Below, piece after piece: positions 1 through 64,000 of a stretch of DNA of 64,000 nucleotides; the stretch's first letter is position 1, and every line of letters begins with the position of its first letter. Made by a program: the position numbers and the translations under genes. Below the pieces are notes generated by a model that saw only the letters and a list, made by a program, of their open reading frames with translations, made no database searches and was not told the origin of the DNA. The stretch is from Halanaerobium saccharolyticum. GTDB taxonomy: Bacteria > Bacillota > Halanaerobiia > Halanaerobiales > Halanaerobiaceae. The stretch spans positions 1 through 64,000 of the forward strand of contig NZ_QAXS01000012.1 in NCBI RefSeq assembly GCF_003053565.1, read 5' to 3'.

Positions 1-140
1 GCATAGATGCCCAGGTTTAAAGGCTTTGTTTTAGCAATATTTTTGTAAATTTAGTTCGTTTTGAATTATTTTAGACTTTTCGCAGTGCAATCATATAAGA
101 TTTGCTTAGAATTAATTAAATAAATTTAGGAGGAATTTTA

Positions 141-1415
141 ATGAGATATGCAGTGATTGGAACTGGCTCTCGTTCAGCGATGTATTATGAGGCATTAGTT
201 GAAAACGAAAAGATAGCAGCAGAGAATGAACTGGCTGCTTTACTGGACTTAAATCAGACAAGAATGGATTATGTTAACGAAAGACTGGGGCTGGATCTGC
301 CAACCTATCAGCCACATCAGTTTGGAGAAATGATTGAAAAAGAAAATATTGAAGGAATTGTAGTAACTACCAAAGACTCACACCATCATGAATATATTAT
401 CCAAGGCTTAAAAAATGATCTTAAAGTCATCACAGAAAAACCAATGACTACAAATGAGGAGAAAAATCAGGCTATACTTGACACAATGGAGGAAACAGGT
501 AATGATTTGACTGTGACCTTTAATTACCGTTATTCTCCCTATCGTTCCAAAGTTAAGGAAATGCTGCAGGAGGGAGTAATTGGTGAAGTAACAATGGTTG
601 AATTCCACTGGTATCTGGACACAACCCATGGTGCTGATTATTACCGGCGCTGGCATGGAGAAAAAAGAAACTCCGGTTCTCTCTGGGTACATAAGGCAAC
701 ACACCACTTTGATTTAGTCAACTGGTGGCTAGATTCTACTCCCGAAGAAGTTTTCGCATTTGGTGACAAAAGATTTTATCAACCTGAAACTTTTCCTTAT
801 AGAATGAGATGTAAGGACTGTGATGCTAAAGATGAATGTAAATTTGAGCTTGATATGAGTTCATCCGATAAACTTACTGCTCTTTATTTAGATGCAGAGG
901 ATGAAGATGGTTATTTTAGAGATCGCTGTGTATTCTCACCAGAAATTAATATCTGGGATACAAGAGCTCTCACAGTTAGATATCAAAACCGGGCTTTATT
1001 GAGTTATTCACTCAATAATTATGCACCTTATGAAGGTTATAAGGTTGCTTTTATTGGAACTAAAGGTAGAATTGAACAGGATGTAGTCGAGGCTTCCTAT
1101 ATCAGCGGTCACGATGGAGAATTAGAAAGACAGACACCAGACAATAATATCCGTCTGGAAGTTTTCCCACTCTTCGAAGAATCCTATACCCTGGATGTGG
1201 AAGTAGAAGAAGGTGGTCATGGTGGAGGAGATAAGCGTTTATTAGAAGATATTTTTCTCGAAAATCCGGAAGCAGATCCCTTAGGACGTCAGGCCGGAGG
1301 TTATGATGGAGCAATGTCCATTTTAACCGGTATTGCAGCCAGACGCTCAATTGAAAAAGATCAGCCAATTAAAATTAAAAATCTGGTTGAATTTCCTTCA
1401 GCAGTAAATAAATAA
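141..1415 (+). CDS. Gfo/Idh/MocA family oxidoreductase
   Basis: Predicted NAD(P)-dependent dehydrogenase of the Gfo/Idh/MocA family, cytoplasmic. The family acts mostly on sugars, inositols and their derivatives; the substrate here cannot be told. The N-terminal Rossmann motif AVIGTGSRS (residues 4-12) and the family EKP motif (ITEKPMTTNEE, near residue 100) are visible, and HKATHHFD near residue 190 fits the catalytic region. At 424 aa it is longer than the usual 330-390 aa. A cysteine-rich stretch (CKDCDAKDEC, near residue 225) is not typical of the family and might bind a metal. The ATG follows a strong AGGAGG site. It stands alone, convergent with an AraC regulator, and shares a terminator with it. 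Confidence 0.85.
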   Translation: MRYAVIGTGSRSAMYYEALVENEKIAAENELAALLDLNQTRMDYVNERLGLDLPTYQPHQFGEMIEKENIEGIVVTTKDSHHHEYIIQGLKNDLKVITEKPMTTNEEKNQAILDTMEETGNDLTVTFNYRYSPYRSKVKEMLQEGVIGEVTMVEFHWYLDTTHGADYYRRWHGEKRNSGSLWVHKATHHFDLVNWWLDSTPEEVFAFGDKRFYQPETFPYRMRCKDCDAKDECKFELDMSSSDKLTALYLDAEDEDGYFRDRCVFSPEINIWDTRALTVRYQNRALLSYSLNNYAPYEGYKVAFIGTKGRIEQDVVEASYISGHDGELERQTPDNNIRLEVFPLFEESYTLDVEVEEGGHGGGDKRLLEDIFLENPEADPLGRQAGGYDGAMSILTGIAARRSIEKDQPIKIKNLVEFPSAVNK

Positions 1416-1458
1416 TTTCCAATTAATAACTTAAAGTTAACTCCTTATTAATATAATT

Positions 1459-1486
1459 AAGGCTTCTGATTAATTTCAGGAGCCTT
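1459..1486. terminator. Bidirectional intrinsic terminator
   Basis: An 11-bp stem (AAGGCTTCTGA with TCAGGAGCCTT, one G-T wobble) around a 6-base loop, with A/T runs on both sides. It sits between two convergent genes and can serve both. Confidence 0.8.
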
Positions 1487-1532
1487 AAAAATTATCTGGA
1501 TAAAATTAGGAGTGGTGATAGATTTTAGTTTA

Positions 1533-2366
1533 TTATATTTCTTTAACTTTTCGGTATTCAAGTGGTGATAAATCTGTAAATTCTTTAAAAATCCTACCAA
1601 AGTGAGTTATATTATTAAAACCAACCTCAGTTGCAATTTCTGTTACAGACAGCTCACTCTGCTGCAGTAGTTTACTGGCCTCCTTAATCCTGATATTATT
1701 TTTATACTCCACAAAATTAAAACCTGTAACTTCTTTAAAAGCCCTGCTTAAATAGGCAGAGCTGTAATTAAATTTGGAAGCAAGTTCACTTAAAGTTAAT
1801 GATTTTTGATAATTTTGACTGATATAGGCTGCTATTTTAGATATATTTTTATGTTTTTGATCAGGATAATCAAGGTTTTGGGAAGCTGATTTTAAAGAAA
1901 TTCTTTTAATAAAAATTAAAATTTCGATAATCATCATCTTGATATATAATTTGTTTTCAGGCTCGTTAGTTTTCTTGTTTTCTGCAGTCAGCTTAAAAAG
2001 CTCTTCTTCCAGCCAGAGCTGTTGTTCGGGATTGAGGCTTAGAACATTTTCTTTTTTCTTAAAAATTTCAAATAATTCAGCTGCTTCCATTTCTTCAGCC
2101 AGTGAAGCAAAAAAATTCTGATCAAACTGAATTAAAATCCTCTCATGCTCCGGATTTTGACGGTCAATAGTACTTGTTTTATGTAGAATATTTTTATTGA
2201 TTAAAACTAGGTCACCTTTTTTAACATGATAGCTCCGCTGATTGATAAAATAATTACGCTCTCCTTTTAAAAGATAGTAAATTTCAAATTGGCTGTGATA
2301 ATGTCGCTGTTCCATATTGAATGGTTCAGCATCTCTTTTTACATGGGTAATAATTGCTTTATTCAT
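1533..2366 (-). CDS. AraC family transcriptional regulator
   Basis: Transcription factor of 277 aa. The N-terminal half (about residues 1-110) reads as a cupin-type sensing domain (HYHSQFEIYYLLKGERNYF then KKGDLVLINKNILHKT). The C-terminal 100 residues hold the paired helix-turn-helix of AraC proteins: SLTLSELASKFNYSSAYLSRAF, then SVTEIATEVGFNNITHFGRIFK. Such proteins usually sense a small sugar-like ligand. The convergent Gfo/Idh/MocA gene is a possible target or pathway partner by proximity only. The start ATG has a GGAGG-like site upstream on the minus strand (complement of cctcc near 2373). Confidence 0.88.
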   Translation of the reverse strand: MNKAIITHVKRDAEPFNMEQRHYHSQFEIYYLLKGERNYFINQRSYHVKKGDLVLINKNILHKTSTIDRQNPEHERILIQFDQNFFASLAEEMEAAELFEIFKKKENVLSLNPEQQLWLEEELFKLTAENKKTNEPENKLYIKMMIIEILIFIKRISLKSASQNLDYPDQKHKNISKIAAYISQNYQKSLTLSELASKFNYSSAYLSRAFKEVTGFNFVEYKNNIRIKEASKLLQQSELSVTEIATEVGFNNITHFGRIFKEFTDLSPLEYRKVKEI

Positions 2367-2426
2367 AATTTGCCTCCAGAGTTGAATTGAAAATTGACTA
2401 AAATACTTATAATTAAGTTGTTAAAT

Positions 2427-2455
2427 TTGCTTATTTACTAAAATGATTATATAAT
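2427..2455 (+). promoter_or_regulatory. Sigma-A type promoter for the ruvX operon
   Basis: TTGCTT (2427-2432) and TATAAT (2450-2455) are 17 bases apart, about 36 bases before the ruvX start. The -10 is perfect and the -35 matches four of six. Confidence 0.6.
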
Positions 2456-2490
2456 ATTTTATTGAAGAAAGAAAATTGGGGGCAAAAGAT

Positions 2491-2898
2491 TTGAGAATTT
2501 TAGCTTTAGATTATGGTAACAAAAGAGTAGGAGTAGCTGTTAGTGATGCTCTGGGCTGGACAGCACAGCCGCTGACAACTCTTAAGATGCATGGACACCA
2601 GGAATTACTGGAGGAAATAAAAGAATACATAGACAAATATGAGGTAGAAGAGATTGTAGTTGGAATGCCCTACAATATGGATGGTACAATGGGAAAGAGG
2701 GCAGAAATAACTCAGGCTTTTATTAATTTTTTAAAAAACAATCTTGAGCTTCCGATTCAGATTCAGGACGAACGGCTGACAACAAGTCAGGCCAACAACA
2801 TACTGCTGGAGGCTGATGTCAGCAGAAAAGGAAGAAAAAAGGTAATTGATAAGCTGGCTGCTTCTTTAATTCTGCAGTCTTATCTTAACTCAAAGTAA
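2491..2898 (+). CDS. ruvX: RuvX/YqgF Holliday-junction resolvase-like protein
   Basis: RNase H-fold protein of the YqgF/RuvX family, linked to Holliday-junction resolution and pre-16S rRNA processing. The N-terminus RILALDYGNKRVGVAVSD is the family signature with the first acidic residue, and QDERLTT and DKLAASLILQSYL carry the other conserved positions. I chose the TTG at 2491 (135 aa, near the usual 138). It has a GGGGG ribosome site (2478-2482) eight bases upstream, and family members start right at this motif. A TTG at 2476 would add five residues but has no clear ribosome site. It is the first gene of the ruvX-DUF1292-mltG-trmR-trhP group also seen in Bacillus (yrrK-yrzB-yrrL-yrrM-yrrO). 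Confidence 0.93.
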   Translation: MRILALDYGNKRVGVAVSDALGWTAQPLTTLKMHGHQELLEEIKEYIDKYEVEEIVVGMPYNMDGTMGKRAEITQAFINFLKNNLELPIQIQDERLTTSQANNILLEADVSRKGRKKVIDKLAASLILQSYLNSK

Positions 2899-2906
2899 AA
2901 CGATAG

Positions 2907-2942
2907 GTACCAGGTACAAATCAGCTGATTTGTACCTGGTAC
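2907..2942. repeat. Perfect 36-bp palindrome (REP-like)
   Basis: Perfect inverted repeat centred between 2924 and 2925. The right half is CTGATTTGTACCTGGTAC and the left half is its exact complement. No T-run follows, so it is a poor terminator. The CCAGGTAC/GTACCTGG motif resembles REP elements linked to Y1 (RAYT) transposases; that link is inference. A degenerate relative lies at 59671-59710. Confidence 0.75.
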
Positions 2943-2983
2943 AGAGGAATTAAATCACAAACTAACAAAACGAAAGGGGTAAT

Positions 2984-3253
2984 ATGATGAGTAATGGCAA
3001 GTTTTGGATTGACGAAGAAGAAAAAGAACTGGTTTTATCAGATGGCACAGGGGAGAGCCGCTTTATTATAGAAGATGATCTGGTTATTGATGGGGTAAAA
3101 TACTTAATTATTGTTGATGCCAGAGCTGGAGAAAATGCTGATGCAACAGTAGTTAAAATAATTAATGAAGGTGAAGAAGAAATTATTATTCCTGTCGAAG
3201 AAGAAGAGGAATTTGAAAAAGTTCAGGCTGCATATATTGAAGATATGGAATAA
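2984..3253 (+). CDS. DUF1292 family protein (YrzB-like)
   Basis: Small, very acidic protein of 89 aa matching the DUF1292/YrzB family by position and sequence: FWIDEEEKELVLSDGTG at the start and a long acidic C-terminal third. Its function is unknown across bacteria, but it is repeatedly found between ruvX and mltG as here. The ribosome site AGGGG (2975-2979) could serve the ATG at 2984 or the next in-frame ATG at 2987. The latter has better spacing and would shorten the protein by one residue. Confidence 0.85.
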   Translation: MMSNGKFWIDEEEKELVLSDGTGESRFIIEDDLVIDGVKYLIIVDARAGENADATVVKIINEGEEEIIIPVEEEEEFEKVQAAYIEDME

Positions 3254-3327
3254 AACAACTCTGCTATTTGAAAACTGCCTGGATAATTTTTTATTAATAA
3301 ATTAATGTATGTTATGAGAGGAAGATT

Positions 3328-4347
3328 TTGAAGTTGAAAAGAACAGCTTTTATATTTTTGATCTTTATTATAATACTCAGCTTTTCACTGAGGGCTTATT
3401 CTTTAATTGAGCCTATAAATCCTGTTGATCCAAGAGATATTATGGTAGAAATAGAACAGGGAATGAGCGGCAGAGCAATTGCAAATCTGCTGGAAGAAGA
3501 AGGAGTTATCAAATCCTCAACTATGTTTTATTTGCTGCTCCGATTTAAACAGGTGGATAATCTCCGGGCAGGATATTACCGCTTTTCAACTTCAAATACT
3601 CCTCTAGAAATCATTGATAAATTACAGCGGGGAGAAGAAGAACAATTTAAAGTTACTATCCCAGAGGGCTTTACATTTGAAGAAATATTAAATAGATTTT
3701 CTGCTTTAGAGATGCCTGAATATGAAAAGGAAGTTTTGAAAAATGAAATTAACAAAGAACTTTCAAAAATAGAAATAGAAAGAAATTTTGAAGTCGAAAT
3801 TTCTGAGTCTGAAAAGCTTTATCATGCAGAAGGTTTTATTATTCCCAACACCTATAATTTTCCGATGAGCTATGATGAACAGGATATAGCAGAGTCTTTA
3901 ATAAATTACTTTATAGCTCAGAGACAGCCAGTTTTAAAAGAAGCAGCAGAGGGGAATAGTTATTCTGCTTACGAGCTTTTAATAATATCTTCTTTGATTG
4001 AAAAAGAGGGCAGATTGGAAGCAGAGAATAAATTGATAGCTTCAGTAATCTATAATCGTTTAGATCGTGGAATGCCTCTGCAGTTGGATGCCACAGTTCA
4101 GTATGCTCTACCAGAAAGAACTGAACGAGTGCTTTATTCTGATCTGCAAATTAATTCTCCTTATAATACTTATTTAATAAGAGAACTGCCTCCTACGCCA
4201 ATAGCAAGTCCGGGTGATCTTGCGGTAGAAGCAGCAATTAATCCTGATCAAAGTGATTATTTATTCTATTTCGCTCGTGAGGATGGCAGCCATGTCTTTA
4301 CAGAAAGCTATGAGGAGCATCTCCAAAAACAGCGAGAGCTAAATTAA
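3328..4347 (+). CDS. mltG: Endolytic transglycosylase MltG (YceG family)
   Basis: Membrane-anchored lytic transglycosylase that cuts nascent peptidoglycan glycan strands and so ends chain growth. An N-terminal hydrophobic segment (residues 6-22) anchors it in the inner membrane with the rest outside. A LysM-like N region (GMSGRAIANLLEEEGVIKSS) is followed by the YceG catalytic domain. SSLIEKEG (near residue 221) holds the catalytic Glu, and NRLDRGMPLQLDATVQYAL is the conserved block after it. At 339 aa it has normal length. The start is TTG with a GAGAGG site. The gene order around it is the common Firmicute one. Confidence 0.93.
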   Translation: MKLKRTAFIFLIFIIILSFSLRAYSLIEPINPVDPRDIMVEIEQGMSGRAIANLLEEEGVIKSSTMFYLLLRFKQVDNLRAGYYRFSTSNTPLEIIDKLQRGEEEQFKVTIPEGFTFEEILNRFSALEMPEYEKEVLKNEINKELSKIEIERNFEVEISESEKLYHAEGFIIPNTYNFPMSYDEQDIAESLINYFIAQRQPVLKEAAEGNSYSAYELLIISSLIEKEGRLEAENKLIASVIYNRLDRGMPLQLDATVQYALPERTERVLYSDLQINSPYNTYLIRELPPTPIASPGDLAVEAAINPDQSDYLFYFAREDGSHVFTESYEEHLQKQRELN

Positions 4348-4410
4348 TTAATAGCTAGAAATTTAACCAATTTGAAAATAATTGTCTATTAAGTACAAAG
4401 GAAGTAGATT

Positions 4411-5055
4411 ATGAAAATTACTGATATTAATAGCAAATTTTCTAAAAGCAAATATATAGATCAGCAATTTGCTGAAATTGAAAATTATTGTAAAGAAATT
4501 CATATTCCAATTATTGATCGAGATGCGGCTGATTTATTAAAACTGCAGTTGAAGCTTAAAAAGCCACATAAAATTTTAGAGATTGGTACAGCACATGGTT
4601 TTTCTACACTTTTACTGGCAAAATACACCCCGGAAATGTCTGAGATTACAGCAGTAGAATTTGATCCTGACCGGGCCCAGCAGGCAAAGAAAAATTTTTT
4701 AAAATTTAATTATCAGGAAAAAATTGATTTAAAGGTTGGAGATGCCTTTGATGTTTTGCTCTATTTAAAAAAAGATTATGACTTTATTTTTCTTGATGCT
4801 GCCAAAGGGCAGTATTTTTATCTTTTTGAATATTTAATGGAGCTTTTAGTTCCAGGAGGACTTTTGATTTCTGATAATGTACTTTATAAAGCTAAGGTTC
4901 TTGCAGAAGGTGAAACAAAACATAAAATTAGAACAATGGTCACTAATTTAAAAAAATATTTAAAATTAATTATGAACCATCCAGAACTTGATTCGACAAT
5001 AGTTACAGCAGGTGATGGGATGGCGATTAGCAGGAGGAAAGATATAAATGAATAA
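4411..5055 (+). CDS. trmR: TrmR-like tRNA 5-hydroxyuridine methyltransferase
   Basis: Class I SAM-dependent O-methyltransferase of 214 aa. ILEIGTAHGFSTLLLA is the SAM-binding loop, VEFDPDRAQQA the acidic motif II, and YDFIFLDAAKGQY with LISDNVLYKG-like LISDNVLY the O-methyltransferase family 3 motifs. B. subtilis YrrM (TrmR), at the same place in the same gene order, makes 5-methoxyuridine at tRNA position 34 from 5-hydroxyuridine. The next gene is the matching hydroxylase-type U32 protein and overlaps it by 8 bases, so translation is probably coupled. The specific role is inferred from synteny; a generic catechol-type O-methyltransferase is less likely. Confidence 0.85.
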   Translation: MKITDINSKFSKSKYIDQQFAEIENYCKEIHIPIIDRDAADLLKLQLKLKKPHKILEIGTAHGFSTLLLAKYTPEMSEITAVEFDPDRAQQAKKNFLKFNYQEKIDLKVGDAFDVLLYLKKDYDFIFLDAAKGQYFYLFEYLMELLVPGGLLISDNVLYKAKVLAEGETKHKIRTMVTNLKKYLKLIMNHPELDSTIVTAGDGMAISRRKDINE

Positions 5056-6277
5056 AGTAGAATTACTGGCACCAGCTGGAAGTTTAGAAAAACTAAAAAC
5101 TGCCATCTTATTTGGTGCTGATGCTGTATATTGTGGAGGTTTAAACTTTGGTTTAAGAGCCGGAGCCGACAACTTTACGGTTGAGGAGCTTGAAGATGGA
5201 ATTGAATTTGCCCATCAGCGGGACAAAAAAGTTTATATGACCCTTAATATGATTCCTCATAACAGGGAACTGGCTCAACTTCCAGAATATATAGAACAAA
5301 TTAAAAAACTTAACTTAGATGCTCTTATAATTTCTGATCCGGGTGTTTTTGCTTTTGTAAAAAAAGAAATGCCGGAGATGGAGATTCATATTAGCACTCA
5401 GGCCAATAATGTTAACTGGGCTTCTGCTCTTTTCTGGGCGGAACAGGGAGCCGAACGGATAATTCTGGCTCGAGAATTGAGTAGAGATGAAATTGAAGAG
5501 ATTGCAGACAAAACAGAGGGAAAAGTTGAATTAGAATACTTTGTCCATGGAGCAATGTGTATTTCTTATTCCGGCCGCTGTCTGCTCAGCAATTATTTTG
5601 TGGGCCGTGATGCAAATAAGGGAGACTGTGCTCAGTCCTGCCGCTGGAAATATCATCTGGTAGAAGAAAAAAGACCGGGAGAATATTATACAATTGAAGA
5701 AAATGACCAGGGCACCTTTATTATGAACTCCAGAGACTTAAATCTGGCTGAAGAAATTCCGGAACTAATAGAATTAGGCTTAAGCAGCTTAAAAATAGAA
5801 GGTAGAATGAAAAGTGTCCATTATGCAGCCACAGTTGTGAATACCTATCGGCAGCTGATAGATCAGTATTATGAAAATCCTGAAAACTTTGAGGCTGATC
5901 CGGAGCTTTTAGCAGAGCTCAGAAAAATAAGTCACCGTGATTATACCAAAGGTTTTTATTACGGTAAACCGGGAGCCGAAGGACAGAGATACGAAAGTTC
6001 TTCTTATTTAAGAACTTACGACTTTATGGGAGTGATTAAGGGTTATGTTCCCACTCAAGCAGAAGCGATTGTTGAAGTAAGGAATAAGATTTTTAAAGGT
6101 GATCAACTGGAATTAGTAGTTCCCGGGCAAAAATCATTTACAATTACTGCTGATTACCTTTTAAACGAAGAGGGAGAAGAAATTGAGGCTGCTCCCCATC
6201 CAAAACAGTTAATTAAAATACCCCTTGCTTCAGAAGTTCCTGACGGTTCTCTGCTGAGGCGCCAGAAGGAGAATTAG
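5048..6277 (+). CDS. trhP: U32 peptidase-family protein, probable tRNA U34 hydroxylation factor TrhP
   Basis: Peptidase U32 family protein of 409 aa with VELLAPAGSLEKLKTAI and the U32 signature around ELEYFVHGAMCISYSGRC. Four cysteines fit an Fe-S or metal site: Cys177 and Cys183 in that signature, and the pair in DCAQSCRWKY. Despite the family name, TrhP/YegQ-type members make 5-hydroxyuridine at tRNA position 34 from prephenate, and TrmR then methylates it. B. subtilis has two such genes (yrrN, yrrO); here there is one. The start ATG has AGGAGG at 5031-5036 inside the end of trmR. Confidence 0.88.
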   Translation: MNKVELLAPAGSLEKLKTAILFGADAVYCGGLNFGLRAGADNFTVEELEDGIEFAHQRDKKVYMTLNMIPHNRELAQLPEYIEQIKKLNLDALIISDPGVFAFVKKEMPEMEIHISTQANNVNWASALFWAEQGAERIILARELSRDEIEEIADKTEGKVELEYFVHGAMCISYSGRCLLSNYFVGRDANKGDCAQSCRWKYHLVEEKRPGEYYTIEENDQGTFIMNSRDLNLAEEIPELIELGLSSLKIEGRMKSVHYAATVVNTYRQLIDQYYENPENFEADPELLAELRKISHRDYTKGFYYGKPGAEGQRYESSSYLRTYDFMGVIKGYVPTQAEAIVEVRNKIFKGDQLELVVPGQKSFTITADYLLNEEGEEIEAAPHPKQLIKIPLASEVPDGSLLRRQKEN

Positions 6278-6278
6278 A

Positions 6279-6506
6279 ATGAAGGATACTCAAAAATTAA
6301 GATATGAGGTTGACCCCAAAGAAATTAATTATATAGATATGATTATTAAAGCTTATGAAGGAATTGGCACCGTTAATGTGGATCATGATAATCCAGGAGA
6401 AATTTGGATTGATGTTACAGAAGGAACTAAAGCTGAGGTTAAGGAAGTGATGGCAGATCTGGGAGAAAAATTTAAAGTAAAGTTAATTTCAGAAGAGAGT
6501 AATTAA
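6279..6506 (+). CDS. DUF4911 domain protein
   Basis: Small protein of 75 aa beginning one base after the trhP stop, so it is surely co-transcribed. It fits the DUF4911 family seen behind U32 genes in Clostridia and Halanaerobia (KLRYEVDPKEINYIDMIIKAYEG with a predicted alpha-beta layout). The function is unknown. Its fixed place behind trhP suggests a link to tRNA modification, but that is inference. Confidence 0.75.
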   Translation: MKDTQKLRYEVDPKEINYIDMIIKAYEGIGTVNVDHDNPGEIWIDVTEGTKAEVKEVMADLGEKFKVKLISEESN

Positions 6507-6600
6507 CTGTTGAGCTTCAAAATTTTCCTCGTAAAACCTGAAACAACAGTGATCTTAATAAGTTACCTGATGTATTTTTAAAATTGTAAAATAGGAACAT

Positions 6601-6629
6601 TTGACAATCAGTCAGTAATTGTTTATTAT
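6601..6629 (+). promoter_or_regulatory. Strong sigma-A type promoter upstream of the wall hydrolase
   Basis: Perfect TTGACA (6601-6606), a 17-base spacer and TATTAT (6624-6629). The transcript would carry a leader of about 110 bases. A second AGGAGG-like site near 6693 has no ATG or GTG behind it. Confidence 0.75.
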
Positions 6630-6747
6630 TAAGGTGATATCAAATATAATTTTTTTATAAGTTTATAAGCTGATTTTTGTTGGAGAAATTAAAGGAGGAA
6701 AATTAAATTATACATTTAACTAGAAGTGAACAACAGGGAGGTAATTT

Positions 6748-7440
6748 ATGATGCTGAGCAAAAGTAGAGTTTTAATCTCGGTAATGTTACTCCTTATAAT
6801 GGTGTCTTTTGTCAATCTCGAAGAAGCAGAAGCTCTGGATCTGGCTGAATTTGGAAGTAGAGTGATGCAAAGAGGAGACGAAGGAATAGATGTAGCAGTA
6901 TTACAGCAGAAGTTAATGCAATTAAATTACTATAATGGAAGTTTAGATGGATTATATGGAAGTGGCACAGCAGAAGCAGTAAAAAGATTTCAGAGAGATA
7001 ATGGACTTAAGGTAGATGGTGTTTTTGGTGAGAGTTCTTTTGCAGTCATTCCTAATTTGAAAGCAGAATTAAATTTTAACATATCAAGAGATGATATAGT
7101 ATTACTTGCCAGAATTATTCATGGAGAGGCTCGAGGAGAAGATTTTAAAGGTAAAGTTGCTGTTGGTTCTGTAATTTTAAATAGAATTAATAGTAACCAG
7201 TTTCCTAATTCAATTAGAGATGTTATCTTACAGAAGGGACAGTTTAGCAGTTTGATGGATGGTCAGGCTAATTATTATCCTGGAGAAGAAGAACTGCAGG
7301 CAGCAAGAGCCGCTCTGCTTGGATATGATCCAACTTTAGGTTCAGTTTATTTCTATAATCCGGATACAGCAACTAATACTGCCTGGATATCCAGACGAAA
7401 TTTTGTAACCAGAATTGGTGGCCATGTATTTTTAAGGTAA
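6748..7440 (+). CDS. Cell wall hydrolase, SleB-like, with peptidoglycan-binding domain
   Basis: Exported hydrolase of 230 aa. A signal peptide or signal anchor (residues 1-30) precedes a PG_binding_1 domain (about 38-98, GDEGIDVAVLQQKLMQLNYYNGSLDGLYG). A Hydrolase_2/SleB domain follows (about 115-230, LLARIIHGEARGEDFKGKVA with the catalytic Glu, and FYNPDTATNTAW). SleB cleaves spore cortex in Bacillus, but the same domain pair is used as a general wall lysin in non-spore-formers, which seems likelier here. The gene is monocistronic with its own promoter and terminator. ATG 6748 follows GGGAGG. Confidence 0.88.
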   Translation: MMLSKSRVLISVMLLLIMVSFVNLEEAEALDLAEFGSRVMQRGDEGIDVAVLQQKLMQLNYYNGSLDGLYGSGTAEAVKRFQRDNGLKVDGVFGESSFAVIPNLKAELNFNISRDDIVLLARIIHGEARGEDFKGKVAVGSVILNRINSNQFPNSIRDVILQKGQFSSLMDGQANYYPGEEELQAARAALLGYDPTLGSVYFYNPDTATNTAWISRRNFVTRIGGHVFLR

Positions 7441-7496
7441 GTTTAAGGACTATCAGTATATAATTTAATAAAAACAAAATAAGATTGCAAAAAAAA

Positions 7497-7525
7497 AATA
7501 GCACCGGCTAAGGTGCTATTTTTTT
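7497..7525. terminator. Bidirectional intrinsic terminator
   Basis: A 9-bp stem, AATAGCACC (7497-7505) with GGTGCTATT (7512-7520), loop GGCTAA, with an A-run before and a T-run after. It serves the SleB-like gene on plus and abrB on minus. Confidence 0.85.
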
Positions 7526-7563
7526 AGAAATCGATATCCAATTTTTGTTATTTGGGTAAAAAT

Positions 7564-7818
7564 TTATTTTTCTTCCTGCAATTCCTTCATGTTATCCATA
7601 CATTCACCACAGATTGTTCTACCTTTATATTCGATAGTGTCATCTGCGCTGCCGCAGAAAATACATGCTGGCTCATATTTTTTGAGAATTATTTTTTCTT
7701 CATCAACGAAGATTTCCATTGGGTCTTTTTTATTGATATTCATTGTTTTTCTGAGTTCGATTGGAATTACCATTCTACCCAAATCATCAATTTTACGGAC
7801 GATACCAGTAGATTTCAT
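7564..7818 (-). CDS. abrB: AbrB/SpoVT family transition-state regulator with zinc ribbon
   Basis: DNA-binding protein of 84 aa. The N-terminal swapped-hairpin AbrB domain is nearly canonical (STGIVRKIDDLGRMVIPIEL, residues 3-22). The C-terminal part differs from B. subtilis AbrB and carries two CxxC pairs (CIFC and CGEC) that make a short zinc-ribbon. Members of the family act as global regulators of growth-phase change. It has its own promoter with a perfect -10 and is divergent from a Fur-type gene. Confidence 0.9.
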   Translation of the reverse strand: MKSTGIVRKIDDLGRMVIPIELRKTMNINKKDPMEIFVDEEKIILKKYEPACIFCGSADDTIEYKGRTICGECMDNMKELQEEK

Positions 7819-7868
7819 ATTAATTCTCCTTTCATAACAAATTTCGACAAATTATTCTTGTTTATTAC

Positions 7869-7897
7869 ATTATATAATCAATTAGAGCTATAGTCAA
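7869..7897 (-). promoter_or_regulatory. Sigma-A promoter of abrB
   Basis: Read on the minus strand: TTGACT (7897-7892), a 17-base spacer and TATAAT (7874-7869), about 50 bases before the abrB start. Confidence 0.75.
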
Positions 7898-8020
7898 TAC
7901 CCAAATGTTATTTTTTAAAGTAAAAAATGGATATTTAAGCGAAAAAATTCAAAAAACTTATTAATATTTGTTTAAATATGTGATAAAATATAAATAGTCA
8001 TCTAAAATGAGGTGTTTTTA

Positions 8021-8458
8021 ATGGAGAAATTAAAAGAAAAGTTTAAAAGAAAGTTAGCAGAAAACAATTATAAACTAACAAAACAGAGAGAAATTATCCT
8101 GGATACAATTCTCGAAAAAGAAAACTGGCATTTTACTGCTGAGGATCTTTTTGCAGCTGCACGAAAAAAAGACACGGATATAGGAATGGCGACAATTTAT
8201 AGAACTCTGGAATTAATGCAGAATTTAGATATTGTGCATGTGCTTGATTTTAATGATGATTCCCGCAAATATGAAATATATTTAGAAGAAGCCCATCATC
8301 ATCATTTGATTTGTAAGGGTTGTGGTAAGTTGATTGAGTTTAGTGATCAGGATATCGATTATTTTGAATCAGAACTGGAAGAAAAATATGATTTTGAAAT
8401 TACAGAACACAAATTAAGATTTTACGGATATTGTAATGAGTGTAAAGAAAGTAATTAA
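8021..8458 (+). CDS. Fur family metal-dependent regulator
   Basis: Transcription repressor of the Fur/PerR/Zur family, 145 aa from the ATG. The winged helix lies at about residues 15-90 (KLTKQREIILDTIL and GMATIYRTLELMQ). The metal-binding dimer domain carries a His-run (EEAHHHHLICKGCGKLIEF) and a second CxxC (YCNECK), giving the structural Cys4 zinc site. I cannot separate Fur, PerR and Zur from this. A GTG at 8012 would extend the frame, but the GAGGTG site (8009-8014) sits correctly for ATG 8021. It is divergent from abrB. Confidence 0.9.
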   Translation: MEKLKEKFKRKLAENNYKLTKQREIILDTILEKENWHFTAEDLFAAARKKDTDIGMATIYRTLELMQNLDIVHVLDFNDDSRKYEIYLEEAHHHHLICKGCGKLIEFSDQDIDYFESELEEKYDFEITEHKLRFYGYCNECKESN

Positions 8459-8526
8459 GAAAAAAGGGATTTTTTGATCAATAGAGAATATTATATATAT
8501 AGCAGCAAAGAGAGGTAGGTTGAGCT

Positions 8527-9219
8527 ATGGAAGAAACAAAACAGTGTTTAAAAGATTTAATTGTTTTTCAAAATCTGGATCCAGAAGAATTAGAACTTTT
8601 ATGTCAAAATTCTTATGCCAAATTTTACGAAAAAGATGAGGTCATCTTTTTTGAAAATGACAGTGTAAAAAAACTATATTTATTAGTAAACGGGAAGGTT
8701 AAACTTTCTATGCTATCTGCAGAAGGTAAAGAAAAAGTGCTGACAATTCTGCAGGAGGGAGATATTTTTGGTGAGCTTTCTCTATTTGATGAAGACCCTC
8801 ATCCACTGACCGCTGAGGTGATGGATGATGCTCGTCTCTTAATCATCCCCTGGAACGAAATGGAAAAAATGATTATCGACCGTCCTTCACTGGCAATTAA
8901 AATTATTGAAGCACTATCTAAAAAGACAAGACTTTTAACCAGTCAGGTTAGAGAACTAGTGTTTCAGGATGCTGCCGGCAGATTGGCCAGCTTAATTTCG
9001 CGTCTGGCAGAGGACTTTGGCCGTGAAATCGAAGAGGGAACAGTTATTGATCTGGTCTTAACTCACCAGGAGATTGCCAATTTAATTGGATCCTCCAGAG
9101 TTACAGTTACTAAATTGATCAATAAGTTTATAGATGATGGTATGATTACAATTAAAAAAAGAAAAATTATTATTACAGACTTCGAATCACTGGGAGAAAA
9201 ACTGCAAACAATTTTTTAA
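8527..9219 (+). CDS. Crp/Fnr family transcriptional regulator
   Basis: Regulator of 230 aa with an N-terminal cyclic-nucleotide-type effector domain (about 10-130, with GDIFGELSLFDEDPHPLTAEV in the phosphate-binding cassette position). A C-terminal HTH_Crp follows (about 150-225, LTHQEIANLIGSSRVTVTKLI). Only two cysteines lie in the N-terminus, so an Fnr-type 4Fe-4S cluster is unlikely. The effector is unknown. The cassette lacks the Arg-Ser pair that holds cAMP, so a different ligand or none is expected. It is followed by a terminator, so it is probably monocistronic. Confidence 0.9.
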   Translation: MEETKQCLKDLIVFQNLDPEELELLCQNSYAKFYEKDEVIFFENDSVKKLYLLVNGKVKLSMLSAEGKEKVLTILQEGDIFGELSLFDEDPHPLTAEVMDDARLLIIPWNEMEKMIIDRPSLAIKIIEALSKKTRLLTSQVRELVFQDAAGRLASLISRLAEDFGREIEEGTVIDLVLTHQEIANLIGSSRVTVTKLINKFIDDGMITIKKRKIIITDFESLGEKLQTIF

Positions 9220-9265
9220 CTTCCAGCTGGGGATGATTCCTGTGGTCTGAAATAATACATAACAG

Positions 9266-9306
9266 ACACGCTGGCAGAATCATTCTGGCGTGTTTTGATT
9301 TTTTTA
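9266..9306 (+). terminator. Intrinsic terminator after the Crp-type gene
   Basis: A long stem, ACACGC plus CAGAAT pairing with ATTCTG plus GCGTGT (9266-9293), closed by a tiny loop and followed by a T-rich stretch. Confidence 0.85.
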
Positions 9307-9339
9307 ATATTTTTAATTTAAGATTTTAGGAGGTAGAAG

Positions 9340-10254
9340 ATGAGTATTTTTATACCTAATAGTGAAACAAAATTATATGGTTTACTGGGTAAAACACTGA
9401 GCCATTCTATTTCTCCATCTCTACATAATAATGGTTTTAGAGATTTAGGGATTAATGCAATTTATTTGATGCTGGAGACTAAGGATCAGGGCCTGGAGGA
9501 ATATATTGATTCTTTAAAAAATTTAGGTTTTGACGGCTGGAATGTCACTATCCCTCATAAAGAGAGTATTATACCATATTTAAATGGTTTTTCTTCTCTG
9601 GCTCGAGCAGCAGGAGCAGTTAATACCGTTTTAAATAGAAAAGGAAGATTAACCGGATATAATACTGATGTTATAGGATTTCAGCGCCAGATTGAGGAAT
9701 CTGGTGTTAAAGCTAAAAATAAAAGAGCGGTTGTTATTGGCGCAGGTGGAGCTGCGAGAGCAGTTATTGCTGCTATGGTTCAGCTTGACCTGGCGGATAT
9801 TACTATTATTAACCGGACAGTAGAAAATGCGGAAGAATTGGCAAAACTTTTTAGAGAAGAAAATTCTAAGCAAAACTTTGATTTCTGTAGTCTGGATGAG
9901 CAGGAATATGCAGAACCCTTAAAAGCAGCAGATCTGGTGGTTGATACAACTCCGGTTGGGATGTATAGTAATAATATTAAGAACATAGTAATCAATCCTG
10001 ATTATCTGCATCAAGAGCAGCTGGTAATAGATTTAGTTTATAACCCGCTTAAAACTAAGATTTTAAAAGAAGCAGAAAAAAGAGGGGCTCAGATTGGTAA
10101 TGGTCTGCCTACTTTGATTTATCAGGCAGAAGCATCATTTAAGCTCTGGACCCAGGAGATGCCGCCTAAGAAAAAATGGTATCAGATAGCGGAAAATGCT
10201 GTTCAAGAAATAAAAGCTAAGGCTGAGGAAGAAAACGAAGATGAAGATAATTAA
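9340..10254 (+). CDS. aroE: Shikimate 5-dehydrogenase AroE
   Basis: NADPH-dependent reduction of 3-dehydroshikimate to shikimate, in aromatic amino acid synthesis. The N-terminal substrate domain has KTLSHSISPSLHNNGF and NVTIPHKESI (catalytic Lys). The Rossmann domain has VVIGAGGAARAVIAAM. GNGLPTLIYQAEASFKLW is the C-terminal family block. At 304 aa it is slightly longer than usual because of an acidic tail. It lies directly upstream of the T4P riboswitch; the other aro genes of the window (aroKB, aroQ) follow the second pilus-like locus. Confidence 0.95.
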   Translation: MSIFIPNSETKLYGLLGKTLSHSISPSLHNNGFRDLGINAIYLMLETKDQGLEEYIDSLKNLGFDGWNVTIPHKESIIPYLNGFSSLARAAGAVNTVLNRKGRLTGYNTDVIGFQRQIEESGVKAKNKRAVVIGAGGAARAVIAAMVQLDLADITIINRTVENAEELAKLFREENSKQNFDFCSLDEQEYAEPLKAADLVVDTTPVGMYSNNIKNIVINPDYLHQEQLVIDLVYNPLKTKILKEAEKRGAQIGNGLPTLIYQAEASFKLWTQEMPPKKKWYQIAENAVQEIKAKAEEENEDEDN

Positions 10255-10288
10255 TAATTAAATAATTGAAGATGAAGGTTAGATAAAG

Positions 10289-10375
10289 ATGTAAAAGCAA
10301 AGCAGTCTAAAGACTGTGACGCAAAGACATAAGTCTAAGGGGAATTTCCCTATTGATTGTTATGTTTGCCTCAGG
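10289..10375 (+). ncRNA. Cyclic di-GMP class I (GEMM-I) riboswitch aptamer
   Basis: The GEMM-I hallmarks are visible: GCAAAGC (10298-10304), then a short hairpin CAGTC-TAAA-GACTG (10303-10316), then the near-invariant TGACGCAAAG (10317-10326). A second arm follows, with ACATA/TATGT pairing and an AGTCTAAG element in the tetraloop-receptor position. The 3' closing strand GTTTGCC ends near 10370. It precedes an intrinsic terminator and the T4P operon, so c-di-GMP most likely sets pilus expression. Whether ligand turns it on or off cannot be read here. Confidence 0.88.
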
Positions 10376-10377
10376 TG

Positions 10378-10414
10378 AAAATTGCCAGTGTTTAAAACAT
10401 GATGGCAATTTTTT
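10378..10414 (+). terminator. Riboswitch expression-platform terminator
   Basis: A 10-bp perfect stem, AAAATTGCCA (10378-10387) with TGGCAATTTT (10403-10412), starts directly behind the GEMM-I aptamer and ends in a T-run. Confidence 0.82.
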
Positions 10415-10542
10415 GCATTATGAGCTTAGTTTTTTTAAAAAGCATAATTAGAATAAAGCAGGAATCATTATTCTTTTGGAGAATTATCTTATATTAATAC
10501 TATAAAATGACAAATTTCGATAATAATACTGGAGGTGAGGGA

Positions 10543-12243
10543 ATGACAGCACAAAACAGAAAAAAATTAGGAGAACTTCTAGTAGATCATGAATATATAA
10601 GCAGAGAACAATTACAAGAAGCTCTAGATAGATTAAAAAATACAGATAAAAAAATTGGAGAAATTTTAGTTGAACTGGGTTATGTGAAGGAAGAAGATTT
10701 GATAGAAGTTTTAGAATTTCAGCGGGGTATTCCCCATGCAGATCTTGATAAATATTTCTTTGATCCTTCTTTAGCAGAATTAATACCCGAAAATATAGCC
10801 AGACGTTATTTAGCTGTTCCGATTGAAAAAAGTGATCAGGGTAAATTAAAAGTTGTGATGGCTGATCCAACTGATTTAGTTGCTATAGATGATATAGAAA
10901 TGTTGAGTAATCTGAGTGTGGACCCACTTTATGGTGCACCCAATCAAATTCGTTCGTCAATTGACAGGCTTTATGGTAATGATGACATTGATATTTCCAA
11001 TATTTTTGAAGATTTTAATCTTGAGGGTATTGAAGATGTTTCGGATAATCAAAATGAAGAAATTTACGAAGAAGAAGAGATCCGAGAAATGGTAGATGAA
11101 GCACCAATTATTAAATTGGCCAATTATATCATCAGCAAGGCCTACCAAAAGGGGGCAAGTGATATTCACATTGAGCCCGAGGATAGTAAAATTAGAGTTC
11201 GTTTTAGAATAGATGGGGTTTTAAAAAAGGAAATGACAGCTCCTAAATCTTCGCATCGTGCTTTAGTTTCCAGAATTAAAATTATAGCTAATCTGGATAT
11301 TACTGAACATCGAGTTCCTCAAGATGGAAGAATCAAAATGATTTTCAAGGATGAAAAGCTTGATATGCGTGTTTCTACCCTGCCTACAATTAAGGGAGAA
11401 AAGATAGTTATTCGTCTTTTAGCTCAGAATACAAATCTTTTAGATCTGGATAACTTGGGTCTATCTGATTATAATAGAAAAAAAATAGGACAGTTAATTA
11501 AAAAACCAAATGGAGTTTTATTATTAACAGGACCTACTGGTAGTGGTAAATCGACCACACTCTTTGCCGCTTTAAATGAACTCAACAGTCCCCAGATCAA
11601 TATGGTTACGATAGAGGATCCAGTTGAGTATCAAATTGCTGGTATTAATCAGGTACAGGCAAAAGAAAAATCAGGCTTAACTTTTGCTAAAACCTTACGC
11701 TCGATTTTAAGACAGGATCCAGATATCATAATGATTGGTGAGATGCGGGATCAGGAAACTGCCGAAATTGCTGTTCGGTCGGCGTTAACAGGACATCTTG
11801 TGTTTAGTACTCTCCATACAAATGATGCTGTAAGTTCTATCACCAGATTAATTGATATGGGTTTAGCTCCTTATCTGGTAGCAGCTTCTTTAAATGGTGT
11901 TGTTGCTCAGAGACTTGTACGCAGACTCTGTCCACACTGTAAAGAAAAAAGAAAATTAGAAAAAACAGATTTGAAATTTTTAGATAATCCAGATTTTGAA
12001 GAGGCATATTTTGCAGTTGGCTGTGAAAAATGTAATAATACCGGCTATGATGGGCGACTTGCAATTCAGGAAATTTTTGAAATTGATAATCAGGTTAAAG
12101 AGATGATCAGTGATAATCTTGCCAAAGAAAAAATTGCTGAATATGCAAAAAATAATGGTATGATCACATTAAAACAGGACGGTATAGAAAAAATTAAAGC
12201 CGGAGAAACCGATGTTTCAGAATTAGAAAGAATAATTTATTAA
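10543..12243 (+). CDS. pilB: Type IV pilus extension ATPase PilB with MshEN c-di-GMP domain
   Basis: Hexameric cytoplasmic ATPase that powers pilus assembly. The N-terminus has two tandem MshEN-type motifs (KKLGELLVDHEYISREQL and KKIGEILVELGYVKEEDL), the known c-di-GMP-binding signature. Further on are the Asp box (ASDIHIEPE), Walker A GPTGSGKS (near residue 330), Walker B IIMIGEMRD, the His box LVFSTLHTND, and a tetracysteine zinc site (CPHC and CEKC). I use ATG 10543 (566 aa). GGAGGTGAGGG sits just before it, and the upstream ATG 10507 has no ribosome site and would put this one inside the gene. First gene of the pilB-T-C operon. Confidence 0.96.
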   Translation: MTAQNRKKLGELLVDHEYISREQLQEALDRLKNTDKKIGEILVELGYVKEEDLIEVLEFQRGIPHADLDKYFFDPSLAELIPENIARRYLAVPIEKSDQGKLKVVMADPTDLVAIDDIEMLSNLSVDPLYGAPNQIRSSIDRLYGNDDIDISNIFEDFNLEGIEDVSDNQNEEIYEEEEIREMVDEAPIIKLANYIISKAYQKGASDIHIEPEDSKIRVRFRIDGVLKKEMTAPKSSHRALVSRIKIIANLDITEHRVPQDGRIKMIFKDEKLDMRVSTLPTIKGEKIVIRLLAQNTNLLDLDNLGLSDYNRKKIGQLIKKPNGVLLLTGPTGSGKSTTLFAALNELNSPQINMVTIEDPVEYQIAGINQVQAKEKSGLTFAKTLRSILRQDPDIIMIGEMRDQETAEIAVRSALTGHLVFSTLHTNDAVSSITRLIDMGLAPYLVAASLNGVVAQRLVRRLCPHCKEKRKLEKTDLKFLDNPDFEEAYFAVGCEKCNNTGYDGRLAIQEIFEIDNQVKEMISDNLAKEKIAEYAKNNGMITLKQDGIEKIKAGETDVSELERIIY

Positions 12244-12260
12244 GGCTAGATTGGAGAGTG

Positions 12261-13328
12261 ATGTCATTGGAATTTGATGAGTTATTAAAAATAGTATCTC
12301 AGGATGATCAGATTTCTGATCTCCATTTAACTGTTTTTTCGCCACCATATATTCGCAAAAATGGGAAATTAAGACCCTACGAAAAATACAATGGAGAATT
12401 AACTGTTGAAGACACCGAAAGATTAGCTAAAGAAATGATGAATGAGAAACAGTATAAAGAATTTAAGGAAAAAGGAGAATTAGATTTTTCTTATAGAATC
12501 CCGGGCACTTCTAGATTTCGGGTTAACGCCTATCATCAAAGAGGTAGTGTAGGTATAGCATTAAGAATCATCCCTAATGTAGTCCCCACAATTGATGAGA
12601 TGGGTTTACCTGAAGTTTTCAAAAAGCTTGCCGGTCAAAGAATGGGATTAATCTTAAGTACCGGACCCACTGGAAGCGGTAAATCCACAACTCAGGCAGC
12701 AATAATTAATGAAATAAATCAAAATCGTCAATCTCATATTATGACTTTAGAGGATCCAATAGAATATCTGCATAAACATAACAAAAGTCTGGTTCATCAG
12801 CGGGAAGTAGGCAGTGATACAGATAATTTTAAAAGAGGTTTAAGAGCCTGTCTGCGTCAGGATCCAGATGTAATCCTGGTCGGTGAAATGCGAGACTTAG
12901 AAACTATCCAGATTGCACTGGAGGCAGCAGAAACTGGTCATTTAGTTCTGGCGACACTGCACACTAATAGTGCTCCTGCTACAATTGACAGGATTATTGA
13001 TGTTTTTCCCGCAAACCAGCAGGATCAGATTAAAATTCAGCTGGCTTCAGTACTAAGTGCGGTTATTGCTCAGCAATTAATACCGACTAAAGATCAGAGC
13101 GGTCGGGTAGCTGCTTTTGAAATTATGATGGCTACTTCAGCCATTAGAAATATTATTCGAGAGGGTAAAACAAATCAGATTTATTCTGCTATTCAGACAG
13201 GTGGCCGCTATAATATGGTTACTATGGATAATTCGCTTTTAAAATTATATCAGCGGGGAAAGATTTCTAAGGAATCAGTTTTACATCACTGTAATGATAT
13301 AAAATATGTGAATGAAAAATTACGTTAA
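12261..13328 (+). CDS. pilT: Type IV pilus retraction ATPase PilT
   Basis: Retraction motor that depolymerises the pilus and drives twitching. Seen are the Asp box with DLHLTVFSPPYIRKNG, Walker A GPTGSGKSTT (near residue 135), Walker B VILVGEMRD, the His box LVLATLHTNS, and AIRNIIREGK, which matches the AIRNLIRE motif that marks true PilT. At 355 aa it has normal length. It is separate from the PilB-type family, having no zinc site. Starts at GTG 12258, ATG 12261 and TTG 12267 compete behind one GGAGAG site (12253-12258), so the first one to three residues are uncertain. Confidence 0.95.
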   Translation: MSLEFDELLKIVSQDDQISDLHLTVFSPPYIRKNGKLRPYEKYNGELTVEDTERLAKEMMNEKQYKEFKEKGELDFSYRIPGTSRFRVNAYHQRGSVGIALRIIPNVVPTIDEMGLPEVFKKLAGQRMGLILSTGPTGSGKSTTQAAIINEINQNRQSHIMTLEDPIEYLHKHNKSLVHQREVGSDTDNFKRGLRACLRQDPDVILVGEMRDLETIQIALEAAETGHLVLATLHTNSAPATIDRIIDVFPANQQDQIKIQLASVLSAVIAQQLIPTKDQSGRVAAFEIMMATSAIRNIIREGKTNQIYSAIQTGGRYNMVTMDNSLLKLYQRGKISKESVLHHCNDIKYVNEKLR

Positions 13329-13358
13329 ATTTAAGTAAAGAGGTAAGGGAGGTGCAAA

Positions 13359-14606
13359 ATGGCACAACTTTATAGTTATAAAGCTCGCGGTCAGTCCGGT
13401 CAGATCTTAAATGGCAGTATCGAAGCAGCCAGCAAAAAAGAGGTAGCAAAAGAGCTGCGGGATAAAAACCTACATGCTGTTTCAATTGAGGAAATTGAAG
13501 CTAAAGAAAAGCAGGAAAAAGACTCTAAATTTTCACTGGCTATGGATATTTCAGAGATAAATATTTTTGGCGGCGGCTATAAGGTTTCGGAGCTGGCTAA
13601 TTTTGCGCAGAGGCTTTCTGTTTTGATTGCTGCAGGAATCCCTCTGGTCAGATCACTGAGCATTATTAAAAACCAGTCAAATATAAAACATGAAAAGGAA
13701 ATGCTGAGCAAACTATTATCCAATGTAGAGGCAGGAGAAACTTTATCCTACGCTTTACAGGAGCATCCTAAATATTTTCCTAAGTTATTTGTCCATCTGA
13801 TCAAAGCAGGGGAGACCGGTGGAGTTTTAGATGAAGTATTATCAGAATTAGTAGAATATTACCGCAAAAGAGATAAAATTAATAAAGAAGTTAAATCTGC
13901 TTTATATTATCCGATTACTATAGTTATTGTGGCTATTGTAGCGGTTTTTATTTTAATGGGCTTTGTGCTTCCCAATATTTTAGACATGCTGGTAAACTTT
14001 GGTGGAGAAATTCCGCTGCCAACTCAGATCTTAATTTTTGTCAGTAATATTATCTCTTCTTACTGGTGGGCAATTTTAATTGCTGCAGCTGGAGCAGGAT
14101 TTTTACTGAATTCTTATTTCAAAACTCCCAGAGGTAAATTAAGAAAAGATAAGTTTATGTTAAAAATACCTGTTATTGGCGATTTAATCAGAAAAGTTGT
14201 TATTGCCAGATTCGCTAGCACATTAGCACTCTTAATTAAAAGTGGAGTTAATATTATTAATGCTTTACCTGTTATTGAAGAAGTTGTAGATAATGAAGTT
14301 TTTGCAGATGTTTTATTAGAAACCAGATTGAGAGTTAGAGAGGGTTCAACACTTTCGGAGCCGATTAAGCAGAGTGGAGAGTTTCCACCAATGGTGGTCC
14401 AGATGCTAAAAGTTGGGGAAGAAAGTGGTAATATAGAGGATATGTTAAATAAAATATCCGCTTATTATGACATGGAAGTTGCAAATGCAATTGAAGGAAG
14501 TATATCTTTAATTGAGCCGGTAATGATTATTGTTTTAGCTGTAATTGTCGGTGGGATTGTAGCTTCGGTTATTTTACCGCTGTTCAGTATCTACAGCAGT
14601 TTTTAA
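13359..14606 (+). CDS. pilC: Type IV pilus inner-membrane platform protein PilC
   Basis: Polytopic platform protein that couples PilB/PilT to pilin insertion. An N-terminal cytoplasmic segment (YSYKARGQSGQILNGSIEAA) is followed by two T2SSF domains, the first starting at LANFAQRLSVLIAAGIPLVR and the second at FASTLALLIKSGVNIINALP. Hydrophobic segments lie near residues 185-210, 225-250 and 385-410. At 415 aa it is the usual size. A strong GGGAGG site precedes ATG 13359. It is the full-length counterpart of the N-terminally short homologue at 44440. Confidence 0.95.
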   Translation: MAQLYSYKARGQSGQILNGSIEAASKKEVAKELRDKNLHAVSIEEIEAKEKQEKDSKFSLAMDISEINIFGGGYKVSELANFAQRLSVLIAAGIPLVRSLSIIKNQSNIKHEKEMLSKLLSNVEAGETLSYALQEHPKYFPKLFVHLIKAGETGGVLDEVLSELVEYYRKRDKINKEVKSALYYPITIVIVAIVAVFILMGFVLPNILDMLVNFGGEIPLPTQILIFVSNIISSYWWAILIAAAGAGFLLNSYFKTPRGKLRKDKFMLKIPVIGDLIRKVVIARFASTLALLIKSGVNIINALPVIEEVVDNEVFADVLLETRLRVREGSTLSEPIKQSGEFPPMVVQMLKVGEESGNIEDMLNKISAYYDMEVANAIEGSISLIEPVMIIVLAVIVGGIVASVILPLFSIYSSF

Positions 14607-14794
14607 ATCAGAGTTTTACTTAAGGATAACTAATTTATGTAGCTCACTTAATTGTTATTTATTTTTTATAATGCAATAATTGAACAATACGAAAAATGTT
14701 TGTTGAATTTTGAGGAGGTGGGGCTCAAAACAATAAGACTTGTAGTTGAAAGATTTTTATTGAATTTTTAAAACAAAAATAGGAGGAAGAAGAT

Positions 14795-15175
14795 ATGAAA
14801 AAAATAAGAAAAATTTTTAGTGGAAATGAAGGTTTTACTTTAATTGAATTGTTGATTGTAATTGTTATTTTAGGTGTTCTGGCAGCAATTGCAGTGCCGA
14901 ATCTGATGGGCTTACAAGATAGTGCAAATGAAGAAGCTGTTAGGGCAAACGCAAGAACTTTGTTGACTGAAATTGAAGCAGAAAGAGTTACTGAAAACCA
15001 GAATGCAAATGATATTACAGAACTTAGTGCTTATGAGGCTCTAACTTCAATGGAAGGTGTAGGTATAGCATCTGGAGCAGATAATTCTTTTGATTCTTAT
15101 GATATAACAGTTACATTAGATGAAGAAGCTTTTATTAATATTGCACAAGGCCGTGTAACTACTACTGGAAATTAA
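14795..15175 (+). CDS. Type IV major pilin (PilA-like)
   Basis: Prepilin of 126 aa. A 13-residue positively charged leader ends in Gly and is followed by FTLIELLIVIVILGVLAAIA, the class III signal with Glu at mature position 5. PilD would cut before Phe and methylate it. The mature protein has a short soluble part without a Cys pair. It is preceded by a 188-base gap, the longest in this half of the locus, and a strong AGGAGG site, which fits separate high expression. I saw no clear -35 element, only a TATAAT at 14667-14672. A major pilin by position; a second pilin lies two genes on. Confidence 0.9.
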   Translation: MKKIRKIFSGNEGFTLIELLIVIVILGVLAAIAVPNLMGLQDSANEEAVRANARTLLTEIEAERVTENQNANDITELSAYEALTSMEGVGIASGADNSFDSYDITVTLDEEAFINIAQGRVTTTGN

Positions 15176-15204
15176 AATTACTAACTAATTTAGGAGGAGA
15201 AAGT

Positions 15205-16962
15205 TTGAATTTAAATAATAACTTTTTGAAAAAGGTTAATCTCCTCCTATTATTTATAATTTTATGTTTAGTTCCAGCATTTATAAGACTGGTTATTGTT
15301 AGTAATAATGATAGTGCTAACGTTTGGATTGGTACTTTTAATATTGATTTTTATTCATATTATAAAATGATATTTTTTCTGACTTCCTCATTTTTTCTTT
15401 TAATTTTATTTCTTAAATATATTGATCAGAATCAACTTAAGCCAAGCAGATATTATATACCGATTACTATTTACAGTATTTTAGCAGTCATTTCTGCTTT
15501 TGCTGCTGAATACAAAGAAATAGTAATTAAAGGTTTTCCTGATCGTTATGAAAATATTTTTGTTCTGCTGGGATATATGTTATTAGTTGTAGTTGTGATC
15601 AATATAGTAAAAGATAAAAAATCATTTAAGCTAATTTTAAAGACTTTATTCATTTCAGCCTTTATTTTAGCTATTCACGGTATTTTACAGTTTTATAACT
15701 ATGATTTACTGGCAACTGAATTTGGGAGAAAGTTAATTACACCTGATGGGCTTGAATTTTTTGTTGATCGTTTGAGTTTTATAGGTAAAAAAGTTATTTA
15801 TTCTACAATGTATAATCCTAACTATGTAGGCAGTTATGGTTCAATGCTGGTTATTTTGGTTTTAGGTTTATACAGCAGTTCTCAGGATAAGAAAAAAACA
15901 TTTCTATTAGGAATATTCAGTACTTTGTTATTTGCTTTTTTAATTGGTTCTCGTTCCAGAGCTGGTTTAATGGGGTTTATTGCGGGAACAGCAATTATCT
16001 TATTTATGCAGCGGCAGTTTTTAAAAAAACACTGGGTAAGAATTTTAATTATTTTTACTGTTTTTACTTTAGTTTTTATTACTATGAATGCCAGAAGTCT
16101 GGACAGTATTTTTAGTGATGTATTATTTCCTAAAACAGAAAAGGAAAAGTATCTGGAAGATGAAATTTTACCACCAATAACGGAAGTTAGTTCTGAAGCT
16201 GGTAAATTGAAACTAAAAACAGCTGAAGCAGAATTTGAGATTATGATGAATTCAGAACAGATTAAAGTTTTGAATAAAAAGCCAATCAATGTTTATAATT
16301 CAAAAAATGAAGTTAAAGAAGTTGTTTTTAAGGGAGAACAATATCTTAATCACAGCTTTCAGATAAATGAACAAAATAATTTTCTAATCTGGTATTATGG
16401 TGGTAAGAGTGCTAAGTTTAATTATCAGGATGGACAGATTTTAATGGCAGGAATGCATAATAATTTATATCCTTTAGTAGAAGCAGAAAGTATTGGTTTT
16501 GAGGGTTATGAGAGATTAGGTTCATCCAGAGCCTATATCTGGTCAAGAACTTTACCATTACTAAAAGATACAATTTTCATTGGCCACGGTCCTGATACTT
16601 ATGCAATGTATTTTCCGCAGGAGGATGTAATAGGGAAACTTAAATTTTTTAGTAATCCTGAAATTATAGTGGATAAACCCCACAATTTATATTTACAGAT
16701 AGCTGTTAATACAGGAATTATTTCATTATTAGCTTTATTATATTTATGGGAAGATTATATATTTTCTTCATTTATTTTGTATAAGAATAGTGATTTAAGC
16801 ATCTGGAAGAATAGATTGGGAATTGCATTAATGGGAGCAGTAACTGCATATTTAACAGCTGGATTTTTTAATGATAGTGTTATATCTGTAGCACCAGTTT
16901 TCTGGATTTTACTGGGGCTTGGTATTTCTATAAATTATCTGGTAAAAGAAGATAAATTTTAA
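15205..16962 (+). CDS. O-antigen ligase/Wzy-like membrane protein, probable pilin glycan ligase
   Basis: Polytopic inner-membrane protein of 585 aa with the O-antigen ligase (Wzy_C) fold. It has about ten hydrophobic segments, and near the C-terminus KPHNLYLQIAVNTGII carries the conserved His and the motif common to PilO/PglL oligosaccharyltransferases. It is flanked by two pilin genes, so transfer of a lipid-linked glycan onto pilin outside the inner membrane is the likely role (inference). A large hydrophilic insertion (about residues 305-440, rich in Lys and Glu) lies between segments, probably extracytoplasmic. The start is TTG with AGGAGG. A shorter homologue ends the second locus at 51584. 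Confidence 0.8.
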   Translation: MNLNNNFLKKVNLLLLFIILCLVPAFIRLVIVSNNDSANVWIGTFNIDFYSYYKMIFFLTSSFFLLILFLKYIDQNQLKPSRYYIPITIYSILAVISAFAAEYKEIVIKGFPDRYENIFVLLGYMLLVVVVINIVKDKKSFKLILKTLFISAFILAIHGILQFYNYDLLATEFGRKLITPDGLEFFVDRLSFIGKKVIYSTMYNPNYVGSYGSMLVILVLGLYSSSQDKKKTFLLGIFSTLLFAFLIGSRSRAGLMGFIAGTAIILFMQRQFLKKHWVRILIIFTVFTLVFITMNARSLDSIFSDVLFPKTEKEKYLEDEILPPITEVSSEAGKLKLKTAEAEFEIMMNSEQIKVLNKKPINVYNSKNEVKEVVFKGEQYLNHSFQINEQNNFLIWYYGGKSAKFNYQDGQILMAGMHNNLYPLVEAESIGFEGYERLGSSRAYIWSRTLPLLKDTIFIGHGPDTYAMYFPQEDVIGKLKFFSNPEIIVDKPHNLYLQIAVNTGIISLLALLYLWEDYIFSSFILYKNSDLSIWKNRLGIALMGAVTAYLTAGFFNDSVISVAPVFWILLGLGISINYLVKEDKF

Positions 16963-16977
16963 ATGGAGGACATTTTT

Positions 16978-17412
16978 ATGAATTATAATAAAATAGTAGA
17001 CGAAGAAGGATTTACTCTAATTGAATTATTAATTGTAATAGTTATTTTAGGAACTTTAGCCTCAATAGCTACACCAAATTTGATGGGTCTAACAGAAGAA
17101 GCTAGAATTGAGGCAGTAACTTTTAATACCAGAACTTTATTAACTGAGATTGAAGTATATAACTTCCAGGAAGGTAGTTATCCTCAACCGGGATCAACTC
17201 AAGATTTTATAACTGATTTTAGTTCAGAATTTAATGCATTAGCTAGTATTGTGCAGGAGCTTGGAAAAGATGATTACAGTCAGTATCATTACAGCAGTAA
17301 TGGTGAGGAATTCGTTTTTTCAGTTCAGATTCCAAATGGAGAGTATGTGGGGATCTCTGATGAGGATGGATTAGAAGAAGGACTGAATGATCATTTAAGT
17401 TTAAATGAATAA
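16978..17412 (+). CDS. Type IV pilin, second major-type
   Basis: Prepilin of 144 aa with leader MNYNKIVDEEG and FTLIELLIVIVILGTLASIA (Glu at mature position 5). The N-terminal third is nearly the same as the pilin at 14795 (both continue TPNLMGL or VPNLMGL and share a RTLLTEIE stretch), while the C-terminal two thirds differ. An upstream in-frame ATG at 16963 abuts the preceding stop, but GGAGGA (16965-16970) lies inside that extension and is well placed for ATG 16978. The pair may be major and variant pilins of one filament. Confidence 0.9.
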   Translation: MNYNKIVDEEGFTLIELLIVIVILGTLASIATPNLMGLTEEARIEAVTFNTRTLLTEIEVYNFQEGSYPQPGSTQDFITDFSSEFNALASIVQELGKDDYSQYHYSSNGEEFVFSVQIPNGEYVGISDEDGLEEGLNDHLSLNE

Positions 17413-17444
17413 TAATATAATTATAGACTGATAGGATTGATACT

Positions 17445-18188
17445 ATGATATTTTTAATTTTTATTTTAGGATTAATAATTGGCAGTTTTTTAAATGTAGT
17501 AATTTATAGACTACCTGAAGGTAAATCAATAGTTGATCCACCATCACACTGTCCAGTTTGTGGGCATAAGTTAAGCCCCTTGGAATTAATTCCAGTTTTA
17601 AGTTATATCTTATTAAGAGGAAAATGTAAATCATGTGGAGTAGATATTTCTATTAGATATCCCGTTATTGAATTATTAACCGGTATTATATTTATTATAA
17701 ATTATATTTATTTTTCTGATCTGATAATATTAACTGGAGGTTTAATATTTTCTTCCTTATTGATTATTTTAACTATGATTGATTTTGACCATCAAATACT
17801 TCCTGACAAATTGACATTAGGTGGACTTGGAGTAGGATTTATTTTCAGCTTTTTTAGATCTGATATTACTGTAATTTATTCTCTGGCAGGCATACTGGCA
17901 GCCGGAGGCTTATTATTTTTGATAGCTCTGCTCAGCAAAGGTGGCATGGGTGGTGGAGATATTAAAATGATGGCAATGGTCGGCAGCTTTACTGGACCGA
18001 TAATTGCTGTTAGTTCGATCTTTTTAGGAGCAATGATTGCTTTAATAGCTCATTTACCTGGTCTAGTTTCTGGAAAAACAGGAATGAAAACTAAACTTCC
18101 TTTTGGGCCATTTTTGGCACTTGGTTCTTTAATTTTATGGTTCTGGTCTGAGGAACTATTTGATTTGTATATTAACTTGTTTATTTAA
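17445..18188 (+). CDS. pilD: Prepilin peptidase/N-methyltransferase PilD
   Basis: Inner-membrane aspartic protease that cleaves prepilin leaders and methylates the new N-terminus. The cytoplasmic methyltransferase part has the zinc tetracysteine (CPVCGHKL and CKSCG). The A24 peptidase part has both catalytic Asp motifs, TMIDFDHQILPD and GMGGGDIKMM. There are about seven hydrophobic helices in 247 aa. It is the only prepilin peptidase in the window and probably serves both pilus-like loci. The insertion sequence begins shortly behind it. Confidence 0.95.
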   Translation: MIFLIFILGLIIGSFLNVVIYRLPEGKSIVDPPSHCPVCGHKLSPLELIPVLSYILLRGKCKSCGVDISIRYPVIELLTGIIFIINYIYFSDLIILTGGLIFSSLLIILTMIDFDHQILPDKLTLGGLGVGFIFSFFRSDITVIYSLAGILAAGGLLFLIALLSKGGMGGGDIKMMAMVGSFTGPIIAVSSIFLGAMIALIAHLPGLVSGKTGMKTKLPFGPFLALGSLILWFWSEELFDLYINLFI

Positions 18189-18284
18189 ATACAATAGGCG
18201 TTTGCAAAATAGGAAAAGAAAATAGCAAAAAACTGTAAGTAATGGGTTAAATTCAATTTTTAGATTCAAAAAATTAAATAAGAA

Positions 18285-19925
18285 AATGTCTTAATAAAAA
18301 TAGGCATAACAAAATAAACCTATGAATACAGGTTTTAAAAAAAGATATTAAAAGATTTAAATTCTAAGCAATTAGTGGTCTTAAAGATCTAATATTTTCT
18401 GGTTTATTTATTTTATCAGCCAGAATTAGTGTTAAAAGCTGAGTGATTCCAGCCAGAAAAACATCGGATTTAACACTCTTTAGATTCTGAGTTTTTAAGT
18501 TACCAGTAACCATAGCATCTTTGAAATAGTTAATTGTCTGTTCTACTACTCCTCGTTTTTTGTAGAGATTTATCCAGTCATCTGTATCTCTAATGATACC
18601 AGGATAAGTTCTTAAATCCTGATTGGGATAGGTGTAAACAACTCTACCGTAACTGGAGTCAGTACAAGGGTTTTCACAGTAACAATTTCTTTTACCACCT
18701 ATATGGTTGATTTTAGGACAGACAAATTTAAATCTGGGACTGCGGTTTTTTTCCCTTGACCATCCAGTTGGTTTCATTGTTAGAGAGGAATCATAAGGGC
18801 ATAAAGGCCAGCCATTTTCATTGTATTCTGGCTGTGGTAAATCTGATTTAGTGTTTCTAGAATTAAGCGGTATAACTGCTTTATCAAAACCAAAATCATT
18901 GATTAAGAAGGGATAGGTCTGGTAGCTATCAAAGGCAGAATCGCCGATGAAAGTAGAATATTGGTGTTCATTGTGAAGATTAAAATAATCTTCTAAAACA
19001 GGTTTTAAAGAAGTAGAATCACCAATAGATTTATCTTCATCAGGTGAATCAGTCTTTTTATCAACTGGTACTTCAGGATGATTTTCTTTAAATTCATTAT
19101 CCAAAAAAGAAATGTGACGGATAATGCCCAGGCCATTGGTTACAATACCTGCTTTGTAAACATAACAGAAATGACCGTTGATGTAGAGCTGTTTAATCTG
19201 ATTATCAGCCTGAGCATAAGATGGCATTGAATTGTAGGCAAAACCATAAACGTTATCAACATTACTATCATTTTTATAGATGTTTTTAAGTTTCCGAATG
19301 ATATTGTTTATGTATTTAGGGTTGTTTTCTGTCACATAGGGTTCAAAGCCAGTTGTATCATATATAAAAAGATCAGACAGTAGAGGATCAATTTTTCTGC
19401 AAATTGGGTCAGTGATATCAACAAGGTGATAAAAAAGTTCTTCCAGATGATCCTCAAAATTAGTTTTAAAACGAGAGAACTGAGAGATATCGGGTACAGA
19501 GTTAAAGCCACAAAACTTTCTTAAATCACTGCTTAAAGCGAAAATGTTAACTAGGAGCACAAGAGTTGGTATTCCCAATATTTTTTGCAGAATAAAAGCA
19601 GAAAGCATTGACTCCAATCTGTAAGTTCTATCTCTACCAAAATATTTGTAGTAAGTATTGTAGAAACTGGCAGAAATAAATTCAGATAAATCAAGATATT
19701 GATCGAGCATTTCAAGGAATTGAGGTTTATCATTTTGAGCCCAATCTTTGGCCTGTTCATAAAGATCACCAAAAGACAATTGTTTTTTAGAATTAAAAGA
19801 CATTATGATTTCCTCCTTTTAGTGTGTGGTATTTTTAGTATTTCTAACTATATTATACCATATTTTAAAGGGGAAGTCACCAAAATTTTATGTTTTGAGC
19901 CCTGTTATTTCGGGCCTTAGACATT
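18285..19925. mobile_element. Insertion sequence inside the T4P operon (ends tentative)
   Basis: A transposase gene on the minus strand interrupts an otherwise co-directional run of pil genes. The proposed ends rest on a short inverted match only: AATGTCTTA at 18285-18293 and TTAGACATT at 19917-19925 (one mismatch in nine). I saw no convincing target duplication. A small GCCC/GGGC hairpin (19899-19915) lies inside the right end. The 18189-18284 flank holds nothing else that I can recognise. Confidence 0.45.
18364..19803 (-). CDS. DDE transposase, IS1182-like
   Basis: Apparently intact transposase of 479 aa. The N-terminal part (SFYNTYYKYFGRDRTYRLES and SAFILQKILGIPTL) fits the DUF772 transposase domain. 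DDE-type acidic residues are found in FIYDTTGFEPY, IGDSAFDSYQTYPFL and GVVEQTINYFKDAM. A cysteine-rich segment (CPKINHIGGKRNCYCENPC) before the last Glu may bind zinc, as in several IS1182-like enzymes. The family assignment is by layout and could be a related ISNCY group. A good GGAGG site precedes the start, and a TATAAT-like element lies upstream. Confidence 0.85.
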   Translation of the reverse strand: MSFNSKKQLSFGDLYEQAKDWAQNDKPQFLEMLDQYLDLSEFISASFYNTYYKYFGRDRTYRLESMLSAFILQKILGIPTLVLLVNIFALSSDLRKFCGFNSVPDISQFSRFKTNFEDHLEELFYHLVDITDPICRKIDPLLSDLFIYDTTGFEPYVTENNPKYINNIIRKLKNIYKNDSNVDNVYGFAYNSMPSYAQADNQIKQLYINGHFCYVYKAGIVTNGLGIIRHISFLDNEFKENHPEVPVDKKTDSPDEDKSIGDSTSLKPVLEDYFNLHNEHQYSTFIGDSAFDSYQTYPFLINDFGFDKAVIPLNSRNTKSDLPQPEYNENGWPLCPYDSSLTMKPTGWSREKNRSPRFKFVCPKINHIGGKRNCYCENPCTDSSYGRVVYTYPNQDLRTYPGIIRDTDDWINLYKKRGVVEQTINYFKDAMVTGNLKTQNLKSVKSDVFLAGITQLLTLILADKINKPENIRSLRPLIA

Positions 19926-19968
19926 ATACAAATGACTATATTTAAATACAAAAGAAGGGGGCAATTTA

Positions 19969-20430
19969 ATGAGGATAAATAATAGTAATGGACTGACTTT
20001 AATCGAAACAGTAATAGCATTGTCCCTTGTTGTAGTTCTGGCAACTGCTTTTGCTGGTGCTATGTTAACAGGATTGAAAAGCGAAAAAACTACAAATGAT
20101 TTAGATAGAGCAGTAAATTTTTCTGCTTCAATTTATGAATATTTTAATCTTAAATTTGAATTTATTTTATCAAGTATAGAATTAAATTCTAATAGTTATA
20201 ATAATAGTTTGGAAAATTTCAAAAATGAAATTGATAATGGTCAGTTTAATAATATTTATGATCTTTATACTGAAAATTTAGATTATGATTTAGATAATTC
20301 TAAAATATTAATTGAAAAAATTAATGAAGATTTAAAACTGTATAAAGTTGAACTTATTATTGCTTGGAGTAGCGGCAATGAAAATAATTCATATAAATTA
20401 GAAAGTATTTTTGGTGGTTCAGATGAATAA
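19969..20430 (+). CDS. Prepilin-type minor pilin (PilV/GspI-like)
   Basis: Minor pilin of 153 aa with leader MRINNSNG and LTLIETVIALSLVVVLATAF, a class III prepilin signal with Glu at mature position 5 but Leu instead of Phe at position 1. The soluble part is acidic and Asn-rich. First pil gene behind the insertion sequence, with AAGGGGG before ATG. Its place ahead of a second minor pilin and a PilX-like gene matches the PilV/PilW/PilX order of minor pilin operons that prime pilus assembly. Confidence 0.85.
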   Translation: MRINNSNGLTLIETVIALSLVVVLATAFAGAMLTGLKSEKTTNDLDRAVNFSASIYEYFNLKFEFILSSIELNSNSYNNSLENFKNEIDNGQFNNIYDLYTENLDYDLDNSKILIEKINEDLKLYKVELIIAWSSGNENNSYKLESIFGGSDE

Positions 20431-20923
20431 AAACGAACACTTAGTATATAACAATGGAATAACTTTAATTGAAATTTTAATGGCTGTGATTATTCTTGGA
20501 GCAGTTATGTCTATTGCAACCCCAATGATTATTCAAACTTTTAATATAGTTGAGGATAGTTCTGTTAGAATAACTAAAAATAGAATGGCAGATATTATGC
20601 TGGAAGATATTAGTAAATATTTTAGGTCTGCAGTTAGTTATGATAAAAATACAATAAATGGTTTAGATATTTATGAGTTTGAAGCTTTTTCTCCTCAAGA
20701 TGGAAACAGAAAAAATTATAAAATTATTGAAACCTCTGATTCTAAATTAGAATTTAGAGAGAATGGCAATTTAATAAGGAAAATTGATAATGTTGATGAT
20801 TTTAATATTAATGAAGATAATCCCCCTTTATATATTTTTAAATTAAGAGTTATTATACAATCTGAAGAAATAATAAAACAATTTAATTTGGATGCTAGGA
20901 ATATACCTGTTGAAAATGAATAA
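20423..20923 (+). CDS. Prepilin-type minor pilin (PilW/GspJ-like)
   Basis: Minor pilin of 166 aa. The prepilin signal is ITLIEILMAVIILGAVMSIA after YNNG, with Glu at mature position 5. ATG 20423 overlaps the preceding stop by 8 bases and has GGTGG upstream. An upstream in-frame TTG at 20411 is open but poorly placed. The PilW/GspJ label follows from gene order and from a soluble domain without recognisable motifs. Confidence 0.83.
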   Translation: MNKNEHLVYNNGITLIEILMAVIILGAVMSIATPMIIQTFNIVEDSSVRITKNRMADIMLEDISKYFRSAVSYDKNTINGLDIYEFEAFSPQDGNRKNYKIIETSDSKLEFRENGNLIRKIDNVDDFNINEDNPPLYIFKLRVIIQSEEIIKQFNLDARNIPVENE

Positions 20924-20952
20924 AATTAATGATCAAGAAAGGGGGATTTGCA

Positions 20953-22524
20953 ATGATTCATTTAAATAATAATAAAGGTATTGCATTAATAATGGTTTTA
21001 TTAATGGTTTTGGTTGTGGGAGTTTTGAGTGGTTCTTTATTAGTAGCCTATAATAGTAATATAATTCAAAGTAGTAATAATGCCAAAAAAACAAGAGCTT
21101 TTTATGCAGCTGAAGGTGGAGCAAATTATTTAGCGGCATATATAAATAATTTTAATGAAGAAGAGGGCAGTCTGGGTTTTTATCTTCCTTATGAATTTGA
21201 CAATCGTTATGATAAAATTATCGAAGAAATACGAGACTTTGATGCAGTTGAAATTGGCAGTTATGAAGTTGACTACAATCTTAATGAACTATCAGAAGAT
21301 ACATTTGAGGTAGAGATAACTGCCCGCGATGGGTCCAGCCAGGAGAAAATAATGACAACTTATCGCATTGCTTCAGAAGGATTATCCTTTTTTGCTCATG
21401 CTTTAGCTGCACGCTCTATAGAACTAAATGGGACCCTAACTCTGGAAGGTGGGTATCCTGATGCAGATTCCTTTCCGACGATAGCGACTGGTGAAACAAG
21501 CGTCGAGTCTGATCTAACTAAGGATAATGTTGATCTACAGGAACTGGTTGATTGGTGGTTTTTTAGAAGGTATGAATCAATGACAGGTTCTGATTATGAT
21601 GAAGCTTATGAGAAAACATTTGAATTTTATGGTAATGAAACTGATAAAGAATTATATTTACCTGAATCTGATCAATCAGAAGAATTTACGGCTTATGTCA
21701 GAGGGATTAATTTCAGAGAAGTTTTGAAACAAAATGGAATTACAAATTATATTATTGGGTATGATGAAAATGATAATCCAGTTACGGTTTCTTTAAGTCA
21801 ATTTGATTATGCAGATGGTGACTTAGAAACTCAATATGACATTAGTCAAATTACACCTGATATTGATCCAGATAAACTTGACCTTTCAAATTTCACAGGT
21901 GATTTCCCAGAAGACCTGAATGGATACTATGAAGACATGGATGATTTTAAAAATTATTCAAATTCTAATACAGGACCATATATTTATATAGATGAGTTTG
22001 CTTTCACTCCCAGTAGCGGGTGGTATGATTATCAAATCGATTTCACAAACATTAATACTGTTAATGCTGGAACAGATGGTGCAGGGGTTGTTCAGATGTA
22101 TATAGATGATGATATAGATTTTTCAAATACAAATAGTAATATATATTTTAAATCTAGAACAGAAAAAAGTATACTGGTTCAGTCAGGAGGGGCAGAAATT
22201 AATCTGGATAATAATCGGATATTATATTATTCCTCTGGTTATGAGGGACAGATAAAAAGTATAGCCTATTATGCTCCAAATGCGACTATGAGAATTGCCG
22301 GTAGGATGCCGGGAACTGGCTGGGGGCAGTCCTATAATGTCAATAAAATTATTATGGAAGATGATGTCACTTTTCCGACTTTTGAATATGACCCAGAAGA
22401 ATCAGGTTTATATGGAAATATTCATCCTGATATAGCAGGTTATTTTGGTGATGAAGATGATAAAGAGTTAGTTAATAAATTTCCTGGAGAAACTTTTCGG
22501 ACAAAATGGAGACAGATTAAGTAG
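20953..22524 (+). CDS. PilX-like large minor pilin / pilus tip-associated protein
   Basis: Protein of 523 aa with a PilX-type N-terminus, GIALIMVLLMVLVVGVLSGS then TRAFYAAEGGANYLAAY. It lacks the canonical Glu at position 5, as PilX/GspK proteins do. The long C-terminal part is acidic, with repeated beta-rich segments (YIYIDEFAFTP, VQMYIDDDIDF, ILVQSGGAEINLDNNRILYY) like those of PilX proteins that carry an adhesin-like C-terminal domain. ATG 20953 has AAAGGGGGA in front; the upstream ATG 20929 would place that site inside the gene. Probably exposed at the pilus tip. Confidence 0.82.
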   Translation: MIHLNNNKGIALIMVLLMVLVVGVLSGSLLVAYNSNIIQSSNNAKKTRAFYAAEGGANYLAAYINNFNEEEGSLGFYLPYEFDNRYDKIIEEIRDFDAVEIGSYEVDYNLNELSEDTFEVEITARDGSSQEKIMTTYRIASEGLSFFAHALAARSIELNGTLTLEGGYPDADSFPTIATGETSVESDLTKDNVDLQELVDWWFFRRYESMTGSDYDEAYEKTFEFYGNETDKELYLPESDQSEEFTAYVRGINFREVLKQNGITNYIIGYDENDNPVTVSLSQFDYADGDLETQYDISQITPDIDPDKLDLSNFTGDFPEDLNGYYEDMDDFKNYSNSNTGPYIYIDEFAFTPSSGWYDYQIDFTNINTVNAGTDGAGVVQMYIDDDIDFSNTNSNIYFKSRTEKSILVQSGGAEINLDNNRILYYSSGYEGQIKSIAYYAPNATMRIAGRMPGTGWGQSYNVNKIIMEDDVTFPTFEYDPEESGLYGNIHPDIAGYFGDEDDKELVNKFPGETFRTKWRQIK

Positions 22525-22559
22525 TGTAATAGGTTATTTAAAAGAAAGGGGATGATTTG

Positions 22560-23651
22560 ATGGCAATAAGCCCATTATCGCTAATCAGAGGAATAAAATA
22601 CACAAGTATTGATTTTGGTCATAGCAGCATCAAATATTTAAACACCAGAGTTAAAAACAATAAATTTAAGCTACTTGCTTCTGGACGCAGAGAAATTCCT
22701 ACAGGTACAATTAATGACGGTAAAGTAGTTGATACTCATCTTTTAACTAAAATTATAGAAGATATTTTTAATGAAAAAAATATGGAACCAGGAGTTTTAA
22801 TGCTTACACCTGCTTCCGGACAGGAATTTGTTAGAAATATTAAAATGCCTAAAATGCCGAGAGAGGAATTAAAGGAAGCATTAATCTGGGAGGTTCAGGA
22901 CTTTCTGGATTTAGAAGCAGAAAAGATAGCTTTAGATTACATTATTTCTAATGAAAAAGAAGATCAATATGAGTTATTGGTAACAGGTATCTCTAAAGAT
23001 GTTTTAAATGGTTACTTAGAGATTTTTGAAACGAACATGTTAAAAGTTAAAGTTTTTAATCTAGAAGATATGGCTTTAATTTCTTTACTATCTAAGAAAA
23101 AGAAACTGGAAAATCCATCTTTAATCTTAGATGTTGGAGCCAGCAGTTCTAAGATTTTAATAGCAGCTAAAAACAAATTATTTTTAAGCAGGGAAGTTGA
23201 TACTTCCGGAAATAATTTCAGCAGCTTATTTTTAAATGAAGAAAACAATCAAGAAGAAGCTGAAATTGAAAAGAAAAAGTTTAAATTTTTTCCCGATCAG
23301 GCAGGAGAAGAAAATCTTAATTTAATGCTTTCTGATATTAATACTGCAGAAACTCTGCAAAAAAAGGTTAAAGATCTGGCAGATGAAATAATTTTTGAAG
23401 TAAATCGTTCTCTGGAATATTATAATGAAAGAAATTCAGAAAATACAGTAGATGATATTTATTTGACCGGTGGGGGATTACTTTTAAATGGATTAGTTGA
23501 TTACTTTAAAGAAGAAATAGATAATGAAATATTTGTTATTGATCCTCTAAAAGAGTTTCAAATAAAAGAAAAGACAAATCAAATTAACAATCATTATTTA
23601 GCAACTGCTGCTGGTACTATTATGAGTGAGGTGATGCATAATGAGAGTTAA
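22560..23651 (+). CDS. pilM: Type IV pilus alignment protein PilM
   Basis: Actin-like cytoplasmic ATPase of the T4P alignment complex, 363 aa. The FtsA/PilM fold signals are seen: IDFGHSSIKYL (phosphate 1), LILDVGASSSKILIAA (phosphate 2) and IYLTGGGLLLNGLVDYF (adenosine). EALIWEVQDFLDL is the PilM block next to the insertion that contacts the PilN N-terminus. ATG 22560 follows AAAGGGGA. It overlaps pilN by 11 bases. Confidence 0.92.
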   Translation: MAISPLSLIRGIKYTSIDFGHSSIKYLNTRVKNNKFKLLASGRREIPTGTINDGKVVDTHLLTKIIEDIFNEKNMEPGVLMLTPASGQEFVRNIKMPKMPREELKEALIWEVQDFLDLEAEKIALDYIISNEKEDQYELLVTGISKDVLNGYLEIFETNMLKVKVFNLEDMALISLLSKKKKLENPSLILDVGASSSKILIAAKNKLFLSREVDTSGNNFSSLFLNEENNQEEAEIEKKKFKFFPDQAGEENLNLMLSDINTAETLQKKVKDLADEIIFEVNRSLEYYNERNSENTVDDIYLTGGGLLLNGLVDYFKEEIDNEIFVIDPLKEFQIKEKTNQINNHYLATAAGTIMSEVMHNES

Positions 23652-24168
23652 CCTCCTGGAAAAAGATGAAGGTCTAAAAATTCAATGGATGGAAATTGTA
23701 GTGGTTTTAATTATTATTTTCACTTTTGCAGCACCTGCTTTTAATTATTATCTTAATTATGTTGAAGTAAAAAATTTAGAACAGCGGCAAAGTAATTGGG
23801 AAACCAGACTTCAGGCTTTAAGGCCAGAAGAACGGCGTTATTATCGACTGGAAGAAGAGATAGCTAATTTTAAACTTCCGGAACGGGTAGAACTTGAAAA
23901 GTATACAGTTTCTCCCTTTTTCTTAGAGTTTGCTGAAATAACTGGTGATGATATTAGTTTTAATAATTTGGATTACAGCAGTGGTCAGATAAATATAAAT
24001 GGCAGGGCAGAAGATCTTAGATCATTATTAGATTTTAGTTCTCGCATTTTCAATTCAGAAGTTTTTTCTATTATTTCTTTAGAGAGATTTCAGAATAATG
24101 AGCAGTTAGAATTTAATCTGGTAGTAGAATTGGACAATAGGGAGAGAGGGGCGATTTATAATGAGTAA
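23641..24168 (+). CDS. pilN: PilN-like inner-membrane alignment protein
   Basis: Bitopic protein of 175 aa. A short cytoplasmic N-terminus, MRVNLLEKDEG, fits the conserved PilN tail that binds PilM (INLLP-like in other species). One membrane helix (residues 19-38) and a coiled-coil then ferredoxin-like periplasmic part follow. It overlaps pilM and pilO. The role is assigned from architecture and position in M-N-O-P-Q. Confidence 0.88.
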   Translation: MRVNLLEKDEGLKIQWMEIVVVLIIIFTFAAPAFNYYLNYVEVKNLEQRQSNWETRLQALRPEERRYYRLEEEIANFKLPERVELEKYTVSPFFLEFAEITGDDISFNNLDYSSGQININGRAEDLRSLLDFSSRIFNSEVFSIISLERFQNNEQLEFNLVVELDNRERGAIYNE

Positions 24169-24709
24169 TTTATCCAAAAGAGAGAAAGTACTACTTTTTA
24201 TTTTATTTGTAACAGTAGTATTTGTTGCTTATTATTATCTACTTTATCAACCTATTCAGGCTGAACAGCAAAATTTAGAAAATCAGATAGCTAATACTCA
24301 GAGCGAATATACAACTGTTCTCTCACGAGTTAATCAAATTGAAGATTTAAAAAAGGAATTGGCAAATTTACAGAGGGAAAGACAAGAGCGTCTGGAAATA
24401 GTTATTAGAGAGGCAGAAGAAATATTAGCAGCTATTGATTTTTTCGCCAGAGAAAGTGATGTTGAGATTAGAAGTTATCAAAAAGGAAATGCCAATAATG
24501 GATATCCTTTTACTTTTAATATAGAGGGAGAATATTTTGAGTTGCTCTCTTTTCTAAGAATGCTTGACAATTGGGATTATCGTTTAGTTGTAGAAAATTT
24601 ATCTGCTAATAATATCCAGCAGGAAGATAATTTGATGTCTTTAACTCTTAATTTATTTTATCATCAATCAGATGAGTTAAGAGATTTTATAGAAAGATCA
24701 GCGGGGTGA
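24161..24709 (+). CDS. pilO: PilO-like inner-membrane alignment protein
   Basis: Bitopic protein of 182 aa: membrane helix (residues 9-27, LLFILFVTVVFVAYYYLLY), a long coiled coil (about 32-90), then a periplasmic alpha-beta domain (FNIEGEYFELLSFLRMLDNW). PilN and PilO form heterodimers that connect PilM to PilP. It starts inside the end of pilN (8-base overlap). Confidence 0.88.
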   Translation: MSNLSKREKVLLFILFVTVVFVAYYYLLYQPIQAEQQNLENQIANTQSEYTTVLSRVNQIEDLKKELANLQRERQERLEIVIREAEEILAAIDFFARESDVEIRSYQKGNANNGYPFTFNIEGEYFELLSFLRMLDNWDYRLVVENLSANNIQQEDNLMSLTLNLFYHQSDELRDFIERSAG

Positions 24710-24713
24710 TAAA

Positions 24714-25172
24714 ATGAAGTACTTGAAATTGTTATTTTTTATAGTATTAATTATTACACTGAATAGCACAGCCTTTGCTTTAAACCTTGATGTGGATAAT
24801 GATTTAAATAGTTTTGCTAAGGAAAATTTATTGAATGAAAATGAAACTCAAAATTTAACAAATCCATTTTTTTTAAATGATCAGTTAGAAGAAGTTCCAG
24901 AAGAGGAAGTTGAATTAGACACTTCACCAAAGATGGCTGTAAATACTATTGAAAATAGAGAAGAGGTTGAGGAAATAAATGCTGAGCCTGAAATCACAAT
25001 AAATGGCGTTATATCAGCATCTAATTCAAGAATGGCTTTACTTATTAGCTATCAGCAGGAAAAACATCTACTTGAGATTGGCGATAGTCTGGATGGTTAT
25101 GAATTCACTGCTTATCAAAATGGAGAGGCTACTTTCAAAAAAGACGGAAGAGAGATAAAAGTTTTATATTAA
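24714..25172 (+). CDS. pilP: PilP-like periplasmic lipoprotein-position protein
   Basis: Exported protein of 152 aa. A signal peptide (residues 1-22, ending TAFA) is followed by an acidic, probably disordered linker. A small C-terminal beta domain (ITINGVISASNSRMALLISY) fits the PilP/GspC homology region that docks on the secretin. There is no lipobox Cys, so unlike proteobacterial PilP it would not be lipidated. Assigned by position and shape. Confidence 0.75.
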   Translation: MKYLKLLFFIVLIITLNSTAFALNLDVDNDLNSFAKENLLNENETQNLTNPFFLNDQLEEVPEEEVELDTSPKMAVNTIENREEVEEINAEPEITINGVISASNSRMALLISYQQEKHLLEIGDSLDGYEFTAYQNGEATFKKDGREIKVLY

Positions 25173-25204
25173 ATTTTAGATGATATTGATTGGAGGCAAG
25201 GTTA

Positions 25205-27091
25205 ATGATAAAAACAAAAAAAGTTTTAATTTTATTTTTATTGATCATGATTTTTTTCTCAGCAGCAGCTGCTGCCGGACCACAGGACAAAATAGAGAAT
25301 TTAAATTTTAAAAACACAGATATTGTTGATGTTTTGAGAACAATTGCAGAAGTGGCAGATGTTAATTTAATTACTGACAGTGAGATTTCTGGAAATATAA
25401 CAGTTAGTTTAAAAGATATTACTTTTCAAAAAGCTTTAGATTTAATTACTCAAACTCGAGCTATCAGTTATAGGTGGGATGGGAATACTGTTGTGGTAGC
25501 CTCAGCTGATAGACTGGATAGTATTTATGCTAATATCGTAACAAAATTTGTAGAAGTTAATTCCAGTGATTTTGATAACATAGGTACTATGGTTAGAGAA
25601 CTTTTTCCGGAAACACAGATCACTTTAGATCCTACCCGCAGACAGTTTATTCTAAAGGGAGAAAAAGAAAATATAGAGGAAATTAAGGAAATGATAAACC
25701 GATTAGATGCTTCTAAAACTGTGGCAGAGATTGAGAGTAGTAAAAGAACACAGGAACTTGAAGAAAAAGAAATTGAAATTTATAGTGAAAGCTATCAGGT
25801 TTTAAATTCAGAATTGGAAGATCTGCAGTCAAAATTAAGAACCGTTAATTCAAACTTGACTTATAAGATTAACCCTTTGACAGAGACAATTACAATAAGT
25901 GGAGAAGAGTCTTTGGTTAAAGAAGCTATCTCAATGGCCAAGACCTATGATCAGAGTTTAGAGCCGGAAACAAGAAATATTAGAGTTGATTATGTAGATA
26001 GTGAACAGATAACTGAAATAGTTGGTAAGTTTTATCCAGAGGTTAGTCTTCATGTTAATGCCAAGCGCAAAGAAATTATTATTAATGGAGCTAAAAATAA
26101 GTTAGATAATGTAGTTGAATTGATAAGAGAAATTAACAAGCCTCAGTATCAGGTGGTAATTGAAACGCGGGTGGAAGAAATTTCTTCTGAATTTTCACGG
26201 GAATTGGGGATTGAACATACCGGGGTTTTTGATATCATCAGAGAATCAGAGGTAAGTTCCGGTGGTGAGAATTATAAAATAGAGGAGATAGATTTTACCT
26301 GGCCAGATATTTTCAAAGCCTTAGATACCTCTACTAATACCACTACACTTGCAAGTCCTAAATTAATGACTTTAAATGGAGAAGAGGCAAATTTATCTAT
26401 TTTAGAAGAAGAACCTTATGAGGTTGTTACTACAGATGAAAATGGTGATAAAACCAGCAGTTGGGAATATGCAGAAGCAGGAGTGGAATTAACATTTACT
26501 CCCTGGATAACTGAAAATGATGAAATTGAATTAAAAATAGCGCCAACAGTAAGCAGTTTTAATGAAGTAGTTGACTCTCAAAGTGGAGAGGGAGAAAGTG
26601 CTCCTCCTGCCAAGAAGAGTAGAAGTGTAGAGACAACACTTAGACTAAAAAATAATGAAACCTTTGCTGTAGGAGGATTAATCCAGACTGACAGCGAAGG
26701 AATGATTACCAAAATTCCTTTGCTCGGTGATTTACCTCTTTTTGGTGAGTTATTTAAATTTAGAGAACCGAGTGACTCAACCAATGAATTAATAATTTTT
26801 GTAACCCCTCATATCATTAAATATGGTGATGAAGTGACAACTAAAAATGTTATTAATCCTCGAAGTGAAAAATTGGCTTCTGATGTTCAGAACGAGATTA
26901 AGTTAGATAAAGAAAAACAAAGTGAAATGAAACAAGAATTGGAAAAATCCAAGGAAGAAATAATAAATGAATACTTAGAACAACGAAGTAAAACTAGAAA
27001 AGAAATTCTCGAGTCACTAAAAGACGATAACAAAGAAAAAGAATATCAGGAATTAACACCTGAGGAGCTGGAAGAAATCCTCAACAACTAA
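25205..27091 (+). CDS. pilQ: Type IV pilus secretin PilQ
   Basis: Outer-membrane secretin of 628 aa through which the pilus exits. A signal peptide (residues 1-24) is followed by an STN domain (IENLNFKNTDIVDVLRTIAE), repeated N domains with a coiled insertion, and a secretin domain ending ETFAVGGLIQTDSEGMITKI with PLLGDLPLFGELFK. A charged helical tail of about 95 residues ends LTPEELEEILNN, which recurs at the end of the second secretin. ATG 25205 has GGAGG upstream; TTG 25190 is open but holds that site. Proof that the cell has an outer membrane. Confidence 0.93.
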   Translation: MIKTKKVLILFLLIMIFFSAAAAAGPQDKIENLNFKNTDIVDVLRTIAEVADVNLITDSEISGNITVSLKDITFQKALDLITQTRAISYRWDGNTVVVASADRLDSIYANIVTKFVEVNSSDFDNIGTMVRELFPETQITLDPTRRQFILKGEKENIEEIKEMINRLDASKTVAEIESSKRTQELEEKEIEIYSESYQVLNSELEDLQSKLRTVNSNLTYKINPLTETITISGEESLVKEAISMAKTYDQSLEPETRNIRVDYVDSEQITEIVGKFYPEVSLHVNAKRKEIIINGAKNKLDNVVELIREINKPQYQVVIETRVEEISSEFSRELGIEHTGVFDIIRESEVSSGGENYKIEEIDFTWPDIFKALDTSTNTTTLASPKLMTLNGEEANLSILEEEPYEVVTTDENGDKTSSWEYAEAGVELTFTPWITENDEIELKIAPTVSSFNEVVDSQSGEGESAPPAKKSRSVETTLRLKNNETFAVGGLIQTDSEGMITKIPLLGDLPLFGELFKFREPSDSTNELIIFVTPHIIKYGDEVTTKNVINPRSEKLASDVQNEIKLDKEKQSEMKQELEKSKEEIINEYLEQRSKTRKEILESLKDDNKEKEYQELTPEELEEILNN

Positions 27092-27097
27092 ATTAAA

Positions 27098-27120
27098 GAG
27101 GCTGAAAAATTCAGCCTCAT
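27098..27120 (+). terminator. Weak terminator after pilQ
   Basis: An 8-bp perfect stem, GAGGCTGA (27098-27105) with TCAGCCTC (27111-27118), and a weak T-tract. Partial read-through to the EAL-HDOD gene is likely. Confidence 0.6.
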
Positions 27121-27149
27121 TTCAATAATACTATTATTAGGATGATTTT

Positions 27150-28367
27150 ATGGCTGCAGTAGTGGCAAGACAACCAATATTGGATAAAAATAAAAATGTT
27201 TTTGCATATGAACTTTTATTTAGAGGTGGAGATACTGGTACAGAAAATTTTGATGGGGATAAAGCAACTGCTCAGGTTATTTCAAACACTTTAGAATCCA
27301 TAGGATTTAAGAATTTAACTGAAGGAAAACCAGCTTTTATTAATTTTACTGATAAGTTATTAAAGCAGGGAATACCTGATCTATTGAATCCTGAAAATGT
27401 ATATCTCGAAGTTCTCGAAAATGTTAAAGTTGACAGCCATCTACTTTATGTTCTTAAAACTTATAAAGATAGAGGATTTAAAATAGTACTTGATGATTTT
27501 ATTTTTTCGAAAAATCTAATCTCTTTAGTTGAATTAGCGGATTTTATCAAAATAGATTTCTTAGCTATCAATGGTGCTGAAAGAAAAAATATAATTGAAA
27601 GCTGTCAAATATACAATCCTAATCTTAAGTTTCTTGGAGAAAAAATTGAAACTCATGCTGATTATATGATGGCTGTTAAGATGGGATATTGTTATTTTCA
27701 GGGTTATTTTTTCACTAAACCTGAAATTATTCAGACCAGAGAAAGTAATTCTTATGAGTTTAGTTTTTTCAAAATGATGGAAGAGCTCAATAAAGAAGAG
27801 CCTGAATTTAAAACTCTAGAAGAAATAGTCAGGTCGGATTTTTCAATGTCCTACAGTTTGTTGAGAATTATTAACTCAGCTCATTTTGGGTATGACGTAA
27901 AATCAATTAGACAGGCTATAGTATTACTGGGGGTTGATAAGTTAAGAAAATGGAGCTTGCTTTATTTTCTTAAGGGTTTAAATAGCAATAAGCCTGATGT
28001 TTTATTTAAAACAGCCGTTTTAAGAGCTAATTTTGCAGAATCATTATCTGAGTATTTTTCTGATGATAAGTCTAACAATCTTTTTGTATTAGGATTATTG
28101 TCTGTTATTGATGGTTATTTAGACAGAGATATTGCAGATGTTTTAGAAGAAATTTCTCTTTTTGGAGAATTTAAACAGGCATTAATCAGTAAAGAAGGGA
28201 AGTTAGGTGATCTGCTGAGTTTGATTGAGTCATTTGAAAAGCTAAACTTTAAGCAGTGTCAGCAATACTTAGAGGGTTATTCTCTGGACTATGATATTAT
28301 TTCTCGTAAATATATTAATTCTTTAGAAAAGAGTGAGGAAATAATCAAGGCTTTTGAGAATTATTAA
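27150..28367 (+). CDS. EAL-HDOD signalling protein (YuxH/CdgJ-like)
   Basis: Two-domain protein of 405 aa, cytoplasmic. The N-terminal EAL domain (about 1-200) starts ARQPILDKNKNVFAYELLFR; YELLFR stands where the catalytic EAL motif is. Other metal or substrate positions are retained in part (FINF, LEVLE, LDDF, IKIDF, YFQGYFF), so c-di-GMP phosphodiesterase activity is possible but not assured. A C-terminal HDOD domain (about 200-400) follows, with SMSYSLLRIINSAHFG. V. cholerae CdgJ has this architecture and affects motility. Placed right behind pilQ, it probably tunes c-di-GMP for the pilus. Confidence 0.87.
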   Translation: MAAVVARQPILDKNKNVFAYELLFRGGDTGTENFDGDKATAQVISNTLESIGFKNLTEGKPAFINFTDKLLKQGIPDLLNPENVYLEVLENVKVDSHLLYVLKTYKDRGFKIVLDDFIFSKNLISLVELADFIKIDFLAINGAERKNIIESCQIYNPNLKFLGEKIETHADYMMAVKMGYCYFQGYFFTKPEIIQTRESNSYEFSFFKMMEELNKEEPEFKTLEEIVRSDFSMSYSLLRIINSAHFGYDVKSIRQAIVLLGVDKLRKWSLLYFLKGLNSNKPDVLFKTAVLRANFAESLSEYFSDDKSNNLFVLGLLSVIDGYLDRDIADVLEEISLFGEFKQALISKEGKLGDLLSLIESFEKLNFKQCQQYLEGYSLDYDIISRKYINSLEKSEEIIKAFENY

Positions 28368-29137
28368 GCTTTAAAAATCAAACTGACTAATTCAGTTCTA
28401 TTCTTAACCTCAGTCTTATTAAAAATATGACTGAGGTGTTTTTTTACTGTATTAATAGAGATAAATAAGTTCTGTGCAATTTCCTTATTGTTTTTACCTT
28501 CAATTAATAATTTCAACAGTTCTTTTTCCCTCTCAGTTAACTGAAATTTTTGTTCCGCTTTTTCCAGAAGCTGACTTCGGTTTTCCTTAATTTTTCTTTC
28601 TAATTTATTTATCATAAATAACTTATTAAGCTGATTAGAACACTGCTGACTAATTAATTTTAGATAGAGCAATTCTTTAAGCGAAAAGTCTTTATCGTTT
28701 TGGTCGCGAAAAAGGCTAATTGTACCCAGGAGCCGTTCCTGATGATGAATATAAATTCCACAGGAATAGTATAGATGGTTTTTACCCAGAAAATCAGTAA
28801 AATATTCTGTATTAACCCATTTTTTATAATCCATGAGATCAGAGCTTCTGCTGGGCTCTATTTGATTAAATGCTATTTCCTTGATTGCATCAATTTTATA
28901 ATAGTAATTATTGTAAGCATTAAGAGCCTGATCACTTACATTAAAGCAGACCGGGCTGTCAATTATCTCTTCATTTTCATCAAAAAGAAAAAAATTTGCT
29001 GCATAAAAAGGTATCAATTTATTTAATTTTTGCAAAAAATAATAGGAATAGTCATTTAAATTAGTAATTCTTCCTGTTTCATAAATAAAGCTAAAAATAT
29101 TTTTCCAGTCAATCTTATAATTACTATTATTTTGCAA
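28364..29137 (-). CDS. LuxR-type transcriptional regulator with N-terminal sensory region
   Basis: Regulator of 257 aa. The C-terminal LuxR/GerE helix-turn-helix is clear: LTEREKELLKLLIEGKNNKE then FISINTVKKHLSHIFNKT. The N-terminal 180 residues show a GAF/PAS-like alternation but no motif that I can name, and no response-regulator Asp pocket. It ends 4 bases inside the convergent EAL-HDOD gene. It is divergent from the outer-membrane-like gene at 29260, a natural candidate target. AAGGAGG precedes the start on the minus strand. Confidence 0.85.
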   Translation of the reverse strand: MQNNSNYKIDWKNIFSFIYETGRITNLNDYSYYFLQKLNKLIPFYAANFFLFDENEEIIDSPVCFNVSDQALNAYNNYYYKIDAIKEIAFNQIEPSRSSDLMDYKKWVNTEYFTDFLGKNHLYYSCGIYIHHQERLLGTISLFRDQNDKDFSLKELLYLKLISQQCSNQLNKLFMINKLERKIKENRSQLLEKAEQKFQLTEREKELLKLLIEGKNNKEIAQNLFISINTVKKHLSHIFNKTEVKNRTELVSLIFKA

Positions 29138-29205
29138 AATAGATCCTCCTTAATATTATACTTTTGGGTAATATAAATTATTTTAAAAAAATGATATTCT
29201 GGGTA

Positions 29206-29235
29206 TATAATTCAGGATTTTTATAAAAATTCCTG
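29206..29235 (+). promoter_or_regulatory. Promoter -10 and dyad before the outer-membrane-like gene
   Basis: TATAAT at 29206-29211 has no recognisable -35, which suggests an activator. A 23-base dyad follows (29213-29235, arms CAGGA and TCCTG plus an inner TTTT/AAAA). This could be an operator or a leader hairpin. The divergent LuxR-type gene starts 69 bases away. Confidence 0.4.
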
Positions 29236-29259
29236 CAAAAAATAAAGGAGGAAGTATTT

Positions 29260-29835
29260 ATGAGTAGAAAAAGTTTTGTAGTGGGATTAATTGTGGTATT
29301 TATTTTTATCTTCAGTTGTGGGGCTTCGGCCCAATTTGCAAATTTTTATGGTCTGGATAATATGCTGATGTCCGACTGGCAGTTAGATTACATAAGACCT
29401 TTAGATCCAGGTGAATTAAAAAAAGGAGAATTTAGACTAAGTCCACTAGTTGGTAGGATGAATTATGGCAGGGAAAGAGATATCTTTAATTCTTCTTCTA
29501 ATAAATTTGATTATGACAACGGTACAACTGCTTATATTTTAATTTTTGATACCGCCTTAAGTGATAATCTAACTTTCCACAGCAAATATGCCTATCAACC
29601 CTGGAAAAAATATACTTATAATGACTATAGGGATAGTGAAGAGTCCCGAAGCAGCCTAATTGATCTATTTATTAATTATGAATTTAAAGAAGATAAAACT
29701 ATGTTTTTTGGTTATAACAGGACATTAAATAAAGATAAAGAATATGATAATCTGGATAATTTAGAGTACGAAACTGAAACAACAAATAATATTTATTATT
29801 TAGGGTTGGAAATTCGCGGTTCATTTCTCAATTAA
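29260..29835 (+). CDS. Predicted outer-membrane beta-strand protein
   Basis: Not recognised by family. It has 191 aa with a clear signal peptide (residues 1-25, ending ASAQF). The mature part is made of alternating aromatic and polar residues (TAYILIFDTALSDNLTFHSK, IDLFINYEFKEDKTMFFGYN, NIYYLGLEIRGSFLN) as in small outer-membrane beta barrels. The last strand is amphipathic but ends in Asn, not the usual Phe. It is monocistronic between its own promoter region and a terminator. Export to the outer membrane is inference. Confidence 0.6.
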   Translation: MSRKSFVVGLIVVFIFIFSCGASAQFANFYGLDNMLMSDWQLDYIRPLDPGELKKGEFRLSPLVGRMNYGRERDIFNSSSNKFDYDNGTTAYILIFDTALSDNLTFHSKYAYQPWKKYTYNDYRDSEESRSSLIDLFINYEFKEDKTMFFGYNRTLNKDKEYDNLDNLEYETETTNNIYYLGLEIRGSFLN

Positions 29836-29856
29836 AAAAATTTAGTAATTAAATCC

Positions 29857-29881
29857 GCTCCCTTTAAATGGGAGCTTTTTT
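29857..29881 (+). terminator. Intrinsic terminator
   Basis: GCTCCC (29857-29862) pairs with GGGAGC (29870-29875), followed by six T. Confidence 0.85.
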
Positions 29882-29894
29882 CTTGCCCTAAAGC

Positions 29895-29923
29895 TTGACA
29901 TTTTAATTATTAAACTATATAAT
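29895..29923 (+). promoter_or_regulatory. Consensus sigma-A promoter of ilvE
   Basis: Perfect TTGACA (29895-29900), a 17-base spacer and perfect TATAAT (29918-29923). The leader is about 90 bases and I see no attenuator in it. Confidence 0.85.
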
Positions 29924-30017
29924 TTATAAGCAATAAATATTAAATAAAATGCTATCTCTATAATAAAAAAGTTTATACTTTATTTAAAATTCAAATAAAT
30001 CCAAGGAGGACAAAGTA

Positions 30018-30899
30018 GTGAGTAGAAATATTTATTTAAACGGAGAAATTGTCCCGGAAGATCAGGCAAAGGTTTCAGTTTTTGACCATGGTTATCTATA
30101 TGGTGATGGTATTTTTGAAGGCATTAGAGCCTACAACGGCCGTGTCTTTATGCTGGATCAGCACATTAAACGATTATATGAGTCAGCAAAAACTATTATG
30201 CTCGATATTCCTCTAAGCAGAGAAGAAATGGAAACTGCAATTTTAGAGACTATTAGAGCCAATGAGTTGAGAGATGCTTACATAAGAGTGGTAGTTTCCA
30301 GAGGAGAAGGAGATCTAGGATTGGATCCCCGTAAGTGTCCGAAGCCAACAATTGTAATTATTGCCAGTGCCATTCAGCTTTATCCAGAAGAACTGTATGA
30401 AACAGGTTTAAAACTGGTAACTGTACCAACTCGGCGCAATGGCCCGGAGATGGTTAATCCAAGGATTAAATCTTTAAATTATTTAAACAACATTATGGCC
30501 CGGATTGAGGCTAATATGCAGGATGCACCGGAAGCTATCATTCTAAATAGTGATGGTTATGTGGCAGAGTGTACAGGGGATAATATCTTCATTATATCCG
30601 AAGATACTTTATATACTCCACCAATCTATGCAGGTATTCTCAAGGGAACCAAAAGAGAAGTGGTACTTGAAATAGCGGCAGATATGGGATTAGAAGTCAG
30701 AGAAGAGCTATTTACAAGACACGATGTCTTTAATGCTGACGAATGTTTTCTGAGTGGAACTGCAGCTGAAGTTATTCCAGTAGTTGAAGTAGACAGCCGT
30801 AAGGTTGGAGATGGTGAGGTTGGAGACAGGACAGCAGCATTAATTGCTAAATTTAGAGAAATTGCCAATTCAACCGGAAAAGAAATATATGCCGATTAA
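30018..30899 (+). CDS. ilvE: Branched-chain amino acid aminotransferase IlvE
   Basis: PLP enzyme of fold class IV, 293 aa, that makes Val, Leu and Ile from the 2-oxo acids with glutamate as donor. NGEIVPEDQAKVSVFDHGYL and GDGIFEGIRAYNGRVF form the N-terminal block, PRIKSLNYLNNIMARIEA holds the PLP Lys, and DGYVAECTGDNIFII is the class IV signature. The start is GTG behind AAGGAGG. It is the first gene of the amino acid block and is driven by a consensus promoter. Confidence 0.95.
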   Translation: MSRNIYLNGEIVPEDQAKVSVFDHGYLYGDGIFEGIRAYNGRVFMLDQHIKRLYESAKTIMLDIPLSREEMETAILETIRANELRDAYIRVVVSRGEGDLGLDPRKCPKPTIVIIASAIQLYPEELYETGLKLVTVPTRRNGPEMVNPRIKSLNYLNNIMARIEANMQDAPEAIILNSDGYVAECTGDNIFIISEDTLYTPPIYAGILKGTKREVVLEIAADMGLEVREELFTRHDVFNADECFLSGTAAEVIPVVEVDSRKVGDGEVGDRTAALIAKFREIANSTGKEIYAD

Positions 30900-31019
30900 T
30901 TTGTAAGTTGTTAACTCTATATTAAATTGATAGGTAACTATAATCTAGATAGATAAATTTAAAAATTAAATATAATCGAGTTTTTCATTAGAGAAGTTAG
31001 CAGTATAAGGAGGAATAAA

Positions 31020-32675
31020 ATGAGAAGTGATAAGATTAAAAAAGGTATCGAAAGAGCCCCTCATAGATCTTTACTCTATGCACTGGGCCTTGATGATGAT
31101 GATATAAATAAACCTTTGATAGGAATAGCCAATTCGGCAAATGATATTATTCCCGGCCACAAACATTTAGATAGAATTAGAGATGGGGTTGAACATGGGA
31201 TTACAGCAGCCGGAGGAACAGCAATGAGTTTTGGCACAATCGGTGTCTGTGATGGAATTGCTATGGGCCACAGCGGGATGCGTTATTCCCTGGCCAGTAG
31301 AGAAATCATTGCCGATTCGGTTGAGGCAGTAGTCAACGGCCATCAGCTGGATGGACTGGTTTTAATACCTAACTGTGATAAGATTGTGCCCGGGATGATG
31401 ATGGCAGCAGCCAGACTTGATATTCCGGCAATTGTAATCAGTGGTGGTCCGATGAATGCCGGCAGCCGCTGTGGTGAAGCAATTGACCTGCACAATGTGT
31501 TTGAGGCAGTTGGTTCTGTAACTTCCGGCGAAATGGAGGAAGAAGAACTGGATCAGATTGCACGTTCTGCCTGTCCTGGTGTCGGTTCCTGTGCCGGTAT
31601 GTTTACAGCTAATTCTATGAATTCTTTAGCAGAGGTTTTAGGACTGGCTTTACCGGGAAATGGAACTATTCCAGCAGTTAAGGCTGATCGAATCAGACTT
31701 GCCAAGGCAGCAGGAAAAGCAGTGATGAGACTGGTCGAAAATGATATTCGGCCCTCTGATATCTTGACTGAAAAGTCTTTTGAGAATGCAATAACTGTTG
31801 ATATGTCTTTAGGCTGTTCTACCAATACAGCTCTGCATTTACCAGCAATTGCTCATGAGGCAGGTATAGACCTTCCTCTGGATAAATTTAACGAGATTAG
31901 TGACCAGGTACCACATATCTGTTCTTTAACTCCAGCCGGAAAAAATCATATGGAACACTTAAACGCAGCCGGCGGGATCCATGCGGTAATTAATGAACTG
32001 GTTAAAGGAGATTTAATTAATTTAGATACTGTCACAGTTACAGGTAAGTCCTTGAAGGAAAATTTAAAGTCAATTAATTTTGTTGATCATGAGATTATTC
32101 GACCTTTAGATGACCCATATCACAAACGTGGTGGACTGGCTATTTTAAAGGGAAATTTAGCTCCTGAAGGTTCAGTTGTCAAAAGAGCCGCAGTTGATCC
32201 GAAAATGATGGAGCACCGCGGACCGGCAAGAATCTATCAGAGTGAAGAAGAATCAATTACAGCTATTAATAAGGGAGAGATTAAGCCCGGTGATGTGGTA
32301 GTTATTAAAAATGAAGGACCAAAAGGTGGACCTGGAATGAGAGAAATGCTTTCCCCAACTTCTGCTTTAGCAGGAATGGGACTTGATGACAGTGTAGCTC
32401 TAATTACTGATGGTCGTTTTTCAGGTGCAACCAGAGGAGCAGCAATCGGTCATGTTTCTCCCGAGGCAGCAGCAGGTGGACCAATCGCAGCCCTAGAAGA
32501 GGGAGATATTATTCATATCGATATGGATCAATTTATTCTGGAAGTAGAATTAACTGAAGCAGAATTAGCAGCTAGAATGGAAAAAGTAGAGCCTTTTGTA
32601 CCTGATGTCAGCGGTTACTTAAAGCGTTATGCTAAATTAGTTGGTTCTGCTTCTAAAGGAGCAGTTCTTGATTAA
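31020..32675 (+). CDS. ilvD: Dihydroxy-acid dehydratase IlvD
   Basis: Fe-S dehydratase of 551 aa that converts dihydroxy acids into 2-oxoisovalerate and 2-oxo-3-methylvalerate. The cluster cysteines are in [31 protein letters not shown] and the upstream region. [20 protein letters not shown] is the C-terminal signature. It has full length and is preceded by AAGGAGG. A long hairpin follows, then a new promoter for ilvB, so ilvD and ilvB are probably separate transcripts. Confidence 0.96.
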
Positions 32676-32677
32676 AG

Positions 32678-32728
32678 GCAAAATTGCTTTAAAACTTAAT
32701 AATTAGCTAATTATTAAAGTTATTTTGC
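32678..32728 (+). terminator. Long hairpin after ilvD
   Basis: GCAAAAT (32678-32684) pairs with ATTTTGC (32722-32728), and inside it a 14-bp stem (32693-32706 with 32707-32721, one bulge). It lacks a T-run, so it may stabilise the ilvD mRNA end as much as terminate. Confidence 0.55.
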
Positions 32729-32736
32729 AAAAAGGA

Positions 32737-32765
32737 TTGATAAAAGCACTAGAATTTAGTATAGT
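32737..32765 (+). promoter_or_regulatory. Sigma-A promoter of the ilvB operon
   Basis: TTGATA (32737-32742), a 17-base spacer and TATAGT (32760-32765). The predicted start near 32772 gives a leader of about 310 bases before ilvB. Confidence 0.65.
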
Positions 32766-32789
32766 AAAAATATAAATATAAATATAATA

Positions 32790-33031
32790 ATAAATGAAGT
32801 TATGAGTATAGTAAGTAGTAGAGAAGGGTCGGCTTCATTTAAGAATTTTATAAATTGAGAAGATTAAAAAGTAGTTTTTATTAGCTTCCGGCTAATATAC
32901 TGCAGAATAATTGAAAATTCATTTTGCCAGCCTATGAAATAGGAAGTTGTTGAATTTTCAGACGATTAATTCTCAATTTAGGTTCTTAGATAACTTTCTG
33001 CCCTGGATAATTGTATTCAGGGCTATTTTTG
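32790..33031 (+). ncRNA. Structured leader RNA with terminator upstream of ilvB, class unknown
   Basis: The 405-base gap between ilvD and ilvB holds no gene. After the promoter comes an 8-bp helix AAATGAAG/CTTCATTT around 36 bases. Then a closed multibranch element has P1 AAATTGAGAA (32852-32861) with TTCTCAATTT (32970-32979), enclosing three hairpins: AAAAA/TTTTT, TTAGC/GCTAA (32881-32895) and a 10-bp TGAAAATTCA/TGAATTTTCA stem (32912-32921, 32951-32960) capped by CCTAT/ATAGG. An intrinsic terminator follows (33000-33030). The T-box sequence (TGGNACCGCG) is absent, and I see no Ile/Leu/Val-rich leader peptide. It looks like an attenuator or riboswitch of a type that I do not recognise. Confidence 0.55.
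33000..33030 (+). terminator. Leader terminator before ilvB
   Basis: GCCCTGGATA (33000-33009) pairs with TATTCAGGGC (33014-33023, one G-T) and is followed by TATTTTTG. It lies 50 bases before ilvB and so would attenuate the operon. Confidence 0.8.
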
Positions 33032-33080
33032 TATCTATTTATAATTATTCATTTTTCAAAATCACAGCGGAGGTGAATCT

Positions 33081-34751
33081 ATGCCAGAATTAAATGGTGG
33101 AGAAATAATTATTGAATCATTAAAGAAAGAAAATGTTGATGTTGTATTTGGCTATCCCGGAGGAGCTGTAATTAACCTCTATGATGCCCTCTACAATTCA
33201 GACTTAAAACATTATCTGGGACGACACGAGCAGGGAGTTGTCCATGCAGCTGATGGTTATGCCCGCTCAAGCGGCAAAGTTGGAGTCTGTATTGCTACTT
33301 CTGGACCGGGAGGAACAAATCTGGTTACAGGACTGGCCAATGCCCAGATGGACTCTATTCCTCTGGTAGCATTTACAGGTCAGGTTTCCAGTTCATTAAT
33401 TGGAAAGGATGCTTTTCAGGAAGCTGATATTACAGGTATTTCCTTACCGATTACCAAACATAACTTTTTAGTAACAGATATTAAGGACCTGGCAAGAACA
33501 ATTAAAGAAGCTTTCTATATTGCCCGCACAGGCAGACCGGGACCGGTACTTATTGACCTGGCCAAAGATGTAACTCAGGCAGTTGCAGAATTTGACTACC
33601 CTGACCGAGTTGATCTTCCCGGCTATAGACCTACCTTTGAAGGCCACAAACTGCAGATCAATAAGGCAGCTAAGGCAATCAATGAGGCCGAGCGCCCCCT
33701 CTTATATGTAGGTGGAGGTGCAGTGATCTCAGGCGCAGAAAAAGAGCTGCGGCAAATGGCTGATAAGGCTAAAATTCCGGTAACTACAACCTTAATGGCA
33801 CTCGGGATCTACCCGGAGGATCAGCCCCTGGCTCTCGAGATGCTGGGGATGCACGGTACCCAGTATGCCAATAAGGCAACCATCGAGACAGATCTTTTAA
33901 TTGCAGTTGGAGCCCGTTTTGATGACCGGGTAACCGGTAAGCTGGATGAATTTGCTGCTCAGGCAGATATAATTCAGATAGATATTGATCCGGCAGAAAT
34001 AGGTAAAAACCTGGATGTAGAAATCCCAATTGTGGGGGATGTAAAGACTGTACTTCAGGAACTGATTCCCTATATTGAAGAAAAAGAAAACGGCCCCTGG
34101 CAGGAGCGGATTAAGGAGCTCAAAGAGAAATTCCCGCTTAAATATGAAGATGATGGCTCGGAGACAATCAAACCCCAGTACATTATGGAAGAAATTGATA
34201 AATACACTGGTGGTGAGGCGACAATTGTCACTGAAGTTGGTCAGCATCAGATGTGGGCAGCTCAGTTCCACAAATATAAAAAACCGCGCCAGTTTATCAC
34301 TTCAGGAGGCTTAGGAACAATGGGTTATGGACTGCCGGCGGCAATTGGAGCTCAGATCGGTCAGCCCAAAGAGAAGGTTGTGCTGATTGCAGGTGATGGC
34401 AGTATTCAGATGAATATTCAGGAGCTCGGTACGGCTCAGGCCTATAATATTCCAATCAAGATAGTTATCTTTAATAATAAGTATCTGGGAATGGTCAGAC
34501 AGTGGCAGGAAATCTTCTTTGAAAAGAGATATTCTTCAACCAAGATTCCGGCACCCAATTTTGTCAAAATGGGAGAAGCTTATGGAATCTGGTCTAAATC
34601 TGTTGACAAAAAATCTGAACTTGACAGTGCCCTAAAGGAAGCTATGGAGCATGATGGACCGGCTATCTTAGATGTACACATTCCTGAAGAAGAAAATGTC
34701 TATCCAATGGTACCAGCAGGTGCCGGCTTAAAAGATATGATAGGAGGATAA
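33081..34751 (+). CDS. ilvB: Acetolactate synthase large subunit
   Basis: ThDP enzyme of 556 aa, first common step of Val/Leu/Ile synthesis. The N-terminal PYR domain has DVVFGYPGGAVINLYDAL and the activating Glu in RHEQGVVHAADGYARSS. A central FAD-type domain follows, then the C-terminal PP domain with the ThDP motif GDGSIQMNIQELGTAQ through NNKYLGMVRQWQ. The anabolic FAD-dependent type is supported by the adjoining small subunit. GGAGGTG precedes ATG. Expression is probably attenuated by the leader. Confidence 0.96.
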   Translation: MPELNGGEIIIESLKKENVDVVFGYPGGAVINLYDALYNSDLKHYLGRHEQGVVHAADGYARSSGKVGVCIATSGPGGTNLVTGLANAQMDSIPLVAFTGQVSSSLIGKDAFQEADITGISLPITKHNFLVTDIKDLARTIKEAFYIARTGRPGPVLIDLAKDVTQAVAEFDYPDRVDLPGYRPTFEGHKLQINKAAKAINEAERPLLYVGGGAVISGAEKELRQMADKAKIPVTTTLMALGIYPEDQPLALEMLGMHGTQYANKATIETDLLIAVGARFDDRVTGKLDEFAAQADIIQIDIDPAEIGKNLDVEIPIVGDVKTVLQELIPYIEEKENGPWQERIKELKEKFPLKYEDDGSETIKPQYIMEEIDKYTGGEATIVTEVGQHQMWAAQFHKYKKPRQFITSGGLGTMGYGLPAAIGAQIGQPKEKVVLIAGDGSIQMNIQELGTAQAYNIPIKIVIFNNKYLGMVRQWQEIFFEKRYSSTKIPAPNFVKMGEAYGIWSKSVDKKSELDSALKEAMEHDGPAILDVHIPEEENVYPMVPAGAGLKDMIGG

Positions 34752-34754
34752 TTT

Positions 34755-35240
34755 ATGACACATATTTTATCAGTTTCCGTACTTAATAAGCCCGGTGTTT
34801 TAACCAGAATTGCCGGACTCTTTAGTCGGCGGAATTTCAATATTGAAAGTTTAAATGTTGGTAAAACTGAAAACCCGGAGATTTCCCGGATGACAATTGT
34901 AGTTCAGGGTGATGAGAAGGTCTTAGAGCAGGTTACCAAACAGCTGCATAAGCTGATTAATGTTTTAAAGATTACTGAGCTTGATAAGAATTCAATTGTG
35001 GAAAGAGACTTAATTTTAATCAGAGTTAAGTGTACTCGCAAGCAGCGGTCGGAGATTATTCAGATTGCTGACACATTTAGAGCCCAGATTGTTGATGTCG
35101 CACCTGACAGCCTGATGATTGAGGCCACAGGTACAGAAGATAAGCTGGAAGCTCTAACAGAACTATTGAGGGATTTCGGTATAGCAGAATTTGTAAGGAC
35201 AGGAACAGTGGCCTTAAGCAGAGGCCAGGCAGCTAAATAA
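34755..35240 (+). CDS. ilvN: Acetolactate synthase regulatory small subunit
   Basis: Regulatory subunit of 161 aa. The ACT domain HILSVSVLNKPGVLTRIAGL then RRNFNIESLNVGKTE binds valine for feedback control, and a C-terminal domain (about 80-160) activates the catalytic subunit. It starts 3 bases after ilvB, so it is translationally linked. The name ilvH would be equally valid. Confidence 0.95.
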   Translation: MTHILSVSVLNKPGVLTRIAGLFSRRNFNIESLNVGKTENPEISRMTIVVQGDEKVLEQVTKQLHKLINVLKITELDKNSIVERDLILIRVKCTRKQRSEIIQIADTFRAQIVDVAPDSLMIEATGTEDKLEALTELLRDFGIAEFVRTGTVALSRGQAAK

Positions 35241-35241
35241 A

Positions 35242-35352
35242 GAAGTAGGATGTAAGAGGCCAGAGGTAGCACTGAGCTCTCTTTAATAACGCAAGGATAG
35301 CTCAGTATTAGCACATCGAGTGCGTCAGAATGATACTGAAAAGTCTTACTTC
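35242..35352 (+). other. Structured spacer between ilvN and ilvC
   Basis: The 184-base gap holds several pairings: an outer GTAAGA (35252-35257) with TCTTAC (35344-35349), an 8-bp ACTGAGCT (35271-35278) with AGCTCAGT (35299-35306), GCAC/GTGC (35311-35323) and TCAG/CTGA (35325-35339). An alternative CAGTAT/ATACTG pairing competes with the 8-bp stem. There is no T-run, so it is not a terminator. It may be an mRNA processing site or a regulatory element. Confidence 0.35.
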
Positions 35353-35409
35353 CAGATATTAAGTCCTGTTAATTTTATTATCAATTTAATTAAAAATATA
35401 AGAACATAA

Positions 35410-36411
<1,002 letters not shown>

Positions 36412-36444
36412 TTATCGAGGACAGACTAAAGGTGGTGAAATAAA

Positions 36445-37965
36445 ATGGCAAGCGTTAAAATATTTGATACAACACTAAGAGATGGTGAGCAGTCTCCGGG
36501 GGTCACTTTAATCCCGGAGGAAAAGCTGGCAATTGCCAAACAGCTGGCCAAGATGAAGGTCAATGTAATTGAAGCCGGCTTCCCGATTTCTTCAGATGGT
36601 GACTTTAATGCAGTTAAAATGGTTGCCGAAAATGTAAAGGGAGTTGAAGTTGCAGCTCTGGCCAGATGCCGGAAGAGTGATATCGACCGCGCCTGGGAGG
36701 CTGTAAAAGATGCAGAAAATCCGAGAATCCATATTTTTATCGCATCTTCACCAATTCACTTAGAATATAAACTGCAGATGTCAGAAGACGAAGTTTTAAA
36801 TAATGCAGTTGAGGCTGTTAAATATGCAGCTCAGTATACAGATAACATTGAGTTTTCAGCTGAAGATGCCTCCCGGACCGGCACTGATTTTCTGGCCCGA
36901 CTTTTTGAGGCAGTTATCGAGGCTGGAGCAAAGGTAATCAACATTCCGGATACAGTAGGTTATGCTGTCCCTTCAGAATTTGGGCAGCTGATCAAAGATA
37001 TCAGGGAAAAGACTCCCAATATCGAGCAGGCAGAAATCAGTGTTCACTGCCACAATGATCTGGGACTGGCAGTAGCCAATTCACTGGCAGCTATCGAAAA
37101 TGGGGCAACCCAGGTTGAGGTCTCAGTCAACGGGATTGGTGAGCGGGCAGGTAATGCAGCCTTAGAAGAAATTGTAATGGCTTTATATACCAGACAGGAT
37201 TATTATGACCTGGATATAACTCAGGACACAACTCAGATTGCCAGACTCTCTAAACTGGTTGCCAATTCTACCGGTATTTCTCTGCAGGCCAATAAGGCTA
37301 TTGTTGGTGCCAATGCTTTTGCCCATGAGGCAGGAATCCATCAGGATGGTGTGATTAAGGAAAGAACTACCTATGAGATTATGGATGCTAAAACCATCGG
37401 TCTCGACCACAACAAGCTGGTCTTAGGTAAGCACTCCGGCCGCCATGCCTTAAAAGATTTCTTAGAAAAATATGACTATGAGCTTGATGATGAGAGCTTT
37501 GAAGGCTTCTTTAAGCGCTTTAAAGACCTGGCAGATAAAAAGAAAAATGTGAGCAATGCAGATATTATTGCTCTTTTAGATAATGAGCTTTATGATTATG
37601 AGAAAATCTATGAGATGGAATATATCTCCGTTCTGACCGGTAAGGGCTTACTGCCCACAGCCACAGTCAGGCTCAAAAAAGAAGGCGAGATTATTCAGTC
37701 TGCAGCCTGTAATGGTGATGGCCCGGTAGATGCAATTTTCCAGACAATCAATGAGCTGACCGGGATTGACGATATTAAGCTGATGTCCTATAAGATTGAT
37801 GCTGTAACTGAAGGTAAGGATGCCCTGGGCGAGGCCTTTATTGCCGCCGAAATTGACGGCAAAATTTTCACCGGCCATTCTTCCCAGACAGATATTACCG
37901 AAGCCAGTGCAGCTGCCTATCTGGAAGCAATTAATAAATATCTTGTATATACAAAAAATAAATAA
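36445..37965 (+). CDS. leuA: 2-isopropylmalate synthase LeuA
   Basis: Condenses 2-oxoisovalerate with acetyl-CoA, first step of leucine synthesis; 506 aa. The catalytic TIM barrel has [16 protein letters not shown] and the metal ligands in [20 protein letters not shown], and [16 protein letters not shown] lies behind the barrel. The C-terminal LeuA dimer domain (about 360-500) is the leucine feedback site. It is distinct from cimA at 40892, which shares the barrel. Confidence 0.95.
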
Positions 37966-37970
37966 AATTA

Positions 37971-37998
37971 AAACAGCCTGAGTTAGCTCGGGCTGTTT
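37971..37998 (+). terminator. Internal hairpin between leuA and leuC
   Basis: AAACAGCCTGAG (37971-37982) pairs with CTCGGGCTGTTT (37987-37998) around a 4-base loop. Only a weak T-tract follows, so it is probably a partial terminator or processing site inside the operon. Confidence 0.65.
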
Positions 37999-38057
37999 AA
38001 GAATATTTTCAAAAAATCTATAATATTATAAGGAATTTAAGAGGAGTGATTAACTAA

Positions 38058-39323
38058 ATGGGAATGACAATGATCGAAAAGATCCTGGCTGCTCATTCTG
38101 ATCAGGATGAGTTAAAACCTGGAGATATAGTAAATGCCAGAGTTGATATGGTGCTCGGTAATGACATAACAACTCCAGTAGCTGTAAAGGAATTTGAGAA
38201 GATTGGTGTAGATAAAGTATTTGATAAGGATAGAATTGCAATTGTGCCTGATCATTTTACCCCGAATAAGGATATTAAAGCAGCAGAGCAGGTTAATATG
38301 ATCAGAAAGTTTGCCAAAAAGTATGAGATTACAAACTTTTTTGAAGTCGGTCAGATGGGAATCGAGCATGTTTTATTACCGGAAAAGGGTCTAACTCTGC
38401 CGGGAGAAATTATTATTGGTGCTGACTCTCACACCTGTACTTATGGTGCTTTAGGTGCTTTGGGAACAGGAGTTGGAAGTACTGATATGGCAGCAGCAAT
38501 GGCTACAGGTAAGGCCTGGTTTAAGGTTCCACCAACGATTAAAATTGTTTATACCGGTGAGCTCAAGCCCCATGTCAGCGGTAAGGATTTAATTTTATAT
38601 ACAATCGGTAAAATCGGTGTTGATGGAGCTCTATATAAGGCAATGGAATTTACCGGAGAGGCAATAGAAAATCTCTCTATGGACGGCAGAATGACAATGT
38701 CCAATATGGCAATTGAAGCTGGCGGAAAAGCCGGACTGATTGCAGCAGATGAGAAGACTGAAGCCTATCTTGCAGATAAGGCTCAGCGGGATTATACAGT
38801 GCTCAATGCAGATCCGGATGCAGAATACGAAGAGGTTATCGAAATTGATGTCAGTCAGATTTCACCTCAAATTGCTTTCCCAAGTCTGCCTGAGAACACT
38901 AAAGGCCTGGATGAAATTGATGAAAAAATTGAAATTCAGCAGGCAGTTATCGGTTCCTGTACCAATGGCCGTTTAGAAGATTTAAGAGCAGCGGCAGAGA
39001 TTTTAAAGGGACAGAAAGTCAATGAAAATGTGCGCTGTCTTGTTTTCCCCGGTACCCAGAAGATTTACAAACAGGCAATGAACGAAGGCCTTTTTGATAT
39101 CTTTATTGATGCTGGAGTAGCAGTTTCGACACCGACCTGTGGACCCTGCCTGGGTGGACATATGGGTATTTTAGCTGAAGGTGAAAGAGCCATTTCTACA
39201 ACCAACCGTAACTTTGTTGGCCGGATGGGCTCAACTAAAAGTGAAGTATATCTTGCCAGTCCAGCCGTAGCAGCAGCCTCGGCAATCAAAGGCTATATTG
39301 CCGGTCCAGAGGAGGTTAAATAA
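38058..39323 (+). CDS. leuC: 3-isopropylmalate dehydratase large subunit LeuC
   Basis: Aconitase-family 4Fe-4S subunit of 421 aa (short, archaeal/HacA-like type). [20 protein letters not shown] holds one cluster Cys, [16 protein letters not shown] and [13 protein letters not shown] the others. It works with LeuD. ATG 38058 follows GAGGAG; a second in-frame ATG lies at 38064. Confidence 0.95.
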
Positions 39324-39814
39324 TGAAGTTAAAAGGAAAAGTATTTAAATATGGAGATAATGTAGATACAGATGTAATTATACCGGCCCGCTATCTTAAT
39401 TCCTCAGATCCTGAGAATTTAGCGGCCCACTGTATGGAAGATATAGACGCAGATTTTGCAGATGAGGTAAGTGAAGGTGATATTATTGTTGGTGGTAAAA
39501 ACTTTGGCTCCGGTTCTTCCCGTGAGCACGCACCACTGGCGATAAAATATGCCGGAGTTTCCTGTGTGGTAGCAGAAAGTTTTGCCCGCATCTTTTACCG
39601 CAACTCAATTAATATCGGGTTGCCGATTTTAGAATCCCCGGAAGCTGTCAGAGCAGCTGAAGCCGGAGATGAATTGGAAGTTGATATTGACAAGGGTGAG
39701 ATTAAAAACTTACGCACCGGTGAAAGCTATCAGGCAGAGCCTTTTCCTCCTTTTATGCAGGAGATCATTAAAGACGGTGGCCTGATCGAGCATGTTAAAA
39801 AGGAGCTGGTATAG
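39323..39814 (+). CDS. leuD: 3-isopropylmalate dehydratase small subunit LeuD
   Basis: Small subunit of 163 aa matching the short LeuC type. [17 protein letters not shown] and [19 protein letters not shown] are the swivel-domain signatures. Its ATG overlaps the leuC stop by one base (TAATG), so translation is coupled. Confidence 0.95.
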
Positions 39815-40882
39815 ATGTCAAATATAGCATATATACCGGGAGATGGAATCGGAGAAGAGGTAACCAGTCAGGGAATTAAGGTTTTAGAATACCTCGATGG
39901 TGCCTATAACCTGGGACTTAAATTTGAAAAGTTTGACCTCGGTGCAGAAAGATATCTAAAAACAGGTGATATTCTGCCGGCTGATGTTTTAAATAAGCTC
40001 GAAACCTTTGATTCAATTTATCTCGGGGCTGTTGGTGACCCCAGAGTTGAGCCCGGTGTTTTAGAGAAGGGAATTTTACTCAAGCTCCGCTTTTACTTTG
40101 ACCAATATGTAAATTTACGTCCAATTAAATTATATAAAGAAGAATTCTCTCCACTTAAAGGTAAGGGAATTAAGGATATTGACTTTACTGTAGTCAGAGA
40201 AAATACTGAGGGTATTTATGCCGGTATCGGCGGCTTCTTAAAGAAGGATACCCCGGATGAAGTAGCAACTCAGGAGATGATTAATACCCGTAAAGGTGTG
40301 GACAGGGTAATTAAATATGCCTTTGAATATGCGCAGAAATTTGGCAGAGAGCCTAAACTTACTGTCTGTGATAAGAGCAATGTTTTAACCTATGCTCACA
40401 ACTTATGGCAGCGCTCCTTTAAAGAAATGGGTAAAAATTATCCTGATGTAGAGCAGAATCACTTTTTGGTTGATGCGATTACAATGAAGATGGTTCGCAA
40501 TCCGGAAATTTTTGATGTGATTGTAACCTGCAACATCTTTGGTGATATTATTACTGACCTTGGTGCAGAAATTCAGGGTGGAATGGGAATGGCTGTTTCT
40601 GGTAATATTAATCCGGAGAGTATTTCAATGTTTGAACCTGTTCACGGAAGTGCACCTGATATCGCCGGGCAGAATATAGCTAATCCGCTGGCAGCTGTTT
40701 TAGCAGCCGGAATGATGCTGAGAGAGCTCGGTTATGGCAATCTGACACCAAAGGTAGAAGAGGCTGTTAAAGATGCTTTAGAGAATAATATGGTAACTGC
40801 CGATCAGGGTGGAGACTTAAGTACAGATGAAGTTGGGGATTATCTGGTTCAAAATCTCAAAAGCAAAGAGGAAGGTGAGTAG
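39815..40882 (+). CDS. leuB: 3-isopropylmalate dehydrogenase LeuB
   Basis: NAD-dependent beta-decarboxylating dehydrogenase of 355 aa. YIPGDGIGEEV is the N-terminal motif, TVVRENTEGIYAGIGGF the substrate loop, and NIFGDIITDLGAEIQGGMGM the metal-binding signature. The related isocitrate and tartrate dehydrogenases share these motifs; the leu operon settles the role. It starts right after the leuD stop. Confidence 0.93.
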   Translation: MSNIAYIPGDGIGEEVTSQGIKVLEYLDGAYNLGLKFEKFDLGAERYLKTGDILPADVLNKLETFDSIYLGAVGDPRVEPGVLEKGILLKLRFYFDQYVNLRPIKLYKEEFSPLKGKGIKDIDFTVVRENTEGIYAGIGGFLKKDTPDEVATQEMINTRKGVDRVIKYAFEYAQKFGREPKLTVCDKSNVLTYAHNLWQRSFKEMGKNYPDVEQNHFLVDAITMKMVRNPEIFDVIVTCNIFGDIITDLGAEIQGGMGMAVSGNINPESISMFEPVHGSAPDIAGQNIANPLAAVLAAGMMLRELGYGNLTPKVEEAVKDALENNMVTADQGGDLSTDEVGDYLVQNLKSKEEGE

Positions 40883-40891
40883 TGATGACTT

Positions 40892-42466
40892 GTGGGATTA
40901 ACAATTTATGATACGACTTTAAGAGATGGTTCACAGGGAGAAGGAATTTCTTTATCACTCGATGATAAGCTGAGAATCACCAGACAGTTAGACCGTTTTG
41001 GTATTGATTTTATTGAAGGCGGCTGGCCGGGATCCAATCCCAAAGATGAAGCTTATTTTAGGGAAGTTCAGAATATGGACTTAGATCACGCTGAGATAAC
41101 CGCCTTCAGCTCAACCAGAAGGGCAAATGTAAAAGCTGCCGAAGATCCAAATATTTTAAAACTGGTTGAGGCCGGGGTTAACTATGTGACGATTTTTGCT
41201 AAAAGTTGGGATCTGCATGTTACAGATGCCCTGCAGATTCCTCTGGCAGAAAATATAGAGATGATCAAAGATACAGTTTCATTTTTAAAATCAGAGGGTT
41301 TAAATGTTTTCTTTGATGCCGAGCATTTCTTTGATGGCTATGTGGCCAATCCAGATTATGCTTTAAAAACATTAAAGGCAGCTGCTGAGGCTGGAGCTGA
41401 ACTCTTGATTTTATGTGATACCAATGGTGGGATGCTTCCTTCTCAGGTAACAAAAATTGTGCAGGAGGTTAAAGCAGAGTGTGAAACTCCGCTTGGTATC
41501 CATGCTCATAATGACGGCAATCTGGCTGTAGCCAATTCGCTGGCTGCCTACGAAGAAGGAGCGGTTCAGGTACAGGGTACAGTTGGCGGCCTGGGTGAGC
41601 GCTGTGGTAATGCAGATCTATGCAGTGTAATCCCTGCTCTGCAGTTAAAGTACGGAGAAAAGGTTGTTTCAGACCAGCAGCTCAAACAGTTAAAACCACT
41701 CTATTTCTTTGTTACTGAAACTGCCAACTTAATTCCAATCAATAATAAGCCCTATGTAGGTAAAAGTGCCTTTACTCATAAGGGTGGGATCCACGTCAGT
41801 GCTGTTCGGAAAAATCCGCATACCTACGAGCATATTGAGCCGGAGCTGGTTGGTAATGAGCGCCGGGTGCTGGTCTCAGAGCTGGCAGGTAAGTCCAATC
41901 TCCGCTATAAATTAAAGGAAATTGGCTTTAATCTGGAAGACTTCTCTGATCAGATGATTAAAAAGCTGATCAAAAAAGTTAAAACTCTGGAAAATCAGGG
42001 CTACCAGTTTGAAGGAGCAGAGGCTTCTCTGATTCTTTTAGCTTTCAGAGAATTTAAAGATTACAGGTCTTTCTTTAAAATCGAGGATTTCAGAACCAAC
42101 AGTGTGAACAGGGAAAATGAAACCTACTCGGAGGCGGTTGTGAAAATGACAGTCAATGGAGAAAAGGTTCATATTGCTGCTGATGGTGATGGTCCGGTTA
42201 ATGCCCTGGATAACTGTTTTAGGAAGGCTTTAGTTTCCTTTTATCCAGAAATAACTGAAACCAAATTGATTGACTACAAAGTTAGGGTGCTGAACGGTAA
42301 TGATGGTACAGCAGCCAAGGTAAGGGTTTTAATTGAGACTGCTGACCTCGAAAAATCCTGGACAACTGTTGGGGTTTCAACCAATATTATTCAGGCTTCC
42401 TGGGATGCATTGCTGGATAGTATAGAATACTGGCTCTTAATTGAAGCTGGAATCAGCATCAACTAA
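40892..42466 (+). CDS. cimA: (R)-citramalate synthase CimA
   Basis: Condenses pyruvate with acetyl-CoA to citramalate, the entry to threonine-independent isoleucine synthesis; LeuC/D and LeuB then carry it to 2-oxobutyrate. It has 524 aa, with YDTTLRDGSQGEGISLSLDD, the metal motif [20 protein letters not shown], and a C-terminal LeuA-type regulatory domain (isoleucine feedback in the family). The GTG at 40892 is the only sound start because an in-frame stop lies at 40886-40888. The ribosome site AGGTGA is rather far (13 bases), so translation may depend on coupling. Confidence 0.93.
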   Translation: MGLTIYDTTLRDGSQGEGISLSLDDKLRITRQLDRFGIDFIEGGWPGSNPKDEAYFREVQNMDLDHAEITAFSSTRRANVKAAEDPNILKLVEAGVNYVTIFAKSWDLHVTDALQIPLAENIEMIKDTVSFLKSEGLNVFFDAEHFFDGYVANPDYALKTLKAAAEAGAELLILCDTNGGMLPSQVTKIVQEVKAECETPLGIHAHNDGNLAVANSLAAYEEGAVQVQGTVGGLGERCGNADLCSVIPALQLKYGEKVVSDQQLKQLKPLYFFVTETANLIPINNKPYVGKSAFTHKGGIHVSAVRKNPHTYEHIEPELVGNERRVLVSELAGKSNLRYKLKEIGFNLEDFSDQMIKKLIKKVKTLENQGYQFEGAEASLILLAFREFKDYRSFFKIEDFRTNSVNRENETYSEAVVKMTVNGEKVHIAADGDGPVNALDNCFRKALVSFYPEITETKLIDYKVRVLNGNDGTAAKVRVLIETADLEKSWTTVGVSTNIIQASWDALLDSIEYWLLIEAGISIN

Positions 42467-42493
42467 GAAAATAAAATTAAAATATTTAAAGTG

Positions 42494-42526
42494 ACAGCTG
42501 TGGAGTAATTTCTGCAGCTGTTTTTA
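42494..42526 (+). terminator. Operon terminator after cimA
   Basis: ACAGCTG (42494-42500) pairs with CAGCTGT (42515-42521), followed by TTTTTAT. The rest of the gap to 42753 is very AT-rich. It holds an 8-base inverted pair TTATTCAC (42543) and GTGAATAA (42654), and a TATAAT at 42699 without a clear -35. Confidence 0.8.
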
Positions 42527-42753
42527 TATTTATATTGTGTTTTTATTCACTAATAAAATAGTTATTAATATACATTTATTAACAATTATATAAATATTAT
42601 TTTGAATTATAAGAAAATAATTACAAAAATATGCAGGAAATTTAATTTTTATCGTGAATAATAGAATTATCAGTAAAATTATTAACATTTTATATAAATA
42701 TAATAAAAAAATGGAAATTAATATAGATAAGAAATAAGGAAGGAGGTAAAATA

Positions 42754-44418
42754 ATGCAGATATTTTGTGAATATTTATACAATAAATACAGCTTTTCTCC
42801 TCAAACTAAGCTTAAAATCAAGCAAAAAAGAGAAACTGAAGGAATTAAAGCTTTAATTGATTATCTCAGGGAGGAAAAACTGCTTACTGAAGATCAACTG
42901 CTGCAGGCAGTAGCAGCCTATTTTGAAATTGATTTATTTAGGCATTCCAAAATTAAAGCAGCAAAAAATTTAAAGCTGCAGCTCGATATCTCGCAGGTAG
43001 AAAAATACAGTTTGATTCTGCTGGCAGAAGCTGAGGATGAATATTTATTTGGGACTCTCTATCCTCCGGATTTATTTTTGGAAGAAAAACTGAAATTCAA
43101 ATTCAAAGATAAGATTAAATTTTATCTGATGTCTGAAGCTGAATTTAACGAAGCAAAGAATTTAATTTACAGCAACTATTTTCAGCTGGATCAGCAGGAA
43201 CTGCTGAGTGAACTCGGAGATTTTAAAAAAATTGACAGCAGAGACATAGACAGCTTAAAAAATATAGTAGAAGATGCACCGGTGGTTAAGCTTTTAAACA
43301 AAATCTTAACTGAGGCAATTTCTTTAAAGGCCAGTGATATTCACCTGGAAAAAAAGAAAAATTACTTTAAAGTCAGGTACAGAATTGATGGAATTTTAAA
43401 AAGTTATTATAATTTGCCGGCAGAAATAGCTGCAGCGGTAATTTCCCGGATTAAAATCATTTCGGCAATGGATATTACAGTCCGCCATCTACCTCAGGAT
43501 GGCAAAATGGAATTTGAATTTCAAAACTCAAATTATGATATTCGAACTTCGGTAATTCCCACTATTTACGGGGAAAAAGCTGTTTTAAGGCTTTTATTAA
43601 GAAACGACCGACTCTTAAAAGTTGAGGAATTAAATTTCAGCAGTTATAACTTAAATAGATTTGAAAAAATTTTCAATTATAATTCTGGTATAATTCTGCT
43701 CTCAGGTCCTACTGGAAGCGGAAAAACTACAACCTTATTTTCAATTTTAAACAGGCTGGCTGCAGATAAAAATAACATTATAACTGTTGAAAATCCGGTT
43801 GAATATAGGCTGGAACTATTAAATCAGATAGAGATAAATGAGGCACAGGGACTCAACTTTCCGGTTGTTTTAAGGTCTATTTTAAGACAGGACCCGGATA
43901 TTATAATGATCGGAGAAATTAGAGATAAAGAAACTGCAGAAATAGCAGTTAGAGCGGCAGTAACCGGCCATCTTGTTTTAAGCACCATTCATACTATTGA
44001 CAGTATATCTGCCGTCAGCAGACTACTTGATATGGGGATTGCCCCTTATTTAATCAGCAGTACTCTCAATGCAGTTGTAGCTCAGAGATTGCTGCGAAAG
44101 TTATGCCCTGAATGCCGGAAGAAAAGAAAACTGAAAGCAGAAGAGAAAAATCTGCTCAGTGAGCAAAAATCTAAATTTTTTTACCAGGCAGCAGGCTGCG
44201 AAAAATGTAATGATGGTTACCGGGGCAGAACAGCAGCGGTAGAGGTTTTACTAATCAACGCAAAACTGAGGCAGCTGATCAGCCAGCAGGCAGACTATGA
44301 GCTGCTAAAAAGCGAAGCAGAGGCTTCAGGGATGCTGAGTCTGGCAGATGCCGCTTTTGAAAAATTGAAAAAAGGAATTACAACCCGGGAAGAAATTCTG
44401 AGGGTTATTGAACTGTAG
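42754..44418 (+). CDS. GspE/PilB-type assembly ATPase of the second locus
   Basis: Secretion or pilus assembly ATPase of 554 aa. Asp box ASDIHLEKKKNYFKVRYRID, Walker A GPTGSGKTTT (near residue 320), Walker B IIMIGEIRD, His box LVLSTIHTID, and zinc tetracysteine (CPEC and CEKC) are all present, so it should be active. The N-terminus has only one weak MshEN-like half (LREEKLLTEDQLLQAVAAYF) and no KLG-type motif, so c-di-GMP binding seen in the first PilB is probably lost. No PilT partner is present in this locus. Confidence 0.92.
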   Translation: MQIFCEYLYNKYSFSPQTKLKIKQKRETEGIKALIDYLREEKLLTEDQLLQAVAAYFEIDLFRHSKIKAAKNLKLQLDISQVEKYSLILLAEAEDEYLFGTLYPPDLFLEEKLKFKFKDKIKFYLMSEAEFNEAKNLIYSNYFQLDQQELLSELGDFKKIDSRDIDSLKNIVEDAPVVKLLNKILTEAISLKASDIHLEKKKNYFKVRYRIDGILKSYYNLPAEIAAAVISRIKIISAMDITVRHLPQDGKMEFEFQNSNYDIRTSVIPTIYGEKAVLRLLLRNDRLLKVEELNFSSYNLNRFEKIFNYNSGIILLSGPTGSGKTTTLFSILNRLAADKNNIITVENPVEYRLELLNQIEINEAQGLNFPVVLRSILRQDPDIIMIGEIRDKETAEIAVRAAVTGHLVLSTIHTIDSISAVSRLLDMGIAPYLISSTLNAVVAQRLLRKLCPECRKKRKLKAEEKNLLSEQKSKFFYQAAGCEKCNDGYRGRTAAVEVLLINAKLRQLISQQADYELLKSEAEASGMLSLADAAFEKLKKGITTREEILRVIEL

Positions 44419-44439
44419 TCCTGATGGGGGGAGATTTCA

Positions 44440-45474
44440 ATTAATTTTAAGAAAAAATTTGACCTAAAGTTTTTTGCAGCTCAGCTGCGGGTTATGCTGG
44501 AGTCAGGTCTGAATTTAAACAGGGCCTTAATGATCATCTCCAGACAGACAAATAACAGGCAGCAGGTAGAAATTTATAATGAGCTGCTAAAAAATATTGA
44601 ATCCGGCCTGAGCCTGGCAGAGGCAATGGAAGAAGATGAGGTTTTTCCAGATCTTTTTACAGCAGTAGTTAAAGCAGGAGAGAAAAGCGGCAGTCTGGTT
44701 GAGGTTTTAAAAAGCCTGGAAAATTACTACAGCAGCAGAGAGAAATTAAAAAAAGATATAAAAAAGGCTGCTTTTTATCCCCTGACAGTGATCACAGCTG
44801 TATTTATAGCAGCAGCCTTTATTTTTAAATTTATTCTGCCCGTATTTATTGATTTGTTTGCTGAATTTAGTGGTGAGCTGCCTTTAATTACAGTTCTTTT
44901 TCTACAGCTGAGTCAGCTATTTAATAATTATTTTATTGTAATCTTAATTTTCCTAATATTATTAATAACAGCTTTTGTATATTTATTTAAAAGTCAGGAA
45001 AGAAGAGATTTAAAAAGCAGTTTTCTGCTTCAAACCCCACTTTTATCTATTATTTATCGGGATTTAATTTTAACTCAGATAGCTACTTACTTAGCTCTGC
45101 TTTTAAAAAGTGGTTTAAAATTAATTTCTGCTCTTGAACTTTTAAAAAATATAATCAGTGATTATCAGTATCAAAATTTCATTGAGCAGACAACTTTAAA
45201 TATTTCAAAGGGAGCCTCTTTAACAGATTGTTTTGGAGATAGTAAATATATTCCCGATGTATTCTATTATCTTTTAATGACTGGAGAAGAGACAGCCCAG
45301 ATGGAGAACATGTTAGAAAGAGCAGGTGATTATTATTACCAAAAATTAAGTGAAGAAATTGCCAGAATGCTGCAGTATTTAGAGCCTTTATTAATAACAT
45401 TAACTGCAATTTTTGTTGCTTTACTTGCTGCAGCAGTAATGATGCCGATGTTTCAGATCTATTTAATCATCTAA
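44440..45474 (+). CDS. GspF/PilC-type platform protein with probable ATT start
   Basis: Inner-membrane platform protein of 344 aa with two T2SSF domains. The first conserved helix FFAAQLRVMLESGLNLNRAL aligns with FAQRLSVLIAAGIPLVRSL of the full-length PilC. The first ATG (44494) falls in the middle of that helix, while the frame stays open back to a stop at 44422. GGGGGGAG (44426-44433) sits six bases before an ATT at 44440, giving INFKKKFDLKFFAAQL, the likely real N-terminus. The N-terminal cytoplasmic domain of PilC (about 60 residues) is absent. Confidence 0.8.
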   Translation: MNFKKKFDLKFFAAQLRVMLESGLNLNRALMIISRQTNNRQQVEIYNELLKNIESGLSLAEAMEEDEVFPDLFTAVVKAGEKSGSLVEVLKSLENYYSSREKLKKDIKKAAFYPLTVITAVFIAAAFIFKFILPVFIDLFAEFSGELPLITVLFLQLSQLFNNYFIVILIFLILLITAFVYLFKSQERRDLKSSFLLQTPLLSIIYRDLILTQIATYLALLLKSGLKLISALELLKNIISDYQYQNFIEQTTLNISKGASLTDCFGDSKYIPDVFYYLLMTGEETAQMENMLERAGDYYYQKLSEEIARMLQYLEPLLITLTAIFVALLAAAVMMPMFQIYLII

Positions 45475-45547
45475 TTAGACTGATGTTAATTGTGAGCCAG
45501 AAATAGTTTCAACCTAATGGAAACCAATGAAAGAAAGGAATTTATTA

Positions 45548-45973
45548 ATGAAAATTAATTTTAAAGAGATAAATCCGGCCAAAAAAGAAGAGGGTTTTAC
45601 TCTGATCGAGTTACTAATTGTGATTGTGGTGCTGGGAATTCTAATGACAATGGCGGTGCCGGCTTTAAGTGGAGTAAAAAACAAGGCAGACACAGCAGTT
45701 GCCAAAGCAGATCTGCATAATATTATGCACAGCCTCGAGATGTATTATCTGGACCATGGAGAATATCCAGAGGAGATTACAAAGACTGATCTGAGTGCAG
45801 TCAGCAGCGAATTAAGTGATTTAAGTATTAAAAATCAAGCTTCAGATTACAGCTATCAGAGTGATGCTGAAAAATATCTAATAATTTATGAGGCTGCTTC
45901 AGATGAATTCTATTATATTTCAACTGCAGAATCATCTTTAACTGGTCCTGATTCCACTGAACCGACATTTTAG
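45548..45973 (+). CDS. GspG-like major pseudopilin
   Basis: Prepilin of 141 aa with a 15-residue leader ending EEG and FTLIELLIVIVVLGILMTMA (Glu at position 5). The GspG-type continuation is AVPALSGVKNKADTAVAKAD, and LEMYYLDHGEYP matches the GspG pattern (LDNGxYP). I use ATG 45548 with AAAGG nine bases upstream; ATG 45527 is open but holds that site. Confidence 0.87.
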   Translation: MKINFKEINPAKKEEGFTLIELLIVIVVLGILMTMAVPALSGVKNKADTAVAKADLHNIMHSLEMYYLDHGEYPEEITKTDLSAVSSELSDLSIKNQASDYSYQSDAEKYLIIYEAASDEFYYISTAESSLTGPDSTEPTF

Positions 45974-45977
45974 TTAA

Positions 45978-46460
45978 ATGAAAGTTGAAGCGGGCTTTAC
46001 TTTAATTGAAGTTCTACTGGTAATTACAGTAATGGGGATTTTATTTACAGTCAGCTATCAGCCGCAGCTTAAAGATGAGTTTAAGATTGAGCAGGAAATA
46101 GAAAGCCTGGCAGCTGATCTCCGCTGGGCCAGAAATAAGGCCATTCTTGACAATCAGACCTATATCTTTAGGATTTATACGATCAAAGAAAGTGCTGATG
46201 CAACTAAAATCCCCTATTATCTCTATGTTAAAGAAGATGGCAGTAAGATTATTAAGAAAAAAGGATATTATTCTGCCGGTTTAATCCTTTATAAAACTTT
46301 AAGCTTTAAAGTTGTAGAAGGAGATTACTATGAGTGGATCAGGTTTAATAATACTGCTACCGCAAGAGGAGGAACAGTCGCCCTGGCTGAGGCAAAAAGC
46401 GGGGCCCAAAAATATTCAATTACAGTCAATCAATTAGGGAGGGTTAGAATTGAAAAATAA
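45978..46460 (+). CDS. GspH-like minor pseudopilin
   Basis: Prepilin of 160 aa with a 5-residue leader MKVEAG, then FTLIEVLLVITVMGILFTVS. IESLAADLRWARNKAILDN is the characteristic GspH/FimT helix block. The soluble part is beta-rich. It starts 4 bases after the GspG-like gene, the same order as in type II secretion operons. Confidence 0.87.
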   Translation: MKVEAGFTLIEVLLVITVMGILFTVSYQPQLKDEFKIEQEIESLAADLRWARNKAILDNQTYIFRIYTIKESADATKIPYYLYVKEDGSKIIKKKGYYSAGLILYKTLSFKVVEGDYYEWIRFNNTATARGGTVALAEAKSGAQKYSITVNQLGRVRIEK

Positions 46461-46860
46461 TGCCGGCTTTTCACTACTGGAAGTCATAATCACAATTTCA
46501 CTGGCAGGAGCTGTACTGGCAGTGATGAGCAGAACAATTAAAACAGGTCTGGAAGTCCATACTTTTCTGGCAGATAAAAATGCAGCGGTAAACTGGACAG
46601 AATCAGTTTTAGAGGCCTATAAAAATAGAGATCTGTTGACTGAAGGAGTTGAAGACAGCAGCAGTGAATTTATCAGGAATTTAGAAGTTTTAGAAAAAGA
46701 ATCTCTACCCAGAGATTATGAGATGACAAGAGTGGAGGTGATTCCATTTGAAAAAGACGGGGTAAAATATGACGGCTTATATAAATTAAAAGTTGAAGTT
46801 GATTTTAAATGCAGAAATAAGGAGCATCAAAATGAAGTTCTCAGCCTGCTTGAGAAATAA
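46450..46860 (+). CDS. GspI-like minor pseudopilin
   Basis: Prepilin of 136 aa starting at TTG with GGGAGG upstream. Leader MKNNAG then FSLLEVIITISLAGAVLAVM, followed by a helix with NWTESVLEAYKN in the place of the GspI MAxxLAExxL block. It overlaps the GspH-like gene by 11 bases. Assigned by order G-H-I-J. Confidence 0.82.
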   Translation: MKNNAGFSLLEVIITISLAGAVLAVMSRTIKTGLEVHTFLADKNAAVNWTESVLEAYKNRDLLTEGVEDSSSEFIRNLEVLEKESLPRDYEMTRVEVIPFEKDGVKYDGLYKLKVEVDFKCRNKEHQNEVLSLLEK

Positions 46861-47341
46861 AATTAAGGCCGCTGAAGGTTTTACTCTGCTTGAAATACTG
46901 CTGGTAATTACAATTTCTTCTCTGCTGGCAGCAGTTTTTATGCAGCTGATTACAGATCTTTATCAGAATAACAGTTTTTTTAATCTGCATAACTCATGGC
47001 AGCTGGACGGCTATTTAGTGCTTGATTTTATAGCTTTTCAGATAAAAAATGCCAGCAGAGTTGATCTGATCAGCAGTCAGGAAATTGATATCTTTACTTA
47101 TTATGGCGGAGAATATCAGTGGCTTAAATTTAATGTTTATCAGAGTGGGGGCAGCAGCTCACTGGGAAGAGCGATTGGGAGTAGTGATCCTGGCTTTAAA
47201 GATTTCGGCAGAAATCTGGCCCTGCTGGATCGGATTGAGTCTTTGAATTTTGAAATGGTTGCTTCAGGTTTAATAAAAATAACTCTCTATCTGGAAGAAG
47301 ATGGCGAGAAATTAACAATAAGCAGGTTAATTGATATTTAG
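46832..47341 (+). CDS. GspJ-like minor pseudopilin
   Basis: Prepilin of 169 aa with leader of 14 residues ending AAEG and FTLLEILLVITISSLLAAVF. LDGYLVLDFIAFQIKNAS fits the GspJ/PilW block (xxLxxDLxxAxR). ATG 46832 has AAGGAG (46818-46823) eight bases upstream and lies 29 bases inside the preceding gene. A TTG at 46793 is open in frame but would place the ribosome site inside the gene. Confidence 0.82.
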   Translation: MKFSACLRNKIKAAEGFTLLEILLVITISSLLAAVFMQLITDLYQNNSFFNLHNSWQLDGYLVLDFIAFQIKNASRVDLISSQEIDIFTYYGGEYQWLKFNVYQSGGSSSLGRAIGSSDPGFKDFGRNLALLDRIESLNFEMVASGLIKITLYLEEDGEKLTISRLIDI

Positions 47342-47369
47342 TTTTAAAATCTTAATAAAGCAGGTATAG

Positions 47370-47756
47370 ATGATGAATTTATCAGGTAATAGAGGTTTTG
47401 TTTTATTTATAAATTTAATATTAATTACTCTGATCGGACTGTTTATTCCACTTCTGATTCAGCAGCAGAAAATTAATTATAGAATTCTGCAGAATAGAAT
47501 TACTGCCTCCCAAAATATTGAAGCTGTTGAGGCAGGTCTGCAGTATCAGCTTTATTTTTTAAAAGAAGAAGAGCTGCTGCTTGCTGAAAATCTGGAATTA
47601 AACAGTCAGTTGAAAGTAGAGCTTTTAGGAGAGGAGGATGATAACTTTATTTACTTAACTGCCAGCCTGGCAGGCAGTATTCCCTATAATGCTGAACTGA
47701 AACTGGAAAAAGAAAGTCTAAAAATTATTGAGAAAAAAATATATAGGAGTGAGTGA
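47370..47756 (+). CDS. Short GspK/PilX-like protein
   Basis: Protein of 128 aa: NRGFVLFINLILITLIGLFI is a prepilin-like N-terminal helix without Glu at position 5, as in GspK and PilX, and SQNIEAVEAGLQYQLYFLKE matches the PilX AxxAExG block. GspK normally has about 300 residues with a large insert, so this is a minimal form or a PilX-like scaffold only. ATG 47370 or 47373. Confidence 0.65.
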   Translation: MMNLSGNRGFVLFINLILITLIGLFIPLLIQQQKINYRILQNRITASQNIEAVEAGLQYQLYFLKEEELLLAENLELNSQLKVELLGEEDDNFIYLTASLAGSIPYNAELKLEKESLKIIEKKIYRSE

Positions 47757-48502
47757 TGATGTTTAATAATTATTATTCTGTAACAATTCCGGCTGAAGAT
47801 GGTCTTAGAAATCTAGTTGCCAGAGCCAAAGACAATAAGATAAATTTTGTAGATGGAATTAAAGAGCTTTCTTCAATTGGTAAAATTAAAAAGTTCAATT
47901 TTAACTGTCAGTATGTTGTTCTATTACCAGCGGCCTCTTTATTTTATCATTCTGTTGCCCTGGAGGAAAAGAACCCTTACCGGATCAGTGAAGACAGTAT
48001 CTTGAGCAAATTTGCTGAAGTTAAAAGTAATTTTGAAGAGGAATATTATTATGATTACTTAGAAATTGTTTCTGAGCAGACGCAGGAGCGGGAGATTAAA
48101 TTCTTCGCAGCCGATAAAACGATGCTGGATCCCCTAACAGCAGATATGGATAAATACAAAAACAATTATCTGGTATCTGCTCTACCGGTGGCCGTATTTT
48201 CAGTAATCAATAAAATTGTCTCGGCAGCTGATTATCTTCTATATTATAAGATAAATGGAAGTTACACGCTGCTGACAGCTGTAGATAAAAAACTCGATCT
48301 GCTCCAGTCTTCAATTAAGGAGACAGAGCTGCAGCAGGAAATTAATAAGACCAGAAAATATTATTTAAATAATAAAAATCTGGAGCTGGAAATTCTGGAA
48401 GGTAAAAGTGACCTGCTCAATTTAAGTGATTTAATAGAGCTGGAAGCTGATGATTTTGTCTTTTTAACCTCTCTGCTCTGGAGTATCAGCAGATGCCAGT
48501 GA
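47756..48502 (+). CDS. GspL/PilM-position cytoplasmic protein, divergent
   Basis: Not recognised with certainty. It has 248 aa, no membrane helix or signal peptide. It sits where GspL or PilM is expected, between the GspK-like and PilN-like genes. There is no intact actin-fold phosphate motif like the LILDVGASSS of PilM in the first locus; short matches such as DYLLYYKINGSYTLLTAV may be the remains of a strand pair. The likely role is the cytoplasmic half of a split GspL, with the next gene giving the membrane half. AGGAG precedes ATG 47756. Confidence 0.55.
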   Translation: MMFNNYYSVTIPAEDGLRNLVARAKDNKINFVDGIKELSSIGKIKKFNFNCQYVVLLPAASLFYHSVALEEKNPYRISEDSILSKFAEVKSNFEEEYYYDYLEIVSEQTQEREIKFFAADKTMLDPLTADMDKYKNNYLVSALPVAVFSVINKIVSAADYLLYYKINGSYTLLTAVDKKLDLLQSSIKETELQQEINKTRKYYLNNKNLELEILEGKSDLLNLSDLIELEADDFVFLTSLLWSISRCQ

Positions 48503-48957
48503 TCTTTAAGGAAAAAAAGTATGATCGGCTTTTAATTATAATGAAGGAATTATTAATTATAGTTTTACTGCTGCTTCTTTCCCTGCTTATTATTAATTTT
48601 TTTCTGGATAAGCTTAATCAAGGCTATCAGGCAGAACTGAGTCAGCTGCAGCAGGAAGAATTGAAATATTTATCCTTAATTAAAAAGAACGAAGAAAATA
48701 ACTTAGCCGAGAATTCTGCAGCTGAAAAATATAATTTATTGATAACTCTAACCGGCTGCAGTAAAGAAATCAAACTAAATTCTCTTCACTTAAAAAACGA
48801 AAAACTTACTCTCACTGCAGAGAGTAAAGAGCAGGAGCTGATCTTAAAATTTGTTGATTCCTTAAAAGCTGATCACACTTTTTTTAATGTAAATTTGCTC
48901 AGATTGACCCAGCAGAATGGATATAATTTTCAGCTGGAAACTATTATCAGACAGTGA
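48493..48957 (+). CDS. PilN/GspL-C-like bitopic protein
   Basis: Protein of 154 aa: short basic cytoplasmic N-terminus, one membrane helix (residues 18-38, very Leu-rich), a coiled coil, then a periplasmic alpha-beta part. It has the shape of PilN or of the C-terminal half of GspL. It overlaps the preceding gene by 10 bases and is followed by a PilO/GspM-shaped gene. Confidence 0.7.
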   Translation: MPVIFKEKKYDRLLIIMKELLIIVLLLLLSLLIINFFLDKLNQGYQAELSQLQQEELKYLSLIKKNEENNLAENSAAEKYNLLITLTGCSKEIKLNSLHLKNEKLTLTAESKEQELILKFVDSLKADHTFFNVNLLRLTQQNGYNFQLETIIRQ

Positions 48958-48969
48958 TGGAGGTAAAGG

Positions 48970-49422
48970 ATGAACAGAAAAAAGCTTGTGATTATTTCGG
49001 CAGTTTTCCTGCTCGGCTTGCTCTTATTTATGCAGTTTGGGAAAAGTAGAGAGCAGCTTGCAGTAAGGAGAAATCTGGAGAGTAAAATTGAAGCCCAGCA
49101 GAAACAGATTCTTATATTAGAGAATAAATATACTTCAGCAGAGAGCTCAGAAAAGACTCCAGCTAGAGAACAAAAATATAATTTAAAAGACTCTACTGCT
49201 CAGATACTGGCAGAGCTCAAGCTTTATGACCTGGAACTTATTGATTTCAGCAGTGGAGAAAATGAACTTAATTTAAATCTGCAGGGAGAATTCAAATCAA
49301 TTCTCAGCTTTATCTATTATTTAGAGACTGAATTAAAGTTTCTGGAGATTGCTGAGTTCAAAATCGAGGATGACAGCAGAAAGCTGTTTTTCTTTGTAAA
49401 ATTAAAAAATGAGCTGATATAG
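48970..49422 (+). CDS. PilO/GspM-like bitopic protein
   Basis: Protein of 150 aa: membrane helix at residues 6-22 (VIISAVFLLGLLLFM), coiled coil (about 30-55), and a periplasmic domain with LNLQGEFKSILSFIYYLETE, comparable to FNIEGEYFELLSFLRMLDNW of the PilO in the first locus. That likeness supports common descent of the two loci. GGAGG lies just upstream. Confidence 0.75.
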   Translation: MNRKKLVIISAVFLLGLLLFMQFGKSREQLAVRRNLESKIEAQQKQILILENKYTSAESSEKTPAREQKYNLKDSTAQILAELKLYDLELIDFSSGENELNLNLQGEFKSILSFIYYLETELKFLEIAEFKIEDDSRKLFFFVKLKNELI

Positions 49423-50154
49423 ATGGAAAAATTATTGAAAAACAAAAAAATAATTCTACTTCTAACTGTTCTTTTACTATTAGTAGTATTTTCTGCCTAC
49501 ATTAAGACTTCCGAAGTTAAACTGACTGAGATTCATCAAAAGCCTGAAGAGGCTGAAGCTGAACTTCTTTTTAAAGGAGAAAAAGCTTCAGAAAAAAATG
49601 AAAAAGTAGTAAGAAAAGAAGAAACTGTGGAGGAAAGCAGAGAAGCCAAAGCTGCAGTTAGTAAAATAGCACTAATTAGTGAAATTAAAGATCCATTTAA
49701 AGGAGATTCAGATTCCAGCAGCGGGCAAAAAGAGGCGGCAGCAGAAGGGAAAGAGCAGAAAAAAAATATTTATCCCGCTGAGCTGATAGATTTAGAAAAA
49801 AATATTATTGCCCGCGATTTAATTAAAAAAACTGCTCGAGATAATAAGCTGCAGCAGAAGAATCCAAAAGACTCAGAATTAAAGCCTGATCAGAGCAGTG
49901 AAAATCAAGCTGCTGCTGAAAACAAATTGAATATAGATAGACTGCAGCTTCCCTTTAAACTGCTGGGAATTATCAGGCAGAATAATAATTCAGCGGTTCT
50001 TTTTCTCTATCAGGGGCAGACTGTTGTTAAAAGTGAAAATGATAAGATTGGTCAGTTTACGATTAAAGAGATTCAAAATAAGGAGATAATAATTAGTTAT
50101 CAGCAGGCAGAACGAGTTATTAAGCTCTGGGAGGATGGAAAAAATGAAAAATAA
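49423..50154 (+). CDS. PilP/GspC-like periplasmic linker protein
   Basis: Protein of 243 aa anchored by an N-terminal helix (residues 8-26). A long Lys/Glu/Ala-rich, probably disordered stretch (about 40-170) comes next. A small C-terminal beta domain, LPFKLLGIIRQNNNSAVLFL, fits the GspC/PilP homology region. Linker length and anchoring are more like GspC than proteobacterial PilP. It starts directly after the preceding stop and overlaps the secretin start. Confidence 0.7.
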   Translation: MEKLLKNKKIILLLTVLLLLVVFSAYIKTSEVKLTEIHQKPEEAEAELLFKGEKASEKNEKVVRKEETVEESREAKAAVSKIALISEIKDPFKGDSDSSSGQKEAAAEGKEQKKNIYPAELIDLEKNIIARDLIKKTARDNKLQQKNPKDSELKPDQSSENQAAAENKLNIDRLQLPFKLLGIIRQNNNSAVLFLYQGQTVVKSENDKIGQFTIKEIQNKEIIISYQQAERVIKLWEDGKNEK

Positions 50155-51472
50155 AGTACTAAAACTGCTTCAGATATCAATTATGTTAATTATACTTCTG
50201 CTGCTCTCTGCTTTTGTTAGAGCGGAAACTGCAGCTGAAACTGAATTAATTTCAATTAACTTAAGAGATGTAGAACTGGAAACAGCCTTAATCATGCTGG
50301 CAAATACAGCTGAAAAAAATTTAATCTGTGACAGCTCGGTTAAAGGTAAAATTACCGTCATTTTTAATGATATTCCTTTTGAAAATGCTCTGAACTTAAT
50401 TACTGACAGTTTTAATCTTGACTACAGCAGTCAGAACGAAATCATTTATGTCAGCACCAGTGAAAAAATGGCCGCAGATAAGAAAAAAGTTGTCAGTAAA
50501 AAATATAAATTTCAAAATTTAAGTTCTGAGCTGGCGGCTGAAATCCTAAAAAAGAACTTTGAAGAAATCAAAGTTATTGATTTAAATAGTGAGGGACTGC
50601 TTGTTAACTGTCAGGAAGAGGATTTAAATGAGCTGGAAAAGATAATCAGCCAGATAGATCAGCCGCAAAAACAAATTATGATCAAAGCTCGAATTGAAGA
50701 AATAAGCAGGACAAAGATTAAAGAGCTGGGCATCAATCCCAATCAGCTCTCTGAATTAAAGATCATTAAAGATGACGCAGGAAACATAGAAAAATTAAAG
50801 CCTGGCTGGCCAGAAACCCTTAAGGCACTCAATGAAAAAGGTCTGTCCAATATCCTGGCCAATCCCAGTTTAATGACCCTGGACAGAAAGAAAGCAAAAC
50901 TGGTGATTGGTGATCAGATTCCAGTCAAGCTGGAAAGAGTTGAATCTGATAAAACTGTTTCCACGATCAGTTATATTGAAGCCGGTATTGTACTCGAATT
51001 TCTGCCAAAGATCATCAATCAAAAGCAGGTGCTTTTAGAAATCAAGCCTTCTGTAAATAGTATCGGTCAGATTCTGGCTGATGGACTGCCGGCAGTAAAT
51101 TCGCGCAGTGCTGAAACTACAGTAATTTTAGAAAATGGAGAAACCCTGGCAATAGGTGGCTTAATTAAAAAAGATGAGTTAAAAACAATCAGAGAAGTTC
51201 CAATTCTTGCCGATCTGCCGCTGCTTGGAGCCTTATTTTCGGCCTCAGAAAATACAGATATAGAAACAGAACTAATAATTTTTATTACTCCCGAAATCAT
51301 AGAAACGGAAAACAAATTGAGCCCGGCAGAGAAGGATGAGGCAGTTTCCAGTCAAAATGTTAAAAAAATCAGCAGTCAAAAAGAGGAGATTAAAGGGGAA
51401 AAGGAGAATAAAACATATAGAGAGTTTAAAACACTGACTGCAGAAGAATTAGAAGAAATTTTAAATAAATAA
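50144..51472 (+). CDS. Secretin of the second locus (GspD/PilQ-like)
   Basis: Outer-membrane secretin of 442 aa. A signal peptide (residues 1-27) is followed by STN (LISINLRDVELETALIMLAN), one N domain, and a secretin domain with SNILANPSLMTLDRKKAKL and NGETLAIGGLIKKDELKTIR, then PILADLPLLGALF. It is much shorter than the first PilQ. A charged tail ends LTAEELEEILNK, nearly the same as the end of the first secretin. ATG 50144 has GGGAGG nine bases upstream; ATG 50135 is too close to it. Confidence 0.9.
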   Translation: MKNKVLKLLQISIMLIILLLLSAFVRAETAAETELISINLRDVELETALIMLANTAEKNLICDSSVKGKITVIFNDIPFENALNLITDSFNLDYSSQNEIIYVSTSEKMAADKKKVVSKKYKFQNLSSELAAEILKKNFEEIKVIDLNSEGLLVNCQEEDLNELEKIISQIDQPQKQIMIKARIEEISRTKIKELGINPNQLSELKIIKDDAGNIEKLKPGWPETLKALNEKGLSNILANPSLMTLDRKKAKLVIGDQIPVKLERVESDKTVSTISYIEAGIVLEFLPKIINQKQVLLEIKPSVNSIGQILADGLPAVNSRSAETTVILENGETLAIGGLIKKDELKTIREVPILADLPLLGALFSASENTDIETELIIFITPEIIETENKLSPAEKDEAVSSQNVKKISSQKEEIKGEKENKTYREFKTLTAEELEEILNK

Positions 51473-51501
51473 AAGGATATTTGTATTTTTTAGAGAATTT
51501 T

Positions 51502-51530
51502 AATTCAGGGGAAACCCTGAATTTTCTTTT
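51502..51530 (+). terminator. Terminator after the second secretin
   Basis: AATTCAGGG (51502-51510) pairs with CCCTGAATT (51515-51523) around a GAAA tetraloop and runs into TTCTTTT. Confidence 0.88.
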
Positions 51531-51583
51531 AAAAACTGCTTTTATTAAAATTTAAAGATAATTATGAAAGGCAGCTGATCAGA

Positions 51584-52975
51584 TTGCTGACTAAAATTGA
51601 TAAAAAGATAAATCTAAAAAATATAATTATCTATCTGATTTTCTCTGCCAATTTTTTGATATTATTTGCCTATTTACCCTTTTATCAGGAATTTCAGCTT
51701 TTTAAGGGGGCGGATAATAACTATCAGCTGCTGCGCTTTGATAATATTTATTTTCCCCGTTTAAAAATTCTAACTTACAGTGCTTTTATTTTGCTGATCC
51801 TATTTCTGATCTATATAATTAAAAATCAGGATAATATTAAAAATAATGTCTTTAATTATCTTATTTTTTCACTTTTTATTCTGTTTTCATTTTCAACCTA
51901 TTTTGCTGTTGATCCATTTACAGCTTTGAATGGGAGAATTTATCGCTGGGAGGGATTTATTGCCCTGGCAGCCTATCTTTTTTTCAGTTTTTTAACTGCA
52001 AATCTGGTAAGAAAATTAAATTACTTTAAGATCTATGCCTATTTAATCTGGGGTTCTGCGGCAGTTTTATCAGTTTATGGTCTGCTGCAGTATTTTGGTT
52101 TTGACTTTATTAAAAGAGATCCTTTAAGAGAAAATTGGTACCGAGCCTTTGCTACTTTTGGCAATCCTAATTTTGCAGCCAGTTTTTCTGTTCTAGTTCT
52201 GCCCACCTTTATTTTGCTCTACCTGGTTTTAAAAAAGAGTAGTTATAAAAGTGCAGCTTTTGCCGGCAGCTCCCTGGTATATGCCTTTTTATTGAGTACA
52301 GCAACCAGAGGTGCCTGGCTTGGTTTTTTTCTAACAGTAACAGCGGCAGTTATATTACTTTTTGATTATCTTAAGCAGAAGAAAAAAGAAATTCTTAAAC
52401 TGCTTCTTATTTTCATTTTGATAACTATCTTTTTGAATTCTTTTCACGGCGGCTTAACCGGGCTCAGGTTTATCAGCATTTTCCATGATCTGCAGGATCT
52501 TTCTTCAGCTGAAGAGGAAGAAATAGATAGGGTGGGGTCAAATAGAATCTTCATCTATAAAAATTCTCTACCGCTGCTGCTTGAAAATCCAATCCTGGGA
52601 GCTGGACCTGATAATTTTGCTGAAGTATTTCCCCAGCAGAAATACAGAGAATTTGCCGGCAGTAAAAATCAGATAGTTGATAAAGCACATTCAGAATATC
52701 TTCAGCTTGGGGTAACGGCAGGAATACCTGCTTTAATAATTTATTTAGCCCTAATTGCATATATTTTATACCAGCTGCGGCCAAAAGCGGTGCAAAAAAT
52801 TGAGCTCGAGCAGAAAGAAGGACTCAAGGAATTTATTAAATTAACTCTGTTTTTTTCTATACTTGCCTATGCACTTCAGGCAGTATTAAATATAAGTGTT
52901 GTTACAGTAGCTCCCGTATTCTGGACCATTCTTGGTTTTGCTGGAGCATATATTATAAATTTTAAAGATGATTAG
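51584..52975 (+). CDS. O-antigen ligase/Wzy-like membrane protein of the second locus
   Basis: Polytopic protein of 463 aa with about eleven hydrophobic segments. The ligase-family motif KAHSEYLQLGVTAGIPALII parallels KPHNLYLQIAVNTGII of the first copy, and GNPNFAASFSVLVLP and STATRGAWLGF match family loops. It lacks the large insertion of the copy at 15205. The start is TTG 51584 with a distant AAAGG, so the exact N-terminus is uncertain. Pairing with a pilin locus again suggests glycan transfer onto pseudopilin, or O-antigen or polysaccharide work; not settled. Confidence 0.75.
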   Translation: MLTKIDKKINLKNIIIYLIFSANFLILFAYLPFYQEFQLFKGADNNYQLLRFDNIYFPRLKILTYSAFILLILFLIYIIKNQDNIKNNVFNYLIFSLFILFSFSTYFAVDPFTALNGRIYRWEGFIALAAYLFFSFLTANLVRKLNYFKIYAYLIWGSAAVLSVYGLLQYFGFDFIKRDPLRENWYRAFATFGNPNFAASFSVLVLPTFILLYLVLKKSSYKSAAFAGSSLVYAFLLSTATRGAWLGFFLTVTAAVILLFDYLKQKKKEILKLLLIFILITIFLNSFHGGLTGLRFISIFHDLQDLSSAEEEEIDRVGSNRIFIYKNSLPLLLENPILGAGPDNFAEVFPQQKYREFAGSKNQIVDKAHSEYLQLGVTAGIPALIIYLALIAYILYQLRPKAVQKIELEQKEGLKEFIKLTLFFSILAYALQAVLNISVVTVAPVFWTILGFAGAYIINFKDD

Positions 52976-52995
52976 TTTGAGGAGGAGAGTAGTAG

Positions 52996-54597
52996 ATGAA
53001 AATTGTTTTAACCGGTTTTATGACAGCAGGAAAGACCACTGTGGCCAAAATGCTGGCCGATAAAAAGAATTTAAATTTTTATGACAGTGATGATTTAATT
53101 GAAGCTAGAGAAAAAATGAGTATTGAAGAGATTTTTTCTGTTAAAGGTGAGGATTATTTTAGAAAAGTTGAAAAAGAAGTTATTTCTGAGCTTTTGAGTT
53201 CTAAGCAGGATCTGGTTCTGGCTCCAGGTGGAGGAGCAGTTTTAAATGACGAGCTGCGGCAGTTAATGCTGGAGCAGGCAGAAGTTTTCTGTCTTGATGT
53301 CAGTGCAGAAGAGGTTTTAAGGAGAAATAATAGTGATCAGATAATTAGACCTCTGCTCGAAGTTGATAATCCGCTGGCAAAAATTAATTCACTTTTAACT
53401 GAAAGGAAAAAATATTATCAGCAGATCCCGACTCACTTTGACAGTGACCGCTATTCGGCAGCAGAGATTGTTGATTTGATTTTAGCCGAGCTGCCCGATC
53501 AAAAATTAAAAATTGAAATTAAAGCCCAGGATTCTTCCTACCCGGTGCTGATTGATCAGAAGTTTAAGCAGAGCAGTTTTAGTAAAATTTTGGAGTTGAT
53601 CAGGGGTCGGAAAGTATTTTTGCTGGCTGATCAAATAGTAATGGATAATCATGCTGAGCCAATTATTAATTTAATGGAAGAAAAAGCTGAGTTGATTAAA
53701 TTAGAACTTGAAGCTGGAGAACAGATAAAAGATCTTCAGTATCTAAAAAAGGCATATGATATTTTATATGAAAATAATTTCAGCCGCTCTGATTATGTAA
53801 TTGCATTTGGTGGCGGCACTATTGGTGATCTGGGAGGTCTAATTGCATCCACCTATTTAAGAGGATTAAAACTGATCCAGATGCCTACAACCTTAATATC
53901 TCAGCTTGACAGCAGTGTTGGCGGCAAAACAGCTGTTAATTTTAGAGAGACCAAAAATTTAATCGGCAGCTTTTATCAGGCAGATTTGGTCTATTATCAG
54001 CTGCAGTGGCTTGAAACTCTGGATATTAGAGAAATAAAATCAGGACTCGGCGAAGTTATTAAATATGCTGTCCTTGGCGGCAGTCCGCTGTTTGAGATTT
54101 TAGCTGACAATAAAGAAAAAATTCTTAATTTAGATCAGGATATCCTGCTGGAGATTTCAAAAATTTCTCTCGAGATGAAGGATTATTATGTCAGTGAAGA
54201 TGTTAAAGACAGGGGATTAAGAAAAAAACTTAATCTGGGCCACAGCTTCGGCCATGCAGTAGAAGGAGCGGAAAAGTTCAAATACAAACACGGTGAGGCA
54301 GTAGTAATGGGAATTGCTTTTACGGCCTTTTTATCTCATAAAATTGGAAAATTAAATGAGGAAGCTTTTCACAAAATTATCAGCCTGATTCAGGCTTTTG
54401 ACTATCAGCTTTTCCCTTCAGAAACTATTGAAGCCGAAGAACTTGCTTCCTATATTGCCCATGATAAAAAGATTAGTGATAATAAAATGTGGTGGGTTTT
54501 AATTAATGATCTTGGAGATACTTATTTAAGTGATAGATTTGATCACAAAAATATTCAAAAATACATGGAGGAATATTTATGCAGAGAGTGGCTGTAA
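52996..54597 (+). CDS. aroKB: Bifunctional shikimate kinase / 3-dehydroquinate synthase (AroKB fusion)
   Basis: Fusion of two shikimate-pathway enzymes in 533 aa. Residues 1-165 are shikimate kinase: P-loop TGFMTAGKTT, FYDSDDLIEAREKMSIEEIF (substrate Asp), PGGGAVLNDELR, and the lid IIRPLLEVDNP. Residues about 175-533 are 3-dehydroquinate synthase: FGGGTIGDLGGLIASTYLRG (NAD loop), PTTLISQLDSSVGGKTAVNF, and the metal motif LNLGHSFGHAVEGAEKF. Fused AroKB is known from Thermotoga. The gene follows the second secretin locus and overlaps aroQ by 19 bases. Confidence 0.94.
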   Translation: MKIVLTGFMTAGKTTVAKMLADKKNLNFYDSDDLIEAREKMSIEEIFSVKGEDYFRKVEKEVISELLSSKQDLVLAPGGGAVLNDELRQLMLEQAEVFCLDVSAEEVLRRNNSDQIIRPLLEVDNPLAKINSLLTERKKYYQQIPTHFDSDRYSAAEIVDLILAELPDQKLKIEIKAQDSSYPVLIDQKFKQSSFSKILELIRGRKVFLLADQIVMDNHAEPIINLMEEKAELIKLELEAGEQIKDLQYLKKAYDILYENNFSRSDYVIAFGGGTIGDLGGLIASTYLRGLKLIQMPTTLISQLDSSVGGKTAVNFRETKNLIGSFYQADLVYYQLQWLETLDIREIKSGLGEVIKYAVLGGSPLFEILADNKEKILNLDQDILLEISKISLEMKDYYVSEDVKDRGLRKKLNLGHSFGHAVEGAEKFKYKHGEAVVMGIAFTAFLSHKIGKLNEEAFHKIISLIQAFDYQLFPSETIEAEELASYIAHDKKISDNKMWWVLINDLGDTYLSDRFDHKNIQKYMEEYLCREWL

Positions 54598-55025
54598 TTC
54601 ATGGACCAAATTTAAATATGCTGGGTTTAAGAGAACCAGAAATTTATGGGACAACTAACTTAAAAATGTTGAATGAAGATTTAAAGACTAAAGCAGAAGA
54701 AATTAATTTAGAAATAGAAATCATGCAGAGTAACCACGAGGGAGAAATTGTTGATTATCTGCATCAAAATTACGAAAAACTGGATGGAGTAATCATTAAT
54801 CCAGGCGGGCTGACTCATACAAGTGTGGTATTAAGAGATGCTCTGGCTTCTGTAAGGCTGCCGGTGATTGAAGTCCACATCAGCAACATTCACCGCCGGG
54901 AAGAATTTAGGAAAAAATCAATTACGGCAGGGGCGGCTGTTGGTCAGATTACCGGTCTCGGAGTACAGGGATATCTGCTGGCTCTGGATGGAATAAAAGA
55001 GGTATTAAGAAAGGAGAAATATTAG
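54579..55025 (+). CDS. aroQ: Type II 3-dehydroquinate dehydratase AroQ
   Basis: Dehydrates 3-dehydroquinate to 3-dehydroshikimate; 148 aa, dodecameric class. VIHGPNLNMLGLREPEIYG has the catalytic Tyr loop, QSNHEGEIVDYLH, INPGGLTHTSVVLRDAL and EVHISNIHRREEFRKKS (catalytic His) follow. GGAGG lies before the ATG, within aroKB. Together with aroKB and aroE the window has four of the seven common pathway steps. Confidence 0.96.
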   Translation: MQRVAVIHGPNLNMLGLREPEIYGTTNLKMLNEDLKTKAEEINLEIEIMQSNHEGEIVDYLHQNYEKLDGVIINPGGLTHTSVVLRDALASVRLPVIEVHISNIHRREEFRKKSITAGAAVGQITGLGVQGYLLALDGIKEVLRKEKY

Positions 55026-55027
55026 TT

Positions 55028-56095
55028 ATGGAGAAAAGAATAAATAAGCTCAGAGAAAAAATGAAAGAAAAAAATATAGAGGCTTTTTTAGTTACTAAAA
55101 AAGAAAATGTTCGCTATTTAAGTCAGTTTACCGGAACCGCAGGTAAACTTCTGATTACCGAAAAAGACAGTATTTTTATTACAGATTTTCGCTATCTGGA
55201 TCAGGCAGCAGATCAGACAGATGGCTGTGTAATCGAAGAAATAAGCAGCAATTTTATTAAAGGTTTTGCAGAATTGTTAAAAAGAAAAAAAATAAAAAAT
55301 TTAAGTTTTGAAAGCCAGGATCTCAACTTTAAAACATATCAGCAGTTAAAAGAAAAACTGGAATTAGAAAATCTTAATCCAGTTGAATCAGTTGTTGAAA
55401 GTTTAAGAATGATTAAGGATTCAAGTGAGATTCAAAAAATAAAAAAAGCAGTAGAAATTGCGGATCAGGGATTCCAGTTTTTACTTGATTTTATTGAAGT
55501 GGGTAAAAGTGAGAAAGAAATTGCCCTGGAGCTGGAATTTTTTATGAAAAGAAATGGTGGGGAGGCCAATGCCTTTGATTTTATAGTGGCTTCTGGTAAA
55601 AGGGGAGCTCTGCCGCATGGTGTCGCCTCAGATAAACTGATAGAAAAAGGAGATCTGGTAACCATTGATTTTGGCACTGTTTATCAGGGATATCATTCAG
55701 ATATCACCCGGACAGTTGCTGTTGGGGAGCCGGCTTCGGAATTAAAAGAAATCTATCAGCTTGTTTTAGAAGCCCAAAAGAAAGTAATTTCCGAGATCAA
55801 AGCAGGTATGAGCTGTGTGGAAGCAGATAAGATTGCCAGAGATTTAATCAAAGAAGCCGGTTATGGAGATAACTTTGGTCACGGTCTGGGTCACGGAGTT
55901 GGACTTGAAATTCATGAGGGTCCGCGAGTTTCCTATACCTCGGAAGACAACTTGAAACCGGGCATGGTGGTCACAGATGAGCCCGGGATCTATATTTCAG
56001 GGCTTGGAGGAGTAAGAATTGAGGACGACCTCTTAATCACTGAAAATGGCTGTGAGGTCTTAAATGCAGCCCCCAAGGAATTGATAATTTTATAA
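55028..56095 (+). CDS. pepP: Xaa-Pro aminopeptidase (M24B, YqhT-like)
   Basis: Dinuclear metallo-aminopeptidase of 355 aa that removes N-terminal residues before proline. The N-terminal creatinase-type domain (1-125) is followed by the pita-bread domain with ligands in VTIDFGTVYQGYHSDITRT (two Asp), FGHGLGHGVGLEIHEGP (His), TDEPGIYI (Glu) and GGVRIEDDLLI (Glu). It sits between aroQ and efp as in Bacillus. Confidence 0.93.
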   Translation: MEKRINKLREKMKEKNIEAFLVTKKENVRYLSQFTGTAGKLLITEKDSIFITDFRYLDQAADQTDGCVIEEISSNFIKGFAELLKRKKIKNLSFESQDLNFKTYQQLKEKLELENLNPVESVVESLRMIKDSSEIQKIKKAVEIADQGFQFLLDFIEVGKSEKEIALELEFFMKRNGGEANAFDFIVASGKRGALPHGVASDKLIEKGDLVTIDFGTVYQGYHSDITRTVAVGEPASELKEIYQLVLEAQKKVISEIKAGMSCVEADKIARDLIKEAGYGDNFGHGLGHGVGLEIHEGPRVSYTSEDNLKPGMVVTDEPGIYISGLGGVRIEDDLLITENGCEVLNAAPKELIIL

Positions 56096-56163
56096 ATATA
56101 GCCGATCAGTAAAGCTTATTAAACTCTCATTCAGCCAAAACACTGAACTTAAAGCCCAATAAT

Positions 56164-56192
56164 TTGTTTAAAAAGCTAATTTCTGCTATAAT
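56164..56192 (+). promoter_or_regulatory. Promoter of efp
   Basis: TTGTTT (56164-56169), a 17-base spacer and TATAAT (56187-56192), 34 bases before the start codon. Confidence 0.65.
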
Positions 56193-56226
56193 TGAACTGC
56201 AGTAAAAAATAGTGGAGGTGCTTTAA

Positions 56227-56790
56227 ATGATTTCAACAAATGATTTTAATACTGGTTTAACAATAGAGCTGGATGGAGAGGTTTATCAGGTAATAGAATT
56301 TCAACATTCAAAATCCGGCAGAGGCAGCGCATTTGTTAGAACTAAATTAAGAAATGTTGAAGAGGGTTACACAATTAATAAGACTTTTAAGGCGGGAGAA
56401 AAAGTAGAAACCGCCCATGTTGAAAAAAAGAAGATGCAGTTTTTATACTGGGATGGTAGTGACTATATTTTTATGGACAATGATACTTACGAACAGTTTC
56501 ATCTCAGTGAAGAACAGCTGGGAGATAAGGTTAAATATTTGAAGGAAAATATGGAACTTGATATAGCTGTTTATCAGGGACGTCCGATTGATATAGAACT
56601 GCCAACTTTTGTTGAGTTAATTGTAGAAGATACTCAGCCGAATATTAGAGGTAATACTGTTTCTGGAGGCAGCAAACCTGCTACAATGGAAACAGGTCTG
56701 GTTGTACAGGTTCCTTTATTCATTGAAGAAGGAGATATTTTAAAAATAGATACCCGCAGCAACGAATATATCGAAAGAGCAAACAGCTAA
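56227..56790 (+). CDS. efp: Elongation factor P
   Basis: Translation factor of 187 aa that helps ribosomes through polyproline. Three beta domains are visible, with [14 protein letters not shown] and the C-terminal signature [13 protein letters not shown]. The domain I loop, which reaches the peptidyl-transfer centre, reads [17 protein letters not shown]. The tip residue is Arg32 where Bacillus and E. coli have Lys, and the flanking Pro is Ser. Arg-type EF-P is rhamnosylated by EarP in other bacteria; no earP is present in this window. Own promoter and GGAGGTG site. Confidence 0.95.
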
Positions 56791-56815
56791 ATACTTTTGA
56801 AGGGGGAATTTTTTG

Positions 56816-57943
56816 ATGGATTATTTAATCATTGGGGCTGGAGCTGCAGGAGTTTCTGCAGCAAAGGAGATTCTTAAAAATCGAAAAAGTGAAGATCAGA
56901 TTTCAATTTTTACAGATGAAAAATATCCTTTTTATTATAGACCACGTCTGATAGAGTGTCTTTCAGGTGAGGTTGAAGTAGAAGATATTATTATCAATGA
57001 TCAAAAGTGGTTTGAAGAAAACAATATTGAACTTCATCTTAATGAAGAGATTATTGAAATTGACAGTCAGAATAAGCTTTTAAAAAGCAAAAAAGATCAG
57101 TATACATACGATAAATTACTGCTGGCAAATGGTTCTCACTGTTTTGTTCCTCCATTTTCTGGTGTTGATCTGGATAATATTTTCACCTTAAGAACTGCAG
57201 CTGATTTGAAAGAAATTAATCAGGCAGCAGAAAAAGCTAAAAAAGCTGTTGTGGTAGGTGGAGGACTTTTAGGCCTGGAAATAGCCTATAATTTTGCTAA
57301 GGCCGGCCTGGATACGACAGTTTTAGAAGTTGCACCCTATCTGCTCCCAATGCAGCTTGATCAAAGAGGTGGGGATCTGCTGGAAGAGAAACTGAAGCAG
57401 AATAATGTTAAAGTAGTAACAGATGCTGCAACTAAGGGTTTTAATGGAGAAAAGAGTGTAGAGAAAGTTATCCTGGAAGACCGTGAAATTGAAGCTGATT
57501 TAGTTTTAATTTCGACCGGGGTAAGATCAAATACTTCTCTGGTTGAAAATCTGAATATTGATAAAAACAAAGGTATTTTAGTTGACAGCAAAATGCAGAC
57601 TTCTAATCCTGATATTTATGCTGCCGGTGATGTGGCAGAATTTAAAGATAAAATTTATGGTATCTGGCCTCCTTCTCTAGCCCAGGGAAGAGTAGCTGGA
57701 ACGGTAATGAGTGGTGGCCAGGCTGAATTTGACGGCTATGTGCCTTCTCACAAACTAAAGGTTGCTGGAATTAATGTGGTTTCTCTGGGAGAATTAAATA
57801 AAGATGGGGATTACGAGGAAGAAGTTCTGGCAGATAATGAAAGTTATGTAAAAGTAATTAAAAACAAGGAAGAAAAAATTGGAGCTTTAATTGTTGGTCA
57901 GTATTCAGAACAAAACCAACTGCTGGCTGATATTAAAAAATAA
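56816..57943 (+). CDS. FAD-dependent pyridine nucleotide oxidoreductase (rubredoxin reductase-like)
   Basis: Flavoprotein of 375 aa. YLIIGAGAAGVSAAKEIL is the FAD motif, AVVVGGGLLGLEIAYNFA the NAD(P)H motif, and NPDIYAAGDVAEF the second FAD block. It lacks the CxxC of disulfide reductases, and the short length fits rubredoxin or NADH reductase types (NirB N-terminal part-like), perhaps in oxygen or peroxide defence in an anaerobe. The electron acceptor is unknown. ATG 56816 sits nine bases behind AAGGGGG. Confidence 0.82.
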   Translation: MDYLIIGAGAAGVSAAKEILKNRKSEDQISIFTDEKYPFYYRPRLIECLSGEVEVEDIIINDQKWFEENNIELHLNEEIIEIDSQNKLLKSKKDQYTYDKLLLANGSHCFVPPFSGVDLDNIFTLRTAADLKEINQAAEKAKKAVVVGGGLLGLEIAYNFAKAGLDTTVLEVAPYLLPMQLDQRGGDLLEEKLKQNNVKVVTDAATKGFNGEKSVEKVILEDREIEADLVLISTGVRSNTSLVENLNIDKNKGILVDSKMQTSNPDIYAAGDVAEFKDKIYGIWPPSLAQGRVAGTVMSGGQAEFDGYVPSHKLKVAGINVVSLGELNKDGDYEEEVLADNESYVKVIKNKEEKIGALIVGQYSEQNQLLADIKK

Positions 57944-57972
57944 TTATCTAGTAAATAGAAGGAGGTTAAATC

Positions 57973-58413
57973 ATGAGTGAAGAAGAAATTAAAGATATTA
58001 AAGCAGAAAAAGAAGAAGCGGAGAAGGTTGACGAAGGAAGCATAAAAATTGCTGACGAAGTTGTGGGGATAATTACCGGCCTGGCAGCAACTGAAGTTGA
58101 AGGTGTAGCTGGAATGAGTGGTGGCCTTGCAGGTGGAATCGCTGATATGCTTGGGCGAAAAAGCCTCAGCAAAGGTGTTAAAGTAGAAGTTGCTGATGAA
58201 ACAGCTTCTGTAGATGTTTATGTAATTATAGAATATGGTAATTCTATTCCGGATGTAGCCTGGAAGATTCAGGATAATGTAAAACAGGCAATTGAGGGAA
58301 TGACTGGCCTGGATGTTAAGGCAGTTAATGTTCATGTACAGGGAGTTAACTTTCCGGAGGAAGAACAGAAAGAAGCTGAAAATAAAGTAGAGGAAGTAGA
58401 AGACGAAGAATAA
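57973..58413 (+). CDS. Asp23/Gls24 family envelope stress protein
   Basis: Asp23/Gls24 (DUF322) protein of 146 aa: GSIKIADEVVGIITGLAATE and VEGVAGMSGG at the start, then VKVEVADETASVDVYVIIEY and VAWKIQDNVKQAIEGMTGLD. In Staphylococcus, Asp23 is tethered to the membrane by AmaP, whose homologue follows here. It is linked to cell-envelope stress. Both tails are acidic. Confidence 0.93.
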   Translation: MSEEEIKDIKAEKEEAEKVDEGSIKIADEVVGIITGLAATEVEGVAGMSGGLAGGIADMLGRKSLSKGVKVEVADETASVDVYVIIEYGNSIPDVAWKIQDNVKQAIEGMTGLDVKAVNVHVQGVNFPEEEQKEAENKVEEVEDEE

Positions 58414-58445
58414 ATTCTTCTCTAAAAATGATTGGAGGTTAAGCC

Positions 58446-58985
58446 ATGAAAATTATACAAAATATATTTTCCTTTTTAATCGCTTTAATTCTTATCGTTT
58501 TAACAATTACTCTTTCTCTATATAGTTTTGGGCTTTTATCAATGAATTTTATTCCCGATCTAATTTCTGCAAGCTATAATAACTGGCAGGCAGCAGTGGT
58601 CTATCTTGCCTTTTTAATCATGGCTCTTTTTGTAATCTATCCTTACTTTACCGATCGGAAATTCAAATCAACCAGGTTGTTGAGTTCAGAGTCTGGAGAT
58701 ATTACAATCACTATTTCCGCCCTTTCGAACCTGATTAAAGATCGAGTTAAGGAAAAACAGAGATTTGATGATATTAAAATCAAACTTGAAGAAAAAGAAG
58801 AGGGCTTAAAAATTATATTAAGTGGAAAGTTAACAGTGCCCGGTGATTTACCAGCTATTAGCGAGAGCATTCAACACGACTTAAAGAGCTATATTAAGCA
58901 GACCACAGGCATTCAGGTAGAGAAGGTTCAAATAAGAATTGATGATGTGCGCAAAGATAACAAACTGCCTGAAGAAGTAGAATGA
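58446..58985 (+). CDS. amaP: Alkaline shock membrane anchor protein AmaP
   Basis: Protein of 179 aa with two membrane helices (residues 8-28 and 45-66) and a cytoplasmic domain with SLGDITI-like ESGDITITISALSNLIKDRV and LKSYIKQTTGIQVEKVQIRI, the AmaP layout. It anchors Asp23-type proteins at the membrane. It is placed between the Asp23 and DUF2273 genes, the usual trio. Confidence 0.9.
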   Translation: MKIIQNIFSFLIALILIVLTITLSLYSFGLLSMNFIPDLISASYNNWQAAVVYLAFLIMALFVIYPYFTDRKFKSTRLLSSESGDITITISALSNLIKDRVKEKQRFDDIKIKLEEKEEGLKIILSGKLTVPGDLPAISESIQHDLKSYIKQTTGIQVEKVQIRIDDVRKDNKLPEEVE

Positions 58986-58997
58986 GGTGGTCAATAA

Positions 58998-59234
58998 ATG
59001 GATAAAAATCAACTTAAAGAAGAGCTAATTCAATTTATTTATCTTAACTGCAAAAAAATATGTGGAGCTTTAATCGGCTTAATTATTGGAGTTTTGATCT
59101 TAACCATTGGTTTCTTTAAAACTCTGCTGCTCTTTATAACCACTTTAGTTGGCTATTATGTAGGATCACGCTGGCGTTTTGAAGAAGATTTGAAAGATTT
59201 TATACTAAGAATTATTCCAGAAAGATTTAAATAG
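58998..59234 (+). CDS. DUF2273 small membrane protein
   Basis: Protein of 78 aa with two closely spaced hydrophobic helices (IGLIIGVLILTIGFF and LLLFITTLVGYYVGS), matching DUF2273, which accompanies Asp23 and AmaP in Firmicutes. Its function is not known; probably a partner in the same membrane complex. Confidence 0.87.
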   Translation: MDKNQLKEELIQFIYLNCKKICGALIGLIIGVLILTIGFFKTLLLFITTLVGYYVGSRWRFEEDLKDFILRIIPERFK

Positions 59235-59258
59235 AGTTAGAAATGAGGTATTTTCTTT

Positions 59259-59660
59259 ATGCAAAATGTTTCGAGACATAAACAGAGGATCTGGGTTTTA
59301 CAGATTCTTTATGGACTGGATATCAGAAAAAAGCTTGACCTTGAAAACTCAAAAAAGAGCTACAGAGATTTTATGAATGAAAAAGGTGCTCTGGCTGATG
59401 ATTTATATGCTGAAGAGCTTCTGGAGGGCATTATTATGGAACTTGAGCTCTTAGATGCTCAGATTGACCAGTATGCAATTAACTGGAATATCGAAAGGAT
59501 GCCGGCAATTGACAGGAATATTTTAAGAATTGCTGCCTATGAGATTCAGCATGAAATCCCGGTAAAAGTTGCGATTAATGAAGCAGTAAAAATTGCAAAA
59601 AAATATGCAGATGATAGTTCACCATCATTTATAAACGGAATACTGTCTAAATTTGCTTAA
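59259..59660 (+). CDS. nusB: Transcription antitermination factor NusB
   Basis: All-helical RNA-binding factor of 133 aa for rRNA antitermination with NusE. SRHKQRIWVLQILYGLDI replaces the usual SRRxAREAALQALY, and NILRIAAYEIQHEIPVKVAINEAVKIAKKYADDSSPSFINGIL is the strong C-terminal family block (shown by positions 90-132). The order Asp23 then nusB is typical of Firmicutes. Confidence 0.93.
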   Translation: MQNVSRHKQRIWVLQILYGLDIRKKLDLENSKKSYRDFMNEKGALADDLYAEELLEGIIMELELLDAQIDQYAINWNIERMPAIDRNILRIAAYEIQHEIPVKVAINEAVKIAKKYADDSSPSFINGILSKFA

Positions 59661-59670
59661 AAATTTTTTT

Positions 59671-59710
59671 GGACCTGGTTCAATAAAACGATTTAGGTGC
59701 CAGGTTCAAT
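59671..59710. repeat. Degenerate REP-like inverted repeat
   Basis: GACCTGGTTCAAT (59672-59684) and GCCAGGTTCAAT (59699-59710) form an inverted ACCTGG/CCAGGT pair and at the same time a direct TTCAAT repeat. The CCAGGT core is shared with the perfect palindrome at 2907-2942. It lies between nusB and the aminotransferase gene. Confidence 0.5.
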
Positions 59711-59738
59711 CAAAGAAATAAGTTAATGGGGTGTGAAG

Positions 59739-60941
59739 ATGGATTATTCAGCAAGAATTGCAAAAATTGAAGAGTCAAAAACAATTGCTGTCAGTACAGC
59801 GGCCAATAAATTGACAACAGCAGGAGAAGATGTGGTCAGTTTTGGTGCGGGAGAGCCTGATTTTCCGACACCAGATTTTATTAAAGAGGCAGCAGTCGAA
59901 GGAATGAAAAAAGGCTATACAGGCTATACTTCTGCTTCAGGTCTACCGGAATTAAAAGAAGCGGCAGTTACTAAATTTGCTGCTGATTATTCACATCAGT
60001 ATTCAACAGATGAAGTAATTGTCTGTAATGGTGGTAAACAGGTTCTTTTTAACGGTCTCTCAGCTATTTTAGAAGAGGGAGATGAGGTTTTGATTCCCAA
60101 GCCGTACTGGGTTTCCTACCCGGAGTTAGTTAAACTTGCAGGTGGTAAGCCAGTTTTAATTGAAACTAAAGCTGAAAACAAGTTTAAAGTAAAAGCGGAA
60201 GAATTAAGAAATGCAATTTCAAAAAATACTAAGGCAGTCATTATCAATTCACCTTCAAATCCTGATGGTCATTTTTATTCTGCCTCAGAACTTGAGGAAC
60301 TAATTGGAGTCTTAATTGAGCGGGATATATTTATTATTAGTGATGAAATTTATGATAAGCTGCTTTATGACAACAAAGAATTTAAATCAATGATTGAACT
60401 TTTTCCACAGCTAAAGGATAAATTATTAGTAGTTAATGGAATGTCTAAGTCATATTCGATGACCGGCTGGCGGGTAGGTTTTGGCTTTGCAAATCAAGAG
60501 TGGATTAAAAATATGGCTAAAATTCAGAGCCACACCACCTCCAATGTAAATACTATTGCTCAGTATGCAAGTGCAAAAGCGCTGGCCAATGATCAGCTGA
60601 AAGAGATTATTAAAGAGCGCAGAGATGTTTATCAGCAGCGGAGAGATCTGACGGCTGAACTGCTGGCTGAGATAAAAGGGCTGAAGGCTATCAAACCGGC
60701 AGGAGCTTTTTATTTCTTTATTGATATTTCAAAACTAAAGGGCAGAAAGATTAAAGATGATAAGATTGATGGCTCACTTTCTTTTGCTGATCTGCTTTTA
60801 CAGGAAAAGAAAGTAGCAGTGGTACCCGGCATAGCTTTTGGAATGGATGATTTTGTTCGCATCTCATTTGCTTTAGGAGAAGAGCGAATTGAAGAGGGTA
60901 TTAAAAGGATCAAAGATTTTGTAGAAAGTCTTGAAGCTTAG
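59739..60941 (+). CDS. Pyridoxal-phosphate aminotransferase, aspartate type
   Basis: Class I/II aminotransferase of 400 aa, subgroup I-gamma. ISxSxT-like RIAKIEESKTIAV, FGAGEPDFPTPDFI and YTSASGLPELKEA come first. VNGMSKSYSMTGWRVGF holds the PLP Lys, and FVRISFALGEERIEEG the substrate Arg. Aspartate:2-oxoglutarate is most likely, while aromatic or prephenate activity is possible. I use ATG 59739, seven bases behind GGGG; GTG 59733 is too close to that site. Confidence 0.92.
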   Translation: MDYSARIAKIEESKTIAVSTAANKLTTAGEDVVSFGAGEPDFPTPDFIKEAAVEGMKKGYTGYTSASGLPELKEAAVTKFAADYSHQYSTDEVIVCNGGKQVLFNGLSAILEEGDEVLIPKPYWVSYPELVKLAGGKPVLIETKAENKFKVKAEELRNAISKNTKAVIINSPSNPDGHFYSASELEELIGVLIERDIFIISDEIYDKLLYDNKEFKSMIELFPQLKDKLLVVNGMSKSYSMTGWRVGFGFANQEWIKNMAKIQSHTTSNVNTIAQYASAKALANDQLKEIIKERRDVYQQRRDLTAELLAEIKGLKAIKPAGAFYFFIDISKLKGRKIKDDKIDGSLSFADLLLQEKKVAVVPGIAFGMDDFVRISFALGEERIEEGIKRIKDFVESLEA

Positions 60942-61006
60942 TTATATTTTGATTTTGGATATAGTAATGCGAAGGACTTTAGTAGTATATATTTAGATTA
61001 TTATTT

Positions 61007-61040
61007 AACCTCTGGGGTGAAAACTCTGGAGGTTTTTTGT
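61007..61040 (+). terminator. Terminator after the aminotransferase gene
   Basis: AACCTC (61007-61012) pairs with GAGGTT (61029-61034), followed by TTTTGTT. Confidence 0.75.
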
Positions 61041-61119
61041 TATTTATGGAGGAATTAAAATTTTAAGATTAAATCTCCCAGCCATTGAGCTGGTCTTTCT
61101 TTTGCATTAATAGCAAATA

Positions 61120-61215
61120 TATAGTAAACTGTACTATACTAATGTAGATAAAATAGCATTAAAAATTTTGCTTCGCAGGCAGCTCGCAGGCAACTAGCAT
61201 TAGAGTCTATTTTAT
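61120..61215. repeat. Intergenic repeat cluster between aspartate aminotransferase and tRNA-Leu
   Basis: The 300-base stretch here has no gene. It contains a dyad TATAGTA/TACTATA (61120-61138). A small element is bounded by ATAAAATAG (61148-61156) and its complement CTATTTTAT (61207-61215). Inside that are two TCGCAGGCA copies 11 bases apart (61173 and 61184) and TAGCATTA twice (61154 and 61195). It is richer in GC than its surroundings, so it may be an interspersed repeat. A further hairpin CCAGC/GCTGG lies at 61078-61093. Confidence 0.45.
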
Positions 61216-61221
61216 AGCAAA

Positions 61222-61250
61222 TAAAAAAAGAGCCCTAAAAAAGGCTCTTA
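61222..61250 (-). terminator. Terminator of tRNA-Leu
   Basis: On the minus strand, AAGAGCC (61249-61243) pairs with GGCTCTT (61234-61228) and runs into a seven-T tract. Confidence 0.85.
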
Positions 61251-61266
61251 TCACTGCTATATTAAC

Positions 61267-61353
61267 TGGTGCGAAAGGAGGGATTCGAACCCTCACGGTC
61301 GTGAGACCACTAGACCCTGAACCTAGCGCGTCTGCCAGTTCCGCCACTTTCGC
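61267..61353 (-). tRNA. tRNA-Leu (anticodon CAG)
   Basis: Minus-strand gene of 87 bases including an encoded CCA (61269-61267). The acceptor GCGAAAG pairs with CTTTCGC. The anticodon arm CTAGG-TTCAGGG-TCTAG gives anticodon CAG, decoding CUG. A long variable arm (TGGTCTCACGACCGTG) marks a class II tRNA, and the T arm is AGGGTTCGAATCCCT. It has its own promoter and terminator. Confidence 0.96.
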
Positions 61354-61366
61354 ACTGACAAATAAT

Positions 61367-61395
61367 ATTTTAACTTAAATATTTATGTTTGTCAA
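61367..61395 (-). promoter_or_regulatory. Promoter of tRNA-Leu
   Basis: On the minus strand: TTGACA (61395-61390), a 17-base spacer and TAAAAT (61372-61367), 14 bases before the mature tRNA. Confidence 0.8.
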
Positions 61396-61462
61396 GAGAC
61401 TTTTTTCAAATATTGTTTATCTTAATAAAAAATTACAGTAGAGACTTTAAGAAAAAAATAAC

Positions 61463-61491
61463 TTGACTCCAGTTCGAATTAATTCTAAAAT
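61463..61491 (+). promoter_or_regulatory. Promoter of the nfnAB operon
   Basis: TTGACT (61463-61468), a 17-base spacer and TAAAAT (61486-61491), about 85 bases before nfnA. An AGGAGG at 61495-61500 has no usable start codon behind it. Confidence 0.65.
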
Positions 61492-61577
61492 TAAGGAGGA
61501 ATTAAGGGAACTGTTAAAGAATAAAGTATAGAAGCAGGATTTTTTTGCTCAAGTTTTTAAAATTCAGGAGGTAAATT

Positions 61578-62408
61578 ATGTACGAAATTTTAGAAAAGGA
61601 AGTTCTGGCACCAACAATTACAAAGTTAAAGGTCAAGGCGCCAATGATTGCCGAGAAAACAAAGCCCGGTAATTTTATCATATTGAGAGTAGATGAGAAG
61701 GGTGAGCGGATTCCGCTGACTGTTGCAGACTATGACCGCGAGACCGGTGTGATCTCTATTATTTTTCAGGAGGTTGGTTATTCAACCAAATTATTAGGTA
61801 AAATGGATAAAGGAGATCAGATTCAGGATATAGTTGGTCCTTTAGGTCACCATATTGATCTGGAAGGCTACGAAAAAGTAGTTTTACTTGGTGGAGGGTC
61901 AGGAACAGCTCTCTTATATCCGAAAGTTAGAGGTTTTTATGAGCAGGGTGCTGAAGTAATCAGTATTACCGGAGCTAGAACCAAAAATTTAATTATTTTA
62001 GAAGAAGAATTAGAGAAGTATAGTGACAGATTATTTATTGCAACTGATGACGGCAGTTATGGTCATCACGGTTATGTAACTGATATATTAAAGGATCTAA
62101 TGGAAAAAGAAGATGACATCGATCTAGTGGTTGCTATTGGTCCGGTACCAATGATGAAGGCAGTTGCTGATATGACAAAAGAATATGGAATAAAAACAAT
62201 AGTCAGCTTAAATACAATTATGGTTGATGGAACAGGAATGTGTGGTGCCTGTCGGGTAACTGTAGGTGGAGAAAGAAAGTTTACTTGTGTTGATGGTCCT
62301 GCTTTTGATGCCCATCAGGTTGATTTCGAAGAATTGATGAACAGACTTAACTTTTATCAGAATGAGGAAGATTTAGTTCATGATACAGCAGTCGAGGAGG
62401 ATAAGTAA
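61578..62408 (+). CDS. nfnA: NfnA-type ferredoxin-NADP oxidoreductase small subunit
   Basis: FAD and 2Fe-2S subunit of 276 aa, also annotated as sulfide dehydrogenase or dihydroorotate dehydrogenase electron-transfer-like. An FAD barrel (KPGNFIILRVDEKGERIPLT) is followed by an NAD domain (VVLLGGGSGTALLYPKV), and the 2Fe-2S cysteines lie in VDGTGMCGACRVTVGG with a final KFTCVDGPAFDAH. With the next gene it should form NfnAB, which couples reduction of NADP by NADH and by ferredoxin. Cytoplasmic. Confidence 0.92.
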   Translation: MYEILEKEVLAPTITKLKVKAPMIAEKTKPGNFIILRVDEKGERIPLTVADYDRETGVISIIFQEVGYSTKLLGKMDKGDQIQDIVGPLGHHIDLEGYEKVVLLGGGSGTALLYPKVRGFYEQGAEVISITGARTKNLIILEEELEKYSDRLFIATDDGSYGHHGYVTDILKDLMEKEDDIDLVVAIGPVPMMKAVADMTKEYGIKTIVSLNTIMVDGTGMCGACRVTVGGERKFTCVDGPAFDAHQVDFEELMNRLNFYQNEEDLVHDTAVEEDK

Positions 62409-63823
62409 TGGCTTTACAGAAAAAGAAGACGCCGATGAAAGAACAGGCGCCAGAAGAGAGAATTAAGAATTTTAATGAGGTTCCATTTGGCTACAGTGAT
62501 GATGAAGCAGTTGTTGAGGCAGAAAGATGCCTGCAGTGCAAGCACCAGCCCTGTGTAGAAGGCTGTCCGGTCCATGTACCAATTCCTCAGTTTATTCAGG
62601 CAGTAATTGATGGAGATGTTGAAGAAGCCGGTCAGATATTAAAAAGCAAGAACAATTTACCTGCAGTCTGTGGTCGAGTCTGTCCTCAGGAAGAGCAGTG
62701 TGAAAATGTCTGTGTGATGGGCATTAAAAATGAGCCGGTAGCTATCGGCCGTCTGGAGCGTTATGTTGCAGATTATAATATGGAGCGCGGCAGTGATAAA
62801 TCATCTGCAGCAGAATTAGAAAAGATGAAGGTACCCGAATTAGAAGGTAGAAAAGCAGCTGTAATTGGTGCCGGACCAGCTGGATTAACTGCAGCGGCTG
62901 ACCTTGCTAAATACGGACTTGATGTTACGATTTTTGAGGCGCTGCACGAGACAGGTGGAGTTCTGCGTTATGGAATTCCAGAATTCAGACTGCCCAAAAA
63001 AATTGTTGACCAGGAAGTTGAAGCAATCAAAGAACTGGGTGTCGATATTCAGTTGAATGTTGTAGTAGGTAAGTCGATTACAGTTGACGAACTCTTTGCT
63101 AAGGGATATGAATCAGTATTTATTGGTGTTGGTGCCGGTCTGCCTAGATTCTTAAATATTCCTGGTGAGAACTTAAATGGAGTTTATTCTGCCAATGAGT
63201 TTTTAACCAGAGTTAATTTAATGAAGGCCTTTAAATATCCGGAATACAAGACTCCGGTTGTGGTTGGCGATAAAGTTGCTGTTGTAGGAGCAGGAAATGT
63301 GGCTATGGATGCTGCCAGAACAGCTAAAAGACTGGGAGCAGAAGATGTATACATAGTTTACAGAAGAGCTGAAGAGCAGATGCCTGCCCGCAGTGAAGAA
63401 ATTCATCATGCTCAGGAAGAGGGAATTGAGTTTAAACTCTTAAATAATCCGGTTGCAATTCATGGAGAAGACGGCAGAGTTGCCCGGATGGAATGCCAGC
63501 AGATGAAGCTCGGTGAAAAAGATGATTCCGGCAGAAGGCGCCCGATTCCGATAGAAGGCTCTAACTGGATGCTGGACCTGGATACAGTAATCATTGCTAT
63601 CGGTCAGAATCCAAACCCACTTTTAACTTCCAATACCAAAGATTTAAAAACTAAAAGTTGGGGTGGAATTGAAGTCAACGACGATCAGCAGACCAGCCGC
63701 GAAGGTGTTTATGCTGGTGGAGATGTTGTTACTGGAGCTGCTACTGTAATTAAGGCGATGGGTGCCGGCAAAACAGCAGCTGAAAATATCAAGAATTATT
63801 TGCTAGAGAAATCTAAAAAATAG
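62408..63823 (+). CDS. nfnB: NfnB-type / GltA-like NADPH-binding large subunit
   Basis: Glutamate synthase small-chain-like flavoprotein of 471 aa. The N-terminal double 4Fe-4S domain has CLQCKHQPCVEGCPVHVP and CGRVCPQEEQCENVC. FAD motif VIGAGPAGLTAAADLAKYG, second Rossmann VAVVGAGNVAMDAARTAKRL, and GVYAGGDVVTGAATVIKAMG follow. The direct coupling to nfnA (TAATG overlap) marks it as NfnB, not as a glutamate synthase beta subunit. Energy role: electron bifurcation in an anaerobe. Confidence 0.93.
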   Translation: MALQKKKTPMKEQAPEERIKNFNEVPFGYSDDEAVVEAERCLQCKHQPCVEGCPVHVPIPQFIQAVIDGDVEEAGQILKSKNNLPAVCGRVCPQEEQCENVCVMGIKNEPVAIGRLERYVADYNMERGSDKSSAAELEKMKVPELEGRKAAVIGAGPAGLTAAADLAKYGLDVTIFEALHETGGVLRYGIPEFRLPKKIVDQEVEAIKELGVDIQLNVVVGKSITVDELFAKGYESVFIGVGAGLPRFLNIPGENLNGVYSANEFLTRVNLMKAFKYPEYKTPVVVGDKVAVVGAGNVAMDAARTAKRLGAEDVYIVYRRAEEQMPARSEEIHHAQEEGIEFKLLNNPVAIHGEDGRVARMECQQMKLGEKDDSGRRRPIPIEGSNWMLDLDTVIIAIGQNPNPLLTSNTKDLKTKSWGGIEVNDDQQTSREGVYAGGDVVTGAATVIKAMGAGKTAAENIKNYLLEKSKK

Positions 63824-63836
63824 AGTGGTTGATTTT

Positions 63837-64000
63837 ATGTCAGATTTATATCAGGATAATCTATTTTCAAAAAAAGAAAAAAAGATCTATACAGTTCAGG
63901 AAATCACAGAGTATCTTCAGGCTTTAATTAAAGAAGATGCTCTTCTTTCTGACTTCTGGATTAGTGGTGAGATTTCAAATTTTTACCACCACAGTTCAGG
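63837..64000 (+). CDS. xseA: Exodeoxyribonuclease VII large subunit, 5' part
   Basis: The frame begins at ATG 63837 and runs off the window after 54 codons. IYTVQEITEYLQALIKED followed by DFWISGEISNFYHHSSG matches the N-terminal OB-fold of XseA (usual form LWVRGEISNFKxHxSGH). The large subunit binds and cuts single-stranded DNA together with XseB. It starts 13 bases after nfnB with a weak GAGTGG site. Confidence 0.85.
   Translation, partial: MSDLYQDNLFSKKEKKIYTVQEITEYLQALIKEDALLSDFWISGEISNFYHHSS

Follow-up and report, generated by a model that had tools for sequence, protein, structure and literature searches.

Positions 42754-51472 of the window, as we call the whole 64-kb stretch of Halanaerobium saccharolyticum DNA that was analysed, carry a 12-gene operon (locus 2) flanked on both sides by terminator-like hairpins, with the gene order E, F, G, H, I, J, K, PilM/GspL-like, PilN, PilO, PilP/GspC-like and secretin. 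A sequence-only reading had given this gene order, which was borne out together with strand and coordinates, and had taken the locus to span 42754-52975; the start of that range holds, but the operon stops at 51472, and the Wzy_C/O-antigen-ligase-like gene at 51584-52975 lies outside it. We rejected this gene as a part of the machine, since it is 3' of the hairpin at 51502-51523 and, being found in only some relatives, is missing from several orthologous loci. The same reading was right that locus 2 has neither PilT nor a prepilin peptidase: genome-wide there is a single copy of either gene, and the two lie within locus 1, a T4aP locus of the same window.

10507..27091, + strand: locus 1, with PilB, PilT, PilC, pilins, a Wzy_C protein, prepilin peptidase, minor pilins and PilM-N-O-P-Q
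17445-18188: prepilin peptidase, the genome's sole copy, in locus 1
42493..42522, + strand: terminator-like hairpin 5' of locus 2, after a cimA-like gene
42754..44418, + strand: 2E, assembly ATPase of GspE/PilB type, 554 aa
44440..45474, + strand: 2F, platform protein, GspF/PilC
45527..45973, + strand: 2G, major pilin or pseudopilin, GFTLIE
45978..46460, + strand: 2H, minor pilin of GspH/FimU/ComGD type
46450..46860, + strand: 2I, minor pilin of GspI type
46829..47341, + strand: 2J, minor pilin of GspJ/ComGF type
47370..47756, + strand: 2K, minor pilin of GspK/PilX/ComGG type
47753..48502, + strand: 2L, shortened actin-like protein of PilM/GspL-cytoplasmic type, 249 aa
48493..48957, + strand: 2M1, PilN-like bitopic protein, 154 aa
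48970..49422, + strand: 2M2, PilO/GspM-like bitopic protein
49423..50154, + strand: 2C, membrane-anchored PilP/GspC-like linker with a C-terminal HR/PilP-type beta domain
50135..51472, + strand: 2D, secretin, 445 aa, with N0, one N domain and the secretin domain
51502..51523, + strand: terminator-like hairpin that closes locus 2

Composition of locus 2

The ATPase 2E (PF00437, 3.6e-123) has its Walker A and B motifs, His box and four-Cys zinc motif all intact, while its c-di-GMP MshEN motif is degenerate. The platform protein 2F (PF00482, 2.6e-44) is without about 60 N-terminal residues; it probably starts at an ATT at 44440 that follows GGGGGAG, the first in-frame ATG being at 44494. Next come four prepilin-type proteins and a K-type protein, 2K, which has no Glu5 and, at just 128 aa, is too short for the GspK alpha-domain; an H-I-J-K set with a Glu5-less K is also a T4aP and Com trait and does not discriminate. 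GspG and GspH pseudopilin blocks had been recognised here, and prepilin-type proteins are indeed present, but the supposed GspG, 2G, matches the Pfam T2SSG profile over its first helix only (profile positions 4-38 of 108, 9e-6), in contrast to the GspG of L157, a T2SS locus of the class, which matches over positions 1-108 (5e-37). The structure nearest to the AF2 model of 2G is T. thermophilus PilA4. 2I is among the best-conserved proteins of the locus, and the ORF listing allows a longer reading frame for 2J, from 46793. The gene order itself had been taken as T2SS operon logic, an argument that we dropped because the order E-F-G-H-I-J-K occurs equally in ComG operons (PMC10790768) and T4aP minor-pilin sets.

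2L has lost its nucleotide-binding motifs (DxG, GGG) and resembles cytoplasmic EpsL no less than PilM; its predicted structure has low confidence (pLDDT 65). Compared with hhalign, the shortened form gave 2% with PilM, and 99% once the intermediates L152 and L202, orthologous loci with a full-length PilM, were included; with the GspL of the class T2SS the figure was 93%. The label "L-like" in the sense of GspL did not survive: 2L is a separate, shortened PilM-like protein, and 2L and 2M1 are two genes, whereas L157 has a fused GspL of 433 aa. In profile comparisons 2M1 matched PilN at 99% and 2M2 matched PilO at 97%; the likeness previously noted between the PilO-like proteins of the two loci is weak by BLASTP (E 0.005) and clear by profile comparison. 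2C matched PilP (98%) about as well as it did the GspC of the class T2SS (96%), and GspC_delta at 1.4e-4. With single E. coli Gsp and Hof sequences as profile partners, the L, M and C subunits gave no signal, these being too divergent. The secretin 2D (PF00263, 4e-45) scored 102 bits with the MshL profile, for which the cut-off is 250 bits.

Phylogeny and neighbourhood

Of the 59 genomes of the class, 14 have the operon in syntenic form, and it is unchanged, with its ATPase motifs intact, in every Halanaerobium-like genome examined that has the complete locus. In trees of ATPase and platform, 2E and 2F nest among the T4P proteins of Halanaerobiales: the locus 2 pairs form one clade (97/90), in the quick tree a 22-row clade uniting them with Halanaerobiales PilB/PilC is supported at 99, and T2SS is split off from them at 99/99 in the careful tree. 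Constraining locus 2 to group with T2SS cost 67 lnL (AU p 0.000225). MSH reference rows were not among the sequences of these trees, and ComG-like rows, which are hard to place well, had very long branches in the quick tree and were omitted from the careful one. 2D falls on the PilQ side, outside the GspD clade (100/99). Phylogeny of the ATPase and the secretin had been set beforehand as the refutation test for the idea of a T4P duplicate, and the idea withstood it: the ATPase with the platform, and the secretin, came out with the Halanaerobiales T4P, not with T2SS.

The neighbourhood tells a similar story. In one relative (G129) locus 1 runs straight into locus 2, followed by aroC-Wzy_C-aroK-aroB-aroQ, and this tandem arrangement makes a duplication in situ likely; in single-locus relatives PilQ adjoins aroK/aroB, an arrangement comparable to hofQ-aroK-aroB of E. 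coli. Two further loci, L173 and L196 of genomes G107 and G108, are PilT-less and aroQ-linked and may be orthologous to locus 2 (support 73/54 in the careful tree). Taken from the sequences, the origin of locus 2 by duplication of a T4P locus is very probable.

By membership, locus 2 is not a T2SS: its motor and secretin are on the T4aP side, its GspL-like protein is unfused and a full-length GspG is lacking. Elsewhere in the class, 12 other members have a genuine T2SS at a separate locus, whose motors group with T2SS motors and which is absent from this genome. The secretin of that T2SS, as a separate observation, is likewise placed outside the GspD clade. None of the 59 genomes has both locus 2 and the true T2SS, a pattern that is descriptive only (Fisher p ~0.05, relatedness ignored).

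Pilin conservation and candidate functions

Measured against its motor, the first pilin of locus 2 changes slowly. The ratio of globular pilin distance to motor distance is 0.8-1.5 for locus 2 and 2.5-4.3 for the locus-1 pilins of the same six genomes. Where motors are 45-85% identical, mean globular identity of the first pilin reaches 46-72% for locus 2 and 47-84% for T2SS references, against 20-44% for T4P sets; T2SS references and T4P being the sets compared, Com pili might behave like locus 2. The ComG-like operons L233-L237 were unusable as a control for this metric, having no ComGC-type first pilin. These values suggest, at the level of sequence, that the major pilin evolves like T2SS pseudopilins and unlike the surface T4P pilins examined. 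The ratio also offers a cheap sequence test of endopilus versus surface pilus for other unclassified loci.

The best explanation overall, to which we give a probability of about 0.5, is that locus 2 is a T4aP duplicate turned into a T2SS-like endopilus machine. A T4P operon would have been duplicated inside the shikimate gene cluster in an ancestor shared by Halanaerobiaceae and a closely related family. From the locus 2 copy, the retraction motor PilT and the prepilin peptidase would then have disappeared, and the machine would have specialised towards a short periplasmic endopilus (pseudopilus), working in a T2SS-like manner. PilD of locus 1 would process 2G-2K, 2H-2I-2J-2K would form the tip complex, and the 2E hexamer would spool 2G into a short piston, with the degenerate PilM-like scaffold 2L holding 2E to 2F together with 2M1/2M2; 2C would link the piston to the secretin, and folded exoproteins would be pushed out through 2D. 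The host does have an outer membrane, as its genome encodes LpxC and two secretins. That the filament is retained in the periplasm as an endopilus seems reasonably probable, and that its cargo is protein is plausible at somewhat under even odds; neither a substrate nor a secretion signal nor a linked exoprotein gene was identified for locus 2. The short 2K and the missing GspG C-terminal region of 2G argue against a T2SS-like working, and since the minor pilins of pili and T2SS are functionally interchangeable (PMC10191384), composition alone cannot decide function. The earlier suggestion that a T4P duplicate reached a T2SS-like form independently of proteobacteria is supported for the origin, by the trees and tandem loci, and for the form indirectly, by PilT loss, pilin conservation and the GspL-like degeneration of PilM.

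The main rival, which we consider unlikely, is an endopilus for DNA uptake in competence, which would do in a diderm what ComG does and pass DNA via 2D to ComEA and ComEC. The E-to-K order, absent PilT and short platform are those of the comG operon (PMC10790768), 2G and 2H have NCBIfam matches to ComGC and ComGD, and contig 5 carries comEC with an adjoining comEA-like gene; but bacteria have comEC irrespective of locus-2-type loci, the motor traces to the T4aP of Halanaerobiales and not to ComM, so far as the long-branched ComG rows allow, and diderm T4aP usually take up DNA with PilT, a task that locus 1 could serve. Slightly less likely still is another T4aP of the ordinary kind, serving in adhesion or attachment to surfaces and either non-retracting or using PilT and PilD of locus 1. 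The split PilM/PilN/PilO/PilP/PilQ make-up, the T4aP phylogeny and the PilA4-like model of 2G would fit such a pilus, but not pilins about as slow as the motor, unlike the T4P sets examined, nor the loss of the PilM nucleotide-binding motifs; a gene for a tip adhesin was not recognised. A decaying, non-functional duplicate, as the shortened PilM, platform and K proteins might indicate, is very improbable given that all 12 of 12 frames are intact in each complete orthologous locus examined, down to ~50% identity, with the ATPase motifs and Glu5 retained. Least probable of all is a proteobacterial-type T2SS acquired horizontally, which is refuted under the models used (99/99 splits, AU test) and opposed by the position of 2D, the PilM/PilN split and the separate genuine T2SS, even though GspE, GspF and GspG profiles slightly outscore those of PilB, PilC and ComGC.

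The T2SS is held to be a single T4aP-derived lineage that arose on PilT loss (PMC6668835, PMC10191384). For the endopilus machine preferred here, we tentatively propose, at somewhat under even odds, a second, independent T2SS-like origin from T4aP in diderm Bacillota, with intermediates running from relatives with full-length PilM and tandem loci to PilT loss and the change of PilM into a GspL-like scaffold. If true, PilT was lost once more in a lineage-restricted paralogue whose parental pilus is still adjacent and whose intermediates survive in relatives, and genetics could dissect how a pilus becomes a secretion machine. It would also fill a gap in Halanaerobium-like bacteria, for which one survey lists T1SS and T5bSS only (PMC4793230).

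Relation to known systems

The MSHA pilus and locus 2 both derive from T4aP, lack PilT and use a borrowed prepilin peptidase (PMC6668835, PMC10191384), but MSHA is a surface pilus; MSH pili have specific components, e.g. MshN (PMC10191384), and MSHA sequences lie outside our comparison set. Like the ComG pilus (ComGA-GG of S. sanguinis and B. subtilis), locus 2 has its first seven genes in E-to-K order, lacks PilT and has a short platform, and it differs in being T4aP-derived with PilMNOP-type subunits and a secretin. With T2SS (Pul/Out/Eps, and L157 of other Halanaerobiia) it has in common the lack of a retraction ATPase, the E-F-G-H-I-J-K order, conserved pilins, a GspL-like loss of nucleotide motifs and a linker with an HR/PilP-type domain; unlike them, it has a T4aP phylogeny, unfused PilM and PilN, a short 2K, a 2G without the GspG C-terminal domain, a PilQ-side secretin and fewer N domains. 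The closest likeness in descent is to the T4aP of Halanaerobiales and other diderm Bacillota, represented by locus 1 and by the conserved T4P locus described in Antunes et al. 2016 (PMC5007114): ATPase, platform, H-I-J-K, PilM-N-O-P, a PilQ-side secretin, the aro neighbourhood and the tree grouping are shared, and locus 2 is set apart by having no PilT or PilD, a short platform, a degenerate PilM, a short secretin and a slow major pilin.

Content and conservation of locus 2

Locus 2, the second pilus-type operon, consists of twelve close-set genes with intergenic distances of -32 to 52 bases:

42493-42522: terminator-like hairpin before the operon
42754-51472, + strand: in order, ATPase (2E), platform (2F), four pilins with a class III signal (2G to 2J), K-type protein (2K), PilM-like (2L), PilN-like (2M1), PilO-like (2M2), HR-domain linker (2C) and secretin (2D)
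51502-51523: terminator-like hairpin after the operon

The sequence-only reading had carried the locus on to 52975; the operon stops at 51472, and the gene at 51584-52975, next after the second hairpin, is Wzy_C/O-antigen-ligase-like and lies outside it. A second such protein is encoded at 15205-16962; each adjoins one pilus locus, and the latter, between two pilin genes, may be a pilin glycan transferase. The 2F start codon at 44440 is probably ATT, preceded by GGGGGAG, and an in-frame ATT occurs near the equivalent place in two other loci (L142 and L143).

Same-genus genomes keep all twelve genes in order (except the incomplete genome G128), flanked by a cimA-like gene on one side and aroK/aroB-aroQ-pepP on the other, and two genomes of the same family, G081 and G129, retain the full set in order with the aro-side flank. 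A related locus is present in G109, which belongs to a neighbouring family; there PilM is full-length, a single 268-aa gene replaces those for O and P, and the secretin adjoining pepP measures 608 aa. Identity of the orthologues to the window's proteins runs from >90% down to ~40%; Walker, His-box and zinc motifs and the pilin Glu5 are retained in nearly all of them, and Glu5 is missing from K in every one, as is typical for the K/ComGG subunits of type IV filaments (PMC10790768).

By profile comparison, 2M1 matched PilN (99%), 2M2 matched PilO (97%) and 2C matched PilP (98%) or the GspC HR domain (96%), while negative controls scored low (top, 2C vs PilO, 52%). 2L is derived from PilM: both G129 and G109 have full-length PilM at its position, and 2L matched PilM at 99% once these intermediates were included. 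The form found in the window's genus is shortened and has lost the DxG and GGG nucleotide motifs. Its low-confidence AF2 model (pLDDT 65) has a PilM/FtsA/GspL fold, tied between PilM (Z 10.8) and cytoplasmic EpsL (Z 10.2). The nearest structure to the 2G model (pLDDT 78) was PilA4, a T4P pilin of T. thermophilus (Z 9.7), with EpsG at Z 6.8.

Origin from a type IV pilus operon

In both trees of ATPase plus platform (80 rows in the quick version, 50 in the careful one), the locus 2 motors formed a single clade grouped with Halanaerobiales T4P motors, outside T2SS. Constraining locus 2 with T2SS lowered lnL by 67 (AU p 0.000225), and 2D fell outside the GspD clade. In G129 locus 1, the ordinary T4P locus, runs straight into locus 2, behind which stand aroC, Wzy_C, aroK, aroB and aroQ; single-locus relatives have an ordinary T4P operon at the equivalent place, adjoining aroK-aroB-aroQ-pepP. 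In the window, aroE lies ahead of locus 1 and aroK behind locus 2, and E. coli retains the pilus-aro linkage as hofMNOPQ-aroK-aroB. The simplest history is an in-place duplication of the T4P operon, and the earlier proposal of a T4P duplicate, not a proteobacterial T2SS, is well supported.

Locus 1 (10507-27091; L207, L208, L221-L229) has two allelic types inside the genus, its minor pilins are swapped as cassettes even at 93% motor identity, and in the window its PilB and PilC group with family f72 and its PilQ with a congener; judged from these patterns, its genes appear to undergo mosaic exchange. G129 also has a lone PilB-type ATPase (L154, G129:C29:41938-43572), remote from recognised pilus genes and 51% identical to locus 1 PilB.

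Pilin conservation and function

Surface type IV pilins diversify fast, unlike T2SS pseudopilins. Across six genomes with both loci, the ratio of pilin to motor divergence was 2.5-4.3 for locus 1 and 0.8-1.5 for locus 2. Against reference sets made up of T2SS and T4P, locus 2 conservation lies alongside T2SS, not T4P.

Table. Identity (%) of the first pilin, globular portion only, by motor identity bin (45-55, 55-65, 65-75, 75-85%). Whichever pilin comes first behind the platform gene is taken as the major one, and pairs are non-independent.
Locus 2: 46, 52, 71, 72
T2SS references: 47, 59, 75, 84
T2SS of other Halanaerobiia (first three bins): 52, 56, 60
Halanaerobiia T4P: 31, 32, 31, 20
Locus 1: 28, empty, 44, 37
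Other T4P, mostly Bacillota (first two bins): 27, 34

Another aroQ-linked pilus locus (L173 in G107, L196 in G108) lacks PilT, encodes a prepilin peptidase of its own and a short secretin resembling 2D, and has a first pilin with T2SS-like conservation (62% at ~61% motor identity).

The genome (3.2 Mb, 98.7% complete) encodes three PF00437 ATPases (PilB, PilT and 2E), two secretins and eight N_methyl pilins, all of the latter within locus 1 or locus 2. PilT and a prepilin peptidase are missing from locus 2, as had been noticed, and the only type IV prepilin peptidase of the genome is in locus 1. Because LpxC is encoded, an outer membrane with LPS is expected.

Loss of PilT, slowly evolving pilins and a GspL-like scaffold are best read as marks of a putative T2SS-like endopilus. 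Of the proposal that a T4P duplicate had become T2SS-like, the origin stands on the trees and the tandem loci of G129, and the T2SS-like function is plausible. A putative DNA-uptake endopilus would account for most of the same facts, and comEA-like and comEC genes lie side by side away from the window (G000:C5:64105-65738), from which the organism may be naturally transformable; we rate it as the main rival, less likely than the T2SS-like endopilus.

Comparison with known systems

None of the papers searched treats type IV pili together with type II secretion in Halanaerobium. One conserved T4P locus has been described in Halanaerobiales (Antunes et al., PMC5007114). Among the secretin-containing systems of outer-membrane Firmicutes, three T4aP, two Tad and one T2SS were counted, with T2SS reported in Clostridia of a diderm clade (Denise et al., PMC6668835); locus 2 may be among those T4aP, and the T2SS report is compatible with the separate T2SS of other class members.

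That separate, complete locus in other Halanaerobiia (L156-L161, L164, L167, L168, L179, L181) encodes an HHH-containing K-like protein, a CdsD_C protein, GspE (~500 aa), F, full GspG, fused GspL (~430 aa), GspM and a secretin (~600 aa). Its motor falls within the T2SS clade and its secretin on a long branch outside the GspD clade, so that it is possibly a hybrid. Twelve other members of the class carry a genuine T2SS, recognised by its complete GspG domain, a fused GspL, a GspM and a motor that branches within the T2SS clade; none of the twelve has locus 2, and no locus 2 genome has a T2SS. Measured against these genuine systems, locus 2 lacks four features of T2SS membership.
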